From assembly GCF_004217615.1 (NCBI RefSeq), contig NZ_SHLD01000001.1, positions 3,224,001-3,288,000 of the forward strand: a stretch of 64,000 nucleotides of DNA, written 5' to 3'. Position 1 is the stretch's first letter, and the number at the start of each line of letters is the position of its first letter. Source of the DNA: Micromonospora kangleipakensis (GTDB taxonomy: Bacteria; Actinomycetota; Actinomycetes; Mycobacteriales; Micromonosporaceae). This document shows, in pieces, positions 1 through 64,000 of the stretch. The position numbers were made by a program, and so were the translations under genes. The notes beneath the pieces were generated by a model. The model was not told where the DNA came from, made no database searches, and saw only the letters and a list, made by a program, of their open reading frames with translations.

Positions 1-490
1 CTCCGGTGGACAGGTCACCGTGCTGGACCGCCGGCCGCCGGCCGACGCGCTCGCGCACACCGTGCTCGACCAGCTGCTCGGGGAGCCCCGGCACCAGGCG
101 GTCCGCACCTGGCTCAGCTTCCTGGCGCAGACCGCCGTGACCTCGGTCGGCGAGCGGCTGGCCCGCGCCGGCGTGCTCCGCCGGCAGGAGAGCCGCCGGC
201 TGCTCCGGACCAACCTGAGCTACGTGCCGGTCGACCTCAACACCGCGGCCTGGCCGGCGACCCGGCTGCGGACCCTGCTGGAGCGCCCGGAACCCCCCTC
301 CGTGCCGGACGCTCTGCTGCTCGGTCTGGTCGCCGCCACCGGGCTGACCCGCGAGGTGCTCTGGAGCGCCGGGCCGGTGGCCCACCACCGGCTGGGCGTG
401 CTCGTCCCGGCGCTGCCGGCGCCGCTGAAGGAACTGGTCGGGCAGACCGAGGCCGCCGTCGGGGCCGCGGTGCTGCGTGGCACCCCCTGA
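1..490 (+). CDS. GPP34 (GOLPH3-like) family protein, 5' end outside the window
   Basis: The frame is open from base 2 with no stop before 488-490, so this is the 3' part of a longer gene. The visible segment runs SGGQVTVLDRRP and then mostly helical sequence (TWLSFLAQTAV, ERLARAGVLRR, YVPVDLNTAAWP, LLGLVAATGL). This is the layout of the C-terminal part of GPP34 proteins, the bacterial relatives of the phosphoinositide-binding Golgi protein GOLPH3. Bacterial members have no established function. A GTG at 20 could be read as a start, but the six codons before it fit the family, so it is treated as internal. The permease gene follows 43 bases later on the same strand. Confidence 0.7.
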   Translation, partial: SGGQVTVLDRRPPADALAHTVLDQLLGEPRHQAVRTWLSFLAQTAVTSVGERLARAGVLRRQESRRLLRTNLSYVPVDLNTAAWPATRLRTLLERPEPPSVPDALLLGLVAATGLTREVLWSAGPVAHHRLGVLVPALPAPLKELVGQTEAAVGAAVLRGTP

Positions 491-533
491 CACACCAACC
501 CCTCATCCCTCCCCTCGAACCGGAGCATCCCCC

Positions 534-2075
534 ATGCCCCCTGCAGCCACCGTCGACCGTCCCAGCAACGTCTCCGAGGCCCTGGCCCGGGGTCGGCTCG
601 GCATTCCGTCGGTCATCTTCTTCGTCCTCTCCGCCGCCGCCCCGCTGACCGTGGTGGCCGGGGTGGTCACCACCGGGTACGCGGTCACCGGCGTCACCGG
701 CATCCCGCTGGCGTTCCTGGTGGTCGCGGTGGTGCTCGCGCTCTTCTCGGTCGGCTACGTGGCGATGGCCCGCCGGCTGACCAACGCCGGCGCCTTCTAC
801 GCGTACATCGCCCGCGGGCTCGGCCGGCCGGCCGGCGTGGGCGCGGCCTGGATCGCGCTGATCGCGTACAACGCGCTCCAGGTGGGGCTCTACGGCGCGA
901 TCGGCGCCGCGGCCGAGCCGGTGCTCCAGCAGCTCTTCGGCGGCTCGCCCGCCTGGTGGGTGGTGGCCCTGGTCGCCTGGGCGCTGGTCGCCGTGCTGGG
1001 CATGCTCCGGGTGGACATCAACGGCATGGTGCTGGCCGTGCTGCTGGTCGCCGAGATCCTGGTCATCCTCGTCTTCGACCTCGCGCAGCTCACCCACCCG
1101 GCCGGCGGCTCGGTCAGCTTCGCCACCCTGTCGCCGGACAACCTGCTGGTGCCGGGCGTCGGCGCGATCCTGGTGCTGGCCACCACCGGCTTCACCGGCT
1201 TCGAGTCCGCGGTGGTGTTCAGCGAGGAGAGCAAGGACCCGAGGCGGACCGTGCCGATGGCCACGTACCTGTCGGTGGCCATCATCGCCACGCTGTACGC
1301 CCTCTCGGCCTGGACGATGACCGTCGCCACCGGGCCGGACCGGATCGTCGACGAGTCCCGCGAGCAGAGCACCGGGCTCATCTTCAGCCTCGCCGGCGCG
1401 CACCTCGGTGACACCGCCGTGACGATCGGCCAGGCGCTCTTCCTCACCTCGCTGCTGGCGGCGATGATCTCGTTCCACAACACCACCGCCCGGTACGCCT
1501 TCGCGCTCGGCCGGGAGCGGGTGCTGCCGGCGCTGTTCGGGCAGACCTCGCCGCTCACCGGCGCGCCGCGGGTCGCCTCGCTGGCGCAGAGCGCCCTCGG
1601 GCTGGTCGTGATCGTGCTCTACGCGGTCGCCGGCTGGGACCCGCTGGTGCAGCTGTTCTTCTGGGGCGGCACCGGCGGCGGGTTCGGTGTGCTGCTGCTG
1701 ATCGCCACCACCTCGGTCGCGGTGATCGCCTTCTTCGCCCGAACGGGCACGGCGGAGACGCTGTGGCGGCGGGCCATCGCCCCCGGCCTCGCCGCGATCG
1801 CCCTCACCGCCATCATCGTGGTCGCGGTGGACAACTTCGCGATCCTGCTCGGCGTCGCCCCGGACTCGCCGCTGCGCTGGGCGATCCCGGCGGTCTACCC
1901 GGTCGCGGCGCTGCTCGGGCTGCTCTGGGGGTTGGTGCTGCGCGGCCGCCGGCCCGACGTGTACGCCCGGATCGGGCTCGGCGCGGACAGCGCGGTCGCC
2001 GACGTGCCGCCGGCCGCCGACGAGCCGGCGCCCGCCGACGAGCCGGCGCCCGCCGGCGCGGAGGCCGCCCGGTGA
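534..2075 (+). CDS. APC-family amino acid permease
   Basis: A 513-residue integral membrane protein with about 12 hydrophobic segments, beginning near residue 20 (GIPSVIFFVLSAAAPLTVVAG) and ending near residue 470. It matches the amino acid-polyamine-organocation superfamily, which imports amino acids or polyamines with ion coupling; the substrate cannot be read. The conserved ATTGFTGFESAVVFSEESKDPRRTVP block after mid-protein is typical of this branch. The ATG at 534 is preferred over an upstream in-frame ATG because GGAG lies 8 bases before it (522-525). The C-terminal tail carries an Ala/Asp/Glu/Pro repeat (PADEPAPADEPAPAG). Its stop overlaps the start of the next gene (GTGA), so the two are probably co-translated. 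Confidence 0.88.
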   Translation: MPPAATVDRPSNVSEALARGRLGIPSVIFFVLSAAAPLTVVAGVVTTGYAVTGVTGIPLAFLVVAVVLALFSVGYVAMARRLTNAGAFYAYIARGLGRPAGVGAAWIALIAYNALQVGLYGAIGAAAEPVLQQLFGGSPAWWVVALVAWALVAVLGMLRVDINGMVLAVLLVAEILVILVFDLAQLTHPAGGSVSFATLSPDNLLVPGVGAILVLATTGFTGFESAVVFSEESKDPRRTVPMATYLSVAIIATLYALSAWTMTVATGPDRIVDESREQSTGLIFSLAGAHLGDTAVTIGQALFLTSLLAAMISFHNTTARYAFALGRERVLPALFGQTSPLTGAPRVASLAQSALGLVVIVLYAVAGWDPLVQLFFWGGTGGGFGVLLLIATTSVAVIAFFARTGTAETLWRRAIAPGLAAIALTAIIVVAVDNFAILLGVAPDSPLRWAIPAVYPVAALLGLLWGLVLRGRRPDVYARIGLGADSAVADVPPAADEPAPADEPAPAGAEAAR

Positions 2076-2662
2076 CCGAGGTGCCGATCGAGCGGCTGGG
2101 GCCGGCGGAGACCCGTGCGGTCGCCGAGCGGATCGCCTGGGCGTTCCACCACCTCGACGTCACCCGCTGGCTGGTGCCGGACGAGGCGAAGCGGGAGGCG
2201 GTGCTCGCCGACAACTTCGAGATCCTGGTCGACCACGCGATGCGGCACGGGATCGTGCACGGCACCGCCGACCGGTCGGCGGTCGCGGTCTGGTTCCCGC
2301 AGGCCGGCGAGCCGGCCCCGCCGCCGGCCGACTACGACGCCCGCCTCGCCGCCGCCTGCGGCGAGTGGACGCCCCGGTTCCAGCACCTCGACGAGCTCTT
2401 CGAGGCGAACCACCCGCACGCCGACCACCACCACCTGGCGTTCCTGGCGGTGGCTCCGCAGCGGCAGGGGAGCGGGCTGGGCAGCGCGCTGCTGCGGCAC
2501 CACCACGCCGTGCTCGACGCCGAGGGCGTGCGCGGGTACCTGGAGGCGAGCAGCGAGCGCAGCCGCGACCTGTACGCCCGGCACGGCTACCGGGCCGCCG
2601 AGCCGTTCCGGCTGCCCGACGGGTCGGCGTTCCACCCGATGTGGCGCGACCCGCGCGGCTGA
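2072..2662 (+). CDS. GNAT-family N-acetyltransferase
   Basis: A 196-residue acetyl-CoA-dependent acyltransferase of the Gcn5 type. The acetyl-CoA binding loop is visible as AVAPQRQGSGLGSALL (Q/R-x-x-G-x-G/A pattern) near residues 127-142, followed by YLEASSERSRDLYARHGY, the usual beta5-alpha4 region that ends the fold. The GTG start overlaps the stop of the permease by 4 bases (GTGA), which implies translational coupling. The acceptor substrate is not deducible; a metabolite linked to the permease substrate is one possibility. A strong hairpin follows the stop. Confidence 0.85.
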   Translation: MTEVPIERLGPAETRAVAERIAWAFHHLDVTRWLVPDEAKREAVLADNFEILVDHAMRHGIVHGTADRSAVAVWFPQAGEPAPPPADYDARLAAACGEWTPRFQHLDELFEANHPHADHHHLAFLAVAPQRQGSGLGSALLRHHHAVLDAEGVRGYLEASSERSRDLYARHGYRAAEPFRLPDGSAFHPMWRDPRG

Positions 2663-2673
2663 CCGACGCGCGG

Positions 2674-2706
2674 CGACCCCCGGTGTCCACTGGAGACCGG
2701 GGGTCG
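2674..2706 (+). terminator. Hairpin terminator after the permease-GNAT pair
   Basis: CGACCCCCGGT (2674-2684) pairs perfectly with ACCGGGGGTCG (2696-2706), an 11-bp stem with an 11-base loop starting 11 bases after the GNAT stop. There is no strong T-run, which is common for actinobacterial terminators. Confidence 0.6.
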
Positions 2707-2759
2707 CTGTCGGCCTTCTCATATTGACCGGCGTACGCGGCGCCGCGTTGGCTGACGGT

Positions 2760-3491
2760 ATGGCCCGCATCGTGTACGACGATCGCACCGCCGCCGCCTT
2801 CGCGGCCACCCGGCACCTGGCCCCCGACGGCCTGGCGAGCTGGCGGGCGGCCGTGGCGCGGCACCTGCCGACCACCGCCGGCGCCCGGGTGCTCGACCTC
2901 GGGGCCGGCACCGGCACCTGGGCGACCGCCTTCCACGCCTGGTACGACGTCGACGTGGTGGCGGTCGAGCCGTCGGCCGCCATGCGGGCCCGCTCCGGGT
3001 ACCCGGAGATGGTCGGTGGCCGCGCGGAGGCCCTGCCGCTCGCGGCGGCCAGCCTGGACGGCGCGTGGCTCTCCACGGTGATCCACCACCTGCCGGACCT
3101 GCCGGCGGTCGCCGCCGAGCTGCGCCGGACGCTGCGGCACGGCGCGCCGGTGCTGATCCGCTCGGTCTTCGCCGGTCGGGGCGGCGGGATCAGCCTGTTC
3201 CGGTGGTTCCCGGAGGCGCTGTGGGTGGTGGAGAGCTACCCCTCGGTGGCGGAGGTCTGCGCGGCGTTCGAGGGGGTCGGCTTCGCGCCGGTGGCGCTGG
3301 AGCCGGTGCCGCAGGTCAGCGCCGCGTCGCTGCGGGAGGCCGCCGACCGGCTGCGCCGGTTGGCGCACACCCCGCTGCTGCTGCTCGACGACGCCGACTA
3401 CGCGCGGGGCGTGCGGCGGATGCGCGCGGCGGCGGGGCGGACGCCGGACGCGCCGGTGGTGGACACGATGGACCTGCTGGTGCTGCGCTGA
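2760..3491 (+). CDS. Class I SAM-dependent methyltransferase
   Basis: A 243-residue protein with the Rossmann methyltransferase motif I VLDLGAGTGTWA at about residues 44-55, the acidic end of beta2 (VVAVEPSAAMRA), and motif IV/post-I LDGAWLSTVIHHLPDLP. These are typical of Methyltransf_11-type enzymes acting on small molecules. The ATG at 2760 gives a start about 40 residues before motif I, as is usual for the family; reading frames further upstream overlap the preceding gene. No ribosome binding site is obvious. It stands alone between two hairpins. The substrate is unknown. Confidence 0.8.
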   Translation: MARIVYDDRTAAAFAATRHLAPDGLASWRAAVARHLPTTAGARVLDLGAGTGTWATAFHAWYDVDVVAVEPSAAMRARSGYPEMVGGRAEALPLAAASLDGAWLSTVIHHLPDLPAVAAELRRTLRHGAPVLIRSVFAGRGGGISLFRWFPEALWVVESYPSVAEVCAAFEGVGFAPVALEPVPQVSAASLREAADRLRRLAHTPLLLLDDADYARGVRRMRAAAGRTPDAPVVDTMDLLVLR

Positions 3492-3501
3492 GCGCACGGA
3501 A

Positions 3502-3532
3502 AGGCCCGGCCGGCGAACCGCCGTCCGGGCCT
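3502..3532 (+). terminator. Hairpin after the methyltransferase gene
   Basis: AGGCCCGG (3502-3509) and CCGGGCCT (3525-3532) form an 8-bp stem, 11 bases after the methyltransferase stop. It is the first of two stacked hairpins in the convergent gap with the sigma factor gene. Confidence 0.5.
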
Positions 3533-3538
3533 GTGGAC

Positions 3539-3576
3539 GCGACGTTGGCCGGGTCCGCCGACCCGGCCAACGTCGC
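3539..3576. terminator. Bidirectional terminator between convergent genes
   Basis: GCGACGTTGGCCGGGT (3539-3554) and ACCCGGCCAACGTCGC (3561-3576) make a perfect 16-bp stem with a 6-base loop. It lies between the + strand methyltransferase and the - strand sigma factor and can stop transcription from both sides. Confidence 0.75.
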
Positions 3577-3582
3577 CACCCC

Positions 3583-4407
3583 CTAGTACGTTCCGTCGAG
3601 CTGCCCGCGCAGCTTCGTCAGCGCCCGGGCCAGCAGCCGGGACACGTGCATCTGCGAGACGCCGATCTGCTCGGCGATCTGCGACTGGGTCAGGTTGCCG
3701 TAGAAGCGCAGCGTGAGGATCTTCTGCTCGCGCTCGTCGAGGGTGGCGAGCGCCGGGCCCAGGGCGACCCGCAGCTCGGCCAGCTCGAACTCGCCGTCCT
3801 CACCGCCGAGCATGTCGCCCAGCTCGGTCGCCCGGTCGCCGTCGCCGGTCGGGGTGGACAGCGACACCGCGTTGTAGGCGCGGGCACCCTCCAGGCCCTC
3901 CAGGACCTCTTCCTCGGTCAGCTTGAGGTGGGCGGCGATGTCGGTGACCGTCGGCGAGCGGCCGAGGGTCTGCAGCAGCGTGCTGTTGGCGTCGGAGATG
4001 GCCAGCCGCAGCTCCTGGAGGCGACGCGGCACCCGGATGTCCCAGGTGCGGTCGCGGAAGTGCCGCTTGAGCTCGCCGATGATGGTCGGGATGGCGTAAC
4101 CGGCGAAGTCGACGCCGCGGGAGGGGTCGAACTTGTCGATCGCCTTGATCAGGCCGACGGCGGCGGTCTGCGCCAGGTCGTCCGTGGGCTCGCCGCGACC
4201 GCTGTAACGGTGGGCGAGGTGGTTGGCGAGCGGCAGCCAGGCCTCGATCGCCTTGTCCCGCATCGCGGCGCGCGACGGGTGGGTGGCGGGCAGCGCGGCC
4301 ATCGCGTTGAGCAGATCCGCGGCGCTGTCGGTGAGGGCGCGCGGGTCGAGCTTCTCAGTGGTGGACGGCGGTGTGGTCGCCTGCTCGCTGATCGTTGGCG
4401 CGGTCAT
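3583..4407 (-). CDS. SigF/SigB/SigG-family RNA polymerase sigma factor
   Basis: A 274-residue group 3 sigma factor. Region 2 reads LANHLAHRYSGRGEPTDDLAQTAAVGLIKAIDKFDPSRGVDFAGYAIPTI, the core-binding and -10 recognition region. Region 3 follows (RRLQELR...SPTVTDIAAHLKLTEEEV). Region 4 carries the helix-turn-helix NLTQSQIAEQIGVSQMHVSRLL near residues 235-256. Length and order match SigF/SigB proteins, which direct general stress promoters of the GTTT...GGGTAT type and are normally held by an RsbW-like anti-sigma factor. The ATG at 4407 has AGGGAGGA 6 bases upstream; an in-frame GTG 18 bases earlier lies inside that site and is rejected. No anti-sigma gene is adjacent. Several candidate target promoters lie at 10-52 kb. 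Confidence 0.92.
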   Translation of the reverse strand: MTAPTISEQATTPPSTTEKLDPRALTDSAADLLNAMAALPATHPSRAAMRDKAIEAWLPLANHLAHRYSGRGEPTDDLAQTAAVGLIKAIDKFDPSRGVDFAGYAIPTIIGELKRHFRDRTWDIRVPRRLQELRLAISDANSTLLQTLGRSPTVTDIAAHLKLTEEEVLEGLEGARAYNAVSLSTPTGDGDRATELGDMLGGEDGEFELAELRVALGPALATLDEREQKILTLRFYGNLTQSQIAEQIGVSQMHVSRLLARALTKLRGQLDGTY

Positions 4408-4724
4408 GGGTGGTCCTCCCTGCACCTCGTCCGCGGATAAAAGACGTGACGCTTTGGTTTAGCTTCAATTGAGCCGTTCGGGACTCACCTTAGCCTGATC
4501 GGCTCGGGGAAATCTAGCCGAAAGTACGATGTACTTAAGTAATTTTGTGCCATAAAGGCCCCGCAACGGACATAACTCCCCGGCTTTGTGATCACGATTA
4601 CCGGACCGCGCGCCCGACCCGGCGTCGCCGGACGCCCCCGGGCGGCTGACCGCTCGGCCCACCGGCCCGCGCCGACCGTCAACGAAGAAACCGACAAACG
4701 GTTCGCATTGTCGGCTATCCGTCG
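4408..4724. other. AT-rich divergent intergenic region
   Basis: About 370 bases separate the sigma factor start (4407) from the next + strand start (4782). Roughly 4436-4600 is markedly AT-rich for this genome (runs such as AAAAGACGT, CTTAAGTAATTTTGTGCC). It probably holds the sigma factor promoter and leader, but no SigF-type box pair could be identified on the - strand. No coding signal was seen. Confidence 0.5.
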
Positions 4725-4754
4725 TTGTCCCGTCCGCGGGACCGCCCGTAGCGT
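4725..4754 (+). promoter_or_regulatory. Candidate housekeeping promoter for the 4782 gene
   Basis: TTGTCC (4725-4730), an 18-base spacer and TAGCGT (4749-4754) fit the actinobacterial housekeeping pattern TTGNCN-N17/18-TANNNT. Transcription would start near 4761, giving a leader of about 20 bases that includes GGAGG at 4773-4777. Confidence 0.45.
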
Positions 4755-4781
4755 CCCTGTGTACACGTCTACGGAGGCACC

Positions 4782-5525
4782 GTGCTGGATCCCGCCGCTC
4801 CGCAACTCGTCGTCAACGCCCGGGTGCTGCTGTTCAGCTGGCTGCCGGCGGACCCCGACGCGGTCGCGGCGTTCCTCCCGGCCGGGCTGCGGGCCCGCCC
4901 GGACCGGCAGGTCTTCCTGTGCCAGTACGTGGTGGACGACGAGAGCCAGACCTCCGGGTTCGGGGCCTACTCCCTGACCTACCTGGGGATCTCGCTGGTG
5001 GGGATGGACCCGCCGGACGGCGACATTCCCGGCGGGTGGTGGACCCACTACTTCGCCTCCAGCGCCCGGGTCCGCGGATACGCCGCCGCCCGGGGCGCCC
5101 CGGCCCAGGCCGGGCAGACCACCATCGACGTGCGGGGCGACCAGCTCACGGCGGAGACGCGCGCCGACGGGCGGCCGATCATCCGGACCGTGGCCCGCGT
5201 CGGCCACACCGGACACCTCGTACGCAGCGGCCACCATCGGTACCTGACCGGGCGGGACGGGGAGCTGACCAGCGCCGACTACCCGTACGTGGCCGAGCCG
5301 GTGACCCCGTTCGAGATCGAGTGGGTGGACTTCCTCGCCCCCGAACACCCGGTCTACCCGCTACGCCCGGCGAACCCGCTCACCATCTGCTGGGGCTTCT
5401 ACTCCCCACGGGTGTCGTTCGCCTACCCGGCCGGGCCGAACGCGCTCGACGAGCCGCCGGCCGCCGAGCCGGCTTACCAGGTGCCGGCGCGCCGGGCCCG
5501 CAGCGGCCTGCCGTCCGGGTCGTAG
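4782..5525 (+). CDS. Acetoacetate decarboxylase-like protein, catalysis doubtful
   Basis: A 247-residue soluble protein. The pattern of a beta-rich body with AVAAFLPAGLRARPD near the start and NPLTICWGFYSPRVSFAYPAG near the end resembles the acetoacetate decarboxylase (ADC-like) fold. The lysine motif of true decarboxylases (ELxGxPK) is not visible, so a binding or other enzymatic role is possible. The GTG start has GGAGG 4 bases upstream. The 3' end overlaps the convergent phospholipase D gene by 52 bases, so its last residues (VPARRARSGLPSGS) are encoded opposite that gene and may be a run-on past the true domain end. Confidence 0.6.
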   Translation: MLDPAAPQLVVNARVLLFSWLPADPDAVAAFLPAGLRARPDRQVFLCQYVVDDESQTSGFGAYSLTYLGISLVGMDPPDGDIPGGWWTHYFASSARVRGYAAARGAPAQAGQTTIDVRGDQLTAETRADGRPIIRTVARVGHTGHLVRSGHHRYLTGRDGELTSADYPYVAEPVTPFEIEWVDFLAPEHPVYPLRPANPLTICWGFYSPRVSFAYPAGPNALDEPPAAEPAYQVPARRARSGLPSGS

Positions 5526-7063
5526 ACCAGCCGGTACGCGGGCAGCGCCCAGAAGCGGGTGTGCCAGGACAGCCGCTCCGGCCGGTGCGGGCGCAGCCGG
5601 CCCGGCGGGCGGGGACCGACTCGGTCCCCGTCGTGCCAGCGTTGCAGCGCGTCCGCCGCCTCGGTGATCGCCGCCACGGCGGCGGCCGGATCCAGCAGAT
5701 CGTGGTCCTCGCCACCGTCCGGGTCCCGGTCCAGGTGCTCCCGCCACAGCCGCAGCCGCAGGTCCCGGGCGAAGACCCGGGCGGCGTCGCCGAGGCCGGC
5801 CGGGTCCGTGGGCGGCCGCTCGTCCCGGGTGTCGTCCAGCACCGCACAGGAGAGCTCGCTGTCGTGCGTCCAGGAGCGGCGGTTGAAGTTGTCGCTGCCG
5901 ACGCTGGCCCAGACGTCGTCGACCACGCAGACCTTGGCGTGCACGTAGACCGGGGTGCCCTCGTGGTTCTCCACGTCGAAGACGTGCACCCGGTCCGGTG
6001 CCGCCTTCTGGCACAGCGAGAGCGCCTGCTCCCGGCCCACCATGTTCGGCGGCAGCGCGAGCCGGCCGTCCACGTCCGGGTGGCGCGGCACGACGGCGAC
6101 CAGGTGCAGGTCGGGCTGGTCCCGCAGCGCGTTCGCGAAGAGGTCCGCCACCTCGGTCGACCAGAGGTACTGGTCCTCCAGGTAGATCAGTCGCCGGGCC
6201 CGGCGCACCGCCTTGGTGTAGCCGCGGGCCACCGTCCGCTCGCCGTCCGGGGCGAACGAGTACCGGGGTCGTACCGCCGGGTAGGTGCGCAGCACCTGGA
6301 TCCGGTGCGGGCCGCACGGCGGGGGATCGGCCGGCTGGTCGGGCAGCGGGTCGGGGCTCAGGTCGGAGCCGCGCAGCCGGTCCCGCAGGTAGGCCAGCGG
6401 GTTCTCCGAGTCCAGCGGCATCGGATCGGTCCACCGCTCGCGGAACGTCGTGTCGAGCGCGCCGACCACCGGGCCGCGGACCGCGAGCTGGACGTCGTGC
6501 CACGGCGGGTGGTCGCCGTACTTCGGGGACATGCCGACGGGCTGCGGGTCACCCCGGTGCTCGGCGTCGTCCCGCCGGCTGTGGCAGAGGTCGATGCCGC
6601 CGGCGAAGGCGACGTCCCGCTCCGGGGCGTCGGGGTGGCGCAGCACCACGAGCTTCTGGTGGTGCGAGCCGCCGCGCCGGACCCGCTGGTCCAGCAGCAC
6701 CTCGCCGCCGGCCGCGCAGACCGCCTCGCTGAGGTCGCGGTTCTCCGCCTCGCTGTAGGAGAGCACGTCGAGGTGGGACCGCCAGATCAGCCCCTTGACC
6801 ACCACGCCGCGCTGGGCGGCCCGCGCGAAGAGTTGCACCACGGTCGGGCCGTCCGGGCGCATCCGCTGATCCGGGTCGCCCCGCCAGTCGGTGAAGAAGA
6901 GATGGTCGCCGGCCTTCAGCGCCTCCACCTCGCTGACCAGGCGGTCGAAGTACGTCGCGCCGTGAATCAACGGCTCGGCGAGGTTTCCCGTCGTCCAGGC
7001 GGGTAATTCAGACCCCGGGTTGGCACGTTCCTGCGCGGTGAGGAACCAGTCCTGCATCGCCAC
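5474..7063 (-). CDS. Phospholipase D-family protein
   Basis: A 529-residue phospholipase D-like phosphodiesterase with two HKD half-sites: HHQKLVVLRHPDAPERD (residues about 168-184) and VHAKVCVVDDVWASVGSDNFNRRS (about 375-398). Both have the H-x-K-x4-D core and the second has the trailing GSxNxxxRS. A matching YLEDQYLWS element precedes the second site. Such enzymes hydrolyse or transfer phosphatidyl groups; cardiolipin synthase-like activity is an alternative. No signal peptide is seen, so it is probably cytosolic or membrane-associated. The GTG at 7063 is chosen because GGGAGG lies 6 bases upstream; an ATG two codons inside is the alternative. It diverges from the small gene at 7194. Confidence 0.85.
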   Translation of the reverse strand: MAMQDWFLTAQERANPGSELPAWTTGNLAEPLIHGATYFDRLVSEVEALKAGDHLFFTDWRGDPDQRMRPDGPTVVQLFARAAQRGVVVKGLIWRSHLDVLSYSEAENRDLSEAVCAAGGEVLLDQRVRRGGSHHQKLVVLRHPDAPERDVAFAGGIDLCHSRRDDAEHRGDPQPVGMSPKYGDHPPWHDVQLAVRGPVVGALDTTFRERWTDPMPLDSENPLAYLRDRLRGSDLSPDPLPDQPADPPPCGPHRIQVLRTYPAVRPRYSFAPDGERTVARGYTKAVRRARRLIYLEDQYLWSTEVADLFANALRDQPDLHLVAVVPRHPDVDGRLALPPNMVGREQALSLCQKAAPDRVHVFDVENHEGTPVYVHAKVCVVDDVWASVGSDNFNRRSWTHDSELSCAVLDDTRDERPPTDPAGLGDAARVFARDLRLRLWREHLDRDPDGGEDHDLLDPAAAVAAITEAADALQRWHDGDRVGPRPPGRLRPHRPERLSWHTRFWALPAYRLVYDPDGRPLRARRAGTW

Positions 7064-7193
7064 GTCCAGCCTCCCGAGGTCGACCACGTCCTCACGGTAG
7101 GACCCCCACGGCGGGTACGCACGCCGACCGCAGGTCGGAGCCCTCGTGGTGGCCGCCGCATCCCTCAGAAGCGACAATCCAGGAGGCCCCAGC

Positions 7194-7322
7194 ATGCCCG
7201 CCGAGATGACGAACGCCGTGACCGAGTACCGCGAGCCTGCGGTCGAGAGCGAACGCGGCGCGGTGGTGGCGGTCCTGCTCATGGTGATCCTCGGGGTGGC
7301 CGGCATCTTCGCCGTGTCCTGA
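7194..7322 (+). CDS. Small single-span membrane protein (42 aa)
   Basis: ATG at 7194 with a textbook AGGAGG 7 bases upstream (7181-7186) and a stop at 7320-7322. The 42 residues have an acidic N-terminal part (TEYREPAVESERG) and one hydrophobic helix (AVVAVLLMVILGVAGIFAV) reaching the C-terminus. Third codon positions are almost all G or C, as in neighbouring genes. Function is unknown. A convergent hairpin follows. Confidence 0.65.
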   Translation: MPAEMTNAVTEYREPAVESERGAVVAVLLMVILGVAGIFAVS

Positions 7323-7350
7323 CCGCCGGGGGATGCCCCCGGAACCGCCG

Positions 7351-7381
7351 ATGGGCGCCCCGGAGGAACCGGGACGCCCAT
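7351..7381. terminator. Bidirectional hairpin between the 7194 gene and pirin
   Basis: ATGGGCG-c-CCCGG (7351-7363) pairs with CCGGG-a-CGCCCAT (7369-7381), with one mismatch and a 5-base loop. It sits in the convergent gap. Confidence 0.55.
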
Positions 7382-7395
7382 CTCGTACGGGTCGA

Positions 7396-8382
7396 TCAGG
7401 GACGCGGGCCCTGGCCGCCGGTGTGCGGCAGGCGCTTCGCGGGGATCACGCCGAGCTTGCCGGCCTGGAAGTCCTCGAAGGCCTGCACCAGCTCGTCCCG
7501 GGTGTTCATCACGAACGGCCCGTAGTGCGCCACCGGCTCCCCGATCGGCTGGCCGCCCATGATGTAGAGCTCCAGGGCCGGGGTGTTGCCGTCCTGCTTC
7601 GCGTCCGCGGTCACCCGCAGCGCGTCGCCCGGGCCGTGCACCGCGAGCTGTCCGGTGTGGATCGGCCGCCGGTCGGTGCCCACCGTGCCACGGCCGGCCA
7701 GCACGTAGACCAGCGCGTTGAAGTCGGACCGCCAGGGCAGGCTCAGCGCCGCCCCCGGCTGCACCGTCACGTGGGTGATGGTGATCGGGGTGTGGGTGGA
7801 GCCCGGCCCGCGGTGCCCGGCGACCTCGCCGGCGATCACCCGGATCAGCGCGCCGCCGTCCGGGGTGGTGAGCAGCGCCGACTCCTTGCCGCGGATGTCC
7901 TGGTAGCGCGGCGGGTTCATCTTGGCCACCCGGGGCAGGTTGACCCAGAGCTGGAGGCCGTGGAAGAGGCCGCCGCTGGTCACCAGGTGCTCCGGCGGCG
8001 CCTCGATGTGCAGCAGGCCGCTGCCGGCCGTCATCCACTGGGTGTCGCCGTCGGTGATGGTGCCGCCGCCACCCTGCGAGTCCTGGTGGTCCATGATCCC
8101 GTCGATCATGTAGGTCACCGTCTCGAAGCCGCGGTGCGGGTGCCACGGGGTGCCCTTCGGCTCGCCCGGCGCGTAGTCCACCTCGCCCATCTGGTCGAGG
8201 TGGATGAACGGGTCCAGCTCGGTCAGCGGCACCCCGGCGAAGGCCCGGCGGACCGGGAAGCCCTCACCCTCGAAGCCGCTCGGCGCGGTGGTGAGCCGGC
8301 GGACCGGCCGGAAGGTGGTGGACTCGTCGAGCCGCGGCAGGCGGGGCAGGACGAGGACGTCGTCGACGGTGATGGCGGGCAT
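7396..8382 (-). CDS. Pirin-family bicupin protein
   Basis: A 328-residue pirin. The N-terminal cupin has the metal-ligand block WHPHRGFETVTYMIDGIMDHQDSQGG followed by GDTQWMTAGSGLLHIE. The C-terminal cupin contains LPWRSDFNALVYVLAGRGTVG. Pirins bind Fe(II) or another metal; some act as quercetinases or redox sensors, others as transcription cofactors, and the role here is not set by sequence. The ATG at 8382 is preceded by TAAGGAG, which shares its TAA with the stop of the MarR gene 10 bases upstream. The pair is therefore an operon, and the MarR protein is the probable regulator. Confidence 0.9.
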   Translation of the reverse strand: MPAITVDDVLVLPRLPRLDESTTFRPVRRLTTAPSGFEGEGFPVRRAFAGVPLTELDPFIHLDQMGEVDYAPGEPKGTPWHPHRGFETVTYMIDGIMDHQDSQGGGGTITDGDTQWMTAGSGLLHIEAPPEHLVTSGGLFHGLQLWVNLPRVAKMNPPRYQDIRGKESALLTTPDGGALIRVIAGEVAGHRGPGSTHTPITITHVTVQPGAALSLPWRSDFNALVYVLAGRGTVGTDRRPIHTGQLAVHGPGDALRVTADAKQDGNTPALELYIMGGQPIGEPVAHYGPFVMNTRDELVQAFEDFQAGKLGVIPAKRLPHTGGQGPRP

Positions 8383-8392
8383 CGCGGGCTCC

Positions 8393-8881
8393 TTAGTTGT
8401 CGGCCGGGGTGGACGACGCGTCGCGGGCGGCGCGCAGGCGCCGACCGAGCCGCTCGAAGACCCGGGTGAGGCAGGCGACCTCGGCGTCGTCGAGGTCGTC
8501 CATGAGGTGGGTGCGCACCGACGCCAGGTGGTGCGGCGCGGCGTCGCGGAGGACGAGCAGGCCGGTGGCGGTGAGCACCGCCTCGCTGCCCCGCCGGTCC
8601 TCCGGGCAGGACTCCTTGGCGACCAGACCGCGCTTCTGCATCGACGAGATCTGGTACGTCAGCCGGCTGGGCGAGAAGACCAGCAGGCTCGCCAGCTCGC
8701 CCATCCGCAGTCGCTGCCCCGGCGCCTCGGAGAGCAGGACCAGCACGTGGTAGTCGGCGAAGCTCAGCTCGCTGTCCGCGCGCAGGTCCTCCTCGAGCTG
8801 GGTGAACAACCGCTGGCTCGCCTCGATGTAGGCGCGCCAGGCCGCCATCCGCTCAGGGTTCAGGCTCTCGGTCACCGGCAC
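8393..8881 (-). CDS. MarR-family transcriptional regulator
   Basis: A 162-residue winged-helix regulator: dimerisation helices at both ends, helix-turn-helix LRMGELASLLVFSPSRLTYQISSMQKRGLV near residues 58-87, and the wing with the conserved acidic/basic turn CPEDRRGSEAVLTATG. MarR proteins repress their own operon and release on binding a phenolic or oxidant ligand. It heads a two-gene unit with pirin. The GTG at 8881 has no ribosome binding site, and a second GTG lies two codons inside. An AT-rich palindrome starts 14 bases upstream. Confidence 0.88.
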   Translation of the reverse strand: MPVTESLNPERMAAWRAYIEASQRLFTQLEEDLRADSELSFADYHVLVLLSEAPGQRLRMGELASLLVFSPSRLTYQISSMQKRGLVAKESCPEDRRGSEAVLTATGLLVLRDAAPHHLASVRTHLMDDLDDAEVACLTRVFERLGRRLRAARDASSTPADN

Positions 8882-8894
8882 GAGAGTAGCACTA

Positions 8895-8907
8895 TTTCAA
8901 ATTTAAA
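8895..8907. promoter_or_regulatory. Putative MarR operator
   Basis: TTTCAAATTTAAA is a 13-base palindrome around A8901 with five of six pairs matching, just upstream of the marR start. A second, inverted copy of its core (CAATTTGAA, near 8965-8973) lies about 60 bases away on the side of the divergent acetyltransferase gene. Paired AT-rich palindromes in divergent regions are typical MarR targets. Confidence 0.45.
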
Positions 8908-9035
8908 CAAGTACCTCCGATCGCTGTTACCAGGCGCGGGTGCAGCGCGCTGAACGGGGGTGATTGCAATTTGAAGGGGCTGGCCAGGGGAGAACCGGGA
9001 GCACCCGCTTCGCGGGCCGTGGGAGACTCCCGGCC

Positions 9036-9566
9036 GTGGACCATGTCGAGCTGACCGCCCCCGGCCTCCTGCTGCGCCCCTGGCGGGAGGAGGACGTTCC
9101 GGCCGTCCTCGCCGCGCTGCGCGAGCCGGCCGTCGCCCAGTGGAACCCGTCGCCCGGCGGCACCGACCTGCCCGGGGCACGCGAGTGGGTCCGCCGACGC
9201 GCCGACTGGTCTGCCGGCGACCACGTCTCCCTGGCGGTGGCCGGGCCGGAGGGCGGGCCACTGCTCGGCTCGGTGTCGCTGCACCGGATCCACGCCGGCG
9301 ACGCCTCGATCGGGTACTGGACCGTCGCCGGGGCCCGCGGCCGGGGCGTCGCCTCCGCAGCCGTCACCGCGCTCACCACCTGGGCTTTCGCCCAGCTCCG
9401 GCTGCACCGGATCGAGCTGTGCCACGCGGTCGCCAACCCGGCCTCCTGCCGGGTCGCCGAGCGGGCCGGCTACCCGGCCGAGGGCACCCTGCGGGAGTCC
9501 TACCGCTACGGCGACGGTCGGCGCTACGACGAGCACCTGCACGCCCGGCTGGCCACCGACAGCTGA
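9036..9566 (+). CDS. GNAT-family acetyltransferase, RimJ/RimL-like
   Basis: A 176-residue enzyme of the Acetyltransf_3 type: the N-terminal LRPWREEDVPAVLAAL, acetyl-CoA loop VAGARGRGVASAAVTALTTWAF, and C-terminal NPASCRVAERAGYPAEGTLRESYRYGDGRRYDEHLHARL are characteristic of RimJ/RimL-like proteins that acetylate amino termini or small amines. The GTG at 9036 places the start just before the conserved LRPWREED motif; the frame stays open further upstream through the operator-like region, which is considered non-coding. It diverges from marR. The gene downstream starts after 25 bases. Confidence 0.82.
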   Translation: MDHVELTAPGLLLRPWREEDVPAVLAALREPAVAQWNPSPGGTDLPGAREWVRRRADWSAGDHVSLAVAGPEGGPLLGSVSLHRIHAGDASIGYWTVAGARGRGVASAAVTALTTWAFAQLRLHRIELCHAVANPASCRVAERAGYPAEGTLRESYRYGDGRRYDEHLHARLATDS

Positions 9567-9591
9567 CCGCGCCGAAGGCTAGGCTCGGGTC

Positions 9592-10179
9592 ATGGACGAT
9601 CTCGAACTGCTCGACTGGCGGGAGCGGATCGCCCGGCTCCACCTCTCCGACCGCGACCTGGCCGGCTTCCGGGCGGAACGGGACGAGCTGTTCCGCAGCC
9701 ACCCGCAGAGCCCGCTGCCGGTCGAGGACCGGCCCGGCTTCACCGGGCTGCGCTACCACCCGCCGAACCCGGACGCGGTGGTGGAGGCGCCGCTGCGCCC
9801 CGCCTCGGGCACCGAGAGCATCGACACCGGCGGGCCGGACGGGGTGGTGCGGTACCGGCGGGTCGCGATCGCGGAGACCCCGTGGGGGCCGCTGACCCTC
9901 TGGTGGATCGAGGCGTACGGCGGTGGGCTGTTCGTGCCGCTGCGCGACGGGACCTGCGGCACGGAGGCGTACGGCGGCGGCCGGTACCTGACCGACACCG
10001 TCAAGGGCACCTTCGGTCGGGGACTGACCGTGCTGCCGGGCGAGCGGGTCCGGCTCGACGCCAACTACCTCTACAACCCCAGCTGCGCGTACGACGACCG
10101 GTGGGCCTGCCCGCTCGCCCCGCCGGAGAACCGGGTGGACGTGCCGATCCGCGCCGGGGAGCTGGCGTACCACGACTGA
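9592..10179 (+). CDS. DUF1684-family protein
   Basis: A 195-residue protein of the widespread DUF1684 family. The signature parts are the N-terminal WRERIARLHLSDRDLAGFRAERDELF, the mid GGGRYLTDTVKG, and the C-terminal LDANYLYNPSCAYDDRWACPLAPPENRVDVPIRAGE with conserved Cys residues in NPSCAYDDRWxCPLAPPENR. The biochemical function of the family is not established. It follows the acetyltransferase closely on the same strand and converges with the stress-protein gene. Confidence 0.85.
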   Translation: MDDLELLDWRERIARLHLSDRDLAGFRAERDELFRSHPQSPLPVEDRPGFTGLRYHPPNPDAVVEAPLRPASGTESIDTGGPDGVVRYRRVAIAETPWGPLTLWWIEAYGGGLFVPLRDGTCGTEAYGGGRYLTDTVKGTFGRGLTVLPGERVRLDANYLYNPSCAYDDRWACPLAPPENRVDVPIRAGELAYHD

Positions 10180-10182
10180 CGC

Positions 10183-10202
10183 CCCGGCGCAGGCGCGCCG
10201 GG
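10183..10202. terminator. Hairpin between convergent genes
   Basis: CCCGGCGC (10183-10190) and GCGCCGGG (10195-10202) form an 8-bp stem with a 4-base loop in the 39-base gap between the DUF1684 gene and the general stress gene. Confidence 0.45.
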
Positions 10203-10218
10203 CCGTCGGTCGGAGCGG

Positions 10219-10806
10219 TCAACGGGCGGTCGCGCCCGTCGGGGTCAGGTGCATCCGACCCAGCAGTTGCCGTGCCTGCTCGGCCACGTCGGCCTCCACG
10301 GTCACCGCGTACTGGCCCGCGCGCAGGGAACTGGCCGAGGTGAAGTCGCGCTGCCCGCCGGTCATGGCGTGCGCCACCGCGCCGAAGACGGCACCCCAGA
10401 TCGCGCCGATCACCAGCCCGACCAGGATCACCGCCACCCAGTTGCCGGCGGTGAAGATGCCGAACAGCAACCCGATGAAGAGCCCGAACCAGGCGCCGGT
10501 GCCGGCGCCCACCAGGGCGGCCCGGCCCGTGGTCATCCGGCCCATCACCGTCTCCACCAGGGTCAGGTTCGTGCCGACGATCGCGCTGCGTTCCACCGGG
10601 AACCCGTTGTCGGCCAGGTAGTCCACCACGCGCTGGGCGGACGGATAGTCCGGGTACGAGCCGATCGTCACGGTCGGCGGGCCGGTCTGCGGACCGTGTC
10701 CGTCCCCACCGGGCGCCGCCGGCCGGCCGGCCGGACCGGACGGGAGGTTGTCGCCGCCCGGCATCCCGGGTTGCCAGGCCGCGGTCGGAGTCGAGGGTCT
10801 GGTCAT
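10219..10806 (-). CDS. General stress protein 17M-like membrane protein
   Basis: A 195-residue protein. After a Pro/Gly-rich N-terminus it has the general-stress-protein module VTIGSYPDYPSAQRVVDYLADNGFPVERSAIVGTNLTLVETVMGRMT (residues about 46-92), a glycine-zipper-like hydrophobic hairpin (AALVGAGTGAWFGLFIGLLFGIFTAGNWVAVILVGLVIGAIWGAVFG) and a second short globular part. The family is induced in general stress in several Gram-positives, but its biochemical role is unknown. The ATG at 10806 is chosen because AAGGAGG ends 6 bases upstream; an ATG two codons earlier overlaps that site. A SigF-type promoter candidate lies at 10834-10858. Confidence 0.8.
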   Translation of the reverse strand: MTRPSTPTAAWQPGMPGGDNLPSGPAGRPAAPGGDGHGPQTGPPTVTIGSYPDYPSAQRVVDYLADNGFPVERSAIVGTNLTLVETVMGRMTTGRAALVGAGTGAWFGLFIGLLFGIFTAGNWVAVILVGLVIGAIWGAVFGAVAHAMTGGQRDFTSASSLRAGQYAVTVEADVAEQARQLLGRMHLTPTGATAR

Positions 10807-10833
10807 GAGCATCCTCCTTCGTCAACCGCCCGG

Positions 10834-10858
10834 GTTCCCACCGCCGTCGGGCGGTAAC
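10834..10858 (-). promoter_or_regulatory. Candidate SigF/SigB-type promoter of the general stress gene
   Basis: On the - strand GTTA (10858-10855), a 15-base spacer and GGGAAC (10839-10834). This is one base off the GTTT box and one base off GGGTAC. The leader would be about 20 bases and contains the AAGGAGG site. Confidence 0.4.
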
Positions 10859-10939
10859 GCACCGCCGGCGTCGGATGCCCGCCGGACGGTGCCGGCCCGT
10901 TGGGACATGCGCTCGGCGCAGGTCGAATGCCGGCGCGCG

Positions 10940-10964
10940 GAATGCCGCCGGTGCACCCGGGTAG
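10940..10964 (+). promoter_or_regulatory. Weak SigF/SigB-type promoter candidate for the GH15 gene
   Basis: GAAT (10940-10943), a 15-base spacer and GGGTAG (10959-10964) fit the loose pattern GNNT-N14/16-GGGTAN. The GTG start is 9 bases after the -10 box, the same geometry as the stronger sites at 23-32 kb. The -35 match alone carries little information. Confidence 0.3.
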
Positions 10965-10972
10965 ACACCGGC

Positions 10973-12805
10973 GTGGACAGCGGGCGGATAGGGGAGCACG
11001 GCTTTCTGGCGGACGGCTGCAGTGCGGCGCTGGTCGACCTGGCCGGTTCGGTGAACTGGTGGTGCCCGCCGCGCTTCGACGGGCCCTCCGTATTCGGCCG
11101 GCTGCTCGACGACCGGGCGGGGCACTGGACAATCCGCCCGGAGGAGGATTTCACCAGCGAACGGTCCTATCTGGACGACACGCTGGTGCTGCGTACCGTC
11201 TTCACCACCCGGACCGGTTCGGTGGCGGTGACCGACGCCTTGGCGCTGGAGCCCGGCGCGCAGGGCCACGAGATCGGCCGGCGCTCACCCCGCGTTCTCG
11301 CCCGCCTGGTCGAGGGACTGACCGGCGAGGTCCCGATGCGAGTGCAGTACCAGCCCCGCTTCGAGTATGGGCGGGTCTCCGCGTACCTCACCGAATCCGA
11401 CGGGCAGTTCGACGCCACCGCCGGCACCTGCCGGTTGAGCCTGCGCGCCAACGTTCCGCTGGACCTCGGCGACGGCGAGGCCACCGGGCGGTTCACCGCC
11501 CGCGCCGGCACCCGCCACCACTTCACTCTCGGCCACGCCGACACCTACGGGGGGCGTCCGCCGGCCGTGCCGGATGCCGACCGGGTGGTGGCCGACGCGG
11601 TCGCCGGGTGGCGGTCCTGGGCCGACCTGCATCGTGACCAGTACCGGGGCGAGTACCGGGACCAGGTGTGGCGCAGCGCGATCGTGGTGCAGGGCATGAC
11701 CTACCAGCCCAGCGGCGCCGTGGTCGCGGCGGCCACCACCTCGCTCCCGGAGGAGTTGGGCGGCGACCGCAACTACGACTACCGCTTCGTCTGGGTACGC
11801 GACTTCAGCCTCACCCTCCAGGCGCTCTGGCTGGCCGCCTGCCCGGACGAGGCGAACCGGCAGTTCGCCTGGGTGTCCCGGGCCATGGGCCGGATCGGCG
11901 ACGAGCCGGTGCCGATCATGTACGGCGTGCACGGGGAGCGGGACCTCACCGAACACCGGTTGGACCACCTGTCCGGGTACGCCGACAGTCGACCGGTCTT
12001 CATCGGCAACGACGCGTGGCGGCAGCGGCAGACCGACGTGCTCGGCGAGGTCCTCGACGCCGCCTGGCTGATGCGGCACTACCTGGACCCGATGTCGCCC
12101 GACGTGCGCCAGTTCCTGCATGCCCTGGCCGACCGGGCGGTGGTCGACTGGCGCCGGCCGGACGCCGGGATGTGGGAGGCGCGTGACGCCGAGCGGCACT
12201 ACGTGTCGTCCAAGGTGCTGTGCTGGACCGCGCTGGACCGGGCGGTGCGCTTCGGAACCCGGCTCGGCGAGCCGGCCGACGTTGCCCGCTGGGCGGCGGC
12301 CCGGGACGAGATCCGGGAGACGGTGCTGACCCGCGGCTGGAACGAGCGACTCGGCGCGTACACCGGGGCCTTCGACTCGGACAACCTCGACGCCTCGGTG
12401 CTGATCATGCCGCTGGTCGGCTTCGTGCCGGCGGACGACCCCCGGATGCGATCCACGATGGACGTGGTCGAGCGCCGGCTCTGCCGGGACGGCCTGCTGC
12501 GGCGCTGGGACGACGACCCCGCGGGCTTCGTGATCTGCTCGTTCTGGCTGGTCTGCTGCCTCGCCGCGGCCGGCGAGCTGGACCGGGCGCGGCGGCTCTT
12601 CGAGCAGCTCGCCGCCCGGGTCAACGACCTGGGGCTCTACGCCGAGCAGATCGACCAGGCCACCGGCGAGCAGCTGGGCAACTTTCCACAGGCCTTCTCG
12701 CACATCGGCCTGATCCACGCCGCGGGTTGGATCACCGCGGCCGCCAAGCGGCTCGGCGGCTTTGCCGAGCGAGAGGCCGTGCCGACCGGCACGGTGATCA
12801 CGTAG
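10973..12805 (+). CDS. Glycoside hydrolase family 15 enzyme (glucoamylase/trehalase type)
   Basis: A 610-residue protein with the N-terminal beta-sandwich (IGEHGFLADGCSAALVDLAGSVNWWCPPRFDGPSVFGRLLD) and the C-terminal alpha/alpha barrel of GH15. Barrel landmarks are NYDYRFVWVRDFSLTLQALW, GMWEARDAERHYVSSKVLCWTALDRAV (containing a catalytic glutamate) and FPQAFSHIGLIHAA. Members hydrolyse alpha-glucosidic bonds in maltooligosaccharides or trehalose, and cytosolic actinobacterial homologues include trehalases. No signal peptide is visible. The GTG at 10973 starts 3 codons before the conserved IGEHGF motif; no ribosome binding site is seen. An SDR gene follows 11 bases after the stop, and a general stress gene diverges, which would suit trehalose turnover under stress. 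Confidence 0.85.
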   Translation: MDSGRIGEHGFLADGCSAALVDLAGSVNWWCPPRFDGPSVFGRLLDDRAGHWTIRPEEDFTSERSYLDDTLVLRTVFTTRTGSVAVTDALALEPGAQGHEIGRRSPRVLARLVEGLTGEVPMRVQYQPRFEYGRVSAYLTESDGQFDATAGTCRLSLRANVPLDLGDGEATGRFTARAGTRHHFTLGHADTYGGRPPAVPDADRVVADAVAGWRSWADLHRDQYRGEYRDQVWRSAIVVQGMTYQPSGAVVAAATTSLPEELGGDRNYDYRFVWVRDFSLTLQALWLAACPDEANRQFAWVSRAMGRIGDEPVPIMYGVHGERDLTEHRLDHLSGYADSRPVFIGNDAWRQRQTDVLGEVLDAAWLMRHYLDPMSPDVRQFLHALADRAVVDWRRPDAGMWEARDAERHYVSSKVLCWTALDRAVRFGTRLGEPADVARWAAARDEIRETVLTRGWNERLGAYTGAFDSDNLDASVLIMPLVGFVPADDPRMRSTMDVVERRLCRDGLLRRWDDDPAGFVICSFWLVCCLAAAGELDRARRLFEQLAARVNDLGLYAEQIDQATGEQLGNFPQAFSHIGLIHAAGWITAAAKRLGGFAEREAVPTGTVIT

Positions 12806-12816
12806 GGAGCACGCAG

Positions 12817-13596
12817 ATGACCGGACGACTGGCGGGCAAGACCGCCCTGATCACCGGCTCGGACTCGGGCATCGGCCAGGCCACCGCCATCGAGTTCGGC
12901 CGCGAGGGTGCCGACGTGGTGGTGCACTACCTGCACGACCACGCCGGGGCGAACCACACCAGGGCCGAGATCGAGAAGGCGGGCCGCCGGGCCGTGGTGG
13001 TGCAGGGCGACATCAGCGTCGAGCACCAGGTCGAGGCGATGTTCGACGAGGCGCTCGCCGAGTTCGACACCCTGGACGTGCTGATGAACGACGCGGGTGT
13101 CGACGCCTCCGGCATTCCCGTGGCGGACCTGGACACCGAGACGTGGGACCGGTGCATCCGCACCAACCTTTACGGGATGTTCTTCTGCTGCCGCCGGTTC
13201 GTGCAGCATCGGCGCAACCAGGGCGGCCAGGGGAAGATCATCAACATCACCTCCATCCACCAGGAGGTGGCCCGGGCCGGCGGCGCCGACTACGACGCCA
13301 GCAAGGGCGGCATGCTGGAACTGGCCAAGAGCCTGGCGCTGGAGGTGGCGCCGATGCACATGAACGTCAACAACATCGGTCCCGGCATGGTGCTCACCCC
13401 GTTCAACCAGCGGGCCATCGACGACCCGCAGTACCTGGAGGAGCAGGTGCAGAGCATCCCCTGGAAGCGGGCCGCGCAGCCGCAGGAGATCGCCAAGCTG
13501 GCCGTCTTCCTGGCCAGCGACGACGCCGAGTACGTGACCGGGTCGACGTACTTCATGGACGGCGGCCTGATGCAGAACCAGGGCCAGGGCCCCTGA
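12817..13596 (+). CDS. SDR-family oxidoreductase (glucose 1-dehydrogenase-like)
   Basis: A 259-residue short-chain dehydrogenase. The cofactor loop is TGSDSGIGQATA (residues about 14-25), the NNAG motif appears as NDAG, and the catalytic S-Y-K set is in ITSIHQEVARAGGADYDASKGG. The C-terminal FLASDDAEYVTGSTYFMDGG is typical of glucose 1-dehydrogenase-like SDRs. Such enzymes oxidise sugars or other alcohols with NAD(P). The start lies 11 bases after the GH15 stop with GGGAG in between (12805-12809), so the two are an operon; oxidation of glucose released by the GH15 enzyme is a plausible but unproven link. Confidence 0.85.
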   Translation: MTGRLAGKTALITGSDSGIGQATAIEFGREGADVVVHYLHDHAGANHTRAEIEKAGRRAVVVQGDISVEHQVEAMFDEALAEFDTLDVLMNDAGVDASGIPVADLDTETWDRCIRTNLYGMFFCCRRFVQHRRNQGGQGKIINITSIHQEVARAGGADYDASKGGMLELAKSLALEVAPMHMNVNNIGPGMVLTPFNQRAIDDPQYLEEQVQSIPWKRAAQPQEIAKLAVFLASDDAEYVTGSTYFMDGGLMQNQGQGP

Positions 13597-13669
13597 GCCC
13601 GGTCAGGCGACCGCGGCCCCAGCCCGCCCGCCACGCGACAGGTCGGGCGGAGGCGGGGAGGATCGGGGG

Positions 13670-14170
13670 ATGCAGCTGGTGATCACGGCCGACACCCACG
13701 TACCGAAGCGGGCGCAGGACCTGCCGCCGCCGCTCTGGGCCGCGATCGACGCCGCCGACGTGGTGCTGCACGCGGGGGACTGGGTGGACGTGTCGCTGCT
13801 GGACGCGCTGGCGGCGCGGGCCCGCCGGCTGGTCGGCGTGCACGGCAACAACGACGGCCCGGAGCTGCGGGCCCGGCTGCCCGAGGTGGCCCGGGTGGAG
13901 CTCGACGGGCTGCGGGTGGCGGTGGTGCACGAGACCGGCCCGAAGACCCGGCGGGAGGAGCGCTGCGCGGCCCGCTTCCCCGACTGCGACCTGCTGGTCT
14001 TCGGGCACTCCCACATCCCGTGGGACAGCGTCGCCCCGGGCGGGCTGCGGCTGCTCAACCCCGGTTCGCCCACCGACCGGCGGGCTCAGCCGTACGCGAC
14101 CTGGCTCTCCGCGTGGGTGGTGGCGGGACGGCTCGACCAGGTCGAGCTGCACCGCCTGCCCCCGCGCTGA
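13670..14170 (+). CDS. YfcE-like metallophosphoesterase
   Basis: A 166-residue calcineurin-like phosphoesterase of the MJ0936/YfcE type. All metal-ligand motifs are present: ADTHV (D-x-H), HAGDWV (G-D), HGNNDG (G-N-N/H-D), H of VVHE and FGHSHIP (G-H-x-H). These coordinate two metal ions for phosphodiester hydrolysis. The cytosolic substrate is unknown. The ATG at 13670 follows a purine-rich stretch (GGGGAGGATCGGGGG). Its stop is one base away from the stop of the convergent mini-gene. Confidence 0.87.
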   Translation: MQLVITADTHVPKRAQDLPPPLWAAIDAADVVLHAGDWVDVSLLDALAARARRLVGVHGNNDGPELRARLPEVARVELDGLRVAVVHETGPKTRREERCAARFPDCDLLVFGHSHIPWDSVAPGGLRLLNPGSPTDRRAQPYATWLSAWVVAGRLDQVELHRLPPR

Positions 14171-14171
14171 C

Positions 14172-14288
14172 TCACTGCCCGCGCCCGGTCTCCGCCTGGA
14201 GCTCGTCGATCCGGCGGGACGCCTCCGCCTTGGTCAGGCCCTCCGTCCTCGAACACCTGTGCCAGTACCCCGGGTCCGCGCCCTTCAT
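14172..14288 (-). CDS. 38-residue protein with a DUF3072-like C-terminal helix
   Basis: ATG at 14288 to TGA at 14172. The peptide starts MKGADPGYWHRC and ends with the helix LTKAEASRRIDELQ followed by AETGRGQ, which resembles the last part of DUF3072 proteins; the first half of that family is missing. 37 of 38 codons end in G or C, a strong sign of coding on this strand. There is no ribosome binding site. It lies between a convergent phosphoesterase gene and a divergent FAD oxidoreductase gene. Function unknown; it could be a real mini-gene or a truncated DUF3072 gene. Confidence 0.5.
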   Translation of the reverse strand: MKGADPGYWHRCSRTEGLTKAEASRRIDELQAETGRGQ

Positions 14289-14309
14289 GCCGCCGCACGC
14301 GGACCCGCA

Positions 14310-14315
14310 TACGAT
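14310..14315 (+). promoter_or_regulatory. Candidate -10 box of a leaderless transcript
   Basis: TACGAT fits TANNNT and ends 6 bases before the ATG at 14322, so transcription would start at the A of the start codon. No convincing -35 box was seen. Confidence 0.35.
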
Positions 14316-14321
14316 CAGCGG

Positions 14322-15278
14322 ATGACGGTGGGCCGGGCCGGTGTGGTGGTGGTCGGCGCGGGCATCGCCGGGGTGGCGTGCGCCGCCGAGCTGGTCCGGG
14401 CCGGCATCCCGGTGCAGGTCCGGGAGCGGGCCCGGGTGACCGGCGGTCGGATGGCCAGCAAGCGCTTCGACGGCCGCCCCGCCGACCTCGGCGCCGCCTA
14501 CTTCACCGTCGACCACCCAGAGTTCGCCGAGGTGGCCGAGGGGTGGCGGGCTGCCGGGCTGGCCCGGGAGTGGACCGACACCCTGGTCGCTTACGGGCCC
14601 GAGGGCCGGCGGGAGCTGACGGGCCCGACGCGCTGGTCCGCCCCGCGCGGGCTGCGCTCGCTCGTCGAGCACCTCGCCCGGGACCTGCCCGTGGTCCACG
14701 ACCGGTTGGTGCTGACGGTCGAGCCGGGGCCGCGGGTCGACGGCCAGGACTGCGCGGCGGTCGCGCTGGCCATGCCGGGTCCCCAGGCGGCCCTGCTGCT
14801 CGATCCCGCGCTCGGCGCGGCGACCCGCGCGGTCACCGGCCAGCGCTGGTCCCCGGCACTGAGCGCGATGCTGCGCTTCCCGGCGCGCCACTGGTCCGAC
14901 CTCCGGGGCGCCTTCGTCAACGGGCATCCCGTGCTCAGCCTGATCTGCGACGACGGGGACCGGCGGGGCGACGGCGCGCCGGTGCTGGTCGCCCACACCA
15001 CCCCCGAGTTCGCCTCGGGCCACCTGTTGCAGCCCACCGCCGCCGGCCCCGCCATCGAGCTGGCGGTCCGGGACCTGCTCGGCCTCCCGGAACCGGCCGG
15101 GCTGGTGCACGTGCACGGCTGGACGTACGCGAAGCCCGCCACCGCCGCGAACGGGACGTACCACCTCGACGACGACGGGATCGGCATCGCCGGCGACGCG
15201 TTCGGCAAGCCCCGGGTGCAGAGCGCCTGGCTCTCCGGCCGGGACCTCGGCCGGGCACTGGTCGACCGGCTGCGCTGA
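14322..15278 (+). CDS. FAD-dependent NAD(P)-binding oxidoreductase, renalase-like
   Basis: A 318-residue flavoprotein with an N-terminal dinucleotide-binding fold VVVVGAGIAGVACAAELVRAG (G-x-G-x-x-G) and the FAD contact GGRMASKRF. Near the C-terminus GIGIAGDAFGKPRVQSAWLSGRDLG matches the second FAD motif of renalase and other small amine-oxidase-like proteins. The substrate is unknown. The start ATG appears leaderless (TACGAT 6 bases upstream, no ribosome binding site). It stands alone and converges with the antiporter gene. Confidence 0.82.
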   Translation: MTVGRAGVVVVGAGIAGVACAAELVRAGIPVQVRERARVTGGRMASKRFDGRPADLGAAYFTVDHPEFAEVAEGWRAAGLAREWTDTLVAYGPEGRRELTGPTRWSAPRGLRSLVEHLARDLPVVHDRLVLTVEPGPRVDGQDCAAVALAMPGPQAALLLDPALGAATRAVTGQRWSPALSAMLRFPARHWSDLRGAFVNGHPVLSLICDDGDRRGDGAPVLVAHTTPEFASGHLLQPTAAGPAIELAVRDLLGLPEPAGLVHVHGWTYAKPATAANGTYHLDDDGIGIAGDAFGKPRVQSAWLSGRDLGRALVDRLR

Positions 15279-15310
15279 CCCTCCGCCGGTCGGCCGCCTC
15301 GCGCCGCACG

Positions 15311-15346
15311 GCTGACCGGCTCCGGCCCTCGGCCGCCCCGGTCAGC
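15311..15346. terminator. Hairpin overlapping the antiporter stop
   Basis: GCTGACCGG (15311-15319) and CCGGTCAGC (15338-15346) form a perfect 9-bp stem with an 18-base loop. It overlaps the antiporter stop codon (15342-15344) in the convergent gap. Confidence 0.45.
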
Positions 15347-16637
15347 TCCGGGCGCCGCCCAGGGCCGGCTCCTCCGTGCGCCCCCGCTCCGAGTCCTCCC
15401 GCGTCCGCTCGCCCGCCCGGTCGAGCAGCTGCATGACCGGGGTGGCCGCGATCCCGTGCACCACCACCGAGACGATCACCACCAGGCCGACCGTGGCCCA
15501 GATCAGCTCGGCCTGCGGGAAGTCCGTCTTGCTGGTGGCGTACGCCAGGTAGTAGAACGAGCCGACCCCCCGGATGCCGAAGAGCGAGATCACCCAGTGC
15601 TCGGCCGGCCGGCCCGGCGCCCCGCGCAGCGACAGCCAGCCGGCCAGCGGCCGGACCACGAAGACCAGCGCCAGCCCGACCAGCGCCGCCGGCCAGGTCA
15701 GCGGGGCGAGCAGACCGCCGATCACCGCGCCGCCGAAGAGCAGCAGCAGCATGACGGTGAGCAGCCGCTCGATCTGCTCGGCGAAGTCGTGCAGCACCGA
15801 GTGGAACTCGTGGGTCCGTTCTGCGGCCCGGATCGCCCGGGCGGCCACGAAGACCGCCAGGAAGCCGTACCCGCCGACCACCTCCACCAGCCCGTACGCC
15901 AGGAAGGTGGCGGCCAGCGCGAGGAAGCCCTCGGCGTGCCGGGCCAGCCGCAGCTCGCTCGGGGCCCGGAAGAAGAGCTTGCCGAGCAGCCAGCCGACGA
16001 GCAGGCCACCACCCACGCCGACGGCGAGCTTGTAGAGCACGTCAACGGTGAACCAGTGCGCCAGCCAGTCCGTCGGGGCGAGGCTGGTGGTGGCGATCGC
16101 GATGGCCGCGTACACGAACGGGAAGGCCAGGCCGTCGTTCAGCCCCGCCTCCGAGGTCAGCGCGAAGCGCACCTCGTCCTCGGAGTCCTCCACGTCGGTC
16201 GGCTCACCCACCTGCACGTCGGCGGCGAGCACCGGGTCGGTGGGGGCGAGCGCCGCGCCCAGCAGCAGCGCCGCCGCCGGCACCAGGCCGGCCCACCACC
16301 AGCCCAGCAGCGCCACCGCCGCGATGCAGAGCGGCATCGCGATGGCCAGCAGCCGCCAGGTCGACGACCAGCGGGCCCAGCTCAGCGGCCGGTCGATCTT
16401 CAGGCCGGCGCCCATCAGCGCCACGATCACCCCGATCTCGGTGAGATGCGTGGTGAGTTCCGGCCAGCGCAGCGGGTCCGGCGTGGGCAACCCGGTCGGG
16501 AGCAGGAAGACCAGCATGCCCAGGCCGAGGAAGGCGATCGGCATGGAGAGCGGGCGCCGCTCCAGCACGCGCGGCAGGATCCCTGCCAGCAGCGCGCCCA
16601 CACCCACCAGCGCCAACGCCACGTCCACCGGTTCCAC
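15342..16637 (-). CDS. Cation:proton antiporter, CPA1 (NhaP) type
   Basis: A 431-residue membrane protein with about 12-13 hydrophobic segments. The CPA1 core is visible: ALAPTDPVLAADVQVG (the TDP motif), ALTSEAGLNDGLAFPFVYAA (the S/T-E-x-x-x-N-D ion-binding motif) and ISLFGIRGVGSFYYLAYA. These proteins exchange Na+ or K+ for protons across the plasma membrane. The GTG at 16637 follows GGGAAGGGTGG. The last 30 residues are charged and cytosolic. It is monocistronic, with about 150 bases between it and the HAD gene upstream. Confidence 0.9.
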   Translation of the reverse strand: MEPVDVALALVGVGALLAGILPRVLERRPLSMPIAFLGLGMLVFLLPTGLPTPDPLRWPELTTHLTEIGVIVALMGAGLKIDRPLSWARWSSTWRLLAIAMPLCIAAVALLGWWWAGLVPAAALLLGAALAPTDPVLAADVQVGEPTDVEDSEDEVRFALTSEAGLNDGLAFPFVYAAIAIATTSLAPTDWLAHWFTVDVLYKLAVGVGGGLLVGWLLGKLFFRAPSELRLARHAEGFLALAATFLAYGLVEVVGGYGFLAVFVAARAIRAAERTHEFHSVLHDFAEQIERLLTVMLLLLFGGAVIGGLLAPLTWPAALVGLALVFVVRPLAGWLSLRGAPGRPAEHWVISLFGIRGVGSFYYLAYATSKTDFPQAELIWATVGLVVIVSVVVHGIAATPVMQLLDRAGERTREDSERGRTEEPALGGARS

Positions 16638-16785
16638 CGCACCACCCTTCCCGCCGCCCGCGGTGCGGGCAGGTGGTGACCAGTGCCCCGTACTTTCGAC
16701 CCCTAAGCCTCGGTGTCCGGCTTGTCCCGGTGGGACCCGTCACCCGGACCTCGCCCCACGGAGGACGCGCGACGGCGTCGGCGGG

Positions 16786-17463
16786 TCAGACCAGGGCGGC
16801 GATGGCGCTGTCGGCAAGGCCGTCGAGGAGCGCGGCCGGATCGTCGTAGACGGCCACCGCGCCCGCGCCAGCCAGCTCGCCCCGGCTGGTGCCGCCGCAG
16901 GTCAGGCCGATGCAGGGGATGTTCAGCTTGCCGGCCGCCGCGACGTCCCAGACCGAGTCGCCGACGAAGACCACCCGCTCCGCCGTGAGCCCGGACTGCT
17001 CCAGCGCGGCGACCAGGATATCCGGCGCCGGCTTGCTCTCCTGCGCGTCCGCGGAGCAGGTCACCGTGTCGATGGCGTCATCGGCGTCCAGCGCGGCCCG
17101 CAGCGCGGCCACCTCGTGTTCGGCCGCCGACGTCGCCAGCACCACCCGCAGCCCCCGGGCGGCGCAGGCCCGGAGCAGGGCGGCGGCCCCGGGCAGCGGG
17201 GCGAGCCGCTCCCAGTACTCGCCGAAGAAGCTGTCGTGGGCGTCCCGCAGCTTGCCGTCGTCGCCCCGGTCGCGCTCCGGACCGAGCAGGTGGTCGAGGA
17301 GCTTGTCGGAGCCCATGCCGATCGACCGGTGGATCAGCGCCATGGGGACCCGGTGATCGGCCTGGCGCAGCGCCTCCCACCAGCTCACGGTGTGCAGGTA
17401 GGTGGTGTCGACGAGGGTGCCGTCCACGTCGAGGAGGACGCCGCAGCGGTTGTCGGTAGGCAT
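16786..17463 (-). CDS. HAD-family phosphatase
   Basis: A 225-residue haloacid-dehalogenase-like hydrolase, subfamily IA. Motif I DVDGTLVDT carries the nucleophile and acid Asp residues, a helical cap follows, motif II is VVLATSA, motif III is the Lys of ESKPAPDI, and motif IV is VVFVGDSVWDVAAA. Such enzymes dephosphorylate small metabolites (phosphoglycolate- or beta-phosphoglucomutase-like). The ATG at 17463 follows AAGGGGAGGC closely. A GGGTAG box lies 11 bases upstream of the start, but its -35 match (GCGT) is weak. It follows the phosphatase gene at 17508 by 44 bases and may share its transcript. Confidence 0.87.
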   Translation of the reverse strand: MPTDNRCGVLLDVDGTLVDTTYLHTVSWWEALRQADHRVPMALIHRSIGMGSDKLLDHLLGPERDRGDDGKLRDAHDSFFGEYWERLAPLPGAAALLRACAARGLRVVLATSAAEHEVAALRAALDADDAIDTVTCSADAQESKPAPDILVAALEQSGLTAERVVFVGDSVWDVAAAGKLNIPCIGLTCGGTSRGELAGAGAVAVYDDPAALLDGLADSAIAALV

Positions 17464-17507
17464 GCCTCCCCTTCTACCCGGCCGGGCTCGCGCTGACGCG
17501 CGACCCG

Positions 17508-19646
17508 TCAGGAGGGGATGAGGATCTCGAACCAGACCGTCGAGCCGCGCACCGTCGGGTCGGTGCCCCAGGCGTCGCTCAGCTCCTCGATCAGGCCCAG
17601 ACCGCGCCCCCGGCTGCTCAGCGTGTCGGTCTGCGCCCGGGTCACCGTGCCGCGGGTGCCCGAGTCGGCGACCGACACCAGCAGCCGCTCGGCACTCAGG
17701 TCGATCTCCACCCGGGCGGCGGTGCCGGCGTGCAGCAACGCGTTGGTGGTCAGCTCGCTGGTGCAGAGCACCGCCGCGCCGATCACGGCCTCCGGCACCC
17801 GCCACTCGGTGAGCTGGGCGGTCATCCAGTGCCGCACCCGGCTCGGCGCGGTCGGCTCGGCCGGCACCTCCATGCTGGCCGACCGGCTCGGCTTGACCGC
17901 GTGCTCCACCGCCAGCACCGCGACGTCGTCCTCGGTGGACCCCGGCACGGCGCCGGTGGCCACCGCGCAGAGCGCCCGGGGGTCGCCGCTGCTGGCGGCG
18001 GTCACCGCCCCGGCCAGCCCGGCCAGCCCGGCGGTCAGGTCCTGCCAGCGCCGCTCGATCACGCCGTCGCTGAACAGCAGCAGGGTGTCGCCGGGGCGGA
18101 ACGGCACGGTGACCGTACGGGGCTGGCAGCCGAGGCCCAGCGGGGCGCCGGGCGGCACGTCGACGTACTCGGCGACGGGTTCGTCCGTCTCCGAGCAACG
18201 CCGGATCAGCGGTGCGGGATGGCCCGCGCTGGCCAGCGTGATCCGCTCCCGGTCCGCCTCGACGACCCCGAAGACCACGGTCACGAAGAGCTCCTGCGTC
18301 CCGGCCTCGGCGCCCAGGCTGGAGACCAGCCGGTCCAGCCCGCCGAGCACCGCGTCAGGGCGGGGATCGCTGAGGGCGAGCGCCCGCAGGGCCGCCCGCA
18401 CCTGCCCCATCCGCGCCGCCGCCTGCACGTCGTGGCCGGCCACGTCGCCGAGGACCACGCCCAGCGCGCCGGTGGGCAGCACGAAGGCGTCGTAGAAGTC
18501 GCCGCCGGCGGCGTTGCCGTCGACCCCTGGGGCGTACCGGGCGGCTATGCGCAGCCGGGGCAGGTCGGGCAGCTGCTCCGGGAGCATGCTGCGCTGCAGC
18601 AGCTGGGCGGTGCCGTGCTGGGTCTCGAACCGGCGCGCCCGCTCGGCCGCCTGACCGACCAGCTCGGCCGAGGCGACGAGCAGCGCCCGCTCCGCCGCGG
18701 ACCAGATGTGCGGGGTCTGGTAGCCGACCGCCAGCGCGCCCCGGACCACCGAGGAGCGCAGCGGCAGGGCGGCCAGCGCCCGGATCTTCTGGTCGTGCCG
18801 GTCGACCGCGGTCTCCCGCAGCGGCTGGCCGTCGCTGACGTAGAAGGGCACCCCGCTGCGGGCGGTCACCGCGACCGGGCCGGGCGAGTCGGCCGGGGCG
18901 CGCCGCCACAGCGGCGGCAGCCGCTCGTCGGCCTCGTCGAGCAGCTCGCCCCGGATCCGCCGGACCATCCGCCAGCTGCCGCCCTCATCGACGGCGAAGG
19001 CGACCCGGTCGGCGTCGAACGAGTTGATGGCGTACCGGAGGGTGACGCGGGCGACGTCATCGAGGGTGAGGGTGCCGGACAGGGCGGCGGCGAAGTCGCT
19101 CAGGCTCTGCAGCTGCTGGGTGAGCTGGGTGGTCTGCGCCGCGACGGTGAGCACGCCGATGATCCGGCCGGTGCTGTCGCGCACCGGGGAGTGGCCCTGG
19201 GTGAAGACCGCCGGCTCGCCGCCGCCGACCAGATGCCGGTCGGCCGGCAGCACCGCCTCCCGCTCGAGGAAGGACTCGCCGTACCGGTACGCGCGTTCGA
19301 GCACCTCCCCGGCGCCCGGCTCGTGCCAGACGTCCGCGAAGACCTCCGCGGCCGGCCGGCCGAGCGCCGCCGGGTGCCGGGCGCCGATCAGCTCGGCGTA
19401 CCCGTCGTTGTAGAGCAGCACCAGGTCGTCGCCGTGGAGCAGGGCCATCGGGACGGGCGAGGCGAGGACCAGATCGACCACGGCGCGTACCGCCGGGTCC
19501 CACCGCTCGGGCGCGCCGAGCGACGTGCCGGCCCACGGATGGGCGAGCACGGCGGCCGCCGCGCCGGAGCTGCTGGCGCCCGGGTCCCCAGGAGCTCCGG
19601 GGACCGGGGCTGATGGCGTGGGGATCCGCCTGACCGTGCCTGGCAT
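17508..19646 (-). CDS. PAS-GAF-SpoIIE phosphatase with C-terminal RsbW-like ATPase domain
   Basis: A 712-residue multidomain regulator. A PAS domain (SPVPMALLHGDDLVLLYNDGYAELIG, about residues 60-180) is followed by a GAF domain (about 185-345). The PP2C/SpoIIE phosphatase follows (NAAGGDFYDAFVLPTGALGVVLGDVAGHDVQAA...LASAGHPAPLIRR...LLLFSDGVIERR, about 370-575). A HATPase_c module of the anti-sigma kinase type ends it (VLCTSELTTNALLHAG...VSVADSG...RGRGLGLIEELSDAWG). In the partner-switching system SpoIIE-type phosphatases dephosphorylate anti-anti-sigma factors, while RsbW-like kinases bind SigF/SigB proteins; here both activities are fused to sensor domains. No transmembrane segment is seen. 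No antagonist gene is adjacent, so the target sigma factor is inferred only. Confidence 0.9.
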   Translation of the reverse strand: MPGTVRRIPTPSAPVPGAPGDPGASSSGAAAAVLAHPWAGTSLGAPERWDPAVRAVVDLVLASPVPMALLHGDDLVLLYNDGYAELIGARHPAALGRPAAEVFADVWHEPGAGEVLERAYRYGESFLEREAVLPADRHLVGGGEPAVFTQGHSPVRDSTGRIIGVLTVAAQTTQLTQQLQSLSDFAAALSGTLTLDDVARVTLRYAINSFDADRVAFAVDEGGSWRMVRRIRGELLDEADERLPPLWRRAPADSPGPVAVTARSGVPFYVSDGQPLRETAVDRHDQKIRALAALPLRSSVVRGALAVGYQTPHIWSAAERALLVASAELVGQAAERARRFETQHGTAQLLQRSMLPEQLPDLPRLRIAARYAPGVDGNAAGGDFYDAFVLPTGALGVVLGDVAGHDVQAAARMGQVRAALRALALSDPRPDAVLGGLDRLVSSLGAEAGTQELFVTVVFGVVEADRERITLASAGHPAPLIRRCSETDEPVAEYVDVPPGAPLGLGCQPRTVTVPFRPGDTLLLFSDGVIERRWQDLTAGLAGLAGAVTAASSGDPRALCAVATGAVPGSTEDDVAVLAVEHAVKPSRSASMEVPAEPTAPSRVRHWMTAQLTEWRVPEAVIGAAVLCTSELTTNALLHAGTAARVEIDLSAERLLVSVADSGTRGTVTRAQTDTLSSRGRGLGLIEELSDAWGTDPTVRGSTVWFEILIPS

Positions 19647-19786
19647 GACCGCAGCCTATCCGGAGCGTGACGCGGACGTTCCGATCATGCGCGGGGCGGC
19701 GCCCCCGGTGTCGGTCGGTCGGGCCGTTTCGGCAGGTCAGGGCCGGTTCCGACAGGGATGTCGGGGAAATCCCGGCCGGTGGCACG

Positions 19787-19811
19787 GCGTGCCCCGGTGA
19801 CGACCGGGTAT
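19787..19811 (+). promoter_or_regulatory. Candidate SigF/SigB-type promoter
   Basis: GCGT (19787-19790), a 15-base spacer and a perfect GGGTAT (19806-19811) match GNNT-N14/16-GGGTAY. The leader to the ATG at 19847 would be about 29 bases and contains AGGAGG. Confidence 0.45.
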
Positions 19812-19846
19812 GCGGGCGTCGCAGTTCACGCGACAGGAGGGACATC

Positions 19847-20695
19847 ATGCCGAAAACCCTCGCGGCCGGGCAGGCCGACATCGGTGACGCCCTGGCCGAC
19901 ATGTGGAGGTCGGTGCTGCTCTTCATCCCGAGGGCCATCGCGTTCATCGTGATCCTCGTGGTGGGTTGGCTCATCGCCCGAGCCGTCCTCAAGATCGTGG
20001 ACGCGGCACTGGAACGGGTGGGTTTCGACCGCTGGGTCGAACGGGGCGGCGTCAAACGGGCGCTCGAGAGAACCAAGTACGACGCGAGTGACATCCTGGC
20101 CAAACTGGCCTACTACGCCGTCCTGCTGTTCACCCTGCAGTTCGCCTTCGGGGTGTGGGGACCGAACGCCATCAGCGACCTGATCCGGGGCGTGGTCGCC
20201 TGGCTGCCGCGAGCCTTCGTGGCGATCGTCATCGTGGTGATCGCCGCCGCCATCGCCAACGCGGTCCGGGACCTGATCACCGGCGCGCTGGGCGGGCTCT
20301 CGTACGGCAAGATCCTCGCCGACCTGGCGGCGATCTTCATCCTGGCGCTCGGCGTGATCGCCGCGCTCAACCAGGTGGGTATCGCCACCACGGTGACCAC
20401 TCCGGTGCTGATCGCGGTGCTCGGCACGGTGGCCGGCATCCTGATCGTCGGCGTCGGCGGTGGTCTGGTGAAGCCGATGCAGAGCCGCTGGGACGGCTGG
20501 CTGGACCGGGCCGCGGAGGAGTCCCACGCGATCCGGGAGCAGCGCCAGGCGCAGGGTGCCGGGCGCAGCGACTACGAGCGGCAGATGGCCGACCGGAGCG
20601 CCGCGGAGCGTACCCAGGTGATGTCCCGCGGCCAGGAGTCGATGTCCGGCGCCCGGGGCGACGAGACCCAGCAGTTCCGCCGGCCGGGCGGCTGA
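19847..20695 (+). CDS. Membrane protein with conserved TM-helix repeats, channel-like
   Basis: A 282-residue protein with five or so hydrophobic helices: ALADMWRSVLLFIPRAIAFIVILVVGWLIAR, AKLAYYAVLLFTLQFAF, WLPRAFVAIVIVVIAAAIANAV, ADLAAIFILALGVIAALNQVGIA and ILIVGVGGGLVKPM. Amphipathic glycine-rich segments between them resemble the 'conserved TM helix' (CmpX/MscS-related) family. The C-terminal 60 residues are polar with a Gln/Arg-rich tail. The ATG at 19847 has AGGAGG 6 bases upstream (19835-19840). A role in osmotic or envelope stress is inferred from the family and from the candidate stress promoter. Confidence 0.75.
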   Translation: MPKTLAAGQADIGDALADMWRSVLLFIPRAIAFIVILVVGWLIARAVLKIVDAALERVGFDRWVERGGVKRALERTKYDASDILAKLAYYAVLLFTLQFAFGVWGPNAISDLIRGVVAWLPRAFVAIVIVVIAAAIANAVRDLITGALGGLSYGKILADLAAIFILALGVIAALNQVGIATTVTTPVLIAVLGTVAGILIVGVGGGLVKPMQSRWDGWLDRAAEESHAIREQRQAQGAGRSDYERQMADRSAAERTQVMSRGQESMSGARGDETQQFRRPGG

Positions 20696-20711
20696 GCCGA
20701 CCGGTGGCAGG

Positions 20712-20744
20712 GAGGGTGTCCGCGGGGCGATCGCGGGCACCCTC
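20712..20744. terminator. Bidirectional hairpin
   Basis: GAGGGTG-t-CCGCG (20712-20724) pairs with CGCGG-g-CACCCTC (20732-20744), the internal t:g pair being the only non-Watson-Crick position, with a 7-base loop. It lies between the convergent channel-like and DUF6401 genes. Confidence 0.65.
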
Positions 20745-20752
20745 GCCTCGGG

Positions 20753-21115
20753 TCAGGCCAGGTGTCGCGGGTCCAGCCCGCGGGCCAGGGCGCAGACCGC
20801 CAGCAGCCGGGTGTGCAGCCAGTCCGGCGCCGACCAGTCGGTCGGTTCGGCGGACGGCTGCCAGCCGTGCTCGATCGCGGCGGCGCGGACGCCCTCGGCG
20901 TACCCGGCGAGCGCGGCGACCGTGAGCCGCCGGCGGTCGCCGTCGAGGCTGTCGCGGACGGCGGCGGCGTGCTGGTCGACCAGGGCGAGCAGCCCGGGGC
21001 GGGCGGCGGCGGCGGCCAGCCCGGCGGTGCCGACGGAGGCGGTGAGCGCGGTGAGGGCGGACCGCGCGGCGCCGGCGGCGGAGGGGGTCGCGACCCGGTT
21101 GTTCGGCACACGCAT
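20753..21115 (-). CDS. DUF6401-like small protein
   Basis: A 120-residue, alanine-rich soluble protein. The central LLALVDQHAAAVRDSL...LAGYAEGVRAAAIEHGW pattern resembles the actinobacterial DUF6401 family, which is sometimes found near natural-product genes; no function is established. The ATG at 21115 is the first in frame; the ribosome binding site is unclear. Third codon positions are nearly all G or C. It converges with the channel-like gene and diverges from the 21281 gene. Alternative: an unrelated lineage-specific protein. Confidence 0.6.
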   Translation of the reverse strand: MRVPNNRVATPSAAGAARSALTALTASVGTAGLAAAAARPGLLALVDQHAAAVRDSLDGDRRRLTVAALAGYAEGVRAAAIEHGWQPSAEPTDWSAPDWLHTRLLAVCALARGLDPRHLA

Positions 21116-21280
21116 GGAAACCGAGGCTAATCACGCCCTGACCGGGTCGACCTCGGCCGACCGGATGAGTGCCGATCGGCCGGGGCGGTGTGCGGCCTCC
21201 TCCGGTGGGATTGATCCGGCCGGGACCGGGCAGGAGGGAAACCGCGCGAACCGGCGCAGGCGACCTCGCGGAGGAACGGA

Positions 21281-21730
21281 ATGGGACAGCACGCGGACGG
21301 ACCCGACGAGCGGCACCGGCGCCCGGCCGGCGTGAGCGACGGCACAGTGGAGGCCCTGGGCAAGCTCAGCGAGGCCCTGGAGGCCGTCGAGCGGGCCCGG
21401 GGCCACCTCTACTCGCTGCACCAGCTCATCGGCCATGCCGACCTGATGCTCGACGACGCGGTGGAGCTGTTCCGGTCCGCCGGGCACGGCGACATCGCCG
21501 ACCGGATCGGCCGGGACCTGCTCGGCCGGAACGTGATCGCCGGACGCTGGACCTTCCAGATCGTCGAGGACTTCGACGACGGCTACTACGCCCTGTTCCG
21601 GGAGCTGGACCGCCAGGCCCGCGACGAGCTGGTCCACGGCCGACGACACCTGTACGAGGCGGAGATGAAGGAGCGCCGCCGCACCCGGGGGCGGCCGGGG
21701 CACGAGGCGCGCCCCGGCGCGGACGGCTAG
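21281..21730 (+). CDS. Conserved actinobacterial hypothetical protein
   Basis: A 149-residue hydrophilic, largely helical protein. The central part VEALGKLSEALEAVERARGHLYSLHQLIGHADLMLDDAVELFRSAGHGDIADRI is predicted helical and could form a helical bundle; the C-terminus is basic (KERRRTRGRPGHEAR). The ATG at 21281 has GGAGG 6 bases upstream (21270-21274). Not recognised beyond this. Its stop TAG shares the palindrome CTAG (21727-21730) with the stop of the convergent gene. Confidence 0.65.
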   Translation: MGQHADGPDERHRRPAGVSDGTVEALGKLSEALEAVERARGHLYSLHQLIGHADLMLDDAVELFRSAGHGDIADRIGRDLLGRNVIAGRWTFQIVEDFDDGYYALFRELDRQARDELVHGRRHLYEAEMKERRRTRGRPGHEARPGADG

Positions 21731-21939
21731 TCCGAGGAGGGGGCGCCCGCCGGACGGGGCCGGGAGGCGTCGTCCGCGATGATCACTGTGGCCACCATCA
21801 GCGCGACGCAGAGGCTGAACAGCCAGGAGTCGTCGGCGACGAGTTTCGCGGCGACGGGCGCCTGGACGGCGGCGAGCAAGAAGCCCAACCAAGCCAGGCG
21901 ACGCTGACGTGACGTGAGGAAGCCGGAGCCCTGTTGCAT
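21727..21939 (-). CDS. Small two-span membrane protein (70 aa)
   Basis: ATG at 21939 gives a 70-residue protein with a basic N-terminus (TSRQRRLAW) and two hydrophobic helices (LGFLLAAVQAPVAAKLVA and LFSLCVALMVATVIIA), ending in a polar tail. Longer in-frame starts exist upstream but would overlap the AT-richer non-coding stretch. The ribosome binding site is weak. Function unknown. Confidence 0.5.
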   Translation of the reverse strand: MQQGSGFLTSRQRRLAWLGFLLAAVQAPVAAKLVADDSWLFSLCVALMVATVIIADDASRPRPAGAPSSD

Positions 21940-22101
21940 CCCGAAAGTCTTGCGCGGCACCCCGGCATTGCCGTCACCCGTTCGGCCGATTCTGGATGAC
22001 CTGTCCGGATTCTCAGCCGTCCGGACGTCAGTTTTTGTCGTTTCGGGGGAGTCGCCGGTCGGCGTCAACCGTCCGGCCGGGGTGCGGCAGGATGACCCAC
22101 C

Positions 22102-22919
22102 GTGTCGCGCACCCCTGCCCCGCCCCGGGCGTCCCTGCTCGTGCTGGCCTACCTCGCCTTCGTCACGCCTTCTTCGGCCTCGGCGTCGCGATCGGCCCGC
22201 TGATCATGACCGGTGCGCTCAGCGCCGGCCTGGCCTGGCGCTGGGGGTACGGCATGGTCGCGACCGCCCAGCTCGTCCTGGCCGCCGCGTTCGCGCTCAC
22301 CGTGCGCGCCTGGCGGGAGCGGGCCCCGGCCGGCGCCGGCACCATGCCGCCCGACCCGATCGCCCCGGCGGTGCTCCCCGGCCCGGACTTCGGCGCGGTC
22401 GCCTTCGCGGTCTACGTGGCCATCGAGGTGGCCGCCGGGCTCTGGGCGTTCCTGCTGCTCACCGAGGGGCGCGGGCTGCCCGCCGCGGTCGCCGGGATCT
22501 GCGTCTCCGGCTACTGGGGCAGCCTCTTCGTCGGTCGGGTGGTGCAGGGGGTGGTCGCCGAGCGGCTGGGCAGCGCGCGGGTGCTGCGGGAGAGCCTGCT
22601 CGGCATGGCCGCCGGGGCGGCGCTGATCGCCCTCCCCGCGCCGGCCTGGGTAACGTTGGCCGGGCTGCTGGTGGTCGGCTTCGCCGCGGCGCCGGCCTTC
22701 CCGCTGCTGACCCTCACCACCGCCGAGCGGGTCGGCGGGGCGCACGCGGACCGGGTCATCGGCCTGCAGATCGGCGCCGCCGGCCTGGGCGGCGCGCTGG
22801 TGCCGGCCGGGATCGGGGTGCTGCTCGGGCGTACGTCGGTGCAGGCGCTCGGGCCGGCGCTGGTCGTGCTCGCGGCGGCCCTGATCGCCCTGCACGCCGC
22901 CGCGTCCCGGCGGCCCTGA
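22102..22919 (+). pseudogene. MFS transporter with an internal out-of-frame deletion
   Basis: A GTG at 22102 opens with VSRTPAPPRASLLVLAYLAFV, the usual N-terminus and first helix of a major facilitator protein, then runs into a stop at 22201-22203 in that frame. From about 22165 another frame continues with HAFFGLGVAIGPLIMTGALSAGLAWRWGYGM, which resembles helices 4-5 of such transporters, and goes on to a normal C-terminal half ending at 22919. The part between helix 1 and helix 4 is missing, roughly 115-120 residues by comparison with a normal length near 390, and the junction shifts the frame. An alternative is a short expressed protein from the longer open frame, but the loss of three helices argues against function. 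Confidence 0.7.
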
Positions 22920-23026
22920 CCGGGGCTCCCGGCACGCAGGTTCGTAGGTTCGTTCCGGCTGCCCTGACGGCGGCTCAGGACGCCGCCGTGCGCCCGGCCG
23001 TGGCCCCGAGGGTCACGCGCGGGCTT

Positions 23027-23079
23027 CCGGCGGGCCGGCCCGCCGGCCGCCGCCGGGGCCCCGGCGGGCCGGGCCCGCC
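23027..23079. terminator. GC-only palindromes after the MFS pseudogene
   Basis: CCGGCGGGCCGGCCCGCCGG (23027-23046) is a perfect 20-base palindrome. It is followed by GGCGGGCC/GGCCCGCC (23063-23070 and 23072-23079). They lie between the pseudogene and the convergent 23084 gene and probably act as a terminator. Confidence 0.5.
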
Positions 23080-23083
23080 CACC

Positions 23084-23347
23084 TCACATGCTGTCGGGGC
23101 CGGTCCGTCCGGTCGTCGAGGGCCGGTACGCCCGGTCCGCGTCGGTCATCTCCCGACGCTCGGCCTCCGGGCCAGCGCCACGGTCCACCGCCTCGGGACC
23201 GTGCCCGAACGCGGCCTCCTCGCCAGCGTCGTTGCCGGTGGCGTCGTCGGCCTGCCCGTCGAGCGTGGACCGGGCGATCGCCCGGTCAAGTTCGCGCAGC
23301 GGGGTCCGCTCCTCGTCGCGCCACACGTGGCTGTCGTTGTCGGTCAT
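23084..23347 (-). CDS. Small acidic hypothetical protein under a SigF-type promoter
   Basis: An 87-residue, very hydrophilic and acidic protein (TDNDSHVWRDEERTPLRELDRA...DDATGNDAGEEAAFG) without hydrophobic segments, probably largely disordered. It is not recognised as a named family. The ATG at 23347 is 10 bases after the -10 box of a consensus-like SigF promoter, so the mRNA should have a leader of only about 3 bases; no proper ribosome binding site is present. The context of stress proteins suggests a stress-induced role, by inference only. Confidence 0.65.
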   Translation of the reverse strand: MTDNDSHVWRDEERTPLRELDRAIARSTLDGQADDATGNDAGEEAAFGHGPEAVDRGAGPEAERREMTDADRAYRPSTTGRTGPDSM

Positions 23348-23356
23348 TCCCCAGCG

Positions 23357-23381
23357 GTACCCGGGGGCGGTGATCGCAAAC
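23357..23381 (-). promoter_or_regulatory. SigF/SigB-type promoter, near-leaderless
   Basis: On the - strand GTTT (23381-23378), a 15-base spacer and GGGTAC (23362-23357), a full match to GTTT-N15-GGGTAY. The start codon of the 23084 gene begins 10 bases after the -10 box. Confidence 0.7.
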
Positions 23382-23398
23382 GGCCGGGGCGGACACGG

Positions 23399-23428
23399 CG
23401 ATGGCCGCCGGATCACCGGCGGCCATCG
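23399..23428 (-). terminator. Terminator after the SRPBCC gene
   Basis: CGATGGCCGCCGG (23399-23411) and CCGGCGGCCATCG (23416-23428) form a perfect 13-bp stem with a 4-base loop, 27 bases beyond the SRPBCC stop and just upstream of the 23084 promoter. It isolates the two genes. Confidence 0.65.
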
Positions 23429-23455
23429 GAGTTGTCTGTCCGGGGGGTCAGGGGA

Positions 23456-23917
23456 TCAGGGCGTCGGCCGGTCGACCTTGCCGCGCCAGGCGCCGGTCTC
23501 CTGACCGCGCCGCTCGATGAACTGCTTGAACCGCTCCAGGTCGCCCTTGGCCCGGCGGTCGACCACGCCCAGCTTGTCGCCGGCCTGTTCGACCACGCCG
23601 TGCGGCTCGAAGTCCATCTGCAGGGTGACGCGGGTGGTGCCCTCGTCGAGCCGGTGGAACGTCACCACGCCGGCCTGCTGGGTGCCGCCGGTGGACTTCC
23701 AGGCGACCCGCTCGTCCGGCAGCTGCTCGGTGATCTCGGCGTCGAACTCCCGCTTCACCCCGGCGATCTCCACCGTCCAGTGGGTCGTCGTGTCGGAGAG
23801 CTGCCGCACCTCCTGGACACCTTCCATGAAGTGGGGGAACTCCTCGAACTGGGTCCACTGGTCGTAGGCGGTCCGGATCGGGACGGAGACGTCCACGTGC
23901 TCGGTAACGCCGCTCAT
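23456..23917 (-). CDS. SRPBCC-family (polyketide cyclase/dehydrase-like) protein
   Basis: A 153-residue protein of the START/Bet v1-like SRPBCC fold: an N-terminal strand EHVDVSVPIRTAYDQWTQFEEFPHFMEGVQEV, central strands WTVEIAGVKREFDAEITEQLPDERVAWKS, GVVTFHRLDEGTTRVTLQMDFEP, and a long C-terminal helix (GDLERFKQFIERRG). The fold forms a hydrophobic pocket; many actinobacterial relatives of this short type are stress-associated and lack a known ligand. The ATG at 23917 has AGAGGAGGA upstream. It is 52 bases downstream of the DUF2795 gene and probably shares its SigF-type promoter. Confidence 0.82.
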   Translation of the reverse strand: MSGVTEHVDVSVPIRTAYDQWTQFEEFPHFMEGVQEVRQLSDTTTHWTVEIAGVKREFDAEITEQLPDERVAWKSTGGTQQAGVVTFHRLDEGTTRVTLQMDFEPHGVVEQAGDKLGVVDRRAKGDLERFKQFIERRGQETGAWRGKVDRPTP

Positions 23918-23969
23918 GAAGAATCCTCCTCTGCCCGCCGGTGAGTCTGCGGATCGTGGGCCGATCCGG

Positions 23970-24386
23970 TCACCAGCGCGTCGTCTCGTTCTTGTGCCCG
24001 AGTGCGGCCCACACCTCGGAAATCGTCTGGTAACGGATGCCCTCGGGAAGCCCTTCCAGCGCGGCGATGATGTCCGCCGGCGCCGCGTTCTGCTGGGCGT
24101 TGGCGATCAGCGCCGCCCGGTCGCCCGGCAGCGCCGTCATGGTGATGAACCGGCCGAGGCGGCTGCGCCCCTCCACGTCGTCCATGCTCATCCCCTGCGG
24201 GTTGCCGCCACGGCTCGCGCCGGCCGTCACCGTCTTCGGCTCCGGCTGGTCCTCGCCCGCCGGCTCCGGCTGCCGGGACTCCTCGACGCGCGAGCCACCG
24301 GCCCCCGGCCCCTGGACGAGCCCGGCGACCTCCTGGCTCATGTTGTCGTCGACCCTCGGCGAGTGCTTGCTGTTGCCACGTTCCAT
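23970..24386 (-). CDS. DUF2795-domain protein
   Basis: A 138-residue protein. The C-terminal 70 residues hold a DUF2795-like domain (DIIAALEGLPEGIRYQTISEVWAALGH); the N-terminal half is Gln/Glu/Pro-rich and probably disordered. DUF2795 proteins are common in actinobacteria and have no established function. The ATG at 24386 is preferred over an ATG four codons upstream (24398), because the earlier one overlaps the -10 box of a SigF-type promoter. With 24386 the start lies 11 bases after that box, as at several neighbouring genes. Confidence 0.7.
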   Translation of the reverse strand: MERGNSKHSPRVDDNMSQEVAGLVQGPGAGGSRVEESRQPEPAGEDQPEPKTVTAGASRGGNPQGMSMDDVEGRSRLGRFITMTALPGDRAALIANAQQNAAPADIIAALEGLPEGIRYQTISEVWAALGHKNETTRW

Positions 24387-24396
24387 GCCGACAGAC

Positions 24397-24421
24397 ATGC
24401 CCGAGGGGGCCGCCCGTAAAC
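24397..24421 (-). promoter_or_regulatory. SigF/SigB-type promoter, near-leaderless
   Basis: On the - strand GTTT (24421-24418), a 15-base spacer and GGGCAT (24402-24397), one mismatch to GGGTAT. The DUF2795 start codon is 11 bases after the box. The same box and spacing occur upstream of the aldehyde dehydrogenase gene. Confidence 0.6.
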
Positions 24422-24451
24422 CGGGGCCGGCCCACGGAGCCGGTCATTCGG

Positions 24452-25429
24452 TCACGAATCGGCGGGCGCCCGCGGTGGCAGGACGGGCTCGCCCGGGTCC
24501 TCGCCGCCCGCCTGCAGCACCCGGCCGCGCTGCACCTCCGCGTTGACCTGCACGCCGAGCAGCAGGGCGCAGTTGGACAGGTACAGCCAGACCAGGAAGG
24601 CGATGACGGCGCCGAGGCTGCCGTAGGTCACGTCGTACGAGCCGAAGTTGGCGACGTAGAGGCCGAAACCGAACGAGGCGACCACCCAGGCGAACAGGGC
24701 GAGCGCACCGCCCGGGGTGAGCCAGCGGAACCGGGGCTGCTGGACGTTCGGCGCGATCCAGAACATCAGCGAGAGCAGGGTCATCACCACCAGGGCCAGC
24801 ACCGGCCACTTGGCGACGCTCCACACCGTCCGGGCCAGCCCGCCGGCGTGCAGCCGGTCGCCCACCGCGTCGGTGACCGGCCCGCTGACGATCAGGCCGG
24901 TGGCGACGATCGCCAGCAGGACCAGCGACACCCCGGCCAGGCCGATCTGCAACGGGCGCAGCCGGTAGAAGGGGCGGCCCTCCGCGACGCCGTAGACGGC
25001 GTTGGAGGCCCGGGTGAACGCCCCGATGAAGCCCGAGGCCGACCAGAGCGCGCCGAGCAGACCGAAGCTGAGCAGCACCTTCGCCTGACCCTGCTGCTGG
25101 ACCACGCCGCGGACCACGTTGACGAAGCCGTCGTTTCCGACCACCGAGCCGGCGCCGATCTCCCGGGCCAGGCCGATCACCGTGTCCACGGTGCGCTCGC
25201 CGTCGGAGACCAGCCCGACCAGGGCGACCACGACGATGGTGGAGGGGAAGAGCGCCAGCACTCCGTAGTAGGTGAGCGCCGCCGCCCAGTCCGCGCAGTT
25301 GTCCTTGAGGAAGTTGCGCCCGCTGCGGACCAGCACCCCGCGCCAGGTGGCCCAGCTCAGCTGGCGCATCCGGCGGGGGATCCGGGCCCGCTGCCGGCCG
25401 GTGACCGCCGGCTCCGTCGTCGCTGCCAT
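24452..25429 (-). CDS. YihY/BrkB-family inner membrane protein
   Basis: A 325-residue membrane protein with six hydrophobic segments and the family pattern: FLKDNCADWAAALTYYGVLALFPSTIVVVALVGL near the start, LWSASGFIGAFTRASNAVYGVAEGRPFYRLR in the middle, and AVIAFLVWLYLSNCALLLGVQVNAEVQR near the C-terminus. YihY (BrkB) proteins were once annotated as RNase BN; the transport or envelope role remains unclear. The ATG at 25429 has AGGGAG 5 bases upstream. A consensus SigF-type promoter lies 57 bases upstream in a region shared with the divergent ChaB gene. Confidence 0.88.
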   Translation of the reverse strand: MAATTEPAVTGRQRARIPRRMRQLSWATWRGVLVRSGRNFLKDNCADWAAALTYYGVLALFPSTIVVVALVGLVSDGERTVDTVIGLAREIGAGSVVGNDGFVNVVRGVVQQQGQAKVLLSFGLLGALWSASGFIGAFTRASNAVYGVAEGRPFYRLRPLQIGLAGVSLVLLAIVATGLIVSGPVTDAVGDRLHAGGLARTVWSVAKWPVLALVVMTLLSLMFWIAPNVQQPRFRWLTPGGALALFAWVVASFGFGLYVANFGSYDVTYGSLGAVIAFLVWLYLSNCALLLGVQVNAEVQRGRVLQAGGEDPGEPVLPPRAPADS

Positions 25430-25485
25430 GGCCGCTCCCTGTGTTCCGCCGCCCGGGCGCACCCCCGCACGTGGTGGCCCGGGCG

Positions 25486-25511
25486 GTACCCCGCCGGGAA
25501 AGTCGACAAAC
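25486..25511 (-). promoter_or_regulatory. SigF/SigB-type promoter of the YihY gene
   Basis: On the - strand GTTT (25511-25508), a 16-base spacer and GGGTAC (25491-25486), a full consensus match. Its -35 box is the left arm of the palindrome at 25504-25528. Confidence 0.7.
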
Positions 25512-25528
25512 CGGGTGCCGGTTTGTCG
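25504..25528. repeat. Inverted repeat carrying two divergent -35 boxes
   Basis: CGACAAACCGG (25504-25514) and CCGGTTTGTCG (25518-25528) are perfect 11-base arms with a 3-base centre. Each arm contains one GTTT box, in opposite directions. Confidence 0.7.
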
Positions 25529-25545
25529 CCGGGCGGTGCGGGAAC
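25521..25545 (+). promoter_or_regulatory. SigF/SigB-type promoter of the ChaB-Rho gene
   Basis: GTTT (25521-25524), a 15-base spacer and GGGAAC (25540-25545), one mismatch to GGGTAC. The leader to the ATG at 25582 is about 30 bases and holds GGAGGAGG. Confidence 0.6.
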
Positions 25546-25581
25546 TTCACTGGGTAACCCATCGACGCGGAGGAGGACGAG

Positions 25582-25986
25582 ATGCCCGGGCGCGAGGTAC
25601 TGCCCAGCACGCTGCGGCGCTCCCCGGAGAAGGCCCAGCGGACGTGGGAGAAGACGCACGACTCGGCGGTGGAGACGTACGGCGAGGGGGAGCGGTCGCA
25701 CCGCACCGCGTTCGCCGCCGTGAAGCACGAGTTCGAGAAGGTCGGCGACCACTGGGAGCCGAAGGGCCGCAAGGGCCCCAGCGACCAGCAGGCCGCCGGG
25801 GGCGGCCCCGCGCGGCGGACGCCCACGGCCGCCGGTGTGGACGCGAATGCGCCCAAGGAGCACCTGATGGAGGTGGCCAAGAAGCTGGACGTGCCGGGCC
25901 GGTCCCGGATGACCAAGCCGGAGCTGGTCAAGGCGATCCAGAAGGCGAACGACAAGCAGACCCGGGAGGCGCGGGCCCGTCGCTGA
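25582..25986 (+). CDS. ChaB-like protein with C-terminal Rho N-like domain
   Basis: A 134-residue soluble, basic protein. The N-terminal part (LPSTLRRSPEKAQRTWEKTHDSAVETYGEGERSHRTAFAAVKHEFEKVGDHW) is the ChaB domain, named after the putative cation transport regulator. The C-terminal part (EHLMEVAKKLDVPGRSRMTKPELVKAIQKAND) is a Rho N-terminal/SAP-like helix pair that may bind nucleic acid. The start is set by GGAGGAGG upstream of the ATG at 25582. It diverges from the YihY gene and has its own SigF-type promoter; a stress-related role is inferred. Confidence 0.85.
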   Translation: MPGREVLPSTLRRSPEKAQRTWEKTHDSAVETYGEGERSHRTAFAAVKHEFEKVGDHWEPKGRKGPSDQQAAGGGPARRTPTAAGVDANAPKEHLMEVAKKLDVPGRSRMTKPELVKAIQKANDKQTREARARR

Positions 25987-26001
25987 CCGCCCCGACACGA
26001 C

Positions 26002-26033
26002 GGGAGCCCGGGACCGACTGGTCCCGGGCTCCC
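26002..26033. terminator. Strong bidirectional terminator
   Basis: GGGAGCCCGGGACC (26002-26015) and GGTCCCGGGCTCCC (26020-26033) form a perfect 14-bp stem with a 4-base loop between the convergent ChaB and aldehyde dehydrogenase genes. Confidence 0.75.
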
Positions 26034-26042
26034 GCGTCGTCG

Positions 26043-27476
26043 TCACCAGTGGCCGCCGCCCGGCGCCTCGATGTGCACGGTCTTCACCGTGCTGAACTCG
26101 TCGAGCAGCTCCGGGCCGTACCCGAAGCCCTGGCCGCTGCCCCGGCGCGGCTGCGCGGCGCCGCCCGGCGCGCCCCCGAAGACCGCGTTCACCTTGACGG
26201 TGCCGACCGGCAGCTCCCGCCAGGCCCGCTGGGCGTGGCTCATCGACCCGGTGAGCACCGTGGCCGCCAGCCCGTACGGCGAGTCGGCGGCGCAGCGCAG
26301 CCCCTCGCTGAACGAGTCGACCACGATCACCGGGGCGACCGGACCGAACGTCTCCTCGCGGACCAGGGCCATCTCGTGCCGGCAGTCGGCCACCACCGTC
26401 GCCGGGTAGAACGCTCCCGGCCCGTCCGGCTCCATCCCGCCGGTACGCACCCGGGCGCCCTCCGCGATCGCCGCGGTGACCTGCCCGTGCACGTGGTCCC
26501 GGTGCCGCCGGTCCACCAGCGGGCCGAGCTGCGTCCCGGGGTCGCGGCCCGGGCCCATGGTCAGCGCCTCGGCGCGTTGCACCAGCGCGTCGACGAAGTC
26601 CTCCGCCACGTCCCGGTGCACGTAGATCCGTTCCACCGCCACGCAGATCTGCCCGGCGTTGGCGAAGCAGCCGAGCGCCGCCTGCCCGGCCGCCCAGACC
26701 GGGTCGACGCCGTTGTCCACCACGAGCGGGTCGCTGCCGCCGTTCTCCAGCAGCACCTTGGCGCCGGTGCGGGCCCCGGCGGCGGCGATCTCCCGGCCGG
26801 TGGCGGTGGAGCCGACGTGGGCCACCACGTCCACCTGCTGGCCGGCCAGCGCCGCGCCCACCTCGGGGCCGCCGGTCAGCAGCGACAGCACCCCGGCGGG
26901 CAGCGCGGAGTCCAGCGCCTTCGCCAGCAGCCAACCGGTCGCCGGGGTGCGCTCGCTCGGCTTGTAGAGCACCACGTTGCCGGTGACCAGGGCCGCGCCG
27001 AGCAGCCCGCAGGAGATCGCCACCGGGTCGTTCCACGGGGTGATCGCGGCGACCACGCCGTGCGGCTCGGGGGCCATGAAGTCGATGGACGACTGCCCGC
27101 CGTGCAGCGTCCGGCCGCCGCGCACCGGCGCCAGCTCCGCGTACTGTCGCAGCGTGCCGACCCCCGCCGCCACCCCGCCGCGCGCGTCGTCCAGCGGCTT
27201 GCCCATCTCCGCCGTCGTCGCCTGCGCCAGCTCCTCCGCGGCGGCCTCCACCGCGTCCGCGGCCCGGTGCAGCGCCGCCGCCCGCTCCGCGGAGGCGGTC
27301 GCCGCCCAGTCCGTCGCCGTCTCCCGGGCGGCCTCCACCGCCTTGGCCACCTCGTCCGCCGTAGCCACCGGCACGCTGGTCACCGGGGAGCCGTCGGTCG
27401 GATCGTGTACGACCAGCTCCCCTCCCGTGCCACCCGCACCCCACACTCCGCCGATGAGCTGTGTAACCGTGTACAT
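26043..27476 (-). CDS. Aldehyde dehydrogenase (NAD(P)-dependent)
   Basis: A 477-residue ALDH-superfamily enzyme that oxidises an aldehyde to the acid. Visible motifs: the cofactor region AAITPWNDPVAISCGLLGAALVTGNVVLYKPSERTP, the HVGSTATGREI turn, the glutamate motif VLLENGGSDP (usually LELGG, so one residue differs), and the catalytic cysteine motif CFANAGQICVAVERI. The C-terminal PFGG region is replaced by APGGAAQPRRGSGQGFGYGPELLDEFSTVKTV. The ATG at 27476 has no ribosome binding site and lies 11 bases after a SigF-type -10 box. It diverges from the oxidoreductase gene with a shared promoter region, suggesting joint stress control. The aldehyde is unknown. Confidence 0.88.
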   Translation of the reverse strand: MYTVTQLIGGVWGAGGTGGELVVHDPTDGSPVTSVPVATADEVAKAVEAARETATDWAATASAERAAALHRAADAVEAAAEELAQATTAEMGKPLDDARGGVAAGVGTLRQYAELAPVRGGRTLHGGQSSIDFMAPEPHGVVAAITPWNDPVAISCGLLGAALVTGNVVLYKPSERTPATGWLLAKALDSALPAGVLSLLTGGPEVGAALAGQQVDVVAHVGSTATGREIAAAGARTGAKVLLENGGSDPLVVDNGVDPVWAAGQAALGCFANAGQICVAVERIYVHRDVAEDFVDALVQRAEALTMGPGRDPGTQLGPLVDRRHRDHVHGQVTAAIAEGARVRTGGMEPDGPGAFYPATVVADCRHEMALVREETFGPVAPVIVVDSFSEGLRCAADSPYGLAATVLTGSMSHAQRAWRELPVGTVKVNAVFGGAPGGAAQPRRGSGQGFGYGPELLDEFSTVKTVHIEAPGGGHW

Positions 27477-27486
27477 GCGGCAGTGG

Positions 27487-27511
27487 ATGCCCCGGCCCCG
27501 GCGAGGCAAAC
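27487..27511 (-). promoter_or_regulatory. SigF/SigB-type promoter, near-leaderless (ALDH side)
   Basis: On the - strand GTTT (27511-27508), a 15-base spacer and GGGCAT (27492-27487). The ALDH start codon is 11 bases after the box. Its -35 is half of the palindrome AAACGCGTTT (27508-27517). Confidence 0.6.
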
Positions 27512-27513
27512 GC

Positions 27514-27539
27514 GTTTCGCCCGGTAACCGGCCGGGTAG
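27514..27539 (+). promoter_or_regulatory. SigF/SigB-type promoter, near-leaderless (oxidoreductase side)
   Basis: GTTT (27514-27517), a 16-base spacer and GGGTAG (27534-27539). The start codon at 27549 is 10 bases after the box, and no ribosome binding site is present. Its -35 is the other half of AAACGCGTTT. Confidence 0.55.
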
Positions 27540-27548
27540 GCGGATCGG

Positions 27549-29153
27549 ATGACCACGACCGCCACGGCCGGCGCGGACGCCGTCGTCGTCGGCGCCGGCC
27601 ACAACGGCCTGGTGGCCGCGAACCTGCTGGCCGACGCGGGCTGGGACATCCTGGTGCTGGAGGCGACCCAGGCCCCCGGCGGGGCGGTCCGCTCCGCCGA
27701 GGTGACCGCCCCCGGCTACCTCAGCGACCTCTACAGCTCGTTCTATCCGCTCGGTTACGCCTCGCCGGTGCTGCGCGGGCTGGACCTCGACCGGTACGGG
27801 CTCACCTGGACGCACGCCCCCGACGTGCTGGCCCACCTGCTGCCCGACGGACGAGCCGCGGTGGTCAACCGGGACGTCGACACCACCGCCGCCTCGCTGG
27901 AGGCGTTCGCCCCGGGGGACGGGGACCGCTGGCGGCACGCGTACGCCGACTGGCGCGAGGTGGCCGAGCCGATGCTCGACACCATCACCACGCCCTTCCC
28001 GCCGGTGCGCGGCGGGCTGACCCTGCTGCGCCGGCTGCGCGTCTCGGGCGCGCTGCGGCTGGCCCGCCGGCTCGTGGTGCCGGTCCGCAAGCTCGGCGAC
28101 GAGCTCTTCGACGGCGACGGCGGGCCGGCGCTGCTGGCCGGCTGCGCCCTGCACACCGACCTGTCGCCCGAGGAGGCCGGCTCCGGGGTGTACGGCTGGC
28201 TGCTGGCCATGCTCGGCCAGCAGGTCGGCTGGCCGGTGCCGGTCGGCGGGTCCCAGAAGATCACCGACGCGCTGGTGGCCCGGCTGGTCGCGCGGGGCGG
28301 CCGGATCGACTACGGCGCCCGGGTCGACCGGGTGCTCACCGCCCGGGGCCGGGCCATGGGGGTCCGCACGGTCGGCGGCGCCACCTGGCGGGCCCGGCGG
28401 GCGGTGCTGGCCGACATCCCCGCGCCGGCGCTCTTCCTGGACCTGGTCGGCGCGGCGGCGCTGCCGCCCCGGCTGGTGGAGGACCTGGCCCACTTCAAGT
28501 GGGACGGCTCCACCCTCAAGGTGGACTGGGCGCTCTCCGCGCCGGTGCCGTGGAAGAACCGGGCCGTGGCCGCCGCCGGCACCGTGCACCTCGGCGCCGA
28601 CCTCGACGGGTTGACCACCTACTCCGCTGCGCTGGCCCGGGGCGAGGTGCCCCGCGACCCGTTCCTGCTGGTCGGGCAGATGTCGGTGGCCGACCCGAGT
28701 CACTCCCCGCCGGGCACCGAGTCGCTCTGGTCGTACACCCACCTGCCGTTCCGTCGACACTGGCGGGCCGAGGAGATCGCCGGACACGTCGAGCGGATGG
28801 AGGAGGTGCTGGAGGAGGCCGCGCCCGGCTTCCGCTCGCTGATCGTGGGGCGGCACGTGGCCGGCCCGGCCGACCTGGAGCAGGGCGACCCGAGCCTGGT
28901 CGGCGGCGCGGTCGGCGGGGGCACCGCGGCCGCGTACCAGCAGCTCTTCCTCCGCCCGATTCCCGGCCTGGGCCGGGCGGACACCCCGGTGGACCGGCTC
29001 TTTCTGGCCAGCTCGTCGGCCCACCCGGGTGGCGGCGTGCACGGCGCGCCCGGCGCGAACGCGGCCCGGGCGGCGCTGGCCCGCGACCGCGCGCTCACCG
29101 GCGAGCTGTACGCCGGGGTGATCGGCGCGGCGCACCGGGCCGTCTACCGCTGA
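27549..29153 (+). CDS. Phytoene desaturase-like FAD/NAD(P)-binding oxidoreductase
   Basis: A 534-residue flavoprotein of the CrtI/retinol saturase-like type. The N-terminal FAD fold is AVVVGAGHNGLVAANLLADAGWDILVLEA followed by GGAVRSAEV. The middle contains VPVGGSQKITDALVARLVARGG. The C-terminal FLASSSAHPGGGVHGAPGANAARAAL matches the second flavin motif of this group. True carotenoid genes are not nearby, so the isoprenoid or other substrate is open. The ATG at 27549 has a nearly leaderless SigF-type promoter. It diverges from an aldehyde dehydrogenase, which could act on its product, but that is speculative. Confidence 0.85.
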   Translation: MTTTATAGADAVVVGAGHNGLVAANLLADAGWDILVLEATQAPGGAVRSAEVTAPGYLSDLYSSFYPLGYASPVLRGLDLDRYGLTWTHAPDVLAHLLPDGRAAVVNRDVDTTAASLEAFAPGDGDRWRHAYADWREVAEPMLDTITTPFPPVRGGLTLLRRLRVSGALRLARRLVVPVRKLGDELFDGDGGPALLAGCALHTDLSPEEAGSGVYGWLLAMLGQQVGWPVPVGGSQKITDALVARLVARGGRIDYGARVDRVLTARGRAMGVRTVGGATWRARRAVLADIPAPALFLDLVGAAALPPRLVEDLAHFKWDGSTLKVDWALSAPVPWKNRAVAAAGTVHLGADLDGLTTYSAALARGEVPRDPFLLVGQMSVADPSHSPPGTESLWSYTHLPFRRHWRAEEIAGHVERMEEVLEEAAPGFRSLIVGRHVAGPADLEQGDPSLVGGAVGGGTAAAYQQLFLRPIPGLGRADTPVDRLFLASSSAHPGGGVHGAPGANAARAALARDRALTGELYAGVIGAAHRAVYR

Positions 29154-29156
29154 GCA

Positions 29157-29188
29157 GCCCTGGGCCGCCCTGCGAGGCGGGCCTGGGC
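29157..29188 (+). terminator. Imperfect hairpin after the oxidoreductase gene
   Basis: GCCCTGGGCCGCC (29157-29169) pairs with GGCGGGCCTGGGC (29176-29188) at 11 of 13 positions, directly after the stop. Confidence 0.45.
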
Positions 29189-29249
29189 GCCGCTCGACGA
29201 CGGCCCCGCGGCGGTTCGGCGGCCCGTCCGGAGATGGCACTCTCTGGCG

Positions 29250-29380
29250 CGCCCTTTGCTCTGCTGCACTCCACGCAACAGTTACCCTCCGTGCTGGCTG
29301 CGGTTCTGGCGGGACTGCCAGTCATGGCGATAACCGCAGCTCAGCGCGGTGTTGCGGTGGCTGAAGCAGAGCAAAGGGCG
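29250..29380. repeat. 131-bp element with nested inverted repeats
   Basis: Outer arms CGCCCTTTGCTCTGCT (29250-29265) and AGCAGAGCAAAGGGCG (29365-29380) are perfect 16-base inverted repeats. Inside lie a second pair (GCTGCGGTT...AACCGCAGC) and a third (CTGGC...GCCAG). There is no good reading frame inside. It fills most of the 300-base gap between the oxidoreductase and the mannose synthase genes. Its left end, CCCTTTGCTCTGCTGCA, recurs at 61240-61256. It looks like a small mobile or repeated palindromic element, or a structured RNA. Confidence 0.6.
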
Positions 29381-29453
29381 TCGAGCAGGGGGATCGGTCG
29401 CCGCCCCGCCATGACCGTGCGTCACGGCCACGGCGGGGGGCGGGACGCCGTGC

Positions 29454-30221
29454 TCAGCCCTCGATGTTGCGGTGCCGGGAGCGCAGCTTGAACGGCATCA
29501 GCGCGCTCTCGATCTTGGTGGCGGTGGTCATCTTCGAGATGCCCTCGCGGCGCTCCTCGAAGCGGATCGGCACCTCCAGGATGGTGTGCCCCAGCTTGGT
29601 GGCGAGGTAGTGCATCTCGACCTGGAAGCTGTAGCCGTTGGACTGCACCCGGTCCAGCCCGATCTCGCGCAGGGCGTCGGCCCGCCAGATCTTGAAGCCG
29701 GCGGTGAGGTCCCGGATCCGCACCCGCAGCAGCGTGTGCACGTACAGGTTGGCCCAACCGCTGAGCGCCCGCCGGTAGAGCGGCCAGTTCTCGTCCAGCT
29801 GCCCGCCGGGCACGTAACGGGAGCCGATCACCACGCCGGCCTGGGTGGAGAGCAGCGCGCCGAGCATGCCCGGCAGCGCCTCCGGCGGGTGCGACAGGTC
29901 GGCGTCCATCTGCGCCACGTACTCGGCGCCGCCGTCCAGCGCCCGGCCGATCCCGTCCACGTACGCCCGGCCCAGCCCCTCCTTGCCCGCGCGGTGCACC
30001 ACCTGCACGCGGTCCGGGTGCTCGATGGCCAGCTTGTCCGCCACCTCGCCCGTCCCGTCCGGGGAGTTGTCGTCCGCGACCAGCACCTTCAGCCCCGGCA
30101 GCGGCAGGGCGAGGAGCCGCTCGACCAGGACCGGAAGGTTCCCCGCCTCGTTGTAGGTGGGCACGACGACGGTCAGGCGTGCGTCCCGCCACGGAGCGGG
30201 CAACTGCACGGGTTCGATCAT
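29454..30221 (-). CDS. Polyprenol monophosphomannose synthase (GT2 family)
   Basis: A 255-residue soluble GT2 glycosyltransferase. The N-terminal LTVVVPTYNEAGNLPVLVERLL and LVADDNSPDGTGEVADKL (nucleotide-binding Asp residues), QMDADLSHPPEALPGML (the DAD metal motif) and the late EVPIRFEERREGISKMTTATKIESA are all typical of dolichol/polyprenol-phosphate mannose synthases such as mycobacterial Ppm1 domain 2. It transfers mannose from GDP-mannose to polyprenyl phosphate for lipoglycan or protein mannosylation. The acyltransferase half found in some fused homologues is absent. The ATG at 30221 follows GAGGA. It lies upstream of the heptose operon on the opposite strand. Confidence 0.9.
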   Translation of the reverse strand: MIEPVQLPAPWRDARLTVVVPTYNEAGNLPVLVERLLALPLPGLKVLVADDNSPDGTGEVADKLAIEHPDRVQVVHRAGKEGLGRAYVDGIGRALDGGAEYVAQMDADLSHPPEALPGMLGALLSTQAGVVIGSRYVPGGQLDENWPLYRRALSGWANLYVHTLLRVRIRDLTAGFKIWRADALREIGLDRVQSNGYSFQVEMHYLATKLGHTILEVPIRFEERREGISKMTTATKIESALMPFKLRSRHRNIEG

Positions 30222-30332
30222 GGGACATCCTCGGTCGGCCGACAGTGTTCATCTGAGAGGGTAGCTAGTTGCCTCCGCCCGGTCCGCACAGACGCCCGCC
30301 CGGAGGCTGCGGAGCATCGTCGCGCCGGCCGG

Positions 30333-31334
30333 TCAGCGTAACCGGCGGGCCAGCCCGGTGGCCGCCATCACCAGCCCACCCAGGGCGAGGACCGACGCCG
30401 TCGGCTTGTGCGCGCTCACCCAGAGTGCGGCCGAGTGCCGCCGGGACCGGTCGGTGAAGACCCCCTCCGCGCCCCAGTCCTGCTCGTCGTCGCCGGGCCG
30501 GTCCAGGTTGTCCCGCCACTGCGCCGGGTCGATCGGGGTGTCGGTCTGCTGGCTGTCGTACCCGCTGCGGGCCAGCTGCCGGTCGAGCAGGCCGGGGAAG
30601 AGGACGTTGCCCAGCCGGGCCCGCCAGGTCGGCCCGCCCACGTTCAGCTCGCGCGGCCCGTGGTCCGCGGCCCGCACCACCGCCCGGGCGGCCACCTCCG
30701 GCGCGAAGATCGGCGGCACCGGCTGCGGATGCCGGGGCAACCGGGTGCGTACCCAGGAGAACTGCGGGGTGTTGACCGCCGGCAGCTGCACCATGGACAG
30801 CCGTACGCCGGGTAGGTCGTGCAGCAGCTCGGCCCGGAGCGAGTCGTTGAACCCCTGCACCGCGTGCTTGCTGGCGCAGTACGCCGACTGCAGCGGGATG
30901 CCCCGGTAGGCCAGGGCGGAACCGACCTGCACGATGGCGCCGCGGCCGTGCGCGCGCATGTGTCGCAGCGCGGCCAGGGTGCCGTGCACCGTGCCGAGGT
31001 AGTTCACCTCGGTGACCCGGCGGAACTCGGCCGCCGTGATCTCCCAGGCCGGGGCGAAGACCGACACCATCGCGTCGTTGATCCAGACGTCCAGGCCGTC
31101 GAAGTGCTGCACCACGTCGTCGGCGGCCCGCTGCACCGCACCCTCGTCGGCCACGTCCACCTGGTACGTCCGGACGTCGGCGGCGCCGAGCCGGCGGCAG
31201 TCCCGCTCGGCGGCGGCCAGGCCGGCCTCGCCCCGGGCGATCAGCCCCAGCCGGGCGCCCCGGGCCGCGTACGCCCGCGCGACCGCCCGACCCACCCCGG
31301 CGCTCGCCCCGGTGATCACCACCCGTTGGGTCAT
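30333..31334 (-). CDS. SDR-family oxidoreductase with C-terminal extension
   Basis: A 333-residue protein. The SDR domain occupies the first 250 residues: cofactor loop TGASAGVGRAVA, and active site VQVGSALAYRGIPLQSAYCASKHAVQG with Ser, Tyr and Lys in place. After it, an extension ends in a short hydrophobic segment (TASVLALGGLVMAATGLARR) that could anchor it to the membrane. This longer architecture is common in actinobacterial SDRs of unknown substrate. The start overlaps the stop of the SRPBCC gene (ATGA, 31331-31334), so both are translated from one mRNA. Confidence 0.83.
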   Translation of the reverse strand: MTQRVVITGASAGVGRAVARAYAARGARLGLIARGEAGLAAAERDCRRLGAADVRTYQVDVADEGAVQRAADDVVQHFDGLDVWINDAMVSVFAPAWEITAAEFRRVTEVNYLGTVHGTLAALRHMRAHGRGAIVQVGSALAYRGIPLQSAYCASKHAVQGFNDSLRAELLHDLPGVRLSMVQLPAVNTPQFSWVRTRLPRHPQPVPPIFAPEVAARAVVRAADHGPRELNVGGPTWRARLGNVLFPGLLDRQLARSGYDSQQTDTPIDPAQWRDNLDRPGDDEQDWGAEGVFTDRSRRHSAALWVSAHKPTASVLALGGLVMAATGLARRLR

Positions 31335-31777
31335 CGGTCCGCCTTCTGCCGGGTGGCGATGTCGGAGAGCCGGTTCAACGTCTCCTTGTTCCGCAGGCGC
31401 AGCACCAGGTCGTTGAGCTTGTTGCGCACCCAGCGCAGCGGCCCGGCGGCGAAGTCCTCGCCGATCCGGACCCGGGTGGCGCCGTCGCCCACCGGATCCA
31501 GGGTGAAGACCACGGTCGCCTCGCCGGCCGGCCAGAGCCCCGCCTTGACGACGAGCTTGCGCGGCGGCTCGCAGACCAGCACGGTGGAGGAGTCCTGCAG
31601 GGAGAACGGCCACGGTCCGGCCCGGTGGTGCAGCTGGCTGCCCACCCGGGGCCAGGTGTCGTCCACGTTCCGCACGTGCGCGGTGCCGACCACCCAGTCG
31701 CTGTACGTCCAACCGTCGGCCAACACGTCGAAGACCTGCTGCGGGGGCGCGTCGATCACTTTCTCCACAATCGCCAC
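31331..31777 (-). CDS. SRPBCC-family protein
   Basis: A 148-residue START-like protein: AIVEKVIDAPPQQVFDVLADGWTYSDWVVGTAHVRNVD at the N-terminus, LVVKAGLWPAGEATVVFTLDPVGDGATRVRIGEDF in the sheet, and a C-terminal helix LNDLVLRLRNKETLNRLSDIA. It should bind a hydrophobic ligand; function unknown. The GTG at 31777 begins 10 bases after a GGGTAT box, and no ribosome binding site is present. It is the first gene of a two-gene unit with the SDR. Confidence 0.8.
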   Translation of the reverse strand: MAIVEKVIDAPPQQVFDVLADGWTYSDWVVGTAHVRNVDDTWPRVGSQLHHRAGPWPFSLQDSSTVLVCEPPRKLVVKAGLWPAGEATVVFTLDPVGDGATRVRIGEDFAAGPLRWVRNKLNDLVLRLRNKETLNRLSDIATRQKADR

Positions 31778-31786
31778 GGCAATCCC

Positions 31787-31812
31787 ATACCCTCGCCTGG
31801 TCCGCCGCTAAC
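31787..31812 (-). promoter_or_regulatory. SigF/SigB-type promoter, near-leaderless (SRPBCC-SDR side)
   Basis: On the - strand GTTA (31812-31809), a 16-base spacer and a perfect GGGTAT (31792-31787). The GTG start is 10 bases after the box. The -35 is part of the inverted repeat GCTAAC (31807-31812)/GTTAGC (31824-31829). Confidence 0.55.
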
Positions 31813-31823
31813 GGGGTCACCGG

Positions 31824-31849
31824 GTTAGCTTCTCGGCGGCGGCGGGTAA
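31824..31849 (+). promoter_or_regulatory. Candidate SigF/SigB-type promoter toward the heptose operon
   Basis: GTTA (31824-31827), a 16-base spacer and GGGTAA (31844-31849). Its -35 is the mirror image of that of the divergent promoter. It would give the heptose operon a leader of 80 bases or more, depending on the true start. Confidence 0.4.
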
Positions 31850-31931
31850 CGCCGCACCGGGCGGGGAGTGGCGACGGACCGGCCGGGCACGCCCGGGATG
31901 CCGGGTGGCGGTCGGGGCGGCTCCGCCGAAG

Positions 31932-33686
31932 ATGATGTTTACTCCTCGGGGGCTCGGGAACCCGCCCGCCGTGCGACGGGACCACGAGCGGGATCAGTGC
32001 AGGTCAGCCCGGGTTGACCCGGGTTCTGACCGGTTCCCGTCGGCACTCTTCGACGCGGTCCTGCTGGACCGGGACGGCACCCTCGTCGAGGACGTGCCCT
32101 ACAACGGCGACCCGGAGAAGGTCCGGCCGCTGCCGGGCGTCCGGGAGGCCCTGGACCGGCTGCGCGGCGCCGGGTTGCGGCTCGCGGTGGTGACCAACCA
32201 GTCGGGACTGGCCCGCGGCCTGTTCACCCACGACGAGCTGCGCCGGGTGAACGCGCGGGTGGAGGAGCTGCTCGGACCCTTCGACGCCTGGCAGATCTGC
32301 CCGCACGGCGAGCGGGACGGTTGCGGCTGCCGCAAGCCCGCTCCCGGTCTGGTGCGCGCCGCCGCCCGTGCGCTCGGCACCAGCCCGATCCGTTGCGTCA
32401 TGGTCGGCGACATCGGCGCCGACATGGAGGCCGCCGCGGCGGCCGGCGCCGCGGGGATCATGGTCCCCACCCCGGCCACCCGGCCGGCCGAGGTCGCCGC
32501 CGCGCCCACGGTCGTCGAGGACCTGCCCGCGGCGGTGGCGCGGATCCTGGACCGGATCGGCCTGGTGTCCCCGCCCGCGTCGCAGCGACGGCGGGGCACC
32601 GTGCTGGTGGTACGCAGCGACGCCGCGGGGGACGTGCTGGTCACCGGTCCCGGCATCCGGGCCGTCGCCGCCGGAGCCGACCGGGTCGTCCTGCTCTGCG
32701 GCCCCCGCGGCCGAGCCGCCGCCGACCTGCTGCCCGGCATCGACGGGCTCATCGAATGGCCACTGCCGTGGATCGACGGCAACCCCGCCCCCGTCGACCC
32801 CGACGACATCCGCCACCTCACCACCCGCCTCGCCCAGGTCGGCGCCGACGAGGCCGTCATCTTCACCTCCTTCCACCAGTCCCCCCTACCCCTGGCCCTC
32901 CTGCTACGGATGGCCGGCGTACCCCGGATCAGCGCCATCAGCGACGACTACCCCGGCGCCCTGCTCGACGTCCGCCACCGCGTACCCGTCGGCGTACCCG
33001 AACCCGAACGCGCCCTCTCCCTCGCCGCCGCCGCCGGCTTCGCCCTGGCCCCGGACGACGAACCGGGGCTGCGGCTGCGGGACGACCGGCTGCCGGCCAC
33101 GCCGGCCGGCACCGGCGAGCCCGGCTACGTGGTGCTGCACCCCGGATCGTCGGTCGAGACCCGGGCCTGCCCGCCGGAGCTGGCCACCCGGATCGTCCGG
33201 GTGCTCCACGCCGCCGGGTACCGGGTGGTGGTCACCGGCGGACCGGACGAGCGGGAGTTGACCGCCCGGGTCGCCGCGGCCGGCGGAATCGACCTCGGTG
33301 GCCGCACCGGGCTCGGCGAGCTGGCCGCCATCATCGCGCGGGCCGGCGCGCTCGTCGTCGGCAACACCGGGCCGGCGCACCTGGCCGCGGCGCTGGGGGT
33401 GCCGGTGGTCAGCCTCTTCGCCCCGACCGTCCCGTTCGGACAGTGGGGGCCGTACCGGGTGCCCACGGTCCGGCTCGGCGACGCGGGCGCGCCCTGCCGG
33501 GACACCCGGGCCACCCGCTGCCCCGTCCCCGGGCATCCCTGCCTCTCCGCCGTCGAGCCGGGACGGGTCCTGGCGGCGCTGCGGCTGCTCGGCGTGCCCG
33601 CCGACGCGCCGGCCGGGCCGGAGGCGGTGGTCGCCGGACCGCCGCGGGGACCGGCGGTGACCGCCACCGGCGGGGTGGCCCGATGA
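31932..33686 (+). CDS. Fusion of GmhB-like heptose-bisphosphate phosphatase and GT9 heptosyltransferase
   Basis: A protein of about 584 residues. The first domain is a HAD phosphatase of the GmhB type: LFDAVLLDRDGTLVEDVPYNGDPEKVRPLPG, VVTNQSGLARGLF and the zinc-binding CPHGERDGCGCRKPAPG, which removes the C7 phosphate of heptose 1,7-bisphosphate. The second, from about residue 220, is a GT9 glycosyltransferase: VLVVRSDAAGDVLVTGPGIRA, VVLHPGSS, VVVTGGPDERELTARVA and VGNTGPAHLAAALGVPVVSLFAP. The exact start is uncertain (ATG 31932 or 31935, or GTG 31971); the conserved domain begins near 32045. It heads a run of overlapping genes. A stretch at about 32755-33055 is unusually C-rich. Confidence 0.88.
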   Translation: MMFTPRGLGNPPAVRRDHERDQCRSARVDPGSDRFPSALFDAVLLDRDGTLVEDVPYNGDPEKVRPLPGVREALDRLRGAGLRLAVVTNQSGLARGLFTHDELRRVNARVEELLGPFDAWQICPHGERDGCGCRKPAPGLVRAAARALGTSPIRCVMVGDIGADMEAAAAAGAAGIMVPTPATRPAEVAAAPTVVEDLPAAVARILDRIGLVSPPASQRRRGTVLVVRSDAAGDVLVTGPGIRAVAAGADRVVLLCGPRGRAAADLLPGIDGLIEWPLPWIDGNPAPVDPDDIRHLTTRLAQVGADEAVIFTSFHQSPLPLALLLRMAGVPRISAISDDYPGALLDVRHRVPVGVPEPERALSLAAAAGFALAPDDEPGLRLRDDRLPATPAGTGEPGYVVLHPGSSVETRACPPELATRIVRVLHAAGYRVVVTGGPDERELTARVAAAGGIDLGGRTGLGELAAIIARAGALVVGNTGPAHLAAALGVPVVSLFAPTVPFGQWGPYRVPTVRLGDAGAPCRDTRATRCPVPGHPCLSAVEPGRVLAALRLLGVPADAPAGPEAVVAGPPRGPAVTATGGVAR

Positions 33687-34657
33687 ACATCCTGCTGTGG
33701 CACGTGCACGGCTCCTGGACCACGTCCTTCGTGCACGGCAAACACCGGTACCTGGTGCCGGTCACCCCCGACCGGGGCCCGTACGGCCTGGGTCGGGCGC
33801 GGACCTATCCGTGGCCCGACAGCGCCGTCGAGGTGACCCCGCAGGAGCTGGGCCGGGCCGACGTGGACCTGGTCCTGCTCCAGCGCCCCGAGGAGTTCGA
33901 CCTCGCCTGCGAGTGGCTGGGCCGCCGGGTGGGCCGGGACCTGCCGGCGATCTACGTCGAGCACAACACCCCCAAGGGCGAGGTGCCGAACACCCGCCAC
34001 CCGATGGCCGACCGCGACGACCTGCTGCTCACCCACGTCACCCACTTCAACCAGCTCTTCTGGGACAACGGCGGCACCCGCACCGCGGTCGTCGAACACG
34101 GCGTGCTCGCCCCGGCCGTGGAGTGGACCGGCGAGCTGGACCGGCTCGCGGTGGTGATCAACGAACCGGTCCGCCGCAGGCGGGTCACCGGGACGGACCT
34201 GCTGCCCCGGTTCGCCGAGATCGCCCCGCTGGACGTCTACGGCATGGGGGTGGCCGGGTTGGCCGACCACCTCGGGCTGCCGGCGGACCGGGTCACCAGC
34301 CACGATGACGTCCCGCAGCACGCCATGCACACCGAACTGGCCAAGCGGCGGGCGTACCTGCACCTGTGCCGGTGGACCTCGCTCGGGCTGAGCCTCGTCG
34401 AGGCCATGACGATCGGCATGCCGGTCGTCGCGCTCGCCACCACCGAGGCCGTGGAGGCGGTGCCGCCGTCCGCCGGGGCCCTCTCCACCCGGGTGGACGT
34501 CCTGCTGGAGGCGGCCCGACGGTTCGTCGAGGACCCGTCGGCGGCCCGCAGGGCGGGCGCCGAGGCGCGGGTGGCCGCACGGAACCGCTACGGCCTGGAC
34601 CGTTTCCTCGCCGACTGGGACCGGCTGCTGGAGGAGGAAGTATGCGCGTCGCGATGA
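33683..34657 (+). CDS. Glycosyltransferase (GT4-like)
   Basis: A 324-residue protein. The C-terminal half has the GT-B acceptor/donor pattern LHLCRWTSLGLSLVEAMTIGMPVVALATTEAVEAVP, with the E of SLVEAM at the usual donor-sugar position. The N-terminal half begins MNILLWHVHGSWTTSFVHGKHRYLVPV, includes YVEHNTPKGEVP and lacks the long loops of larger GT4 enzymes. Donor and acceptor are unknown; by context it acts on a heptose-containing glycan. The start overlaps the previous stop (ATGA), and its end overlaps the next gene by 16 bases. Confidence 0.8.
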   Translation: MNILLWHVHGSWTTSFVHGKHRYLVPVTPDRGPYGLGRARTYPWPDSAVEVTPQELGRADVDLVLLQRPEEFDLACEWLGRRVGRDLPAIYVEHNTPKGEVPNTRHPMADRDDLLLTHVTHFNQLFWDNGGTRTAVVEHGVLAPAVEWTGELDRLAVVINEPVRRRRVTGTDLLPRFAEIAPLDVYGMGVAGLADHLGLPADRVTSHDDVPQHAMHTELAKRRAYLHLCRWTSLGLSLVEAMTIGMPVVALATTEAVEAVPPSAGALSTRVDVLLEAARRFVEDPSAARRAGAEARVAARNRYGLDRFLADWDRLLEEEVCASR

Positions 34658-35859
34658 TCTCGGAGCACGCCAGCCCGCTCGCCGTCCTCGGCGGCGAGGA
34701 CGCGGGCGGCCAGAACACGCACGTCGCGGAGCTCTCCGCCGCGCTGGTGGCCGCCGGCCACGACGTCCGCGTCTACACCCGTCGCGACGCCGTGGACCTG
34801 CCCGTGACGGTACGGGCCCCGGACGGCTTCGACGTGGTGCACGTGCCGGCCGGCCCGGCCGAGCCCGTCGCCAAGGACGAGCTGCTGCCGTACATGGCCG
34901 AGTTCGGCGGCTGGCTGGCGGAGCGGTGGCGCACCGGCGACTGGCAGCCCGAGGTGATCCACGCGCACTTCTGGATGAGCGGCCTGGCCGCGCTCGCCGC
35001 CGGCCGGCGGACCGGGGTGCCGGTGGTGCAGACGTACCACGCACTCGGCACGGTGAAGCGGCGCCACCAGGGGCCGCAGGACACCAGCCCTCGGGGCCGG
35101 CTCCGCCACGAACGGGAGCTGGGCCGGTCCGTCGACCGGGTGATCGCCCAGTGCCAGGACGAGGTCGGCGAGCTGGTCCGGATGGGGGTGCCGCGGTCCC
35201 GGATGACGATCGTCCCGTCCGGGGTGAACCTCCGCACCTTCGCCCCGCTCGGCCCGGCCGCCCAGCGCGACGGCGACCGGCCGCGGATCCTCACCGTCGG
35301 CCGGCTGGTGGAGCGCAAGGGCTTCCAGGACGTGATCCGGGCGACGGCCCTGGTCCCCGGTGCGGAGTGCGTGGTGGTGGGCGGTCCGCCGGCCGGGCTG
35401 CTGGAGACCGACCCGTACGCCCGCCGGCTGCGCACGCTCGCGGAGTCCTGCGGGGTGGCCGACCGGGTGCGCCTGGTCGGCGCGGTGCCCCGCGAGGAGA
35501 TGGGCCGCTGGTACCGGTCCGCGGACGTGCTGGTCGCCGCGCCCTGGTACGAGCCGTTCGGGCTCACCCCGCTGGAGGCGATGGCGTGCGGCGTACCGGT
35601 GATCGGCACCGCCGTCGGCGGGCTGATCGACACGGTGGTCGACGGGCGGACCGGCGATCTCGTCCCGGCCCGCGACCCGCAGGCGCTGGGCGCGGCGATC
35701 CAGCGGCTGCTCGGCGACCGGATCCGGCGCTTCGGGTACGCCACGGCGGCGCTGGAACGGGCCCGCCGCTGCTACTCCTGGTCGACCACGGCGGACCGGC
35801 TGACGGAGGTGTACGGCGAGGTGGCGGCCGTGCGTCGGCCGACCCGGGTGGTCGCCTGA
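34642..35859 (+). CDS. GT4-family glycosyltransferase
   Basis: A 405-residue GT-B enzyme. The N-terminal domain begins MRVAMISEHASPLAVLGGEDAGGQNTHVAELSAALVAAGHDV, a glycine-rich acceptor/donor loop as in MshA-like and sucrose-phosphate-synthase-like GT4 proteins. The C-terminal domain has ILTVGRLVERKGFQDVIRA, VAAPWYEPFGLTPLEAMACGVPVIGTAVGG (the E-x7-E motif) and VDGRTGDLVPARDP. The start has GGAGGAGG in the coding end of the previous gene, which it overlaps by 16 bases. Its place in the operon suggests building of the same glycan. Confidence 0.87.
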   Translation: MRVAMISEHASPLAVLGGEDAGGQNTHVAELSAALVAAGHDVRVYTRRDAVDLPVTVRAPDGFDVVHVPAGPAEPVAKDELLPYMAEFGGWLAERWRTGDWQPEVIHAHFWMSGLAALAAGRRTGVPVVQTYHALGTVKRRHQGPQDTSPRGRLRHERELGRSVDRVIAQCQDEVGELVRMGVPRSRMTIVPSGVNLRTFAPLGPAAQRDGDRPRILTVGRLVERKGFQDVIRATALVPGAECVVVGGPPAGLLETDPYARRLRTLAESCGVADRVRLVGAVPREEMGRWYRSADVLVAAPWYEPFGLTPLEAMACGVPVIGTAVGGLIDTVVDGRTGDLVPARDPQALGAAIQRLLGDRIRRFGYATAALERARRCYSWSTTADRLTEVYGEVAAVRRPTRVVA

Positions 35860-36569
35860 TGGCGGCGCCCGGCCCGACCGGCGACGGCGCCGGAACTGTG
35901 CTGGACACCCACCTGGCCCACCTGGCCGCGGCGCTGCTGCCCTTCCGCCGCGCGGAGCAGCTCCTCGCCCGCTGGGGCGGGGAGCTGGCGCACCGGCTGG
36001 CCACCGGCGGGCGGCTGCTCGTCGCCGGCAACGGCGGCAGCGCCGCCGAGGCCCAACACCTCACCGCCGAACTCGTCGGCAAACTCCGCGACGACCGCGA
36101 ACCCCTCTCCGCCATCGCCCTGCACGCCGAAACCAGCGCCCTCACCGCCATCGGCAACGACTACGGCTACGACGAGGTCTTCGCCCGCCAGGTCCGCGCC
36201 CACGGCCGACCGGACGACATCCTCCTGCTCATGTCCACCAGCGGCACCAGCACCAACCTCCTCACCGCCGCCCACGCCGGACGCGACACCGGCCTGCGCT
36301 GCTGGGCCTTCACCGGACCCACCCCCAACCCCCTCGCCGACGCCTGCACGGAGACCCTCGCCATCGACTCCCCGGAGAGCCAGGTGGTGCAGGAGCTGCA
36401 CCTGGTCGCCACCCACGTGCTCTGCGAGTACGTCGACCGGGCGCTGCCGGCGGCGCTCGCCGGCCGGGCGGCGCAGCCGCTGTCGACCGGACCCGCCCGA
36501 TCCACGCCGGTGCGCACCGGCGTCGAGGTGGTGCTCGCGGACGAGGCCCCGGAGGTCGAGGCCCGATGA
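35859..36569 (+). CDS. gmhA: SIS-domain isomerase, GmhA-like (sedoheptulose 7-phosphate isomerase)
   Basis: A 236-residue SIS-domain protein. GNGGSAAEAQHLTAELVGKL (substrate loop), TSALTAIGNDYGYDEVFARQV, LLMSTSGTSTNLLTAA and the late ESQVVQELHLVATHVLCEYVDRAL are the defining motifs of GmhA. GmhA converts sedoheptulose 7-phosphate to D-glycero-D-manno-heptose 7-phosphate, the first step to ADP-heptose. A related DiaA-like role is less likely given the neighbours. The start shares bases with the previous stop (TGATG). About 36045-36365 is C-rich and G-poor on the coding strand, unlike the ends of the gene. The last 40 residues are an extra low-complexity tail. Confidence 0.88.
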   Translation: MAAPGPTGDGAGTVLDTHLAHLAAALLPFRRAEQLLARWGGELAHRLATGGRLLVAGNGGSAAEAQHLTAELVGKLRDDREPLSAIALHAETSALTAIGNDYGYDEVFARQVRAHGRPDDILLLMSTSGTSTNLLTAAHAGRDTGLRCWAFTGPTPNPLADACTETLAIDSPESQVVQELHLVATHVLCEYVDRALPAALAGRAAQPLSTGPARSTPVRTGVEVVLADEAPEVEAR

Positions 36570-38101
36570 GGAGGTCGAGCGTGACGGGACCCGTGGTGGT
36601 GATCGGTGACACGCTGCTGGACCGGGACGTCGAGGGGGTGGTGAACCGACTCTGTCCGGACTCCCCGGTGCCGGTGCTCGACGAGACCACGTACGTCGAC
36701 CGGCCCGGTGGGGCCGGCCTCGCCGCGGTCTTCGCCGCCGCCCAGGGCGCGGAGGTGGCGCTGGTCACCGCCATCGCCGACGACGCGGGTGGGGCCCGGC
36801 TCAGCTCGCTGCTGGCCGCCGCGGACGTGCAGCTGTACGCCCTTCCGCTGGCCGGGGCCACGCCGGAGAAGATCCGGTTGCGGGTCCGGGGCCGGGTGCT
36901 GCTGCGGCACGACCGGGGCGGGACGCCCGGCGACCCCGGCGAACCGGGCGAGGCGGTGCTGCAGCTGATCGCCCGGGCGTCCGCGGTGCTGGTCAGCGAC
37001 TACGGCCGGGGGGTCGCCGGGCAGCCGGCGCTGCGGGCCGCGCTCGCCGCCACCCGGGCGCCGGTGGTCTGGGACCCGCACCCGCGCGGGCCGGCGGCGG
37101 TGCCGGGGGTGCGCCTGGCCACCCCCAACGAGTCCGAGGCGCGGGAGCTGGCGAAGGCGACCCCGGGCGCATCCCGGCTGGTGACCGCGTCCCGGGGCGC
37201 GCAGGCGCTGCGCGACCGGTGGCGGGCGGGCGCGGTGGCGGTGACCCTCGGCGGCGAGGGGGCGCTGCTCTGCCACGCCGGCACCACGCCGCTGGTGGTG
37301 CCCGCGCCGGCCAGCGCCGAGGGGGACACCTGCGGGGCGGGGGACCGGTTCGCGGCCGCGGCGACCCTCGCCCTGGCCCGGGGCGCCCTGGTCTCCGAGG
37401 CGGTGCAGGCGGCGGTCGCCGAGGCGTCCGCGTACGTGGCGGGCGGGGGAGTGGCCGCCGCCCTGCCGGCACCGGTCCGGGCCCGGACCGACCGGCCGGC
37501 CGTCGAGGCCGGACCGGCCTTCCCGGCCGTGACGGGCGGCGGCGGTGACCGGATCGGTCCGGCCGCGGCCGGCGCGGTGATCGCCGAGGTACGTGCGGCC
37601 GGCGGCACGGTGGTGGCCACCGGCGGCTGCTTCGACCTGCTCCACGCCGGGCACGTGGCCACCCTCCAGGCGGCCCGCCAGCTCGGCGACTGCCTGGTGG
37701 TCTGCCTCAACTCCGACCACAGCGTCGCCGGCCTCAAGGGGCCCGACCGCCCGGTGGTGCCGCAGGGCGACCGCAGCCGGCTGCTCGCCGCGTTGAGCTG
37801 CGTCGACGCCGTGCTGATCTTCGACGAGCCCACCCCGCACGCGGCCCTGTCCTGGCTCCGCCCGGACATCTGGGTCAAGGGCGGTGACTACGCCACCGGC
37901 GGCGGCGAGGAGACGCTGCCGGAGGCGGAGATCCTGCGGCGCTGGGGCGGGCAGACCGTGGTGGTGCCGTACCTGGACGGGCGGTCCACCACCGACATGA
38001 TCGCGGCGGCCCGCGCCAGTCGCCGGGGGACCCCCGGCGGGCCGACCGTGGCCCGGTCCGGCACGACGGCCGTCCGGCCGACGGCGGAGGGAGCACGATG
38101 A
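36566..38101 (+). CDS. hldE: Bifunctional heptose 7-phosphate kinase / heptose 1-phosphate adenylyltransferase (HldE)
   Basis: A 511-residue bifunctional enzyme. The N-terminal ribokinase-type domain has VVVIGDTLLDRDVEGVVNRLCPDSPVPVL, the glycine pair YVDRPGGAGLAAVFAA and the catalytic loop AEGDTCGAGDRFAAAATLALA. The C-terminal cytidylyltransferase-like domain has ATGGCFDLLHAGHVATLQAA (H-x-G-H) and VDGRSTTDMI. It makes heptose 1,7-bisphosphate and then, after GmhB, ADP-heptose. The start overlaps the gmhA stop (ATGA). No HldD epimerase is found in the window, so the product would remain the D-glycero form unless an epimerase lies elsewhere. Confidence 0.92.
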   Translation: MRRSSVTGPVVVIGDTLLDRDVEGVVNRLCPDSPVPVLDETTYVDRPGGAGLAAVFAAAQGAEVALVTAIADDAGGARLSSLLAAADVQLYALPLAGATPEKIRLRVRGRVLLRHDRGGTPGDPGEPGEAVLQLIARASAVLVSDYGRGVAGQPALRAALAATRAPVVWDPHPRGPAAVPGVRLATPNESEARELAKATPGASRLVTASRGAQALRDRWRAGAVAVTLGGEGALLCHAGTTPLVVPAPASAEGDTCGAGDRFAAAATLALARGALVSEAVQAAVAEASAYVAGGGVAAALPAPVRARTDRPAVEAGPAFPAVTGGGGDRIGPAAAGAVIAEVRAAGGTVVATGGCFDLLHAGHVATLQAARQLGDCLVVCLNSDHSVAGLKGPDRPVVPQGDRSRLLAALSCVDAVLIFDEPTPHAALSWLRPDIWVKGGDYATGGGEETLPEAEILRRWGGQTVVVPYLDGRSTTDMIAAARASRRGTPGGPTVARSGTTAVRPTAEGAR

Positions 38102-38799
38102 GCGGCAGTTCCCCGGGGGCGGGTCCCACCGTCCTGGTCACCGGCGGCGCGAGCGGTCTCGGCGCCGCCGTGGTCACCGCGGTCGCCCGGGCCGGCGGTC
38201 GGCCCCTCGTGCTGGACCGGCAGCGGCCCGGGGACGGGGTGCCGTGGGTCCAGTGCGACCTGGCCGACACCCGGGCCGCCGAGGCGGCGACGCGCGAGCT
38301 GGCGGAACGCTCCGGCGGCCTGGACGCCGTGGTCACCGCGGCCGGCATGGACGTCCCGGGCAAGCTGGCCGACGTGCCCGGCGAGACCTGGGAACGGATC
38401 GTGACGGTGGACCTGCTCGCCACCGCGGCGGTGATCCGCGCCGCGCTGCCGTACCTGGAGGCCTCCCGGGGCAGCATCGTCACCGTCGCCTCCACCCTCG
38501 GGGTGAAGGCGGTCAGCGACGCGACCGCGTACTGCGCGGCGAAGTTCGGGGTGGTGGGCTTCACCCGGGCCCTCGCGGCGGAGCTCGCCGGCTCGGTCAC
38601 GGTCACCCTGCTGATCCCGGGCGGCATGCGCACGGCGTTCTTCGACGAGCGGGACGCGCAGTACCAGCCCGGGCCGGACGCCGCGCTCAACGAGCCGGCC
38701 GACACTGCCGCCGCGATCATGTTCGCGCTCTCCCAGCCGCCCGGGTGCGCGGTACGGGAGCTGGTGGTCTGCGCCGAGCAGGAGTCGTCGTACCCGTGA
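38098..38799 (+). CDS. SDR-family oxidoreductase in the heptose operon
   Basis: A 233-residue classical SDR: cofactor loop VTGGASGLGAAV, VTAAGM in the NNAG position, and active-site VTVASTLGVKAVSDATAYCAAKFGVVG with Ser, Tyr and Lys. It is too short and lacks the extended-SDR features of HldD (ADP-heptose 6-epimerase), so epimerisation is unlikely; reduction or oxidation of a sugar is an option. Start and stop overlap neighbours by 4 bases on both sides (ATGA at 38098, GTGA at 38796), showing it is an integral operon member. Confidence 0.82.
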   Translation: MSGSSPGAGPTVLVTGGASGLGAAVVTAVARAGGRPLVLDRQRPGDGVPWVQCDLADTRAAEAATRELAERSGGLDAVVTAAGMDVPGKLADVPGETWERIVTVDLLATAAVIRAALPYLEASRGSIVTVASTLGVKAVSDATAYCAAKFGVVGFTRALAAELAGSVTVTLLIPGGMRTAFFDERDAQYQPGPDAALNEPADTAAAIMFALSQPPGCAVRELVVCAEQESSYP

Positions 38800-39764
38800 T
38801 CCTCGTGCTCCGCGCGCTCGGGGTCGGCGACCTGGCGGCCGCCGTCCCGGCGCTGCGCGGGCTGCGGGCCGGATTCCCCGACCGGGAGCTGGTGCTGGCC
38901 GCCCCGGCCTGGCTGGCGCCGCTGGCCGACCTGGTCGGCGGGATCGACCGGGTGCTGCCCACCGACGGGCTGGGCGCACCGGCCTGGTCGACCCCGCCGC
39001 CCCAGGTGGCGGTCAACCTGCACGGCCGGGGCCCACAGTCGCACCGGCTGCTCGCCGCCGCCCGGCCGGGCCGGCTGCTCGCCTTCGCCAACGCCGGGGT
39101 CGGGCACGCCGACGGTCCGGCGTGGGACGACGACGAGCACGAGGTCCGCCGCTGGTGCCGGCTCCTGCACTGGTACGGCCTGCCGGCGGACCCCGCCGAC
39201 CTGGCGCTGCTGCCGCCGCCCGCGGCGGCGGTCCCGGCCGGTGCCACCGTGCTGCACCCGGGCGGCAAGATCGACGCCAAGCGCTGGCCGGCGGAGCGGT
39301 TCGTCGCGCTCGCCCGGGCGCTGGCCGACCGGGGCCATCGGGTGGTGCTGACCGGCTCCGCGGACGAGCGGGACCTCGTCGCCCGGGTGGCCGGCGCCGC
39401 CGGGCTGGCCCCGGAGGCGGTGCTCGCCGGCCGGACCGGCCTGGCCGAGCTGGCCGCCCTGGTGGCCGCCGCCCGGCTGGTGGTCAGCGGGGACACCGGG
39501 GTCGCCCACCTGGCCACCGGCTACGGCACCGCCTCGGTGGTGCTCTTCGGACCGGTCCCGCCGGCCCGCTGGGGACCGCCGCCGGACCGCCCCCGGCACC
39601 GGGTGCTCGACGCCGCGGGCGGGGCGCGGATCGGTCGTGATTGGACCGCGGCGGGCGGGGTAGAAACGCCTCCGACGTTGGCGGCCATCTCCGTCGATGA
39701 GGTGCTGGCCGCGGTGGACGACGCGGAACGGGCGGTGCGGGTCTCCGGTGCGGTTGCGGCGTAG
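38796..39764 (+). CDS. GT9-family heptosyltransferase-like protein
   Basis: A 322-residue GT-B protein of family 9, which transfers heptose from ADP-heptose. The N-terminal LVLRALGVGDLAAAVPALRGLRAGFPDREL and the C-terminal TVLHPGGKIDAKRWPAERFVALARALADRGHRVVLTGSADERDLVARVA, GRTGLAELAALVAAARLVVSGDTGVAHLATGYGTASVVLFGP are hallmark motifs. It is the second GT9 of the operon, the first being fused to GmhB. The GTG overlaps the SDR stop (GTGA). Its own end overlaps the topoisomerase frame by 17 bases. Confidence 0.88.
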   Translation: MILVLRALGVGDLAAAVPALRGLRAGFPDRELVLAAPAWLAPLADLVGGIDRVLPTDGLGAPAWSTPPPQVAVNLHGRGPQSHRLLAAARPGRLLAFANAGVGHADGPAWDDDEHEVRRWCRLLHWYGLPADPADLALLPPPAAAVPAGATVLHPGGKIDAKRWPAERFVALARALADRGHRVVLTGSADERDLVARVAGAAGLAPEAVLAGRTGLAELAALVAAARLVVSGDTGVAHLATGYGTASVVLFGPVPPARWGPPPDRPRHRVLDAAGGARIGRDWTAAGGVETPPTLAAISVDEVLAAVDDAERAVRVSGAVAA

Positions 39765-40731
39765 TGATCCGGGCAGGCCGGGGTACGGACGCCGCCGGCG
39801 CGGCAAGGGCTGGCTCTTCCTCGACCCGGCCGGCGAGCCGGTGCGCGACCCCGAGGAGCTGGCCCGCCTCGGCGAGCTGGTGATCCCCCCGGCCTGGCAG
39901 GACGTCTGGATCTCGCCGTACCCGAACGGGCACATCCAGGCCACCGGCGTCGACGCGGCCGGCCGCAAGCAGTACCTCTACCACCCGATGTGGCGGCAGA
40001 AGCGGGACGAGGCGAAGTTCGACCACGTGCTGGAGGTGGCGCGCCGGCTGCCCGGGCTGCGCGAACGGGTCGACCACGACCTGGGTCTGCGTGGGCTGCG
40101 GCGCGAGCGGGTCCTCGCCACCGTCGCCCGGCTGCTCGACATGGGCATGTTCCGGGTCGGCAGCGACCAGTACGCGACCGGCGACGACCCGACCTTCGGC
40201 GTCTCCACCCTGCGCCCCGAGCACGCCCGGTCCCGCCGGGGGTGCGTGGTCTTCGAGTTCCCGGCCAAGGGCGGCATCGACCTGGTGCGCCGGATCGAGG
40301 ACCCGGAGCTGTGCCGGGTGCTGACCAACCTGCGCCGGCGGCGGCGGGCCGAGGAGCGGCTCTTCGGCTACTGGGACGGCCGGAGCTGGCGCGACGTGCG
40401 CAGCGACGAGGTGAACGACTACCTCCGCGACGCCAGCGGCGGGGAGATGACCGCGAAGGACTTCCGTACCTGGCATGCGACCGTGCTGGCGGCGACGGAG
40501 CTGGCCACGGCAGGCCGGCAGCGCTCGGTCACCGGGCGGAAGCGGGCCGTCGCGGCGGTGATGCGCTCCGTCGCCGAGCTGCTCGGCAACACCCCGACCG
40601 TGGCCCGTACGTCCTACGTGGACCCGCGCGTGGTGGACCTCTACCACGACGGGGTGGTGGCGCCGGTCGAGCCGGAGATGCCGCGCGGCACCGTGGAGAA
40701 GATCGTCCTGGCGCTGCTGGAGGAGGCCTGA
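39748..40731 (+). CDS. Type IB DNA topoisomerase (poxvirus/eukaryote-like)
   Basis: A 327-residue enzyme that relaxes supercoils through a 3'-phosphotyrosyl intermediate. N-terminal GKGWLFLDPAGEPVRDPEELARLGELVIPPAWQDVWISPYPNGHIQATGVDAAGRKQYLYHP is the conserved DNA-binding domain of bacterial topo IB. Catalytic residues are in KDFRTWHATVLAA (Arg and His) and TSYVDPRVVDLYHDG (the tyrosine nucleophile in SYVDPR). The GTG at 39748 lies within the end of the GT9 gene; TTG 39754 is an alternative. Overlap with the heptose operon suggests co-transcription, although no functional link is evident. A 13-bp hairpin follows. Confidence 0.9.
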   Translation: MRLRRSDPGRPGYGRRRRGKGWLFLDPAGEPVRDPEELARLGELVIPPAWQDVWISPYPNGHIQATGVDAAGRKQYLYHPMWRQKRDEAKFDHVLEVARRLPGLRERVDHDLGLRGLRRERVLATVARLLDMGMFRVGSDQYATGDDPTFGVSTLRPEHARSRRGCVVFEFPAKGGIDLVRRIEDPELCRVLTNLRRRRRAEERLFGYWDGRSWRDVRSDEVNDYLRDASGGEMTAKDFRTWHATVLAATELATAGRQRSVTGRKRAVAAVMRSVAELLGNTPTVARTSYVDPRVVDLYHDGVVAPVEPEMPRGTVEKIVLALLEEA

Positions 40732-40774
40732 CCGGCCCCGTCGTCGGTCCTTGGGGGAAGAACGACGGGGCCGG
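40732..40774 (+). terminator. Terminator of the heptose-topoisomerase unit
   Basis: CCGGCCCCGTCGT (40732-40744) and ACGACGGGGCCGG (40762-40774) form a perfect 13-bp stem with a 17-base loop, starting one base after the topoisomerase stop. Confidence 0.65.
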
Positions 40775-41005
40775 AGTCGGCGTGTCCGGTGGCCCTGCCG
40801 GTGCGAGTGGGAGCCCTCGGCACCGGGCGGCCGCCCGCGACCGACCGTCGCGGGCGCCTCGCCACGGCCCCCCGATACCAGTGGGCCGTGCCGGTCTACC
40901 GGCTGGCGGCCCGCGACCAGTATCTCCGCCCGGGGTTGACCATTGACGCCGGAGAGTTGACGATCCGTGCCGAGCTGTCCCGGGGTCGGACGCCGGATGT
41001 CCGGG
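40775..41005. other. Gap with only a doubtful open frame
   Basis: A + strand frame at 40789-41016 (75 residues, GTG start, segment RYQWAVPVYRLAARDQYLRPGLTIDAGELTIRAEL) has a moderate G/C bias at third positions, clearly lower than confirmed neighbours. It overlaps the stop of the convergent 41006 gene. It could be a gene remnant; no family was recognised and it is not called as a gene. Confidence 0.35.
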
Positions 41006-41509
41006 TCAGTCGTTGAGCACCTGGGAGAGCCGGTCCCGGAAGCGGCGCTCCGAGTCGCTGACCACGTCGCCGCCGAGGCCCAGCAGGCCGCCGGTGGACG
41101 CCGCGGTCACCACCTGCTCGGCGATCTCCACCAGCCAGTGCTTGTACGCCCCGGCCTGACCCTCGTCGACCCGGGCGGCCAGCAGGGCCGCCGCCTGGCC
41201 GGCCCGGGCCAGCACGTCGTCGGTCATCGCCCGCGGGTCGGCGGGCTCGATCACCGGCAGCTCCTCGCCGGCCTCCGGGTCGCCCACCCGGGCGACGATC
41301 TCGCCGGCGACCGCGGCCACCAGCGGGCTGGCCGACTCGCGCCCGGCGGCGATGCCCTCCAGCCCGGCGGCGTTCTCCGCCATGGTGCGCTTGGTGCCGT
41401 CCGACTCGGCCGCGCTCGCCGCGGTCAGCACCGACTGCGGCAGGCCGACCAGCAGCCCCCACTCCTCGTCGGAGAATCCGAACCTGGTGTATGCCGGCTG
41501 CTCGATCAC
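41006..41509 (-). CDS. Conserved actinobacterial hypothetical protein
   Basis: A 167-residue helical, acidic protein. It begins VIEQPAYTRFGFSDEEWGLLVGLPQSVLTAASAAESDGTKRTMAENAAGLEGIAAGR and ends with a helix carrying the repeated pattern AYKHWLVEIAEQVVTAASTGGLLGLGGDVVSDSERRFRDRLSQVL. It is not recognised as a named family. The GTG at 41509 follows GAGGGG by 7 bases; a longer frame upstream lacks such a site. It is 69 bases downstream of recQ's stop on the + axis, with recQ on the same strand to its right, so they might share a transcript. Confidence 0.65.
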   Translation of the reverse strand: MIEQPAYTRFGFSDEEWGLLVGLPQSVLTAASAAESDGTKRTMAENAAGLEGIAAGRESASPLVAAVAGEIVARVGDPEAGEELPVIEPADPRAMTDDVLARAGQAAALLAARVDEGQAGAYKHWLVEIAEQVVTAASTGGLLGLGGDVVSDSERRFRDRLSQVLND

Positions 41510-41578
41510 GAGTGAGCCCCTCTCGCCCTGGTCATCGTCGTCAGTGGTGCCGGGCGCCACGCCGGCGCCCGGGTCAGG

Positions 41579-43210
41579 CTAGTTCAGCGTGAGCAGGCCC
41601 TGTTCGGACACCACGCGCACGGACAACGTCTTGTACCCCACCTCGTCGAAGAGCACCGTCATCCGGTCCTCCTCGTAGCTGAGCACCAGGCCGGCGCCCC
41701 ACTCCGGGTGCCGGACCTGGCTGTGCACCGGGAACGGACCGCTCGCCCCGTCGTCGGCGACGCTGGTGCCGGCGTGGCAGTTGTCGCAGTGCCCGCAGAC
41801 CTCGCTCATCTGCTCGCCGAAGTACGCCAGCAGCGCCTGGCCCCGGCACCCGGTGGTCTCGGCGAAGGCCCGCATCATGTCGGTACGCGACCGGGTGACC
41901 GTCTGCTGCCGCTCCGCCTCGGCCAGCGCGGCCGCCGCGGCGTCGGCCGGCCGGGGGGAGTAGCGCGGCGCGCCGAGCTGCTGCCGGGCGCGCGGCTCCA
42001 CGGCCCCGACCTGCTCCAGCAGGGAGAGGTACTGGCCGAGCTTGCGCGGGCCGAGGCCGGTCAGCTCGCGCAGCTCCTTCTTGGTCCGGGCCTGCTTGCG
42101 CAGCACCGCGGCGAGGTCCCGCAGCTCGGTCTCGTCCGGCAGGCCGCCGCTGAAGTAGCGCTGCAGCCCGACGTCCTCGGCGCGCCAGAGCAGCAGCACC
42201 CGGGCCGGCTCCCCGTCCCGGCCGGCGCGGCCGATCTCCTGGAAGTAGCTGTCCGGGGAGTCGGGCAGTGCCATGTGCACCACCCAGGCGATGTTGGGCT
42301 TGTCGATGCCCATGCCGAAGGCGGACGTCGCCACCATGATCGGCACCTGGTCGGCGAGGAACGCCTCGTGCAGCTCGTTGCGGGCGTTGGTGGCCATCCC
42401 GCCGTGGTAGTACTGGGCCGGAAAGCCGGCGTCGGTGAGCCGCTGGGCCAGCTCCTCGGCCGCCCGGCGGGTCGGCACGTAGATGATGCCGGGGCGCTCG
42501 TCGTCGCGGAGCAGCGCGACCAGGCGCCGCCAGCGGTAGTCGTCGGTGGGGCAGTACGCCACCTCGAGGAAGATGTTGGGCCGGTCCAGTCCGGAGACCA
42601 CCACCTCCGGGTCGCGGAGCCGCAGCCGGGCGATGATGTCGTCGCGTACCGGCGGGGAGGCGGTGGCGGTGAGCGCGACCACCGGCGGCCGGCCGAGGCC
42701 GTCGATCAGGTGGCCCAGCGCCAGGTAGTCGGGGCGGAAGTCGTGCCCCCAGGCCGAGATGCAGTGCGCCTCGTCGATCGCCACCAGCGCCGGGTTCAGC
42801 GACCGGACCTCGGCCATCCGGTCCGGGTTGCTGAGCGCCTCCGGGGTGATGAAGAGGAACTCGGCGAGCCCCTCCCGGATCTCGACGATCGCCTCGGCCT
42901 GCTGGGCCGCGGTCTCGTCGGAGCTGATCCGGACCGCCCGCAGCTCGGGGCGTTGCCGCTCGTTGAGCGCCGCGATCTGGTCCTGCTGGAGCGCCAGCAG
43001 CGGGGAGATGACCACGGTGGGTCCGGGGATCAGGCTGGCCGGGATCTGGTAGATCGCCGACTTGCCGGCGCCGGTGGGGAGCACCACCAGGGCGTCGCGT
43101 CGCTTCATCACCGCGCGCATCGCGGCCAGTTGGTTGGGCCGGAGCGCGGTCCAGCCGAAGAGGCTTCGCGCCGCGCGGCGCAACGTCGTCGAGTGCGTGG
43201 TCAGCTTCAT
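41579..43210 (-). CDS. recQ: RecQ-family ATP-dependent DNA helicase
   Basis: A 543-residue 3'-5' helicase. Motif 0 LRPNQLAAM, Walker A VVLPTGAGKSAIYQIPA, ISPLLALQQDQ, DEAH box AIDEAHCISAWGHDFRPDY, motif III ALTATA, and helicase motifs V/VI MVATSAFGMGIDKPNIAWVVHMALPDSPDSYFQEIGRAGRDG. The RecQ zinc-binding part follows (CRGQALLAYFGE...CGHCDNC, four Cys) and a winged-helix region precedes it. No HRDC domain is present; the last 70 residues form a small beta-rich domain (VRHPEWGAGLVLSYEEDRMTVLFDEVGYKTLSV) that replaces it. It unwinds recombination intermediates during DNA repair. The ATG at 43210 is the family-typical start. Confidence 0.93.
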   Translation of the reverse strand: MKLTTHSTTLRRAARSLFGWTALRPNQLAAMRAVMKRRDALVVLPTGAGKSAIYQIPASLIPGPTVVISPLLALQQDQIAALNERQRPELRAVRISSDETAAQQAEAIVEIREGLAEFLFITPEALSNPDRMAEVRSLNPALVAIDEAHCISAWGHDFRPDYLALGHLIDGLGRPPVVALTATASPPVRDDIIARLRLRDPEVVVSGLDRPNIFLEVAYCPTDDYRWRRLVALLRDDERPGIIYVPTRRAAEELAQRLTDAGFPAQYYHGGMATNARNELHEAFLADQVPIMVATSAFGMGIDKPNIAWVVHMALPDSPDSYFQEIGRAGRDGEPARVLLLWRAEDVGLQRYFSGGLPDETELRDLAAVLRKQARTKKELRELTGLGPRKLGQYLSLLEQVGAVEPRARQQLGAPRYSPRPADAAAAALAEAERQQTVTRSRTDMMRAFAETTGCRGQALLAYFGEQMSEVCGHCDNCHAGTSVADDGASGPFPVHSQVRHPEWGAGLVLSYEEDRMTVLFDEVGYKTLSVRVVSEQGLLTLN

Positions 43211-43347
43211 CAGTGGCCGCAGGTACCCGAGGGGGGATCGGGCGAAACCGGAGGCTTCCGACGGGGTGGTTCAGCCGACCCCCAGAACGGGCGTTGACGT
43301 GCGAGGCGGAGCAGGAGGGGGCGCCGCCCCGACCGGGCGAGGGGACC

Positions 43348-43647
43348 GTGGAGGCGAACCTGCGGGCGTACCTCCGGCGGGCGCTGGCCCTGCACGCGGC
43401 GATCCTGCCGGCCTTCGCCGGGCTGACCACCCAGCCCAAGCTGCTGGCCCGCCTCGCCGAGCTCCCGACCCCCCCTCGATGGCGCGGCTCGACGACCGCG
43501 CCGCGGCTGACGCTCACCTGGCTGCGGGTGCAGCCGTGGTTCCTGGCGGACGTGCTGCGCTGGTACGTCGACCACCCCGCCGAACGGGCCGCTCTCGGCA
43601 CCCCGGCCGGTGGCGAGCGGCTCCGCCGGGCATTGGGGGTCGGCTGA
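43348..43647 (+). pseudogene. Remnant resembling the C-terminal part of a TetR-type regulator
   Basis: From a GTG at 43348 the frame reads VEANLRAYLRRALALHAAILPAFAGLTTQPKLLARLAELP, which resembles the ligand-binding helices of TetR/AcrR regulators. No helix-turn-helix precedes it; the sequence upstream runs into the recQ promoter region. After residue 40 the similarity fades, and an adjacent frame (PSMARLDDRAAADAHLAAGAAV) looks as plausible, hinting at a frameshift near 43470. It is probably a degraded regulator. A short expressed protein ending in RRALGVG cannot be ruled out. Confidence 0.4.
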
Positions 43648-43684
43648 GTCCCGGCGCAGCGACCCGCCCGGGACGGCGCGCTGT

Positions 43685-44635
43685 TCAGCGCAGCCGGGGT
43701 AGCACCTCCCGCTGGTAGAGGTCGAACAGGCCCGGCCAGTGCGGCCCGGTGTTCGCCACGTAGACCTCGTCGAAGCCGGCCTTGGCGTACTTGTCGATCA
43801 TCTCCAGGTGCGCGTCGGCGCTGTTGCCGCAGACGAACGACTCCTTCATCATCTCCGGCTTGACCAGCTGGGCGGCCTGCTCGAAGTGGCGCGGCGAGGG
43901 GAGCACCTGGGAGAGCTCGCCCGGCACCCCGGCGTTCGGCCACTTCTCGTACGCGATCCGCGCGCCGGCGTCCACGCTGTCGGCGTACGCCGCCTTGAAG
44001 CCGGCCTGGCACGGCTTGTCGCCGCCGCCGTTGTCCCGGAACCGGCGCACCATCTCGCCGTCGGGCATCACGCTGATGTAGCCGTCGCCGATCCGGGCGG
44101 CCAGGTCGATCGCCTTCGGGCCGAAGCCGGAGACGTGGACCGGCGGGGGCGTGTCCGGCAGCGTGTAGATCCGGGCGTGTTCGACGGTGTAGTGCCTGCC
44201 GTGGTGGTTGACGAACTCACCCCGCCACAGCTTGCGCATCACCTCGACCGCCTCCTCCAGCATCTCCAGCCGGACGTCGGTCTGCGGCCAGGCGTCGCCG
44301 AGGATGTGCTCGTTGAGCGCCTCGCCGCTGCCCACGCCGAGGACGAACCGGCCGTTGTGCATGACCGCGCTGGTCGCCGCCGCCTGGGCGATGACCGCCG
44401 GGTGGATCCGCACCGTGGGGCAGGTGACCGCGGTGGTCACCGGCAGCGCGCACACCTGGCTGAGCGCGCCGATGGTCGACCAGACGAAGGGGCTCTGGCC
44501 CTGCGCGTCCACCCAGGGGTGGTAGTGGTCGGAGATCCACAGTGCCTCGAAGCCGGCCCGCTCGGCGCCGCGCGCCTGCTCCAGCAGCTCCGCCGGGGTG
44601 TACTCCTCGCTGGACAGAAAGTAGCCGATCCTCAT
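43685..44635 (-). CDS. LLM-class F420-dependent oxidoreductase (TIGR03557-like)
   Basis: A 316-residue TIM-barrel oxidoreductase of the luciferase-like monooxygenase class that uses coenzyme F420. Landmarks: IGYFLSSEEYTPAELLEQARGAERAGFEALWISDHYHPW, SPFVWSTIGALSQVC, GRFVLGVGSGEALNEHILGDAWP, and KAIDLAARIGDGYISVMP. The pattern fits the G6P-dehydrogenase-related subgroup (TIGR03557) whose substrate is mostly unknown. The ATG at 44635 follows AAAGGAAACGG. An upstream in-frame ATG at 44653 overlaps the tnpB stop (ATGA). The TnpB element is inserted directly upstream, so the native promoter may have been displaced. Confidence 0.87.
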   Translation of the reverse strand: MRIGYFLSSEEYTPAELLEQARGAERAGFEALWISDHYHPWVDAQGQSPFVWSTIGALSQVCALPVTTAVTCPTVRIHPAVIAQAAATSAVMHNGRFVLGVGSGEALNEHILGDAWPQTDVRLEMLEEAVEVMRKLWRGEFVNHHGRHYTVEHARIYTLPDTPPPVHVSGFGPKAIDLAARIGDGYISVMPDGEMVRRFRDNGGGDKPCQAGFKAAYADSVDAGARIAYEKWPNAGVPGELSQVLPSPRHFEQAAQLVKPEMMKESFVCGNSADAHLEMIDKYAKAGFDEVYVANTGPHWPGLFDLYQREVLPRLR

Positions 44636-44649
44636 CGTTCCGTTTCCTT

Positions 44650-46023
44650 TCATGATGCGTAGGTGAGCTCATGATTGGATGTCCTACCTTGCGGTGGGAC
44701 GGTCCCGGTGTTGGCCGCTTTGGCGGTGCCGGGTTGACGTTTCACAGCCACCAGCCCGCGGGGGCGGGTCTTACGGTCGGCTCCGCGTCCGTTTCGTGTC
44801 TCCGGGCCACTCCCGGCGACGGTGACCGCCAGCGCGGCCAGGTTCCGTGCGGCGTTGACGTCTCGGTCCAGGACGAGGCCGCAGGTGGTGCAGGTGTAGG
44901 TGCGCTCGGACAGGGCGAGCTTGGTTTTCACCGCGCCGCAGCCGGAGCAGGTTTTTGAGGACGGATACCACCGGTCGGCCACCACCAGCCGCCCGCCGCT
45001 CCACCCCGTCTTGTACGCCAGTTGCCGCCGCAGTTCGGCGAACCCGGCATCAGCGATACGCCGGGCCAGCCGCCGGTTGGCGAGCATCCCGGCCACGTTG
45101 AGGTCTTCCACCACGATGGTGCCGTACTCGGCGGCGAGCCGGGTGGTCAGCTTGTGCAGACCGTCACGGCGCAGATGAGCGACCCGGGCGTGCGCCCGGC
45201 CGAGTCGCACGCGGGCCCGCTTCCACCGCTTCGACCCACGCCGGCCGGTGCGCCGGTCAGGGCCGACCCCGCGAGACATGCGCCGCGCGAGACGCCGCAT
45301 CCGGCGGGCGGCGGTGTCCAAATGGCGCGGGTTGGGCTCTACCTCACCGGTGGACAGCGCCGCCAGATGCGTCACACCCAGGTCGACACCGACTGTCGCA
45401 TCCGGACGAGCTGGCACACCCGCGTCGCGCTGCACCGCGCAGGTGAACGACACGTACCAGCGCCCACCGCCGCGGCGCACCGTCGCCGACAGGATCCGGG
45501 CGGTGCCCGCCTCAAGCCGGCGGGCGAGCTTACGAGCCGACTCGTGCAGCTTCAACCGGCCCAGCCGGGGCAACACCACATGCCTGCGGTCCGGCTCGAC
45601 CCGGATCGCCCCCGTCGTGAACCGCACCGACGGTGTGGACCGGCGCCGGGATTTGAAACGCGGGAACCCCACCCGACGCCCGGCCCGCTTGCCTGAACGC
45701 GAGTCGGACCAGTTCGTCAACGCCCTGGCCAGGGCGTCCAGGCCGGTGTTGAACGCCTCCTTCGAACACTCGGCCCACCACGGCGCCACATCCGCCTTCA
45801 CCGCGTTCCACGCTCTATGCAGCGCCGGCAGAGACCAGCCGATCGTGGGGGTGAGGTGCTCGTCGGGGGTGCCGTAAGTGCGTTCGGCGGCCCGCTGGTC
45901 CATGACCGCCTTGACCCGGGCCAGCGCCCAGTTGTGCGCCACCCGCGCCGCACCAGCATGCGCGAGCACCGCCCGCTCCTGGCGGGGCGTCAGGTCCAAC
46001 GCGAACCGGTACGCCTGCACCAC
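44650..46023 (-). CDS. tnpB: TnpB-type RNA-guided endonuclease of an IS200/IS605-family element
   Basis: A 457-residue transposon-associated nuclease. The N-terminal VVQAYRFALDLTPRQERAVLAHAGAARVAHNWAL helices, then the split RuvC domain with all three acidic residues visible: TVGVDLGVTHLA (D), IVVEDLNVAGML (E) and VLDRDVNAARN (D). The zinc finger CSGCG...CTTCG lies between the last two. TnpB uses a guide RNA (omega RNA) made from the element's end. The GTG at 46023 is preceded by GGGAGCGG. No TnpA transposase is present, so mobility would need help in trans. A small hairpin (CAACCG GCAA CGGTTG, 46188-46203) lies beyond the 5' side. Confidence 0.92.
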   Translation of the reverse strand: MVQAYRFALDLTPRQERAVLAHAGAARVAHNWALARVKAVMDQRAAERTYGTPDEHLTPTIGWSLPALHRAWNAVKADVAPWWAECSKEAFNTGLDALARALTNWSDSRSGKRAGRRVGFPRFKSRRRSTPSVRFTTGAIRVEPDRRHVVLPRLGRLKLHESARKLARRLEAGTARILSATVRRGGGRWYVSFTCAVQRDAGVPARPDATVGVDLGVTHLAALSTGEVEPNPRHLDTAARRMRRLARRMSRGVGPDRRTGRRGSKRWKRARVRLGRAHARVAHLRRDGLHKLTTRLAAEYGTIVVEDLNVAGMLANRRLARRIADAGFAELRRQLAYKTGWSGGRLVVADRWYPSSKTCSGCGAVKTKLALSERTYTCTTCGLVLDRDVNAARNLAALAVTVAGSGPETRNGRGADRKTRPRGLVAVKRQPGTAKAANTGTVPPQGRTSNHELTYAS

Positions 46024-46210
46024 GCTCAACCGCTCCCGGTGCGCCACGCCCAGCACCGTAACCACCCGGTAAACCCGCAACCACCACCGCCACCCCCCAC
46101 GGCACCAAGCCGCCCACCGCCTGATCCCCCGCCACCATGCACTACAAGCCACTCTTTCAAGGTCACCAACGCATACCAACGCCTACTCAACCGGCAACGG
46201 TTGACATCCC
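44650..46210 (-). mobile_element. IS200/IS605-type element carrying only tnpB
   Basis: tnpB with about 190 bases of non-coding 5' flank that has the hairpin CAACCG-GCAA-CGGTTG (46188-46203), a typical subterminal end feature. GGATGTC (44677-44683) and GACATCC (46203-46209) are mirror copies near both ends but are short enough to be chance. Exact borders are uncertain. The right border must be close to 44650, because the oxidoreductase gene starts within 15 bases. Confidence 0.55.
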
Positions 46211-46293
46211 CTCGTCGCGGGGTGCCGGGCGCACCGACCGGACCACGACAGCGGTACCCCGGATGGCCGCGCCGAACCGTGCGCGGGCGGGGC

Positions 46294-46416
46294 TCAGCGG
46301 CGGAACATCGCCCGGATCGCGAGGAGCAGGAACAGGCCGCCGACCACCAGGCCGAGCAGCCGTACGCCGGGGACGTCGGCCGCGCTGGTGGCGTCGGCGA
46401 GCAGCGCGGGGTGCAT
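46294..46416 (-). CDS. Small single-span membrane protein (40 aa)
   Basis: ATG at 46416 to TGA at 46294-46296. The 40 residues are HPALLADATSAADVPGVRL followed by a hydrophobic helix (LLGLVVGGLFLLLAIRAMF) and RR at the end. Almost every codon ends in G or C, and GGGAG lies about 9 bases before the start. It diverges from the NagZ-like gene. Function unknown. Confidence 0.55.
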   Translation of the reverse strand: MHPALLADATSAADVPGVRLLGLVVGGLFLLLAIRAMFRR

Positions 46417-46522
46417 GGTCGCACTCTCCCACGGGGGTGCCGGGAACCGCCAGGCGCTAACAGTAAGGTTTATTGACTATTTCCGAGGGCGGTGTGACCA
46501 TGGCAGCACCCGCCGGGGCGGC

Positions 46523-46547
46523 GGGTCGGTGGGGAAGACGGGGGTAC
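46523..46547 (+). promoter_or_regulatory. Weak SigF/SigB-type promoter candidate for the GH3 gene
   Basis: GGGT (46523-46526), a 15-base spacer and GGGTAC (46542-46547). The start codon is 9 bases after the box and lacks a ribosome binding site. The -10 box is perfect but the -35 fits only the loose GNNT form. Confidence 0.3.
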
Positions 46548-46555
46548 GGCAGCGC

Positions 46556-48067
46556 ATGAGCGAGCGGACCGTGGGGGCGACCGGAGACCTGGCGGGCCTC
46601 GCCGCCGCCGTCCTGCAACCCGGCTTCGTCGGCACCACCCCGCCACCCTGGGTCCGCCGGTGGCTCGGCGAAGGGCTCGGCTCGGTGGTCCTCTTCGCCC
46701 GCAACATCGTCGACCCCGGGCAGCTCGCCGCGCTCACCGCGACGCTGCGCGCCGAGCGTCCGGACGTCATCGTCGCCATCGACGAGGAGGCCGGCGACGT
46801 CACCCGGATCGAGTCCGGCCGGGGCAGCTCCCGGCCCGGCAACTTCGCCCTGGGCGCGGTCGACGACCCGGCGCTGACCGAGGCGGTGGCCCGCGACCTC
46901 GGCGCCGAGCTGGCCGGCGTGGGCGTCACCCTCAACTACGCCCCGGACGCCGACGTCAACTCCAACCCGGCCAACCCGGTCATCGGCGTCCGCTCGTTCG
47001 GCGCCGCCGCCGACCTGGTCGCCCGGCACACCGCCGCCTGGGTACGCGGACTCCAGGCCGGCGGCGTGGCCGCCTGCGCCAAGCACTTCCCGGGCCACGG
47101 CGACACCCGGGTCGACTCGCACCACGACCTGCCCCTCATCGGCGGCGACCGGGCCCGCCTCGACGCCGTCGAGCTGGCCCCGTTCCGGGCCGCCGTGGCC
47201 GCCGGCGTGCAGGCGGTGATGACCGGGCACCTGCTGGTGCCCGCGCTCGACCCGGAGCTGCCGGCCACCCTCAGCCCGCGCATCCTCGGCGGGCTGCTCC
47301 GCGAGGAGCTGGGGTTCCACGGGGTGGTGGTCACCGACGCGGTGGAGATGCGGGCCGTCGCCGACCGGTACGGCTTCGCCGGCGCGGCGGTGCGCGCCCT
47401 GGCCGCCGGCGCGGACGCGATCTGCGTGGGTGGGGAGCGGGCCACCGAGGCGGACGCCCGGGAGCTGCGCGACGCCATCGTCGCCGCGGTGGTCGCCGGG
47501 GAGCTGCCGGAGGAGCGGCTCGCCGAGGCGGCCAAGCGGGTCGGTCAGCTCGCCGCCTGGACGGTCGCCGCCCGCGCCGACCGCCCGGCCGGCGACCCGG
47601 CCCCGACCGACGGCTCGGCGGTCGGGCTGGCCGCCGCGCGACGGGCGGTCCGGGTGGTCACCGGACCCGCCGGCGTCGACGCGCTGCCGCTGCGCCGCCC
47701 GGCGCACGTGGTGGAGTTCGCCCCGCCGCACAACATGGCCATCGGCGCGGAGACCCCCTGGGGGATCGGCGCGCCCCTGGCCGACCTGGTTCCGGAGACC
47801 ACCGTCGCCCGGTACGCCGAGGGCGAGGCGCCCGCCGACCCGACCGCCGGCGCGGCCGGCCGCCCCGTCGTGCTGGTCGTGCGGGACCTCCACCGGCACG
47901 ACTGGATGCGGGCCGCGGTGCGCCGCGCGCTGGCCGCCCGCCCCGACGCCGTCGTCGTGGAGCTCGGTGTCCCGGAGCTGGTCACCGGCGCCGTGCACGT
48001 CGCCACCCACGGCGCCACCCGGGCCGCCGCCCGGGCGGCCGCCGAACTCCTCGCCGGCGCCGGCTGA
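46556..48067 (+). CDS. Glycoside hydrolase family 3 beta-N-acetylhexosaminidase-like enzyme (NagZ type)
   Basis: A 503-residue GH3 enzyme. The key NagZ motif KHFPGHGDTRVDSHHDLP (catalytic acid/base His-Asp loop) is at about residues 180-197. FARNIVDPGQLAALTATLR, VAIDEEAGDVTRIE, and GVVVTDAVEMRAV (the nucleophile Asp of TDAxxM) complete the barrel. A C-terminal alpha/beta domain of about 160 residues follows. It cleaves beta-N-acetylglucosamine from muropeptides or glycans, probably in the cytosol since no signal peptide is visible. The ATG at 46556 is the first that fits the family N-terminus. Confidence 0.88.
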   Translation: MSERTVGATGDLAGLAAAVLQPGFVGTTPPPWVRRWLGEGLGSVVLFARNIVDPGQLAALTATLRAERPDVIVAIDEEAGDVTRIESGRGSSRPGNFALGAVDDPALTEAVARDLGAELAGVGVTLNYAPDADVNSNPANPVIGVRSFGAAADLVARHTAAWVRGLQAGGVAACAKHFPGHGDTRVDSHHDLPLIGGDRARLDAVELAPFRAAVAAGVQAVMTGHLLVPALDPELPATLSPRILGGLLREELGFHGVVVTDAVEMRAVADRYGFAGAAVRALAAGADAICVGGERATEADARELRDAIVAAVVAGELPEERLAEAAKRVGQLAAWTVAARADRPAGDPAPTDGSAVGLAAARRAVRVVTGPAGVDALPLRRPAHVVEFAPPHNMAIGAETPWGIGAPLADLVPETTVARYAEGEAPADPTAGAAGRPVVLVVRDLHRHDWMRAAVRRALAARPDAVVVELGVPELVTGAVHVATHGATRAAARAAAELLAGAG

Positions 48068-48085
48068 GCCGCCGGCGCGACCCGG

Positions 48086-48382
48086 TCAGGCCTCGGCGAC
48101 CACCAGGTCGGCGTACTCCGGGTGGCGCTTGATGAAGGCCGCCACGAAGGGGCACTTCGGCACCAGCCGGCCGCCGCGCTCGCGCACCTGGTCGAGGGTG
48201 CCCCGGATCAGGGCCGACCCGACGCCCATGTTCTGGAACCGCTCGTCTACCTCGGTGTGGGTGAAGACCAGCACCTCGCCCACCTCGCCGCGCGGGATGT
48301 ACGCGGTGAACCCGGCCAGCGCGTCGTCGACCAGGATCTCGAAGCGGTGCTTGGCGGGGTTCTCCTCGACCAGGAAGCTCAC
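48086..48382 (-). CDS. Small GNAT-type acetyltransferase (YjdJ/Acetyltransf_CG-like)
   Basis: A 98-residue minimal acetyltransferase: VEENPAKHRFEILVDDALAGFTAYI, VFTHTEVDERFQNMGVGSALIRGTLDQVRERGG (acetyl-CoA loop), and VPKCPFVAAFIKRHPEYADLV, the signature end of this family. The conserved Cys in KCPF is a proposed active-site residue of these short proteins. The GTG overlaps the stop of the cysteine desulfurase-like gene (GTGA), so the two are translationally coupled. Confidence 0.87.
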   Translation of the reverse strand: MSFLVEENPAKHRFEILVDDALAGFTAYIPRGEVGEVLVFTHTEVDERFQNMGVGSALIRGTLDQVRERGGRLVPKCPFVAAFIKRHPEYADLVVAEA

Positions 48383-49605
48383 CGGGCCATTCTCTCCCCA
48401 CCGGCGACGATCCTGTCCAGTTCGGCGAGCAACCGGTCCACCTCGTCCACGGTGTTGTAGTGGTAGACGCTGGCCCGGACCGCCCCGCCGCCGTCGCGCA
48501 GGCCCATCGTGCGGAAGTACTCGTAGGCGTAGTAGTCGCCGGAGGAGAGGCAGCAGCCGGCCGCGCCCAGCGCCGCCGCCGTCTCGGCCGGCGCCAGCCC
48601 GGCGACCCGGAAGGAGACCGTCGGGCAGCGCCGCGCCGGGGAGCCGTACACGGTCACCCCCGGCAGCGCGGTCAGCCCGGCGAGCAGCCGGTCGAAGACC
48701 GCCTCCTCGTGGGCCTGGGCGGCGGCCAGCCCGGCGCGGACCCGCTCCCGCCGGCTGCCGGTGGCGCCGGGGTCGAGGGTGGCCAGGTGGTCCACCGCGG
48801 CGGCCACCCCGGCCAGCAGCGCGAAGCTCGGAGTGCCGTACTCGAACCGGTCCGGGACCGCGTCGGAGGAGGGGAGCAGCTTCGCCGGGCGCAGCTGCTC
48901 CCACCGGGCCGGGTCGGCGACCATCGCGGCCAGGTGCGGCCCGGACCACTTGTACGCGCTGGTGACCAGGAAGTCCGCGCCCAGCGAGGCGAGGTCGGTC
49001 GGGCCGTGCGGCACCGAGTGCACCCCGTCGACGCAGACCAGCGCGCCGGCCGCGTGCGCGGTCTTCGCGATCGCGGCGACGTCCGGCGCGGTGCCGATCG
49101 CGTTGCTGCCGGCGGTCACCGCCACGAGGCGGGTCCGCTCGCCCACCAGGTCGGCGTACTGGCCGGCGGGCAGCTCACCGGTCGCCGGGTCGAACTCCGC
49201 CCAGCGCACGGTGGCCCCGGCCGCCTCGGCCGCCTGCACCCAGGGCCGCACGTTCGCGTCGTGGTCGAGCCGGGAGACCACCACCTCGTCGCCCGGCCGC
49301 CAGGCCGCGGCGAGCGTCCGGGCCAGGGTGTACGTCAGCGCCGTGGCGCTCGGCCCGAGCACCACGCCCTCGGGTCGCGCGCCGAGCAGGTCGGCCACCG
49401 CGGACCGGGCGGCCGCGACCAGGTCCAGCGACCGCCGGCCGGGCACGAAGGCGGCGCTGCGGTTGCCGATCGCCGCGCGCATCGCGGCGGTGACCGCCTC
49501 GATCACCGGCTGGGCGGTCTGGGTGCCGCCGGCACCGTCGAAGTGGACGAAGCCCTCGGTCAGGGCGGGGTACGCGGCCCGGGTCCGGGCGATGTCGAAC
49601 GGCAT
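48379..49605 (-). CDS. Cysteine desulfurase-like class V aminotransferase
   Basis: A 408-residue PLP-dependent enzyme. It opens ALTEGFVHFDGAGGTQTAQPVIEAV, has VSRLDHDANVRPWVQAAEAAG, VDGVHSVPHGPTDLASLGADFLVTSAYKWSGPHL (PLP-binding Lys in SAYKW), and ends YEYFRTMGLRDGGGAVRASVYHYNT. It belongs to the cysteine-desulfurase-like subgroup (TIGR01976-type), in which the usual mobile catalytic Cys region is altered, so desulfurase activity is not assured. The start ATG at 49605 has no clear ribosome binding site. It is the first gene of a pair with the small GNAT. Confidence 0.87.
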   Translation of the reverse strand: MPFDIARTRAAYPALTEGFVHFDGAGGTQTAQPVIEAVTAAMRAAIGNRSAAFVPGRRSLDLVAAARSAVADLLGARPEGVVLGPSATALTYTLARTLAAAWRPGDEVVVSRLDHDANVRPWVQAAEAAGATVRWAEFDPATGELPAGQYADLVGERTRLVAVTAGSNAIGTAPDVAAIAKTAHAAGALVCVDGVHSVPHGPTDLASLGADFLVTSAYKWSGPHLAAMVADPARWEQLRPAKLLPSSDAVPDRFEYGTPSFALLAGVAAAVDHLATLDPGATGSRRERVRAGLAAAQAHEEAVFDRLLAGLTALPGVTVYGSPARRCPTVSFRVAGLAPAETAAALGAAGCCLSSGDYYAYEYFRTMGLRDGGGAVRASVYHYNTVDEVDRLLAELDRIVAGGERMAR

Positions 49606-49667
49606 GCGGGGACCCTAACGCGGCCGGTGGTGATCACCGGCGGGTGCCGGGGCTGGACGACGTCCCG

Positions 49668-49673
49668 TACCCT
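49668..49673 (+). promoter_or_regulatory. Candidate -10 box of a leaderless transcript
   Basis: TACCCT fits TANNNT and ends 6 bases before the GTG at 49680, placing the transcription start on the start codon. No clear -35 box was seen. Confidence 0.35.
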
Positions 49674-49679
49674 TGCCGG

Positions 49680-50045
49680 GTGACGAACCGACCCCTTTCC
49701 CCCTCCCTGACCCCCACCCGGCGGGCCGCCGGCCTGCTGGCCGGCCTGGCGCTCGGCGTCGCGCTGCTCGCCGGCTGCAGCTCGGAGGGCGCCTCCACCG
49801 ACTGCGGCCTGGACGCCTGCACGGTCACCTTCGACCGCGGCGTCGACGCCAGCGCCAGCATCCTCGGCGTCGAGGCGAAGCTGATCGGCGCCCAGGGCGA
49901 CCAGGTCACCGTCGAGGTGGCCGGCGAGCAGCTCACGCTCACCGCCGGCCAGCAGGCCGCCGAGGCGGGCGGCCTCCAGGTCACCCTGGACAGCGTCACC
50001 GACCAGCAGGTCAAGATCCGCGTGGCGAAGGGTTCCAGCAGCTGA
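49680..50045 (+). CDS. Putative lipoprotein
   Basis: A 121-residue exported protein. The signal peptide has an Arg pair (TPTRRAAG), a hydrophobic core LLAGLALGVALLAG and the lipobox LLAGC (lipidated Cys near residue 30). The mature part begins CSSEGASTDCGLDACTVTFDRGVDASASILG and consists of small beta strands with a likely disulphide (CGLDAC). Function unknown. The GTG at 49680 seems leaderless. It precedes the DUF1206 gene by 62 bases. Confidence 0.75.
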   Translation: MTNRPLSPSLTPTRRAAGLLAGLALGVALLAGCSSEGASTDCGLDACTVTFDRGVDASASILGVEAKLIGAQGDQVTVEVAGEQLTLTAGQQAAEAGGLQVTLDSVTDQQVKIRVAKGSSS

Positions 50046-50072
50046 ACCCGATCGCGGGCGGCGGTGGCCGAC

Positions 50073-50098
50073 GTTTGGAAATCTTCGCATCCGGAGAT
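50073..50098 (+). promoter_or_regulatory. Degenerate SigF/SigB-type promoter candidate
   Basis: GTTT (50073-50076), a 16-base spacer and GGAGAT (50093-50098), two mismatches to GGGTAT. The DUF1206 start codon is 10 bases after the box, the same geometry as the stronger sites. GGAG could instead be a distant ribosome binding site. Confidence 0.3.
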
Positions 50099-50107
50099 TG
50101 AGGCGCC

Positions 50108-50929
50108 ATGTCACTCACCCGGAACGCCGAAGCCACCGCCTCCGAGGCCAAGAACAGCCGGTGGCTCGAACTGTTGGCCCGGGCCGGATTCATCGGCTAC
50201 GGCATCGTGCACCTGCTCTTCGCCTGGCTCACCGTGCAGATCGCCTTCGGCAAGTCGGGCGAGGAGGGCAACCAGAACGGCGCGCTCCGCACCCTGGGCG
50301 CCCAGCCGATGGGCAAGTTCCTGCTCATCACGATCGCGGTCGGCCTGGTGGCCATGGCGATCTGGCAGGCGCTCGAGGCGGCCGTCGGCCACCGCGCGCT
50401 GCGCGGCAGGGACCGGCTCCTCGAACGGATCACCTCCGTCGTCCGCACCGTGGTCTTCCTCTGGCTCGCCTGGACCGCGGTCAAGGTCTTCCAGGACGCC
50501 AGCGCCAACGCCTCCGACCAGCAGGAGGCGCTCTCCGCGAAGCTGATGGCCTCCACCGGTGGCCGCTGGCTGGTCGCGCTCGCCGGGCTGGTGCTCGCGA
50601 TCGTCGGTATCGGGATGGTCGTCTACGGCCTCAAGAAGAAGTTCGAGAAGAACCTCAAGACCGGTGAGATGAGCCCGAAGACCCACACCCTGGCCCGCCG
50701 CCTCGGCATGGCCGGTTACGCGGCCCGGGGCGCCGTCTTCGCCGTCGCCGGCATCCTGGTCGTCGTGGCCGCCGTCAAGTACGACCCGGAGAAGGCCCGC
50801 GGCCTGGACGCCGCCCTGCGGACCCTGCGCGACCAGCCCTGGGGCCCGGTGGTCCTCGCGCTGATGGCGCTCGGCATCGTCGCCTTCGGGATCTACTGCT
50901 TCCTCCAGTCCCGGTACCGCAAGGTCTGA
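50108..50929 (+). CDS. DUF1206-family membrane protein
   Basis: A 273-residue protein made of three repeats of a two-helix unit with the DUF1206 signature: RAGFIGYGIVHLLFAWLTVQIAFG, SVVRTVVFLWLAWTAVKVFQ, and RLGMAGYAARGAVFAVAGILVVVAAVKYDP...ALRTLRDQPWGPVVLALMALGIVAFGIYCF. Six transmembrane helices are expected. Members are found near stress genes in actinobacteria; the function is unknown. The ATG at 50108 fits the family start. A 20-base near-perfect duplication follows its stop. Confidence 0.87.
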   Translation: MSLTRNAEATASEAKNSRWLELLARAGFIGYGIVHLLFAWLTVQIAFGKSGEEGNQNGALRTLGAQPMGKFLLITIAVGLVAMAIWQALEAAVGHRALRGRDRLLERITSVVRTVVFLWLAWTAVKVFQDASANASDQQEALSAKLMASTGGRWLVALAGLVLAIVGIGMVVYGLKKKFEKNLKTGEMSPKTHTLARRLGMAGYAARGAVFAVAGILVVVAAVKYDPEKARGLDAALRTLRDQPWGPVVLALMALGIVAFGIYCFLQSRYRKV

Positions 50930-50953
50930 CCCCGGGTACCGGAAGGTCTGACC
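50912..50953 (+). repeat. Short direct duplication at the end of the DUF1206 gene
   Basis: CGGTACCGCAAGGTCTGACC (50912-50931) is repeated as GGGTACCGGAAGGTCTGACC (50934-50953), 18 of 20 identical, spaced 22 bases. The first copy contains the last codons and the stop. Confidence 0.6.
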
Positions 50954-51030
50954 TGGTCGATTCCCGGACCGCCGGGCACCATTGGGCCTTTGCCCGAAGC
51001 GTCCCCGCCCGGCTGGAGGGAGTAGTACCT

Positions 51031-52227
51031 GTGCAGAACTACCTCGAAACGATCGTCGCCGCGCTCGCCGCGGCGGCGATCGCTCTGCTGGTGGTCGAGG
51101 TGGTGCACCGGGTCACCCGCCGACTCGGCCGGCGTTCGCTGCTGATGACCGAGCTCACCGACCACGCGCACCGCCCGTTCCAGGTGTCCGCGACCGTGCT
51201 CGCCGTCCAACTGGGCGTCCGGTTCAGCACCGGGTACGCGGTCGGCAGCCCGTGGCGGCAGATCGTCCTGCACGTGCTCGCCCTGGGGATCATCGCCACC
51301 GTGTCCTGGCTGGTCGCCTCGCTCCTGGTGGTGATCGAGGACACCGCGCTGGCCCGGTTCCGGGTGGACGTGCCGAACAACCGGCACGCCCGCCGGGTGC
51401 GCACCCAGGTGGTGCTGCTGCGCCGGCTCACCATCGCGGTGATCGTGGTGCTCGCCGTCGGCGTGATGCTGATGACCTTCCCCGCCGTACGCGGGATCGG
51501 CGCCGGCGTCCTGACCAGCGCCGGGGTGGTCGGTGTGGTCGCCGCGCTCGCCGCGCAGAGCCTGCTCGGCAACGTCTTCGCCGGCCTCCAACTCGCCTTC
51601 AGCGACGCGGTACGCCTCGACGACGTGGTGGTGGTCGAGGGGGAGTGGGGCCGGATCGAGGAGCTGACCCTGAGCTACGTGGTGGTGCAGATCTGGGACG
51701 ACCGCCGGCTGATCCTGCCCACCTCGTACTTCACCAGCACGCCGTTCGAGAACTGGACCCGGACCGAGGCGGCGGTGCTCGGCACCGCCGAGCTCGACGT
51801 CGACTGGTCGATCCCGGTGCAGGCGATGCGGGAGGAGCTGCGCCGGCTGGCCGAGTCCAGCGAGCTGTGGGACGGGCGGGTCTGCGTACTCCAGGTCACC
51901 GACGCCACCGGCGGCATGATCAAGGTCCGGGCGCTGGTGAGCGCCGCGGACGCCGGCAGCCTCTGGGACCTGCGCTGCCTGGTCCGCGAGCACCTGGTGG
52001 CCTGGGTCCGCGACCAGCGGCCGACCGCGCTGCCCCGGATGCGCGCCGAGGTCGGCGACGCCTCCGGCGCCCTGCCGTGGCAGGCGGTCCAGCCGCGCCG
52101 GCCGGTCCGTCGGCTCCCCGACACCGACGTGCCGGACGACGCCCGGGTCTTCGGCGGCAGCGATGACGGCGAGGCCCGCAGCGAGGTCTTCGTGGGCCGC
52201 GAGGACCACGCCGAGACCCGCCGCTGA
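51031..52227 (+). CDS. MscS-type mechanosensitive channel
   Basis: A 398-residue protein with four N-terminal hydrophobic helices and the MscS core. The pore-lining helix is GAGVLTSAGVVGVVAALAAQSLLGNVFAGLQLAFSDAVRLDDVVVVEGEWGRIEEL, with the beta domain RRLILPTSYFTSTPFENWTR, both highly typical. It opens on membrane tension to release solutes on hypo-osmotic shock. The cytosolic C-terminal 60 residues are charged and low in complexity. The GTG at 51031 follows GGAGGG about 10 bases upstream. It lies in a run of stress-type genes. Confidence 0.88.
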   Translation: MQNYLETIVAALAAAAIALLVVEVVHRVTRRLGRRSLLMTELTDHAHRPFQVSATVLAVQLGVRFSTGYAVGSPWRQIVLHVLALGIIATVSWLVASLLVVIEDTALARFRVDVPNNRHARRVRTQVVLLRRLTIAVIVVLAVGVMLMTFPAVRGIGAGVLTSAGVVGVVAALAAQSLLGNVFAGLQLAFSDAVRLDDVVVVEGEWGRIEELTLSYVVVQIWDDRRLILPTSYFTSTPFENWTRTEAAVLGTAELDVDWSIPVQAMREELRRLAESSELWDGRVCVLQVTDATGGMIKVRALVSAADAGSLWDLRCLVREHLVAWVRDQRPTALPRMRAEVGDASGALPWQAVQPRRPVRRLPDTDVPDDARVFGGSDDGEARSEVFVGREDHAETRR

Positions 52228-52244
52228 CCGGCGGTCCGCCGCCC

Positions 52245-52280
52245 GGAGCCCCCGGCCGCCCCCGCGGCGCCGGGGGCTCC
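52245..52280 (+). terminator. Terminator of the MscS gene
   Basis: GGAGCCCCCGGC (52245-52256) and GCCGGGGGCTCC (52269-52280) form a perfect 12-bp stem with a 12-base loop, 17 bases after the stop. Confidence 0.7.
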
Positions 52281-52598
52281 GCGCTGTCCGGGCCGCCCCC
52301 CGGCCGGTGACGTGACCTGGCCGCCCGGCGGCGCGACGTGACCTCGCCGCCCGCCCGGCCGTTGCACCTGGCGGGGAGGCGTCGTGCCGCGCGGCGGGAC
52401 CCGCGAGGGGTCGCCCGTTACGGGACATCTGGCTGCCGGTGCGTTTGTTCCGTCGGGTTCGGGGGACCTGCTGCGCACGCCCCCGCTCCGGCCCGCGTCC
52501 CGCGTGCCGGACGGTGGGCGGCGCGACCGGTGCTCCGGGCAGGATTGGCGGGCCGTGACTCCGGGCATACAGCGCGGTGATGATGAAAGGAGGACAGC
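52281..52598. other. Intergenic region before the holin-like gene, with a direct repeat
   Basis: About 320 bases without a convincing gene. GACGTGACCTGGCCGCCCG (52309-52327) recurs as GACGTGACCTCGCCGCCCG (52335-52353), 18 of 19 identical at a 26-base spacing. A promoter candidate is at 52543-52568. Open frames here show no consistent third-position bias. Confidence 0.5.
52543..52568 (+). promoter_or_regulatory. Candidate SigF/SigB-type promoter of the holin-like operon
   Basis: GATT (52543-52546), a 16-base spacer and GGGCAT (52563-52568) fit GNNT-N16-GGGNAT. The leader to the ATG at 52599 is about 24 bases with AAAGGAGG at 52586-52593. Confidence 0.4.
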
Positions 52599-53033
52599 AT
52601 GGCTGACGTCGCGAGTCGCAGCACGTCCCGGACCGGGAGCGAGCCGTCCACCGCGGAACTGGTGCAGCGGGCCACCGAGCAGGTCTCCCGGCTGGTGCGG
52701 GACGAGCTGGCGCTGGCCCGGGCGGAACTGACCCAGAAGGGCAAGCACGCCGGGATCGGGATCGGCCTCTTCGGCGGTGGCGGGGTGATGGCCCTCTACG
52801 GGACGGGCGCCCTGGTCGCCACGGCGATCCTGCTGCTGGCGTTGGTGATGCCCGCGTGGCTCGCCGCCCTGATCGTGGCGGTGGCGCTCTTCCTGCTGGC
52901 CGGGATTCTCGCCCTGGTCGGCAAGAAGCAGGTCAGCCGTGCCGTCCCGCCGGTGCCGGAGGCGACGGTCCGCAGCGTCCGGGCGGACGTGGACACCGTC
53001 ACCGCCGCGGTGAAGGACGGGAGGCGGGCATGA
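52599..53033 (+). CDS. Phage holin-like (Actinobacteriophage holin superfamily) membrane protein
   Basis: A 144-residue protein: an N-terminal amphipathic helix TAELVQRATEQVSRLVRDELALARAELTQKGKHAGIG, then two transmembrane helices (GVMALYGTGALVATAILLLALVM and AALIVAVALFLLAGILALVG), and a polar tail. This matches the actinobacterial 'phage holin family' proteins (PF07332), which are chromosomal and not prophage-linked. Their role in bacteria is unknown, probably envelope-related. The ATG has AAAGGAGG 5 bases upstream. It begins a three-gene overlapping operon. Confidence 0.87.
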   Translation: MADVASRSTSRTGSEPSTAELVQRATEQVSRLVRDELALARAELTQKGKHAGIGIGLFGGGGVMALYGTGALVATAILLLALVMPAWLAALIVAVALFLLAGILALVGKKQVSRAVPPVPEATVRSVRADVDTVTAAVKDGRRA

Positions 53034-53536
53034 CGGGCAACGGGACCGGCGACACGGAGGCGCTCCGCGAGGAGATCCGGCGTACCCGGGTGGAGCTGGG
53101 TGAGACGGTGGAGCTGTTGGCCGCCAGGGCCGACGTCAAGGCCCGGCTGAAGGACTCCGCCGAGCAGGCGAAGGCGCGGCTGCGCGAGCAGGCCGCGTCG
53201 ACCATGGCCCGGGTGCGCGGGCAGGCGGCGCAGAAGGCCGGCCTGATGCGCGGGCAGGCTGCGCAGAAGGCCGGCGTGGTGCGCGGGCAGGCGGCGGAGA
53301 AGGCGGGCGTGATGCGCGTGCAGGCGGCGCAGAAGGCCGGCGGGGTGCGCGGGCAGGCGGCGCAGAAGGCCGGCGTGATGCGCGGGCAGGCGGCGCAGAA
53401 GGCCCGGGTCGCGCGGGCGCAGGCGTACGACAAGGGTGGGGCGGTCCGGCGCAACCCGGTGCCGTGGGCGGCCGTCGCGGCCGGCGCGGTGGCGACCGTG
53501 GTGGCGCTGTTGATCGTCCGGGGGAGGCGCAGGTGA
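53030..53536 (+). CDS. DUF3618-family protein with 11-residue repeats
   Basis: A 168-residue protein. The DUF3618 motif EALREEIRRTRVELGETVELLAARADVKARLKD is at the N-terminus. Residues 61-137 are seven 11-residue repeats of the type (V/L)MRGQAAQKAG, predicted as one long amphipathic helix with an 11-residue periodicity. A C-terminal transmembrane helix (PWAAVAAGAVATVVALLIV) ends in RGRRR. It probably forms a membrane-anchored helical rod. The ATG overlaps the previous stop (ATGA). The repeats are encoded by 33-base near-identical DNA units. Confidence 0.87.
   Translation: MTGNGTGDTEALREEIRRTRVELGETVELLAARADVKARLKDSAEQAKARLREQAASTMARVRGQAAQKAGLMRGQAAQKAGVVRGQAAEKAGVMRVQAAQKAGGVRGQAAQKAGVMRGQAAQKARVARAQAYDKGGAVRRNPVPWAAVAAGAVATVVALLIVRGRRR
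53210..53440 (+). repeat. Seven 33-bp tandem coding repeats
   Basis: Units start at 53210, 53243, 53276, 53309, 53342, 53375 and 53408. The core CGCGGGCAGGCGGCGCAGAA is nearly the same in units 1-6, and the last is diverged. Each unit encodes one 11-residue helix segment of the DUF3618 protein. Confidence 0.85.
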
Positions 53537-53805
53537 GCGGAAAGATCGGCAAGGCCGCGTACCGGCCCGTCGGGGTGCTGCTCGGGCTGGCCGCCGGTAC
53601 GGTCGCCGGGGTGGTCTTCCGGCAGGTCTGGAAGGTGACCGCGGGCGACGGCGAGGCGCCCAGCGCCACCGACGAGGACCGTGGCTGGGGCGAGATCCTG
53701 GCCGCCGCGGCGTTGCAGGGGGCGATCTTCGCGGTCGTCCGGGCCGCCGTGGACCGGGGCGGCGCGGTGGGCGTGCGCCGGCTGACCGGCCGCTGGCCCG
53801 ACTGA
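53533..53805 (+). CDS. DUF4235-family membrane protein
   Basis: A 90-residue protein of the DUF4235 family: KIGKAAYRPVGVLLGLAAGTVAGVVFRQVWKVTAG at the start, and RGWGEILAAAALQGAIFAVVRAAVDRGGAVGVRRLTGRWP, two membrane-associated helices. It is regularly found with DUF3618 and holin-like genes in actinobacteria. The GTG overlaps the previous stop (GTGA). The function is unknown, probably part of a small envelope complex with the two proteins before it. Confidence 0.87.
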   Translation: MSGKIGKAAYRPVGVLLGLAAGTVAGVVFRQVWKVTAGDGEAPSATDEDRGWGEILAAAALQGAIFAVVRAAVDRGGAVGVRRLTGRWPD

Positions 53806-53819
53806 TCCGCGCAGGTGTC

Positions 53820-53853
53820 GGCCCCTTCCCCAGGCATCGACGGGGAAGGGGCC
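53820..53853 (+). terminator. Terminator of the holin-DUF3618-DUF4235 operon
   Basis: GGCCCCTTCCCC (53820-53831) and GGGGAAGGGGCC (53842-53853) form a perfect 12-bp stem followed by TTT. Confidence 0.75.
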
Positions 53854-53859
53854 TTTCGC

Positions 53860-54096
53860 ATGGTCCCGCCTGCCCGCCTAGTTGATCTGACGCATCCGTC
53901 AGGTCACATGTCGGAGAAGTTCGTCGGGTAGGCCGTGCAGAGTTTTTGCGTACGTGGTTTGCTGTTCCACGCTGTTGAGAGATGGCGTGGGTTGAGAGAA
54001 GTCTCCTACCTTGGGGGCCGCCTCAGGCGCCGCTGCTCGAAAACGGCCAATCGGCCGCACGGCGTGCTCGGCCGCCAGTTTTAGAAGGAGATACAC
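53860..54096 (+). promoter_or_regulatory. Promoter and long 5' leader of the cold-shock gene
   Basis: About 240 bases, AT-richer than average. It holds a hairpin (CTGACG-CATC-CGTCAG, 53887-53902) and runs such as GAGTTTTTGCG and CAGTTTTAG. The ribosome binding site AGAAGGAGATACAC is exceptionally strong. Long structured leaders are usual for cspA-type genes and act as thermosensors. No promoter box could be fixed, so the transcript start is unknown. Confidence 0.5.
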
Positions 54097-54300
54097 ATGG
54101 CGCAGGGAACCGTGAAGTGGTTCAACGCAGACAAGGGCTTCGGCTTCATCACCGTCGACGGCGGGGGTGCTGACGTGTTCGTCCACTTCTCGGCCATCCA
54201 GACCAGCGGCTACCGCACGCTGGAGGAGAACCAGCGGGTGGAGTTCGAGATCGCCCAGGGTCAGAAGGGTCCGCAGGCCGAGCAGGTCCGCCCCCTCTGA
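54097..54300 (+). CDS. Cold-shock protein (CspA family)
   Basis: A 67-residue single-domain OB-fold protein. RNP1 KGFGFI and RNP2 VFVHFSAI, with the typical [34 protein letters not shown] start and [15 protein letters not shown] in the middle. It binds single-stranded RNA and DNA and melts RNA structure during cold or other stress. The start is fixed by AGAAGGAG 6 bases upstream. It is monocistronic, with a terminator 56 bases downstream. Confidence 0.95.
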
Positions 54301-54355
54301 GCAGTGCCGGCCGGCAGCCGCCGGCCAGTGCGATCCGGCCCCCCGGATCGATGTG

Positions 54356-54387
54356 AAGCCCCGCACCCCGCCCGGGATGCGGGGCTT
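54356..54387 (+). terminator. Terminator of the cold-shock gene
   Basis: AAGCCCCGCA (54356-54365) and TGCGGGGCTT (54378-54387) form a perfect 10-bp stem followed by TCC. Confidence 0.7.
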
Positions 54388-54428
54388 TCCGCGTTTCCGG
54401 GGTGTGGCCCGGGCGGGCGGAGCGCGGG

Positions 54429-54623
54429 TCAGGGGCGGTGGCGGCGGCGCATGCCGTACCAGAGCGCGGCGAGTCCGAAGAGGACGACCGCCGGGCCGAT
54501 CACCGCCCAGATCCGCTGGTCGGTCATCACGCTGCCGCCGAGGTAGCCGAGGCCCTGCACGGTCCAGACCGCGCCGACGACCACCGCCAGCAGTCCGAGC
54601 GTGAGCGTGAGCCAGCCCCTCAT
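54429..54623 (-). CDS. Small two-span membrane protein (64 aa)
   Basis: ATG at 54623 with AGAGGGGA 5-6 bases upstream. The 64 residues contain two hydrophobic helices (LTLTLGLLAVVVGAVWTVQGLGYL and IWAVIGPAVVLFGLAALWYGM) and a basic tail RRRHRP. It resembles small actinobacterial membrane proteins of unknown function. It lies downstream of the aldo/keto reductase gene on the same strand (73-base gap). Confidence 0.7.
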   Translation of the reverse strand: MRGWLTLTLGLLAVVVGAVWTVQGLGYLGGSVMTDQRIWAVIGPAVVLFGLAALWYGMRRRHRP

Positions 54624-54696
54624 CGAATCCCCTCTCGGCGTACGGCACCGGTCCAAGCATGCCCGCCGGCGCCCCGGCACGTCGGCGCCGCGCCGG

Positions 54697-55680
54697 TCAC
54701 CACCGGTCGTGCACCTGCGGCCGGATCAGCTCGTCGTACGTCTGCCGCACGGCGGCCAGTTCCGCGTCGGTCAGCGGCGACAGGTCGGCCGCGGCGGTGT
54801 TGCGCCGGGCCTGCTCGGCGTTGCGGGCGCCGGGGATGACCACGGTGACGCCGGGCTGGTCGAGGATCCAGCGCAGCGCGAACTGGGCCATCGTCCGGTC
54901 CTCGCCGACCAGCGGGGCGAGCCGGCGCACGGCGGCCAGGCCGAGGTCGTAGTCCACCCCGGAGAAGGTCTCCCCGACGTCGAAGGACTCGCCGTGCCGG
55001 TTGTAGCTGCGGTGGTCGTCGGCGGGGAACGTGGTGTGCTCGTCGTACCGTCCGGAGAGCAGGCCGCTGGCGAGCGGCACCCGGGCGATGATGCCGACCC
55101 CGGCCGCCGCGGCGGCGGGCAGCACCCGCTCCAGGGGCTTGTGCCGGACCGCGTTGAGGATGATCTGCACGCTGGCCACGCCCGGCCGGGCGATGGCGGT
55201 GAGCGCCTGCTCGCAGGTCTCCACGCTGACCCCGTACCCGGCGATCCGCTTCTCGGCGACCAGGGTGTCCAGGGCGTCGAAGACCCGGTCGTCGGCGAAG
55301 ACCGCGGTGGGCGGGCAGTGCAGCTGGACCAGGTCCAGGGTGTCCACGCCGAGGTTGGCCCGGGACCGGTCGGTCCAGGCCCGGAAGTTGTCCAGGGTGT
55401 GCGCCCGCGGCGTCTGCTCCACCCGGCGGCCCATCTTGGTGGCGACGGTCAGCCCGTGCCCGGGGCGCTCCCGCAGGAACCGGCCGATGAGCTGCTCGCT
55501 GCGCCCGTCGCCGTACACGTCCGCGGTGTCCAGGAACGTGACGCCGGCGTCCACGGCGGCGGCCAGCACGAGCATCGCGTCGTCCTCGCTGACCTGGCCC
55601 CAGTCGCCGCCGAGCTGCCAGGCGCCGAGTCCGACGATGCCGACGTGCCGGCCGAGCCGGTCGAAGCTGCGCTGTTCCAT
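54697..55680 (-). CDS. Aldo/keto reductase
   Basis: A 327-residue TIM-barrel NADPH-dependent oxidoreductase. Catalytic Asp-Tyr in FLDTADVYGDGRSEQLIGRFL, Lys in TVATKMGRR, His in DLVQLHCPP. The C-terminal cofactor segment WILDQPGVTVVIPGARNAEQARRN is typical of the AKR superfamily. It reduces aldehydes or ketones; the substrate is unknown. The ATG at 55680 has TAGGCT (TANNNT) 7 bases upstream and no ribosome binding site, suggesting a leaderless transcript. It diverges from the methyltransferase gene across a palindromic operator. Confidence 0.9.
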   Translation of the reverse strand: MEQRSFDRLGRHVGIVGLGAWQLGGDWGQVSEDDAMLVLAAAVDAGVTFLDTADVYGDGRSEQLIGRFLRERPGHGLTVATKMGRRVEQTPRAHTLDNFRAWTDRSRANLGVDTLDLVQLHCPPTAVFADDRVFDALDTLVAEKRIAGYGVSVETCEQALTAIARPGVASVQIILNAVRHKPLERVLPAAAAAGVGIIARVPLASGLLSGRYDEHTTFPADDHRSYNRHGESFDVGETFSGVDYDLGLAAVRRLAPLVGEDRTMAQFALRWILDQPGVTVVIPGARNAEQARRNTAAADLSPLTDAELAAVRQTYDELIRPQVHDRW

Positions 55681-55687
55681 CCCGACG

Positions 55688-55693
55688 AGCCTA
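55688..55693 (-). promoter_or_regulatory. Candidate -10 box of a leaderless transcript
   Basis: TAGGCT on the - strand (55693-55688), 7 bases before the ATG at 55680. No clear -35. Confidence 0.35.
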
Positions 55694-55736
55694 GTGATCC
55701 CCTTGCCGAGGCGCGCGTCGGGCCGTAGGGTTCCAA

Positions 55737-55756
55737 CAAAACGTACGTACGGTTTG
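55737..55756. promoter_or_regulatory. Putative TetR-type operator
   Basis: CAAAACGTACGTACGGTTTG is a 20-base palindrome with a single mismatched pair (A55741/G55752). It overlaps the region just before the ribosome binding site GGAGG of the methyltransferase gene and lies 57 bases from the divergent reductase start. Such CGTACG-centred palindromes are typical of TetR-family regulators. Confidence 0.6.
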
Positions 55757-55765
55757 GAGGCTGTG

Positions 55766-56560
55766 ATGTGGGACCCGACCACCTACCTGCGGTACGGCGA
55801 CGAGCGGTCCCGGCCGTTCCACGACCTGGTGGCCCGGATCCCGGCGGGTCAGCCGCGGGCCGTCGTCGACCTCGGCTGCGGACCCGGCACCCTCACCGCC
55901 ACCCTCGCCGAGCGCTGGCCGCGCAGCCGGATCGTCGGCCTGGACTCCTCCCTGGAGATGATCGACCGGGCCGCCACGCTGGGCGTGCCGGTCAGCTTCG
56001 CCGTCGGCGACGTCCGCGACTGGCGGCCCGGGGCGGACGTCGACGTGGTCGTCTCCAACGCGGTCCTCCAGTGGGTGCCCGGCCACCGGGAGCTGCTCAC
56101 CCGCTGGGCCCGCGAGCTGCCCGCCGGGGCCTGGCTGGCGGTGCAGGTGCCGGGGAACTTCGACGCCCCGTCGCACCGGGCGCTGCGCGAGGTCGCCGGG
56201 CGGGACCGCTGGCGGGCCGAGCTGGCCCCGCTGCTGCGCGAGACGCCGGTCGGCGACCCGGTCGACTACGCCGCCCTGCTGGTCGACGCCGGCTGCGCCG
56301 TCGACGCCTGGGAGACTACCTACGTGCACCTGCTCCCGGCCCCCGCCGACGCGGACCACCCGGTGCTGACCTGGATGGAGGGGACGGCGCTCCGCCCGGT
56401 CCGGGCCGCGCTGGACGCCGCCGGGTGGGCCGACTTCCGCGCCGCGCTGGGGGTACGCCTCACCGAGGCGTACCCGGTACGGCAGGGTCAGGTGTACTTC
56501 CCGTTCCGCCGGATCTTCGTGGTGGCCCGCACCGGCGCCCACGCAGAGGAGAACCCGTGA
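55766..56560 (+). CDS. Trans-aconitate 2-methyltransferase-like SAM methyltransferase
   Basis: A 264-residue methyltransferase. MWDPTTYLRYGDERSRPFHDLVARI at the start, motif I VVDLGCGPGTLTATLAERWP, SRIVGLDSSLEMID, DVVVSNAVLQWVPGHRELL, LAVQVPGNFDAPSH and the late FRRIFVVAR are the pattern of Tam enzymes, which methylate trans-aconitate and remove an inhibitor of the citrate cycle. The ATG at 55766 has GGAGG about 7 bases upstream, next to the palindromic operator. It overlaps the adenosine deaminase gene (GTGA), so they form an operon. Confidence 0.88.
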   Translation: MWDPTTYLRYGDERSRPFHDLVARIPAGQPRAVVDLGCGPGTLTATLAERWPRSRIVGLDSSLEMIDRAATLGVPVSFAVGDVRDWRPGADVDVVVSNAVLQWVPGHRELLTRWARELPAGAWLAVQVPGNFDAPSHRALREVAGRDRWRAELAPLLRETPVGDPVDYAALLVDAGCAVDAWETTYVHLLPAPADADHPVLTWMEGTALRPVRAALDAAGWADFRAALGVRLTEAYPVRQGQVYFPFRRIFVVARTGAHAEENP

Positions 56561-57582
56561 CCGACCTGTCCACCTTCATCGCCGGACTGCCCAAGGTGGA
56601 GCTGCACGTGCACCACGTCGGCTCCGCCTCGCCCCGGATCGTCGCCGAGCTGGCCGCCCGGCACGAGGGGCGCAGCCCCGTCCCGGCGGACCCGGACGCC
56701 CTCGCCGACTACTTCGCGTTCCGCGACTTCGCCCACTTCATCGAGGTCTACCTGAGCGTCGTCGACCTGATCCGCGACCCGGAGGACGTCTGGATCCTCA
56801 CCCACGAGGTGGCCCGGGAGCTGGCCCGCCAGCAGGTCCGGTACGCCGAGCTGACCGTCACCCCGTACTCGCACGTGCACCGGGGCATCCCCGCCCCGGC
56901 GTTCTGCGAGGCCATCGAGGACGCCCGCAAGCGGGCCGAGGCCGACTTCGGCATCGCGCTGCGCTGGTGCTTCGACATCCCCGGCGAGGCCGGCCTGCCC
57001 GCCGCCGAGGAGACCCTGCGGATCGCCCTGGAGGAGCGGCCGGACGGGCTGATCAGCTTCGGCCTGGGCGGCCCGGAGATCGGGGTGCCGCGACCGCAGT
57101 TCAAGCCGTACTTCGACCAGGCCCGGGCGGCCGGCCTGCGCTCGGTGCCGCACGCCGGGGAGACCACCGGCCCGGAGACGGTCTGGGACGCGCTGCGCGA
57201 GCTGGGCGCGGAGCGGATCGGGCACGGCATCTCCGCCGCGCTCGACCCGCAACTGCTCAGCCACCTCGCCGAGCGGCAGATCGCCCTGGAGGTCTGCCCC
57301 ACCTCCAACGTGCGGACCCGGGCGGTGGCCACCATCGAGGAGCACCCGCTGCCACAGCTCGTCGAGGCGGGGCTGCTGGTCACGATCAACTCCGACGACC
57401 CGCCGATGTTCGGCACCACCCTCAGCGACGAGTACGCCGTCGCCGCCCGGCTGCTCGGCGCCGGCCCGCAGGGGCTGGCCGGGCTGGCCCGCGCCGCGGT
57501 GACCGCCTCGTTCCTGGAGCCCGGGGAGAAGGCGCGGATCAGCGGCGAGATCGACGCCTATTTGCTGGCGGCGACACGCTGA
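56557..57582 (+). CDS. Adenosine deaminase-family protein
   Basis: A 341-residue metal-dependent deaminase. Metal ligands HVHH in KVELHVHHVGSASPRI, His in RSVPHAGETTGPETV (with the catalytic Glu), IGHGISAALDP, and DD in TINSDDPPMFGTTLSDEY. In the canonical adenosine deaminase the first motif is LHVHLDGA; here it is HHVGSAS, as in the actinobacterial subgroup, so the substrate may differ (for example aminodeoxyfutalosine or another purine nucleoside). It is translationally coupled to the methyltransferase gene (GTGA). The last 44 bases overlap the convergent small gene. Confidence 0.87.
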   Translation: MTDLSTFIAGLPKVELHVHHVGSASPRIVAELAARHEGRSPVPADPDALADYFAFRDFAHFIEVYLSVVDLIRDPEDVWILTHEVARELARQQVRYAELTVTPYSHVHRGIPAPAFCEAIEDARKRAEADFGIALRWCFDIPGEAGLPAAEETLRIALEERPDGLISFGLGGPEIGVPRPQFKPYFDQARAAGLRSVPHAGETTGPETVWDALRELGAERIGHGISAALDPQLLSHLAERQIALEVCPTSNVRTRAVATIEEHPLPQLVEAGLLVTINSDDPPMFGTTLSDEYAVAARLLGAGPQGLAGLARAAVTASFLEPGEKARISGEIDAYLLAATR

Positions 57583-57826
57583 GCGGTCGGGACGGGGCCG
57601 GCCGCCGGGACACCCGCAGCGGCCGGCGCCGCCCGGCGAGGACGAGGCCGAGCCCGACCACCCCGCCGAGCGTGGTGGTCACCAGGATCCCGGCCGGCGG
57701 CGGGGCGAGCGGTGGCCGCGGCGAACCGTACGCGAGCACCGGGTCCGGCCAGGCGGCGAGCGGGAGGGCGATACCCACCCCGATCACGGCGGCCCAGCGG
57801 AGCAGGCGGCTGACGGTCGGCGTCAT
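57539..57826 (-). CDS. Small exported/membrane hypothetical protein
   Basis: A 95-residue protein with a signal-like N-terminal helix (LLRWAAVIGVGIALPLAAWPDPVLAYG), a Pro-rich linker and a second hydrophobic helix (ILVTTTLGGVVGLGLVLAG) followed by a basic tail RRRRPL. ATG 57826 is preceded by GTGAGGTGACC; a GTG-region start three codons earlier is possible. The 3' 44 bases overlap the adenosine deaminase gene in antisense. No family recognised. Confidence 0.55.
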   Translation of the reverse strand: MTPTVSRLLRWAAVIGVGIALPLAAWPDPVLAYGSPRPPLAPPPAGILVTTTLGGVVGLGLVLAGRRRPLRVSRRPAPSRPLSVSPPANRRRSRR

Positions 57827-57868
57827 CACGGTCACCTCACGCCCGGGGTGCGGCTCGACGGGGGAGTG

Positions 57869-57916
57869 GCGCGCGGCGGGAGCGAGGTGTGGGGGGACCG
57901 AACTCCCGCCGCGCGC
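57869..57916 (-). terminator. Terminator of the two-component operon
   Basis: GCGCGCGGCGGGAG (57869-57882) and CTCCCGCCGCGCGC (57903-57916) are a perfect 14-bp stem with a 20-base loop, about 150 bases after the histidine kinase stop and just upstream of the 57826 gene. Confidence 0.55.
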
Positions 57917-58068
57917 ACGGCTCCGCGGCCGGTGGGTGTTACGGGGCGTTCCGGCCGACGGAACTGAACTGATGGGTTCGTCCCTGATCCTGTCAGTCCC
58001 CGGTGGTCCGGACGCCGTCGTTAACCCGGATCTAAGGAAGACTTGCGCCGGCGCACAGTCGGCGCGGG

Positions 58069-59460
58069 TCAGCGCGGCCGGGGCCAGCGGCGCCCGGCGG
58101 TCTTCTGCTCCCGCCCCTCCCGGGCCATCCGGCCGACCAGCCCGAACCGGTTGACCTGCCGGGGCGTCGCCTCCGGGTCGGCCAGCAGCATCACCACGCT
58201 GGCGCCGCCGAGCCGCGCCCGGTCGATGCTCACCGAGCCGTTGGCCTGCAACGCCACCCGCTTGGCGATGTCCAGTCCCAGCCCGGTCGAGCCCTGGTCA
58301 CTGGTGCCGCGGCGCAGCGCGCGGTCGGGGTTGGCGATGCCCGGGCCGGCGTCGTCGATCCGGATCGCCACGTACCCGTCGCGCCGGCTGACGGCCACCT
58401 CGAAGGCGGTGCCCTGCGGGGTGTAGCGGAAGACGTTGCCGATCACCGCGTCGAGGGCGGCGGCCAGCTCGGCCCGGGGCACCGGCGCGGGAATGCGCAG
58501 CTGCGCCCCGCTGACCTGGTGCGGGCGGTTCTGGTCGCCGGCGAGGGCCGCCCAGAAGACCATCCGGTCCCGGACCACCTCGCTGACGTCGCACATCGCC
58601 GGGCCGGTCTCCTGGGTGACCGCCTTGCGGGTGGTCTTGATCAGCTGGTCGACCTCACCCTCGAGGGTGACGATGGCCTGGCGGATCCGCCGGATGCCCC
58701 GCCGGCGGTCCAGTTCCGCCTCGCTGAACGTGCCGATGCTGGTGTCGTCGGACTCCAGCGCCTCGGCGTCCAGGCGCAGCACGGTCAGCGGGGTGCGCAG
58801 CCGGTGGGAGAGGTCGGCGACGAGTTCCCGCTCGTCGGCGCGGAGCGCCACCAGCTGGTCGGCCATCCGGTTGAACGCGTGCCCGGCCTCGGCCAGCTCC
58901 CGCGGGCCGCTCGGCTCGACGCGTACGCCGAGGTCGCCGTCGCCGATCGCCAGGGCCGCCTTGACCAGCTCGCCGGTCGAGTCGACCGCGCGGGCGGCGA
59001 CCCGGTCGACCACGATGACCGCGGCGCCCACCAGCGCGACGGCCACCGCCAGCAGCAGCAGCCAGCGGGCGCCGGAGCCCTCGTCGAGCACCTGGTCGGG
59101 GACGAAGACCTCCACCACGGCGACCTTGTCGCCGAGTACCACCGGGTCGAGCCGGAGCACTCCGCCGGGCACGTCGGTGACCAGCGAGCGGCGCTCGGCG
59201 CCGGCCCGGGCCAGCGCCGCGGCGTCGGCGCGGCCCGCGGACTCGTCCCCACCCAGCCCGTGTACGACCGGCCGGGTCGCCGGGTCGTCACCGCTGGCCG
59301 CCACGGCCCGCCGGACGATCGCCGGGTCGGTGCTGACGGCGAGGGCGCCGGTGACCAGAGCGCTGCGCCGGGCGGCGTCCGCCAGCTTCTCCGCGCGCGC
59401 CTGGTCGCCGAGGTTGAACCCGAGCGGGATGAGGAAGGCGAGCGCGACGAGGCTGCACAT
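58069..59460 (-). CDS. Two-component sensor histidine kinase
   Basis: A 463-residue (or slightly longer) membrane kinase. TM1 near the start (CSLVALAFLIPLGFNL), an extracytoplasmic sensor of about 120 residues, TM2 (WLLLLAVAVALVGAAVIVVDRV), HAMP, then HisKA with the phosphorylated His in ELVADLSHRLRTPLTVLRLDAEAL. The ATP-binding domain has N box NVFRYTP, G1 IDDAGPGI and G2 GSTGLGLDIAK. ATG 59460 would cut into TM1 (WLTAGMCSLVALAF). A CTG at 59493, overlapping the regulator's stop (CTGA), would give RSSLAWLTAGM and a complete helix, so a non-standard start is possible. Confidence 0.88.
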   Translation of the reverse strand: MCSLVALAFLIPLGFNLGDQARAEKLADAARRSALVTGALAVSTDPAIVRRAVAASGDDPATRPVVHGLGGDESAGRADAAALARAGAERRSLVTDVPGGVLRLDPVVLGDKVAVVEVFVPDQVLDEGSGARWLLLLAVAVALVGAAVIVVDRVAARAVDSTGELVKAALAIGDGDLGVRVEPSGPRELAEAGHAFNRMADQLVALRADERELVADLSHRLRTPLTVLRLDAEALESDDTSIGTFSEAELDRRRGIRRIRQAIVTLEGEVDQLIKTTRKAVTQETGPAMCDVSEVVRDRMVFWAALAGDQNRPHQVSGAQLRIPAPVPRAELAAALDAVIGNVFRYTPQGTAFEVAVSRRDGYVAIRIDDAGPGIANPDRALRRGTSDQGSTGLGLDIAKRVALQANGSVSIDRARLGGASVVMLLADPEATPRQVNRFGLVGRMAREGREQKTAGRRWPRPR

Positions 59461-59489
59461 GCCGGCCGTGAGCCAGGCCAGCGACGACC

Positions 59490-60179
59490 TCAGTCCGGCG
59501 CCACCAGCCGGAAGCCGACCCCCCGCACGGTGCGCAGGAAGCGCGGCTTCGCCGCGGACTCGCCCATCTTGCGGCGCAGCCAGTACAGATGAACGTCGAT
59601 GGTCTGGTCCTCGCCGACCGATGGCTGCCGCCATACCTCCTCCAAGAGTTCCCGCCGGGACACTACCCGGCCGGGACGTGCGGCGAGATACGCCAGCAGG
59701 TCGAATTCCTTGCGGGTCAGCGCCAGTGGCTCCCCGTCGAGCAGGGCGCTGCGCTCGCCCACGTCCACCCGCAGGCCGCCGACGGTGTGCACGGCCGGCT
59801 GCACCGTGCGGCTGGCCCGGCCGGCGCGGCGCAGCACGGTGGTGATCCGGGCGTCCAGGTGCGCGCCGGTGAACGGCTTGACCATGTAGTCGTCGGCCCC
59901 CGCCCGCAGCAGCCGGACCACCGACTGCTCGTCGTCGCGGGCGGTGGCGATGATGATCGGCACGTCGGTGATGCCGCGCAGCATCCGCAGCGCGTCGGAG
60001 CCGTCCAGGTCGGGCAGGCCGAGGTCGAGCACGACCAGGTCGGGGGTCTCGGCGGCGACCCGGCGCAGCGCGTCCAGGGCCGTACCGACGGCGTGCACGG
60101 CGTGCCCCCGGTCGGTGAGGGACCGCAGCATCGCGCCGCGTACGACGTGATCGTCTTCGACCAGGAGCACGGTGGCCAC
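59490..60179 (-). CDS. OmpR-type response regulator
   Basis: A 229-residue regulator. Receiver domain: VLLVEDDHVVRGAMLR (acidic pocket), VVLDLGLPDLDGSDALRML (phosphorylated Asp), IIIATARDD (Thr/Ser) and MVKPFTGAHL (Lys). Winged-helix output domain: LTRKEFDLLAYLAARPGRVVSRRELLEEVWRQPSVGEDQTIDVHLYWLRRKMGE, ending RTVRGVGFRLVAPD. The GTG at 60179 has TACCGT 6 bases upstream (60191-60186) and no ribosome binding site, suggesting a leaderless transcript. It is co-transcribed with the histidine kinase; the signal is unknown. Confidence 0.92.
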   Translation of the reverse strand: MATVLLVEDDHVVRGAMLRSLTDRGHAVHAVGTALDALRRVAAETPDLVVLDLGLPDLDGSDALRMLRGITDVPIIIATARDDEQSVVRLLRAGADDYMVKPFTGAHLDARITTVLRRAGRASRTVQPAVHTVGGLRVDVGERSALLDGEPLALTRKEFDLLAYLAARPGRVVSRRELLEEVWRQPSVGEDQTIDVHLYWLRRKMGESAAKPRFLRTVRGVGFRLVAPD

Positions 60180-60185
60180 GTCAAG

Positions 60186-60191
60186 ACGGTA
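60186..60191 (-). promoter_or_regulatory. Candidate -10 box of a leaderless transcript
   Basis: TACCGT on the - strand (60191-60186) fits TANNNT and ends 6 bases before the GTG at 60179. No convincing -35. Confidence 0.35.
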
Positions 60192-60252
60192 CTTGGCGTG
60201 GCAAGTTGATCGCGTTGCGGCACTCCCGCCAACCGGGCAAGCTGGGACGACG

Positions 60253-61170
60253 ATGACGTTCACTCTCTTCCCCGACACCCGGCTGGCGCTCGCCCGGGAC
60301 GCCCTCGCCGGCCTCTCCGTCGGCGACGCCCTCGGTTCGCAGTTCTTCGTGCCGGGCCGCGGCGTGGCGGCGTGGCGGGACGAGCTTCCGCCTGGCCCGT
60401 GGGGGTGGAGCGACGACACCGAGATGGCCTGCTCGGTGGTTACCGTGCTGGCCGGGCATGGGCGGATCGACCGGGACGCGCTGGCCAGCTCGTTCGCCGA
60501 CCGCTACGACCCGACCCGTCGTTACGGCGCGGGCGCGGTGGAGCTGCTGGAACTGGTCCGCGCCGGGACGCCGTGGCCGGTGGCGGCCGCGTCCGCGTTC
60601 GACGGGCAGGGTTCCTGCGGCAACGGGGCCGCGATGCGGGTCGGCCCGCTCGGCGCGTGGTACGCCGACTCGACCCGCCGCGCCGCCGACCAGGCCCGGG
60701 CCTCGGCCGAGGTGACCCACGCCCACCCGGAGGGGATCGCCGGGGCCGTCGCGGTGGCCGTCGCCGCCTCGCTCGCCGCCCAGGCCCGCCTGAACGGCGA
60801 CCGGCCCGACCCGGCCCGGCTGATCGGCGCGGTCGCCGCGACCCTCGACCCGGCCGGGGAGGTGCACCGGGGCGTACGCCGGGCGGCCACCCTGCTGGAC
60901 CGGTCGGCGGCGGAGGCCGCGGACGCGCTCGGCAACGGCTCCCGGGTGACCGCCCAGGACACGGTTCCCTTCACCCTCTGGGTGGCCGCCACCCACCTCG
61001 ACGACTACCCGACGGCGATCCGGGTCTGCGTCGAGGCCGGCGGGGACGTCGACACCACGTCGGCGATCGTCGGCGGGATGGTCGCCGCGCACACCGGCGT
61101 CGGCACCCCCGGCGGCGTGCCGGACGGCTGGCTCGCCGCCCGCGAGCCGCTGCCCGACTGGTTGGGCTGA
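60253..61170 (+). CDS. ADP-ribosylglycohydrolase-family protein
   Basis: A 305-residue helical enzyme of the DraG/ARH family. LARDALAGLSVGDALGSQF at the start, WGWSDDTEMACSVV (Mg ligands), SCGNGAAMRVGPLG, and VEAGGDVDTTSAIVGGMVAAHTG (the second metal site) are all present. It removes ADP-ribose from proteins, nucleic acids or small molecules. The GTG or ATG start is best at ATG 60253, five codons before the conserved start of the fold. It diverges from the response regulator. The substrate is unknown. Confidence 0.9.
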   Translation: MTFTLFPDTRLALARDALAGLSVGDALGSQFFVPGRGVAAWRDELPPGPWGWSDDTEMACSVVTVLAGHGRIDRDALASSFADRYDPTRRYGAGAVELLELVRAGTPWPVAAASAFDGQGSCGNGAAMRVGPLGAWYADSTRRAADQARASAEVTHAHPEGIAGAVAVAVAASLAAQARLNGDRPDPARLIGAVAATLDPAGEVHRGVRRAATLLDRSAAEAADALGNGSRVTAQDTVPFTLWVAATHLDDYPTAIRVCVEAGGDVDTTSAIVGGMVAAHTGVGTPGGVPDGWLAAREPLPDWLG

Positions 61171-61239
61171 CCCCGCAGAGTGCCCCGTCCGGTGCGTCCT
61201 CGGCTGCTCCGGCGGCCCGCCCCCGAGGACCTGGTCACA

Positions 61240-61256
61240 CCCTTTGCTCTGCTGCA
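61240..61256 (+). repeat. Solo copy of the 29-kb element end
   Basis: CCCTTTGCTCTGCTGCA is identical over 17 bases to 29252-29268, the left end of the 131-bp element. It lies in the gap after the ADP-ribosylglycohydrolase gene, without the rest of the element. Confidence 0.55.
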
Positions 61257-61347
61257 GCGCGGCCCGCGACCCGTCCGCGCCGCGAACGGGGGCGACCCCC
61301 GCGCACGGGGGCTCGGCTCATGCACGGGTCCCGGGTGCGGTGGTCCC

Positions 61348-62292
61348 TCAGCGGGCGGCCGTCGGTTCCACCGGCGCTGCGCCGGCGGAGGAGAGCACGG
61401 GTTCGGCTCCGTCGCCCCGGGCCGGCCGTCCCGGGTCCGTCGGGCTCCGGTCCGGGTCAGCCGCGCCGTCGTCCGGGTCCTCGTGCCCGGCGGCGTCGGC
61501 CTGCTCCGGGGCCAGGGCCATCTCCCCGCGTCGCCGCCGGCTGAACAGCCAGCCGATCGCCGCGCCGCCGGCCAGCCCGGCGAGCAGCCCGCCGCCGAGC
61601 AGCAGGTCGGCGCTCGGGGCGTCCTGACCGTCGGCGGCCGGCGCCGGACCGGCCGCACCCGCGGCGTCGGCCCGAGCGGCCGGGTCGGCCGGCCCTTCGG
61701 CGGTGGTCCCGCCGTGGCCGGGGTGGCCGCCCGTGGCCGCACCGGGCGCCGCCGGCAGCAGCGCGAGGGTCGGGGCCGGGCGCGCACCACCCGCCGAGTC
61801 CGCCCACCGGACCACCGTGCCGTCCGCGTACGTCTGCACGACCTGGAAGGCCAGCCGGTCGGTCGCCGGCATCGGGCCCATGCCGAGGGCGAGCCGGGCG
61901 GGTCCGGCCGCCGCGCCGGGCACCCGGATCCACGTCACCGAGTCGGTCACCGTGTCCACCCCCGGGGCGTGGATGCCGGCCACCGGCTGGTCGAGGGTGC
62001 GGGTCGTGATCCGGGGCGCCCAGCCGGGCACCGACATCGGGTACACCTCCCCGACGGGCGCGTCGCCGGGCATCCTGATCTCGATCCGCTCGGTCCGCGT
62101 CCCGGACCGCTCCTCGGGCACCGCGAAGGTCACCTCGACGGCGTCGCCCTGGTGGACCTGCGCCGGGGCGGTGGTGATGGACACCTCGGCGGCCTGCGCC
62201 GGGCCGGCCCAGCCCAGCAGCACCCCGGCCGCCGCGGCGGCCGGCAGCAGGGTCCCGCGGACCCGGTCGCGACGGGTCATCGTCATGGTCAT
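61348..62292 (-). CDS. YcnI/DUF1775-family secreted protein with C-terminal anchor
   Basis: A 314-residue exported protein. Signal peptide ([28 protein letters not shown]) with likely cleavage at AQA|AEVS, then a DUF1775 domain ([48 protein letters not shown]...) of about 130 residues. A disordered Ala/Gly/Pro region, a transmembrane helix ([21 protein letters not shown]) with RRRR, and an acidic tail follow. YcnI-type proteins bind copper near the membrane. The His usually found at the mature N-terminus (AHVTV) is Glu here. Several ATGs cluster at 62280-62298; 62292 is chosen. Confidence 0.82.
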
Positions 62293-62444
62293 CCCCATCC
62301 GTCTCCACGCGGCCGGCACCGGATCCGGCCACACCGGGTAGTTCGGCCGGGAGGGCGGAAAGGTTCAACGGTCGGCGGACTCGGAGCGGGGACCGCGGCC
62401 CGGGACGCCGGTGGCGTCGCCGACGGTGCCGAAATGGCGACCGA

Positions 62445-62450
62445 TAGCAT
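62445..62450 (+). promoter_or_regulatory. Candidate thrS -10 box
   Basis: TAGCAT fits TANNNT; the leader to the GTG at 62503 would be about 46 bases and contains AGGAG (62493-62497) and a short hairpin at GCCGGTAACCGGC. No convincing -35 box. Confidence 0.3.
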
Positions 62451-62502
62451 CGCAGGAGCCGGTAACCGGCACATCCGATCAGCATCGACGACAGGAGTCA
62501 CC

Positions 62503-64000
62503 GTGTCCGCACCCCGTACCCCCGTCGTGGCCGACCCCGTCGTCGTCGCCGCCGGGACGACGGCGGCCGACGCGGTGGCCGCGGCCGGGCTGCCCACCAC
62601 GGGCCCGAAGGCGATCGTCGTGGTCCGCGACCCGGAGGGCGTGCTGCGCGACCTGGACTGGAAGCCGGCCGAGGAGACCACCGTCGAGCCGGTGGGCATC
62701 GACACCCCGGACGGGCTCAACGTGCTGCGCCACTCCACCGCGCACGTGCTCGCCCAGGCGGTGCAGGACGTCTTCCCCGAGGCGAAGCTCGGCATCGGCC
62801 CGCCGATCGAGAACGGCTTCTACTACGACTTCCAGGTCGACAAGCCGTTCCAGCCCGACGACCTGGCCAAGCTCGAGAAGCGGATGCAGGAGATCATCAA
62901 GTCCGGCCAGCGGTTCCGCCGGCGACGCTTCAAGAACCTCGACGAGGCGAAGACCGAGCTCGCCGCCGAGCCGTTCAAGCTGGAGCTGATCGACGTCAAG
63001 GGCGAGGGGCTGGACTCCTCCGAGGTGATGGAGGTGGGCGGCGGCGAGCTGACCATCTACGACAACCTCGCCGCGAACGAGGAGAAGGTCTGCTGGTCGG
63101 ACCTCTGCCGGGGTCCGCACCTGCCGAACACCCGGCTGATCGGCGCGTTCAAGCTGATGCGCTCGGCCGCCGCCTACTGGCGGGGGTCGGAGAAGAACCC
63201 GCAGCTCCAGCGGGTCTACGGCACCGCCTGGCCGACCCGGGACGAGCTGAAGGCGTACCTGAAGCTTCTGGAGGAGGCCGCGCGGCGCGACCACCGCAAG
63301 CTCGGCGCGGACCTCGACCTGTTCAGCTTCCCCGACGAGATCGGCTCCGGCCTGGCGGTCTTCCACCCCAAGGGCGGCATCATCCGTCGGGAGATGGAGA
63401 ACTACTCCCGCCGCCGGCACGAGGCCGCCGGGTACGAGTTCGTCAACACCCCGCACATCACCAAGGCACAGCTCTTCGAGACCTCCGGTCACCTGCCCTA
63501 CTACGCCGACACGATGTTCCCGCCCATGCAGCTGGAGGGCGCGGACTACTACCTCAAGGCGATGAACTGCCCGATGCACAACCTGATCTTCAGGGCGCGC
63601 GGGCGGTCCTACCGGGAGCTGCCGCTGCGGCTGTTCGAGTTCGGCACGGTCTACCGGTACGAGAAGTCGGGCGTGGTGCACGGCCTCACCCGGGTCCGCG
63701 GCCTGACCCAGGACGACTCGCACATCTACTGCACCCGCGAGCAGATGCCCGGCGAGCTCTCCACGCTGCTCACCTTCGTGCTGGACCTGCTGCGCGACTA
63801 CGGCCTGGACGACTTCTACCTGGAGCTCTCCACCCGGGACGCCTCGCCGAAGTTCATCGGGTCGGACGAGGACTGGGAGGAGGCCACCCAGGCGCTGCGC
63901 ACCGCGGCCGAGGCCTCCGGCCTGGACCTGGTGCCGGACCCCGGCGGCGCGGCCTTCTACGGCCCGAAGATCTCCGTGCAGGCCAAGGACGCCATCGGCC
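62503..64000 (+). CDS. thrS: Threonyl-tRNA synthetase, 3' end outside the window
   Basis: About 499 residues are visible and the frame is still open at the window edge. A short TGS-like N-terminal domain, then the editing/second additional domain ([36 protein letters not shown], with HxxxH, and the later CRGPHLPNT Cys/His site). The class II catalytic core follows with motif 1 ([20 protein letters not shown]), the KAMNCPMHN Cys zinc ligand, and motif 2 ([31 protein letters not shown]). It charges tRNA-Thr. The GTG at 62503 has AGGAG 5 bases upstream. Confidence 0.95.

Follow-up and report, generated by a model that had tools for sequence, protein, structure and literature searches.

Within the 64-kb window (the whole stretch of DNA analyzed here, from the soil bacterium Micromonospora kangleipakensis), nine intergenic SigF-type promoter sites lie in 8.6 kb, six of them predicted to be leaderless and three leadered (Table 1). 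A scan of both strands of the window with the pattern GTT[TA]-N15/16-GGG[TC]A[TCG] gave seven matches. Among these are all five promoter/start pairs named in a preliminary description of the region, those of the 23084 gene and the DUF2795, aldehyde dehydrogenase (ALDH), CrtO-like, and SRPBCC genes; the other two precede the YihY/BrkB gene and a RecQ-like helicase gene (43248-43223, minus strand; gap of 12). The nine-site set was found partly by relaxing the pattern and excludes relaxed-pattern matches inside genes, such as 30922-30898 (minus strand) within the SDR gene. In the six leaderless sites, the -35 box is GTTT in five and GTTA in one (31812), the -10 box is GGGNA, and the spacer is 15 or 16 nucleotides, which, with the spacing peak described below, upholds the SigB/SigF type earlier assigned to five of them. 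The gap given throughout is the number of bases between the -10 box and the start codon. The preliminary description had put it at 10 or 11 because it included the codon's first base; the fixed spacing stands, but the figures become 9 or 10. Moreover, the constancy of the gap is confined to the leaderless class, as three leadered intergenic sites occur in the same stretch.

Table 1. Predicted SigF-type promoters and associated genes in the window
Feature	Positions	Strand	Remarks
SigB/F/G-family sigma factor gene	3583-4407	-	TIGR02980; start ATG 4407
23084 gene, predicted leaderless ORF, 87 aa	23084-23347	-	
SigF-type promoter GTTT-N15-GGGTAC	23357-23381	-	gap 9 to ATG 23347
Predicted leaderless DUF2795 gene, 138 aa	23970-24386	-	PF11387; start from conservation
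SigF-type promoter GTTT-N15-GGGCAT	24397-24421	-	gap 10 to ATG 24386
SigF-type promoter, leadered, YihY/BrkB gene	25486-25511	-	gap 56 to ATG 25429
SigF-type promoter GTTT-N15-GGGAAC, leadered, ChaB/Rho_N gene	25521-25545	+	gap 36 to ATG 25582
Predicted leaderless ALDH gene	26043-27476	-	PF00171
SigF-type promoter GTTT-N15-GGGCAT	27487-27511	-	gap 10 to ATG 27476
SigF-type promoter GTTT-N16-GGGTAG	27514-27539	+	gap 9 to ATG 27549; divergent to ALDH promoter
Predicted leaderless CrtO/phytoene-desaturase-like gene	27549-29153	+	
Predicted leaderless SRPBCC gene	31331-31777	-	then SDR gene 30333-31337
SigF-type promoter GTTA-N16-GGGTAT	31787-31812	-	gap 9 to GTG 31777
Conserved SigF-type site GTTA-N16-GGGTAA, divergent	31824-31849	+	gap 121 to GTG 31971; leadered if used
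Sixth predicted leaderless SigF-type promoter GTTT-N15-GGGAAC	31937-31961	+	gap 9 to GTG 31971
Predicted leaderless gene, HAD hydrolase and glycosyltransferase family 9 fusion, 571 aa	31971-33686	+	

Orthologs were compared in 80 of 113 relatives, with the flanking genes present with their N-terminus in 58 to 80. For each gene, between 52 and 71 orthologs retain the predicted leaderless promoter, counts that represent non-independent events, and the five genes first described as near-leaderless keep their gap across related genera of the Micromonosporaceae. The gap is 9 or 10 in 68/73 orthologs of the 23084 gene, whose product has no Pfam or NCBIfam match, and in 52/58 orthologs of the SRPBCC gene, and it is 8 to 10 in 68/73 orthologs of the ALDH gene, with the SigF box missing in the other five of the 73. 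For the DUF2795 gene, a gap of 10 in 70/72 orthologs (the box being GGGTAG in 55) confirms the start at 24386 rather than 24398, where the ATG belongs to the -10 box GGGCAT. The sixth site, which was overlooked in the preliminary description because its -10 box is GGGAAC, has a gap of 9 in 52/58 relatives, the remaining six being without the exact motif searched. The YihY and ChaB genes keep their motif as well, but their gap drifts: the motif is found in 66/67 YihY/BrkB orthologs at gaps of 2 to 83 and in 67/70 ChaB/Rho_N orthologs at gaps of mostly 34 to 46. The YihY/BrkB gene of the window has GGAG upstream of its start. The site at 31824-31849 has a GTT/GGGNA match in 56/58 relatives.

The five starts had also been described as lacking a ribosome binding site, and this is borne out by a search for AGGA, GGAG, or GAGG at -17 to -6, with these tetramers absent in four and GAGG present at -17 to -14 of the fifth (31777). 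That GAGG overlaps the -10 box GGGTAT, so under a leaderless reading it would lie upstream of any mRNA and be untranscribed. Among orthologs whose extrapolated start is ATG or GTG, the tetramers occur in 0/60 (23084 gene), 1/72 (DUF2795), 0/73 (ALDH), 0/50 (CrtO-like), and 5/58 (SRPBCC), compared with 69/69 and 11/14 for the leadered ChaB and YihY genes. For the 23084 gene, a GGGGA lying one base ahead of the ATG was considered as a ribosome site and rejected, its spacing being too short.

The preference for this gap extends beyond the window. Genome-wide enrichment of the gap had been proposed as a check, and it is found in 2.8 Mb of sequence from elsewhere in this genome, where gene calls are crude: 41 pattern matches have a gene-compatible ATG or GTG at gaps of 8 to 10 in six cases, at the other 19 gaps of 0 to 21 in two, and at 22 to 59 in 28. 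The corresponding counts are 0, 1, and 1 for the reversed pattern (18 matches) and 0, 0, and 3 for wrong -35/-10 spacings of 11 to 12 or 19 to 20 (37 matches). GTTT-N15/16-GGGTAB has 46 matches in the whole genome, and its reverse has 8. By spacing, 17 GGGTA[GCT] sites fall at 15 to 16, versus 0 to 2 at each other spacing of 8 to 27; the most frequent box is GGGTAG, with 12 of the 17 noncoding GGGTAB sites at spacing 15 to 16. Across the genus, among the matches listed and with 18 rows of other families set aside, the gap is 8 to 10 in 82/132 rows, with a peak of 43 at gap 9; sites with two ATGs are counted as both rows, which concerns three pairs in this set and several in the SigA-like and grouped sets. 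After grouping by average linkage on whole strings, with nine rows of G000 left out, 32 to 42 unrelated promoter groups fall in the three bins of gaps 8 to 10, versus 36 to 39 in the other 18 bins. Grouping of the final 16 letters by single linkage (11 groups at gaps 8 to 10 versus 34 elsewhere) was discarded as invalid because the letters compared are mostly fixed motif, so that unrelated G+C-rich strings were merged. In a class-wide sample, the gap is 8 to 10 in 42/87 rows, comprising 24/38 rows from three genomes of one family of the same order and 18/49 from the rest. The forward pattern has 96 matches there versus about 58 when reversed (summed by eye), and this high control means that many class-wide rows are chance, so the case for the class as a whole is weaker than that for the genus.

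The position of the start codon can be compared with that at SigA-type boxes. Before gene starts, TANNNT occurs 163 times at gap 6, 144 times at gap 7, and 45 times at gap 8, with 10 to 23 occurrences at each of the other gaps of 0 to 24. The SigA-type peak at 6 to 7 is thus offset by three bases from the SigF-type peak at 9, and in both classes, the start codon begins 10 to 11 bases after the A of "TA." In a SigA-like set from the same genus (123 rows among the matches listed, 27 other rows being left out), gaps 10 (13 rows) and 11 (11 rows) are also high; 12 of the 13 rows at gap 10 are one repeated sequence.

The CrtO-like gene shows both box types at one start. Among its 80 orthologs, 67 have a SigF box with a -35 box, of which 12 are hybrids with TANNNT; a 13th hybrid, in Actinoplanes, is without a -35 box. 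A SigA-type box alone is present in 10 of the 80, at gaps of 6 to 7, in Salinispora (six), Plantactinospora (two), and Actinoplanes (two), and two orthologs (L154 and L220) have neither box. In the hybrids, both boxes are in one register and the start is kept at TA + 10 to 11. As GGGTA and TANNNT share this TA, a single GGGTAnnnT box could serve a stress and a housekeeping sigma factor. It is conceivable, though rather less than an even bet, that a leaderless start codon provides a fixed point about which a promoter can switch sigma class, with GGGTAnnnT serving both sigma factors from one +1. With the same reserve, control of the CrtO-like gene may have been rewired between stress and housekeeping while the mRNA start and start codon stayed unmoved.

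The reading that we strongly favor is that these genes belong, as leaderless members, to a general-stress (SigB/SigF-family) regulon and have their start codon held at the +1 register. A group-3 sigma factor would recognize GTTT together with GGG(T/C/A)A, the final A of GGGTA would be the counterpart of the -11 A in the housekeeping TANNNT, and with that role, transcription would start about 10 to 11 bases downstream of that A. Selection would hold the start codon's first base at this position, and the mRNA would begin at ATG or GTG, or no more than about two bases away, and be translated without a Shine-Dalgarno sequence. The boxes, gaps, conservation, 3-base offset from SigA-type leaderless genes, and gap drift in the leadered siblings are features of the DNA itself; the actual 5′ ends, the acting sigma factor, and induction by stress are inferred. 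The product of the sigma factor gene in the window scores 284 bits against TIGR02980 (cut-off, 234), in agreement with its earlier placement in the SigB/F/G family, and falls below the SigF-specific cut-off of NF005514 (283.6 versus 372). Three genes in the genome exceed the TIGR02980 cut-off, and this product is a candidate reader of the cluster promoters, one of three. Regarding a partner of the sigma factor, the two upstream ORFs (4485-5348 and 5361-6503, minus strand) have no Pfam match.

The length of the leader separates this reading from the one originally offered, in which transcription starts 6 to 7 nucleotides after GGGTAC, leaving 3 to 5 leader bases, so that GGGTAC would end at -7. 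The SigF-type gap of 9 to 10 is three longer than the SigA-type leaderless gap, which would fit such leaders if both hexamers ended at the same position. The two gaps would then differ without reason, yet they are equal once aligned on the shared TA, and the CrtO-like box swaps and hybrids keep the start at TA + 10 to 11. In addition, S1-mapped starts of Streptomyces coelicolor SigB-homologue promoters lie a median of 9 nucleotides after the -10 box, assuming that the strings printed in Table 2 of that study end at the transcription start (PMC8346170). Short leaders of 3 to 5 bases are therefore improbable, and the 3-base offset, the published S1 mapping, and the change of box class at the CrtO-like gene without movement of the start all favor a leader of about 0 to 2 nucleotides, with the 5′ end at or adjoining the start codon; as the gap varies from 8 to 10, a leader of 1 to 2 nucleotides is possible at single genes. 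Still less credible is that the boxes are chance matches, or that leadered transcripts arise from promoters further upstream, so that the gap is meaningless. The motif is short, the DNA is 70 to 74% G+C, and the nine sites in 8.6 kb came partly from a relaxed pattern, but the enrichment is specific to spacings of 15 to 16, it recurs outside the window against two controls, and the promoters are conserved in scores of orthologs.

The preliminary description suggested that stress could favor these mRNAs collectively. A further proposal is that being leaderless is in itself an adaptation to stress, with SigF targets selected for this state so that they are translated when canonical initiation shuts down. 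In M. tuberculosis, translation of a leaderless reporter was more stable than that of a Shine-Dalgarno reporter in starvation and nitric oxide (PMC8485053), and 6/9 sites in the cluster are leaderless versus 10/39 elsewhere (P = 0.044, a post hoc comparison of small samples). However, the leaderless share of SigF-type sites outside the window (10/39; gene start within 120 nucleotides, gap 8 to 10) is not detectably higher than that of SigA-like sites (8/40; gene start within 250 nucleotides, gap 6 to 7) by Fisher's test (P = 0.6), with small samples and different search ranges. With the originally described pattern and the 250-nucleotide range, the shares are 6/27 and 8/40 (P = 1.0). In 13 genomes of the genus, GTTT/GGGTAS with an ATG is at least as frequent at gaps of 23 to 53 as at 2 to 22 (187 and 130 matches; reversed pattern, 11 and 9; summed by eye), and leaderless starts with TANNNT boxes are common in this genome. 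Such selection seems unlikely.

A SigF-dependent leaderless gene is already in print: the S1-mapped transcription start of S. coelicolor sspA is identical to its translational start (PMC4282423). The likeness lies in the group-3 sigma promoter and the leaderless start, here predicted from sequence, but sspA is one Streptomyces sporulation gene, whereas six neighboring genes are concerned here, with the gap conserved across the Micromonosporaceae. The S. coelicolor SigB-homologue promoters (GTTT or GNNT with GGGNAN) have the same boxes, and the word "leaderless" is absent from the text of that report (PMC8346170). Mycobacterial SigF promoters (GGWWT-N16-17-GGGTAY [PMC7693655]; GGGTA at 56 hypoxia-induced promoters [PMC6448022]) share the sigma family and boxes, but GGGTAG is the commonest form here. 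Leaderless transcripts make up 24% of the total in M. smegmatis (PMC7693655 and PMC6448022) and 1,179 of 4,228 transcription start sites in Actinoplanes sp. SE50/110, of the same family (PMC7682106). The SigA-type TANNNT leaderless genes of M. tuberculosis (PMC3898074) and Actinoplanes (PMC7682106) likewise have the codon 10 to 11 bases after the A of TA and no Shine-Dalgarno sequence, but they belong to a different sigma class, and the hexamer ends three bases further downstream. No description of a SigF-wide leaderless geometry or of a hybrid box was found among titles and abstract openings in the literature searched. The six-gene case is thus known in kind and unusually clean, and the evolutionary twist is the apparent change of sigma class around a fixed start codon.

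If stress-specific translation of such mRNAs were demonstrated, the cluster would offer a convenient experimental system, as it places six leaderless promoters beside three leadered ones of the same sigma type. The register in which the TA of GGGTA equals the TA of TANNNT would predict SigB/SigF-type transcription starts and start codons in actinobacteria from sequence, and by predicting start codons, it corrects gene starts, as with the DUF2795 gene and the missed GTG at 31971.

The window, at positions 3224001 to 3288000 of the 7.27-Mb one-contig genome, contains seven matches to GTT[TA]-N15/16-GGG[TC]A[TCG], the pattern of the preliminary description. Five of these are the promoter/start pairs claimed there, and the pattern search recovered all of them, at the 23084 gene and the genes for DUF2795, aldehyde dehydrogenase, a CrtO-like protein, and SRPBCC, with gaps (bases between the last −10 box base and the start codon) of 9, 10, 10, 9, and 9, respectively. 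A wider pattern admitting GGGAA added a sixth leaderless gene, and this stretch also has three intergenic SigF-type sites with a leader. The ATG at 24398, in the DUF2795 region, arises from the −10 box GGGCAT itself and is a pitfall for gene callers; the orthologous box is GGGTAG in 55 of 72 cases, and most orthologs lack an equivalent ATG. The plus-strand site at 31824-31849 (GTTAGC, usually with GGGTAA) is conserved, being matched in 56 of 58 relatives. It is not followed by a start codon at the distance typical of the leaderless genes and is perhaps a second, leadered promoter of the 31971 gene.

Further SigF-type sites in the window
Site	Strand	Gene	Gap	Remarks
31937-31961		HAD/glycosyltransferase-9	9, to GTG 31971	GTTT-N15-GGGAAC; leaderless; wider pattern
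		YihY/BrkB	56	leadered
		ChaB/Rho_N	36	leadered
31824-31849	+	HAD/glycosyltransferase-9	121, to GTG 31971	leadered if used; divergent
43223-43248	-	RecQ-like helicase (43210)	12, to ATG	

The start-codon geometry is real, conserved, and more exact than had been thought. Among up to 80 named relatives, a gap of 8 to 10 is found in 68/73 orthologs of the 23084 gene, 71/72 of DUF2795, 68/73 of aldehyde dehydrogenase, 65/80 of the CrtO-like gene by this ortholog-wide count, and 52/58 of SRPBCC, and the sixth gene has a gap of 9 in 52/58 relatives. The leadered siblings keep the motif (YihY, 66/67; ChaB, 67/70), whereas their gaps drift, ranging from 2 to 83 at YihY and lying mostly at 34 to 46 at ChaB, with only 2/67 and 1/70 at 8 to 10. 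Shine-Dalgarno tetramers are the rule at both siblings and nearly absent from orthologs of the five leaderless genes, in agreement with the earlier observation that these starts lack ribosome binding sites. The gap is thus maintained only at genes without a leader.

The same distance stands out in 2.8 Mb of the genome outside the window, in which a crude coding-score caller placed 2408 genes. Noncoding GTTT/GGGTA[GCT] pairs number 17 at spacing 15-16 and 0 to 2 at every other spacing from 8 to 27, so the −35/−10 spacing is specific; GGGTAG is the commonest −10 box (12/17). The preliminary pattern has 41 matches there, 32 of them noncoding, followed by gene starts at gaps of 8 to 10 (six), the remaining gaps up to 21 (two), and 22 to 59 (28, many with Shine-Dalgarno-like sequence). 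The genome-wide enrichment on which the proposal had been staked was thus found, since neither the reversed pattern (18 matches) nor wrong −35/−10 spacings (37 matches) gave any start at gap 8 to 10. Within the genus, among 132 listed matches with an ATG 2 to 22 bases downstream, gaps of 8, 9, and 10 account for 18, 43, and 21; when similar strings are grouped, 32 to 42 groups lie at these gaps versus 36 to 39 in the other eighteen bins. A lesser peak at gap 12 (15 listed matches, 5 to 8 groups) includes the conserved RecQ-like gene; this gap recurs across the genus in near-identical strings and would imply a leader of about 3 nt. In a class sample of 60 genomes, source genome matches excluded, 42 of 87 fall at gap 8 to 10, of which 24 come from three genomes in one same-order family, and the reversed control is high in this sample.

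The position of the transcription start can be approached by comparing promoter classes. TANNNT (SigA-like) boxes alone peak upstream of gene starts at gaps 6 (163), 7 (144), and 8 (45), with 10 to 23 at the other gaps of 0 to 24, and GGG[TC]A[TCG] alone peaks at gap 9 (46, neighboring gaps about 20). Strong SigA-like promoters of the genus likewise show a leaderless peak at 6-7 (29/123 listed); counts are raised at gaps 10 and 11 as well, at gap 10 owing to one repeated sequence. In both classes the start codon lies 10-11 bases beyond the A of TA, and the simplest reading would put the A of GGGTA at −11 and the start codon at +1. In the available portion of PMC8346170, S1-mapped promoters of Streptomyces coelicolor SigB homologues (24 promoters) have a median of 9 letters printed after the −10 box, assuming that the strings, plain text without a start mark, end at the transcription start. 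From this register and these distances we infer leaders of 0-2 nt, rather than the 3-5 bases first proposed.

The window gene at 3583-4407 encodes a SigBFG-family sigma factor, and two further genes, at 3.82 and 5.10 Mb, pass the family cutoff. A second, larger SigF-type island (L086-L095) lies at 3.72-3.89 Mb: the 2.8-Mb set has 39 noncoding SigF-type sites, and 23 of them fall within 3.7-3.9 Mb, around the SigBFG gene at 3821338. The genome has 46 strict sites, of which 10 are found no more than 70 kb from that gene and 4 equally close to the window's sigma gene (0.9 expected), and 2000 uniform shuffles gave at most 8 per 110 kb versus the 10 observed; the sigma genes seem to be located amid their own targets. 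Other SigF-type targets (OsmC, cytochrome bd, DUF2267, DUF2231, STAS/HATPase) are typical general-stress genes, in line with a SigB/SigF regulon. Leaderless ones outside the window (L030, L031, L072, L074, L089, L090, L091) encode Rieske/DUF2231, DUF2171, two AI-2E transporters, cytochrome bd subunit I, an NDH-2-like oxidoreductase, OsmC, an alpha/beta hydrolase, and a CDGSH iron-sulfur protein. The leaderless share outside the window does not differ detectably between SigF-type (10/39, one gene counted twice, 120-nt search range) and SigA-like sites (8/40, 250-nt range); it is higher in the window cluster (6/9; P = 0.044, post hoc). An identical 26-base SigF-type string occurs at 596095, 3450410, and 6669665; these copies may be rRNA operon promoters similar to S. 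coelicolor rrnEp2 (PMC8346170 Table 2). Identical 48-base SigA-like strings at 5574364 and 5586750, 12 kb apart, point to a possible local duplication.

Leaderless SigF-type geometry is of a known kind, since leaderless genes abound in Actinobacteria, as in Actinoplanes (1179 of 4228 transcription starts, in the part of PMC7682106 available), and sspA, SigF dependent and leaderless like the genes proposed here, has already been mapped (PMC4282423, seen in extract). Since leaderless translation is reported to be advantageous under stress in Mycobacterium tuberculosis (PMC8485053, in the part available), the suggestion that stress would favor these mRNAs is reasonable as a hypothesis for this regulon.

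The CrtO-like gene, whose closest named relatives are Micromonospora (M. sicca, L141, 95% identity), adds a further aspect. A SigF-type box with its −35 element lies at gap 8 to 10 in 67 of 80 orthologs, and in 12 of these the box reads GGGTAnnnT and so also provides TANNNT, in register with it, at gap 6-7. Ten orthologs (all six Salinispora, both Plantactinospora, and two Actinoplanes) have TANNNT alone at gap 6-7, one Actinoplanes ortholog has a hybrid box without a −35 element, and two (L154 and L220) have neither box; TANNNT at that distance occurs at 0 of 3840 other positions in the same upstream regions. The fixed start codon despite the changing box class independently supports the TA register. 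That the sigma class itself shifts around this start codon is a tentative reading, somewhat short of an even chance, and such a change around an unmoved start codon would be the newest element of the finding.
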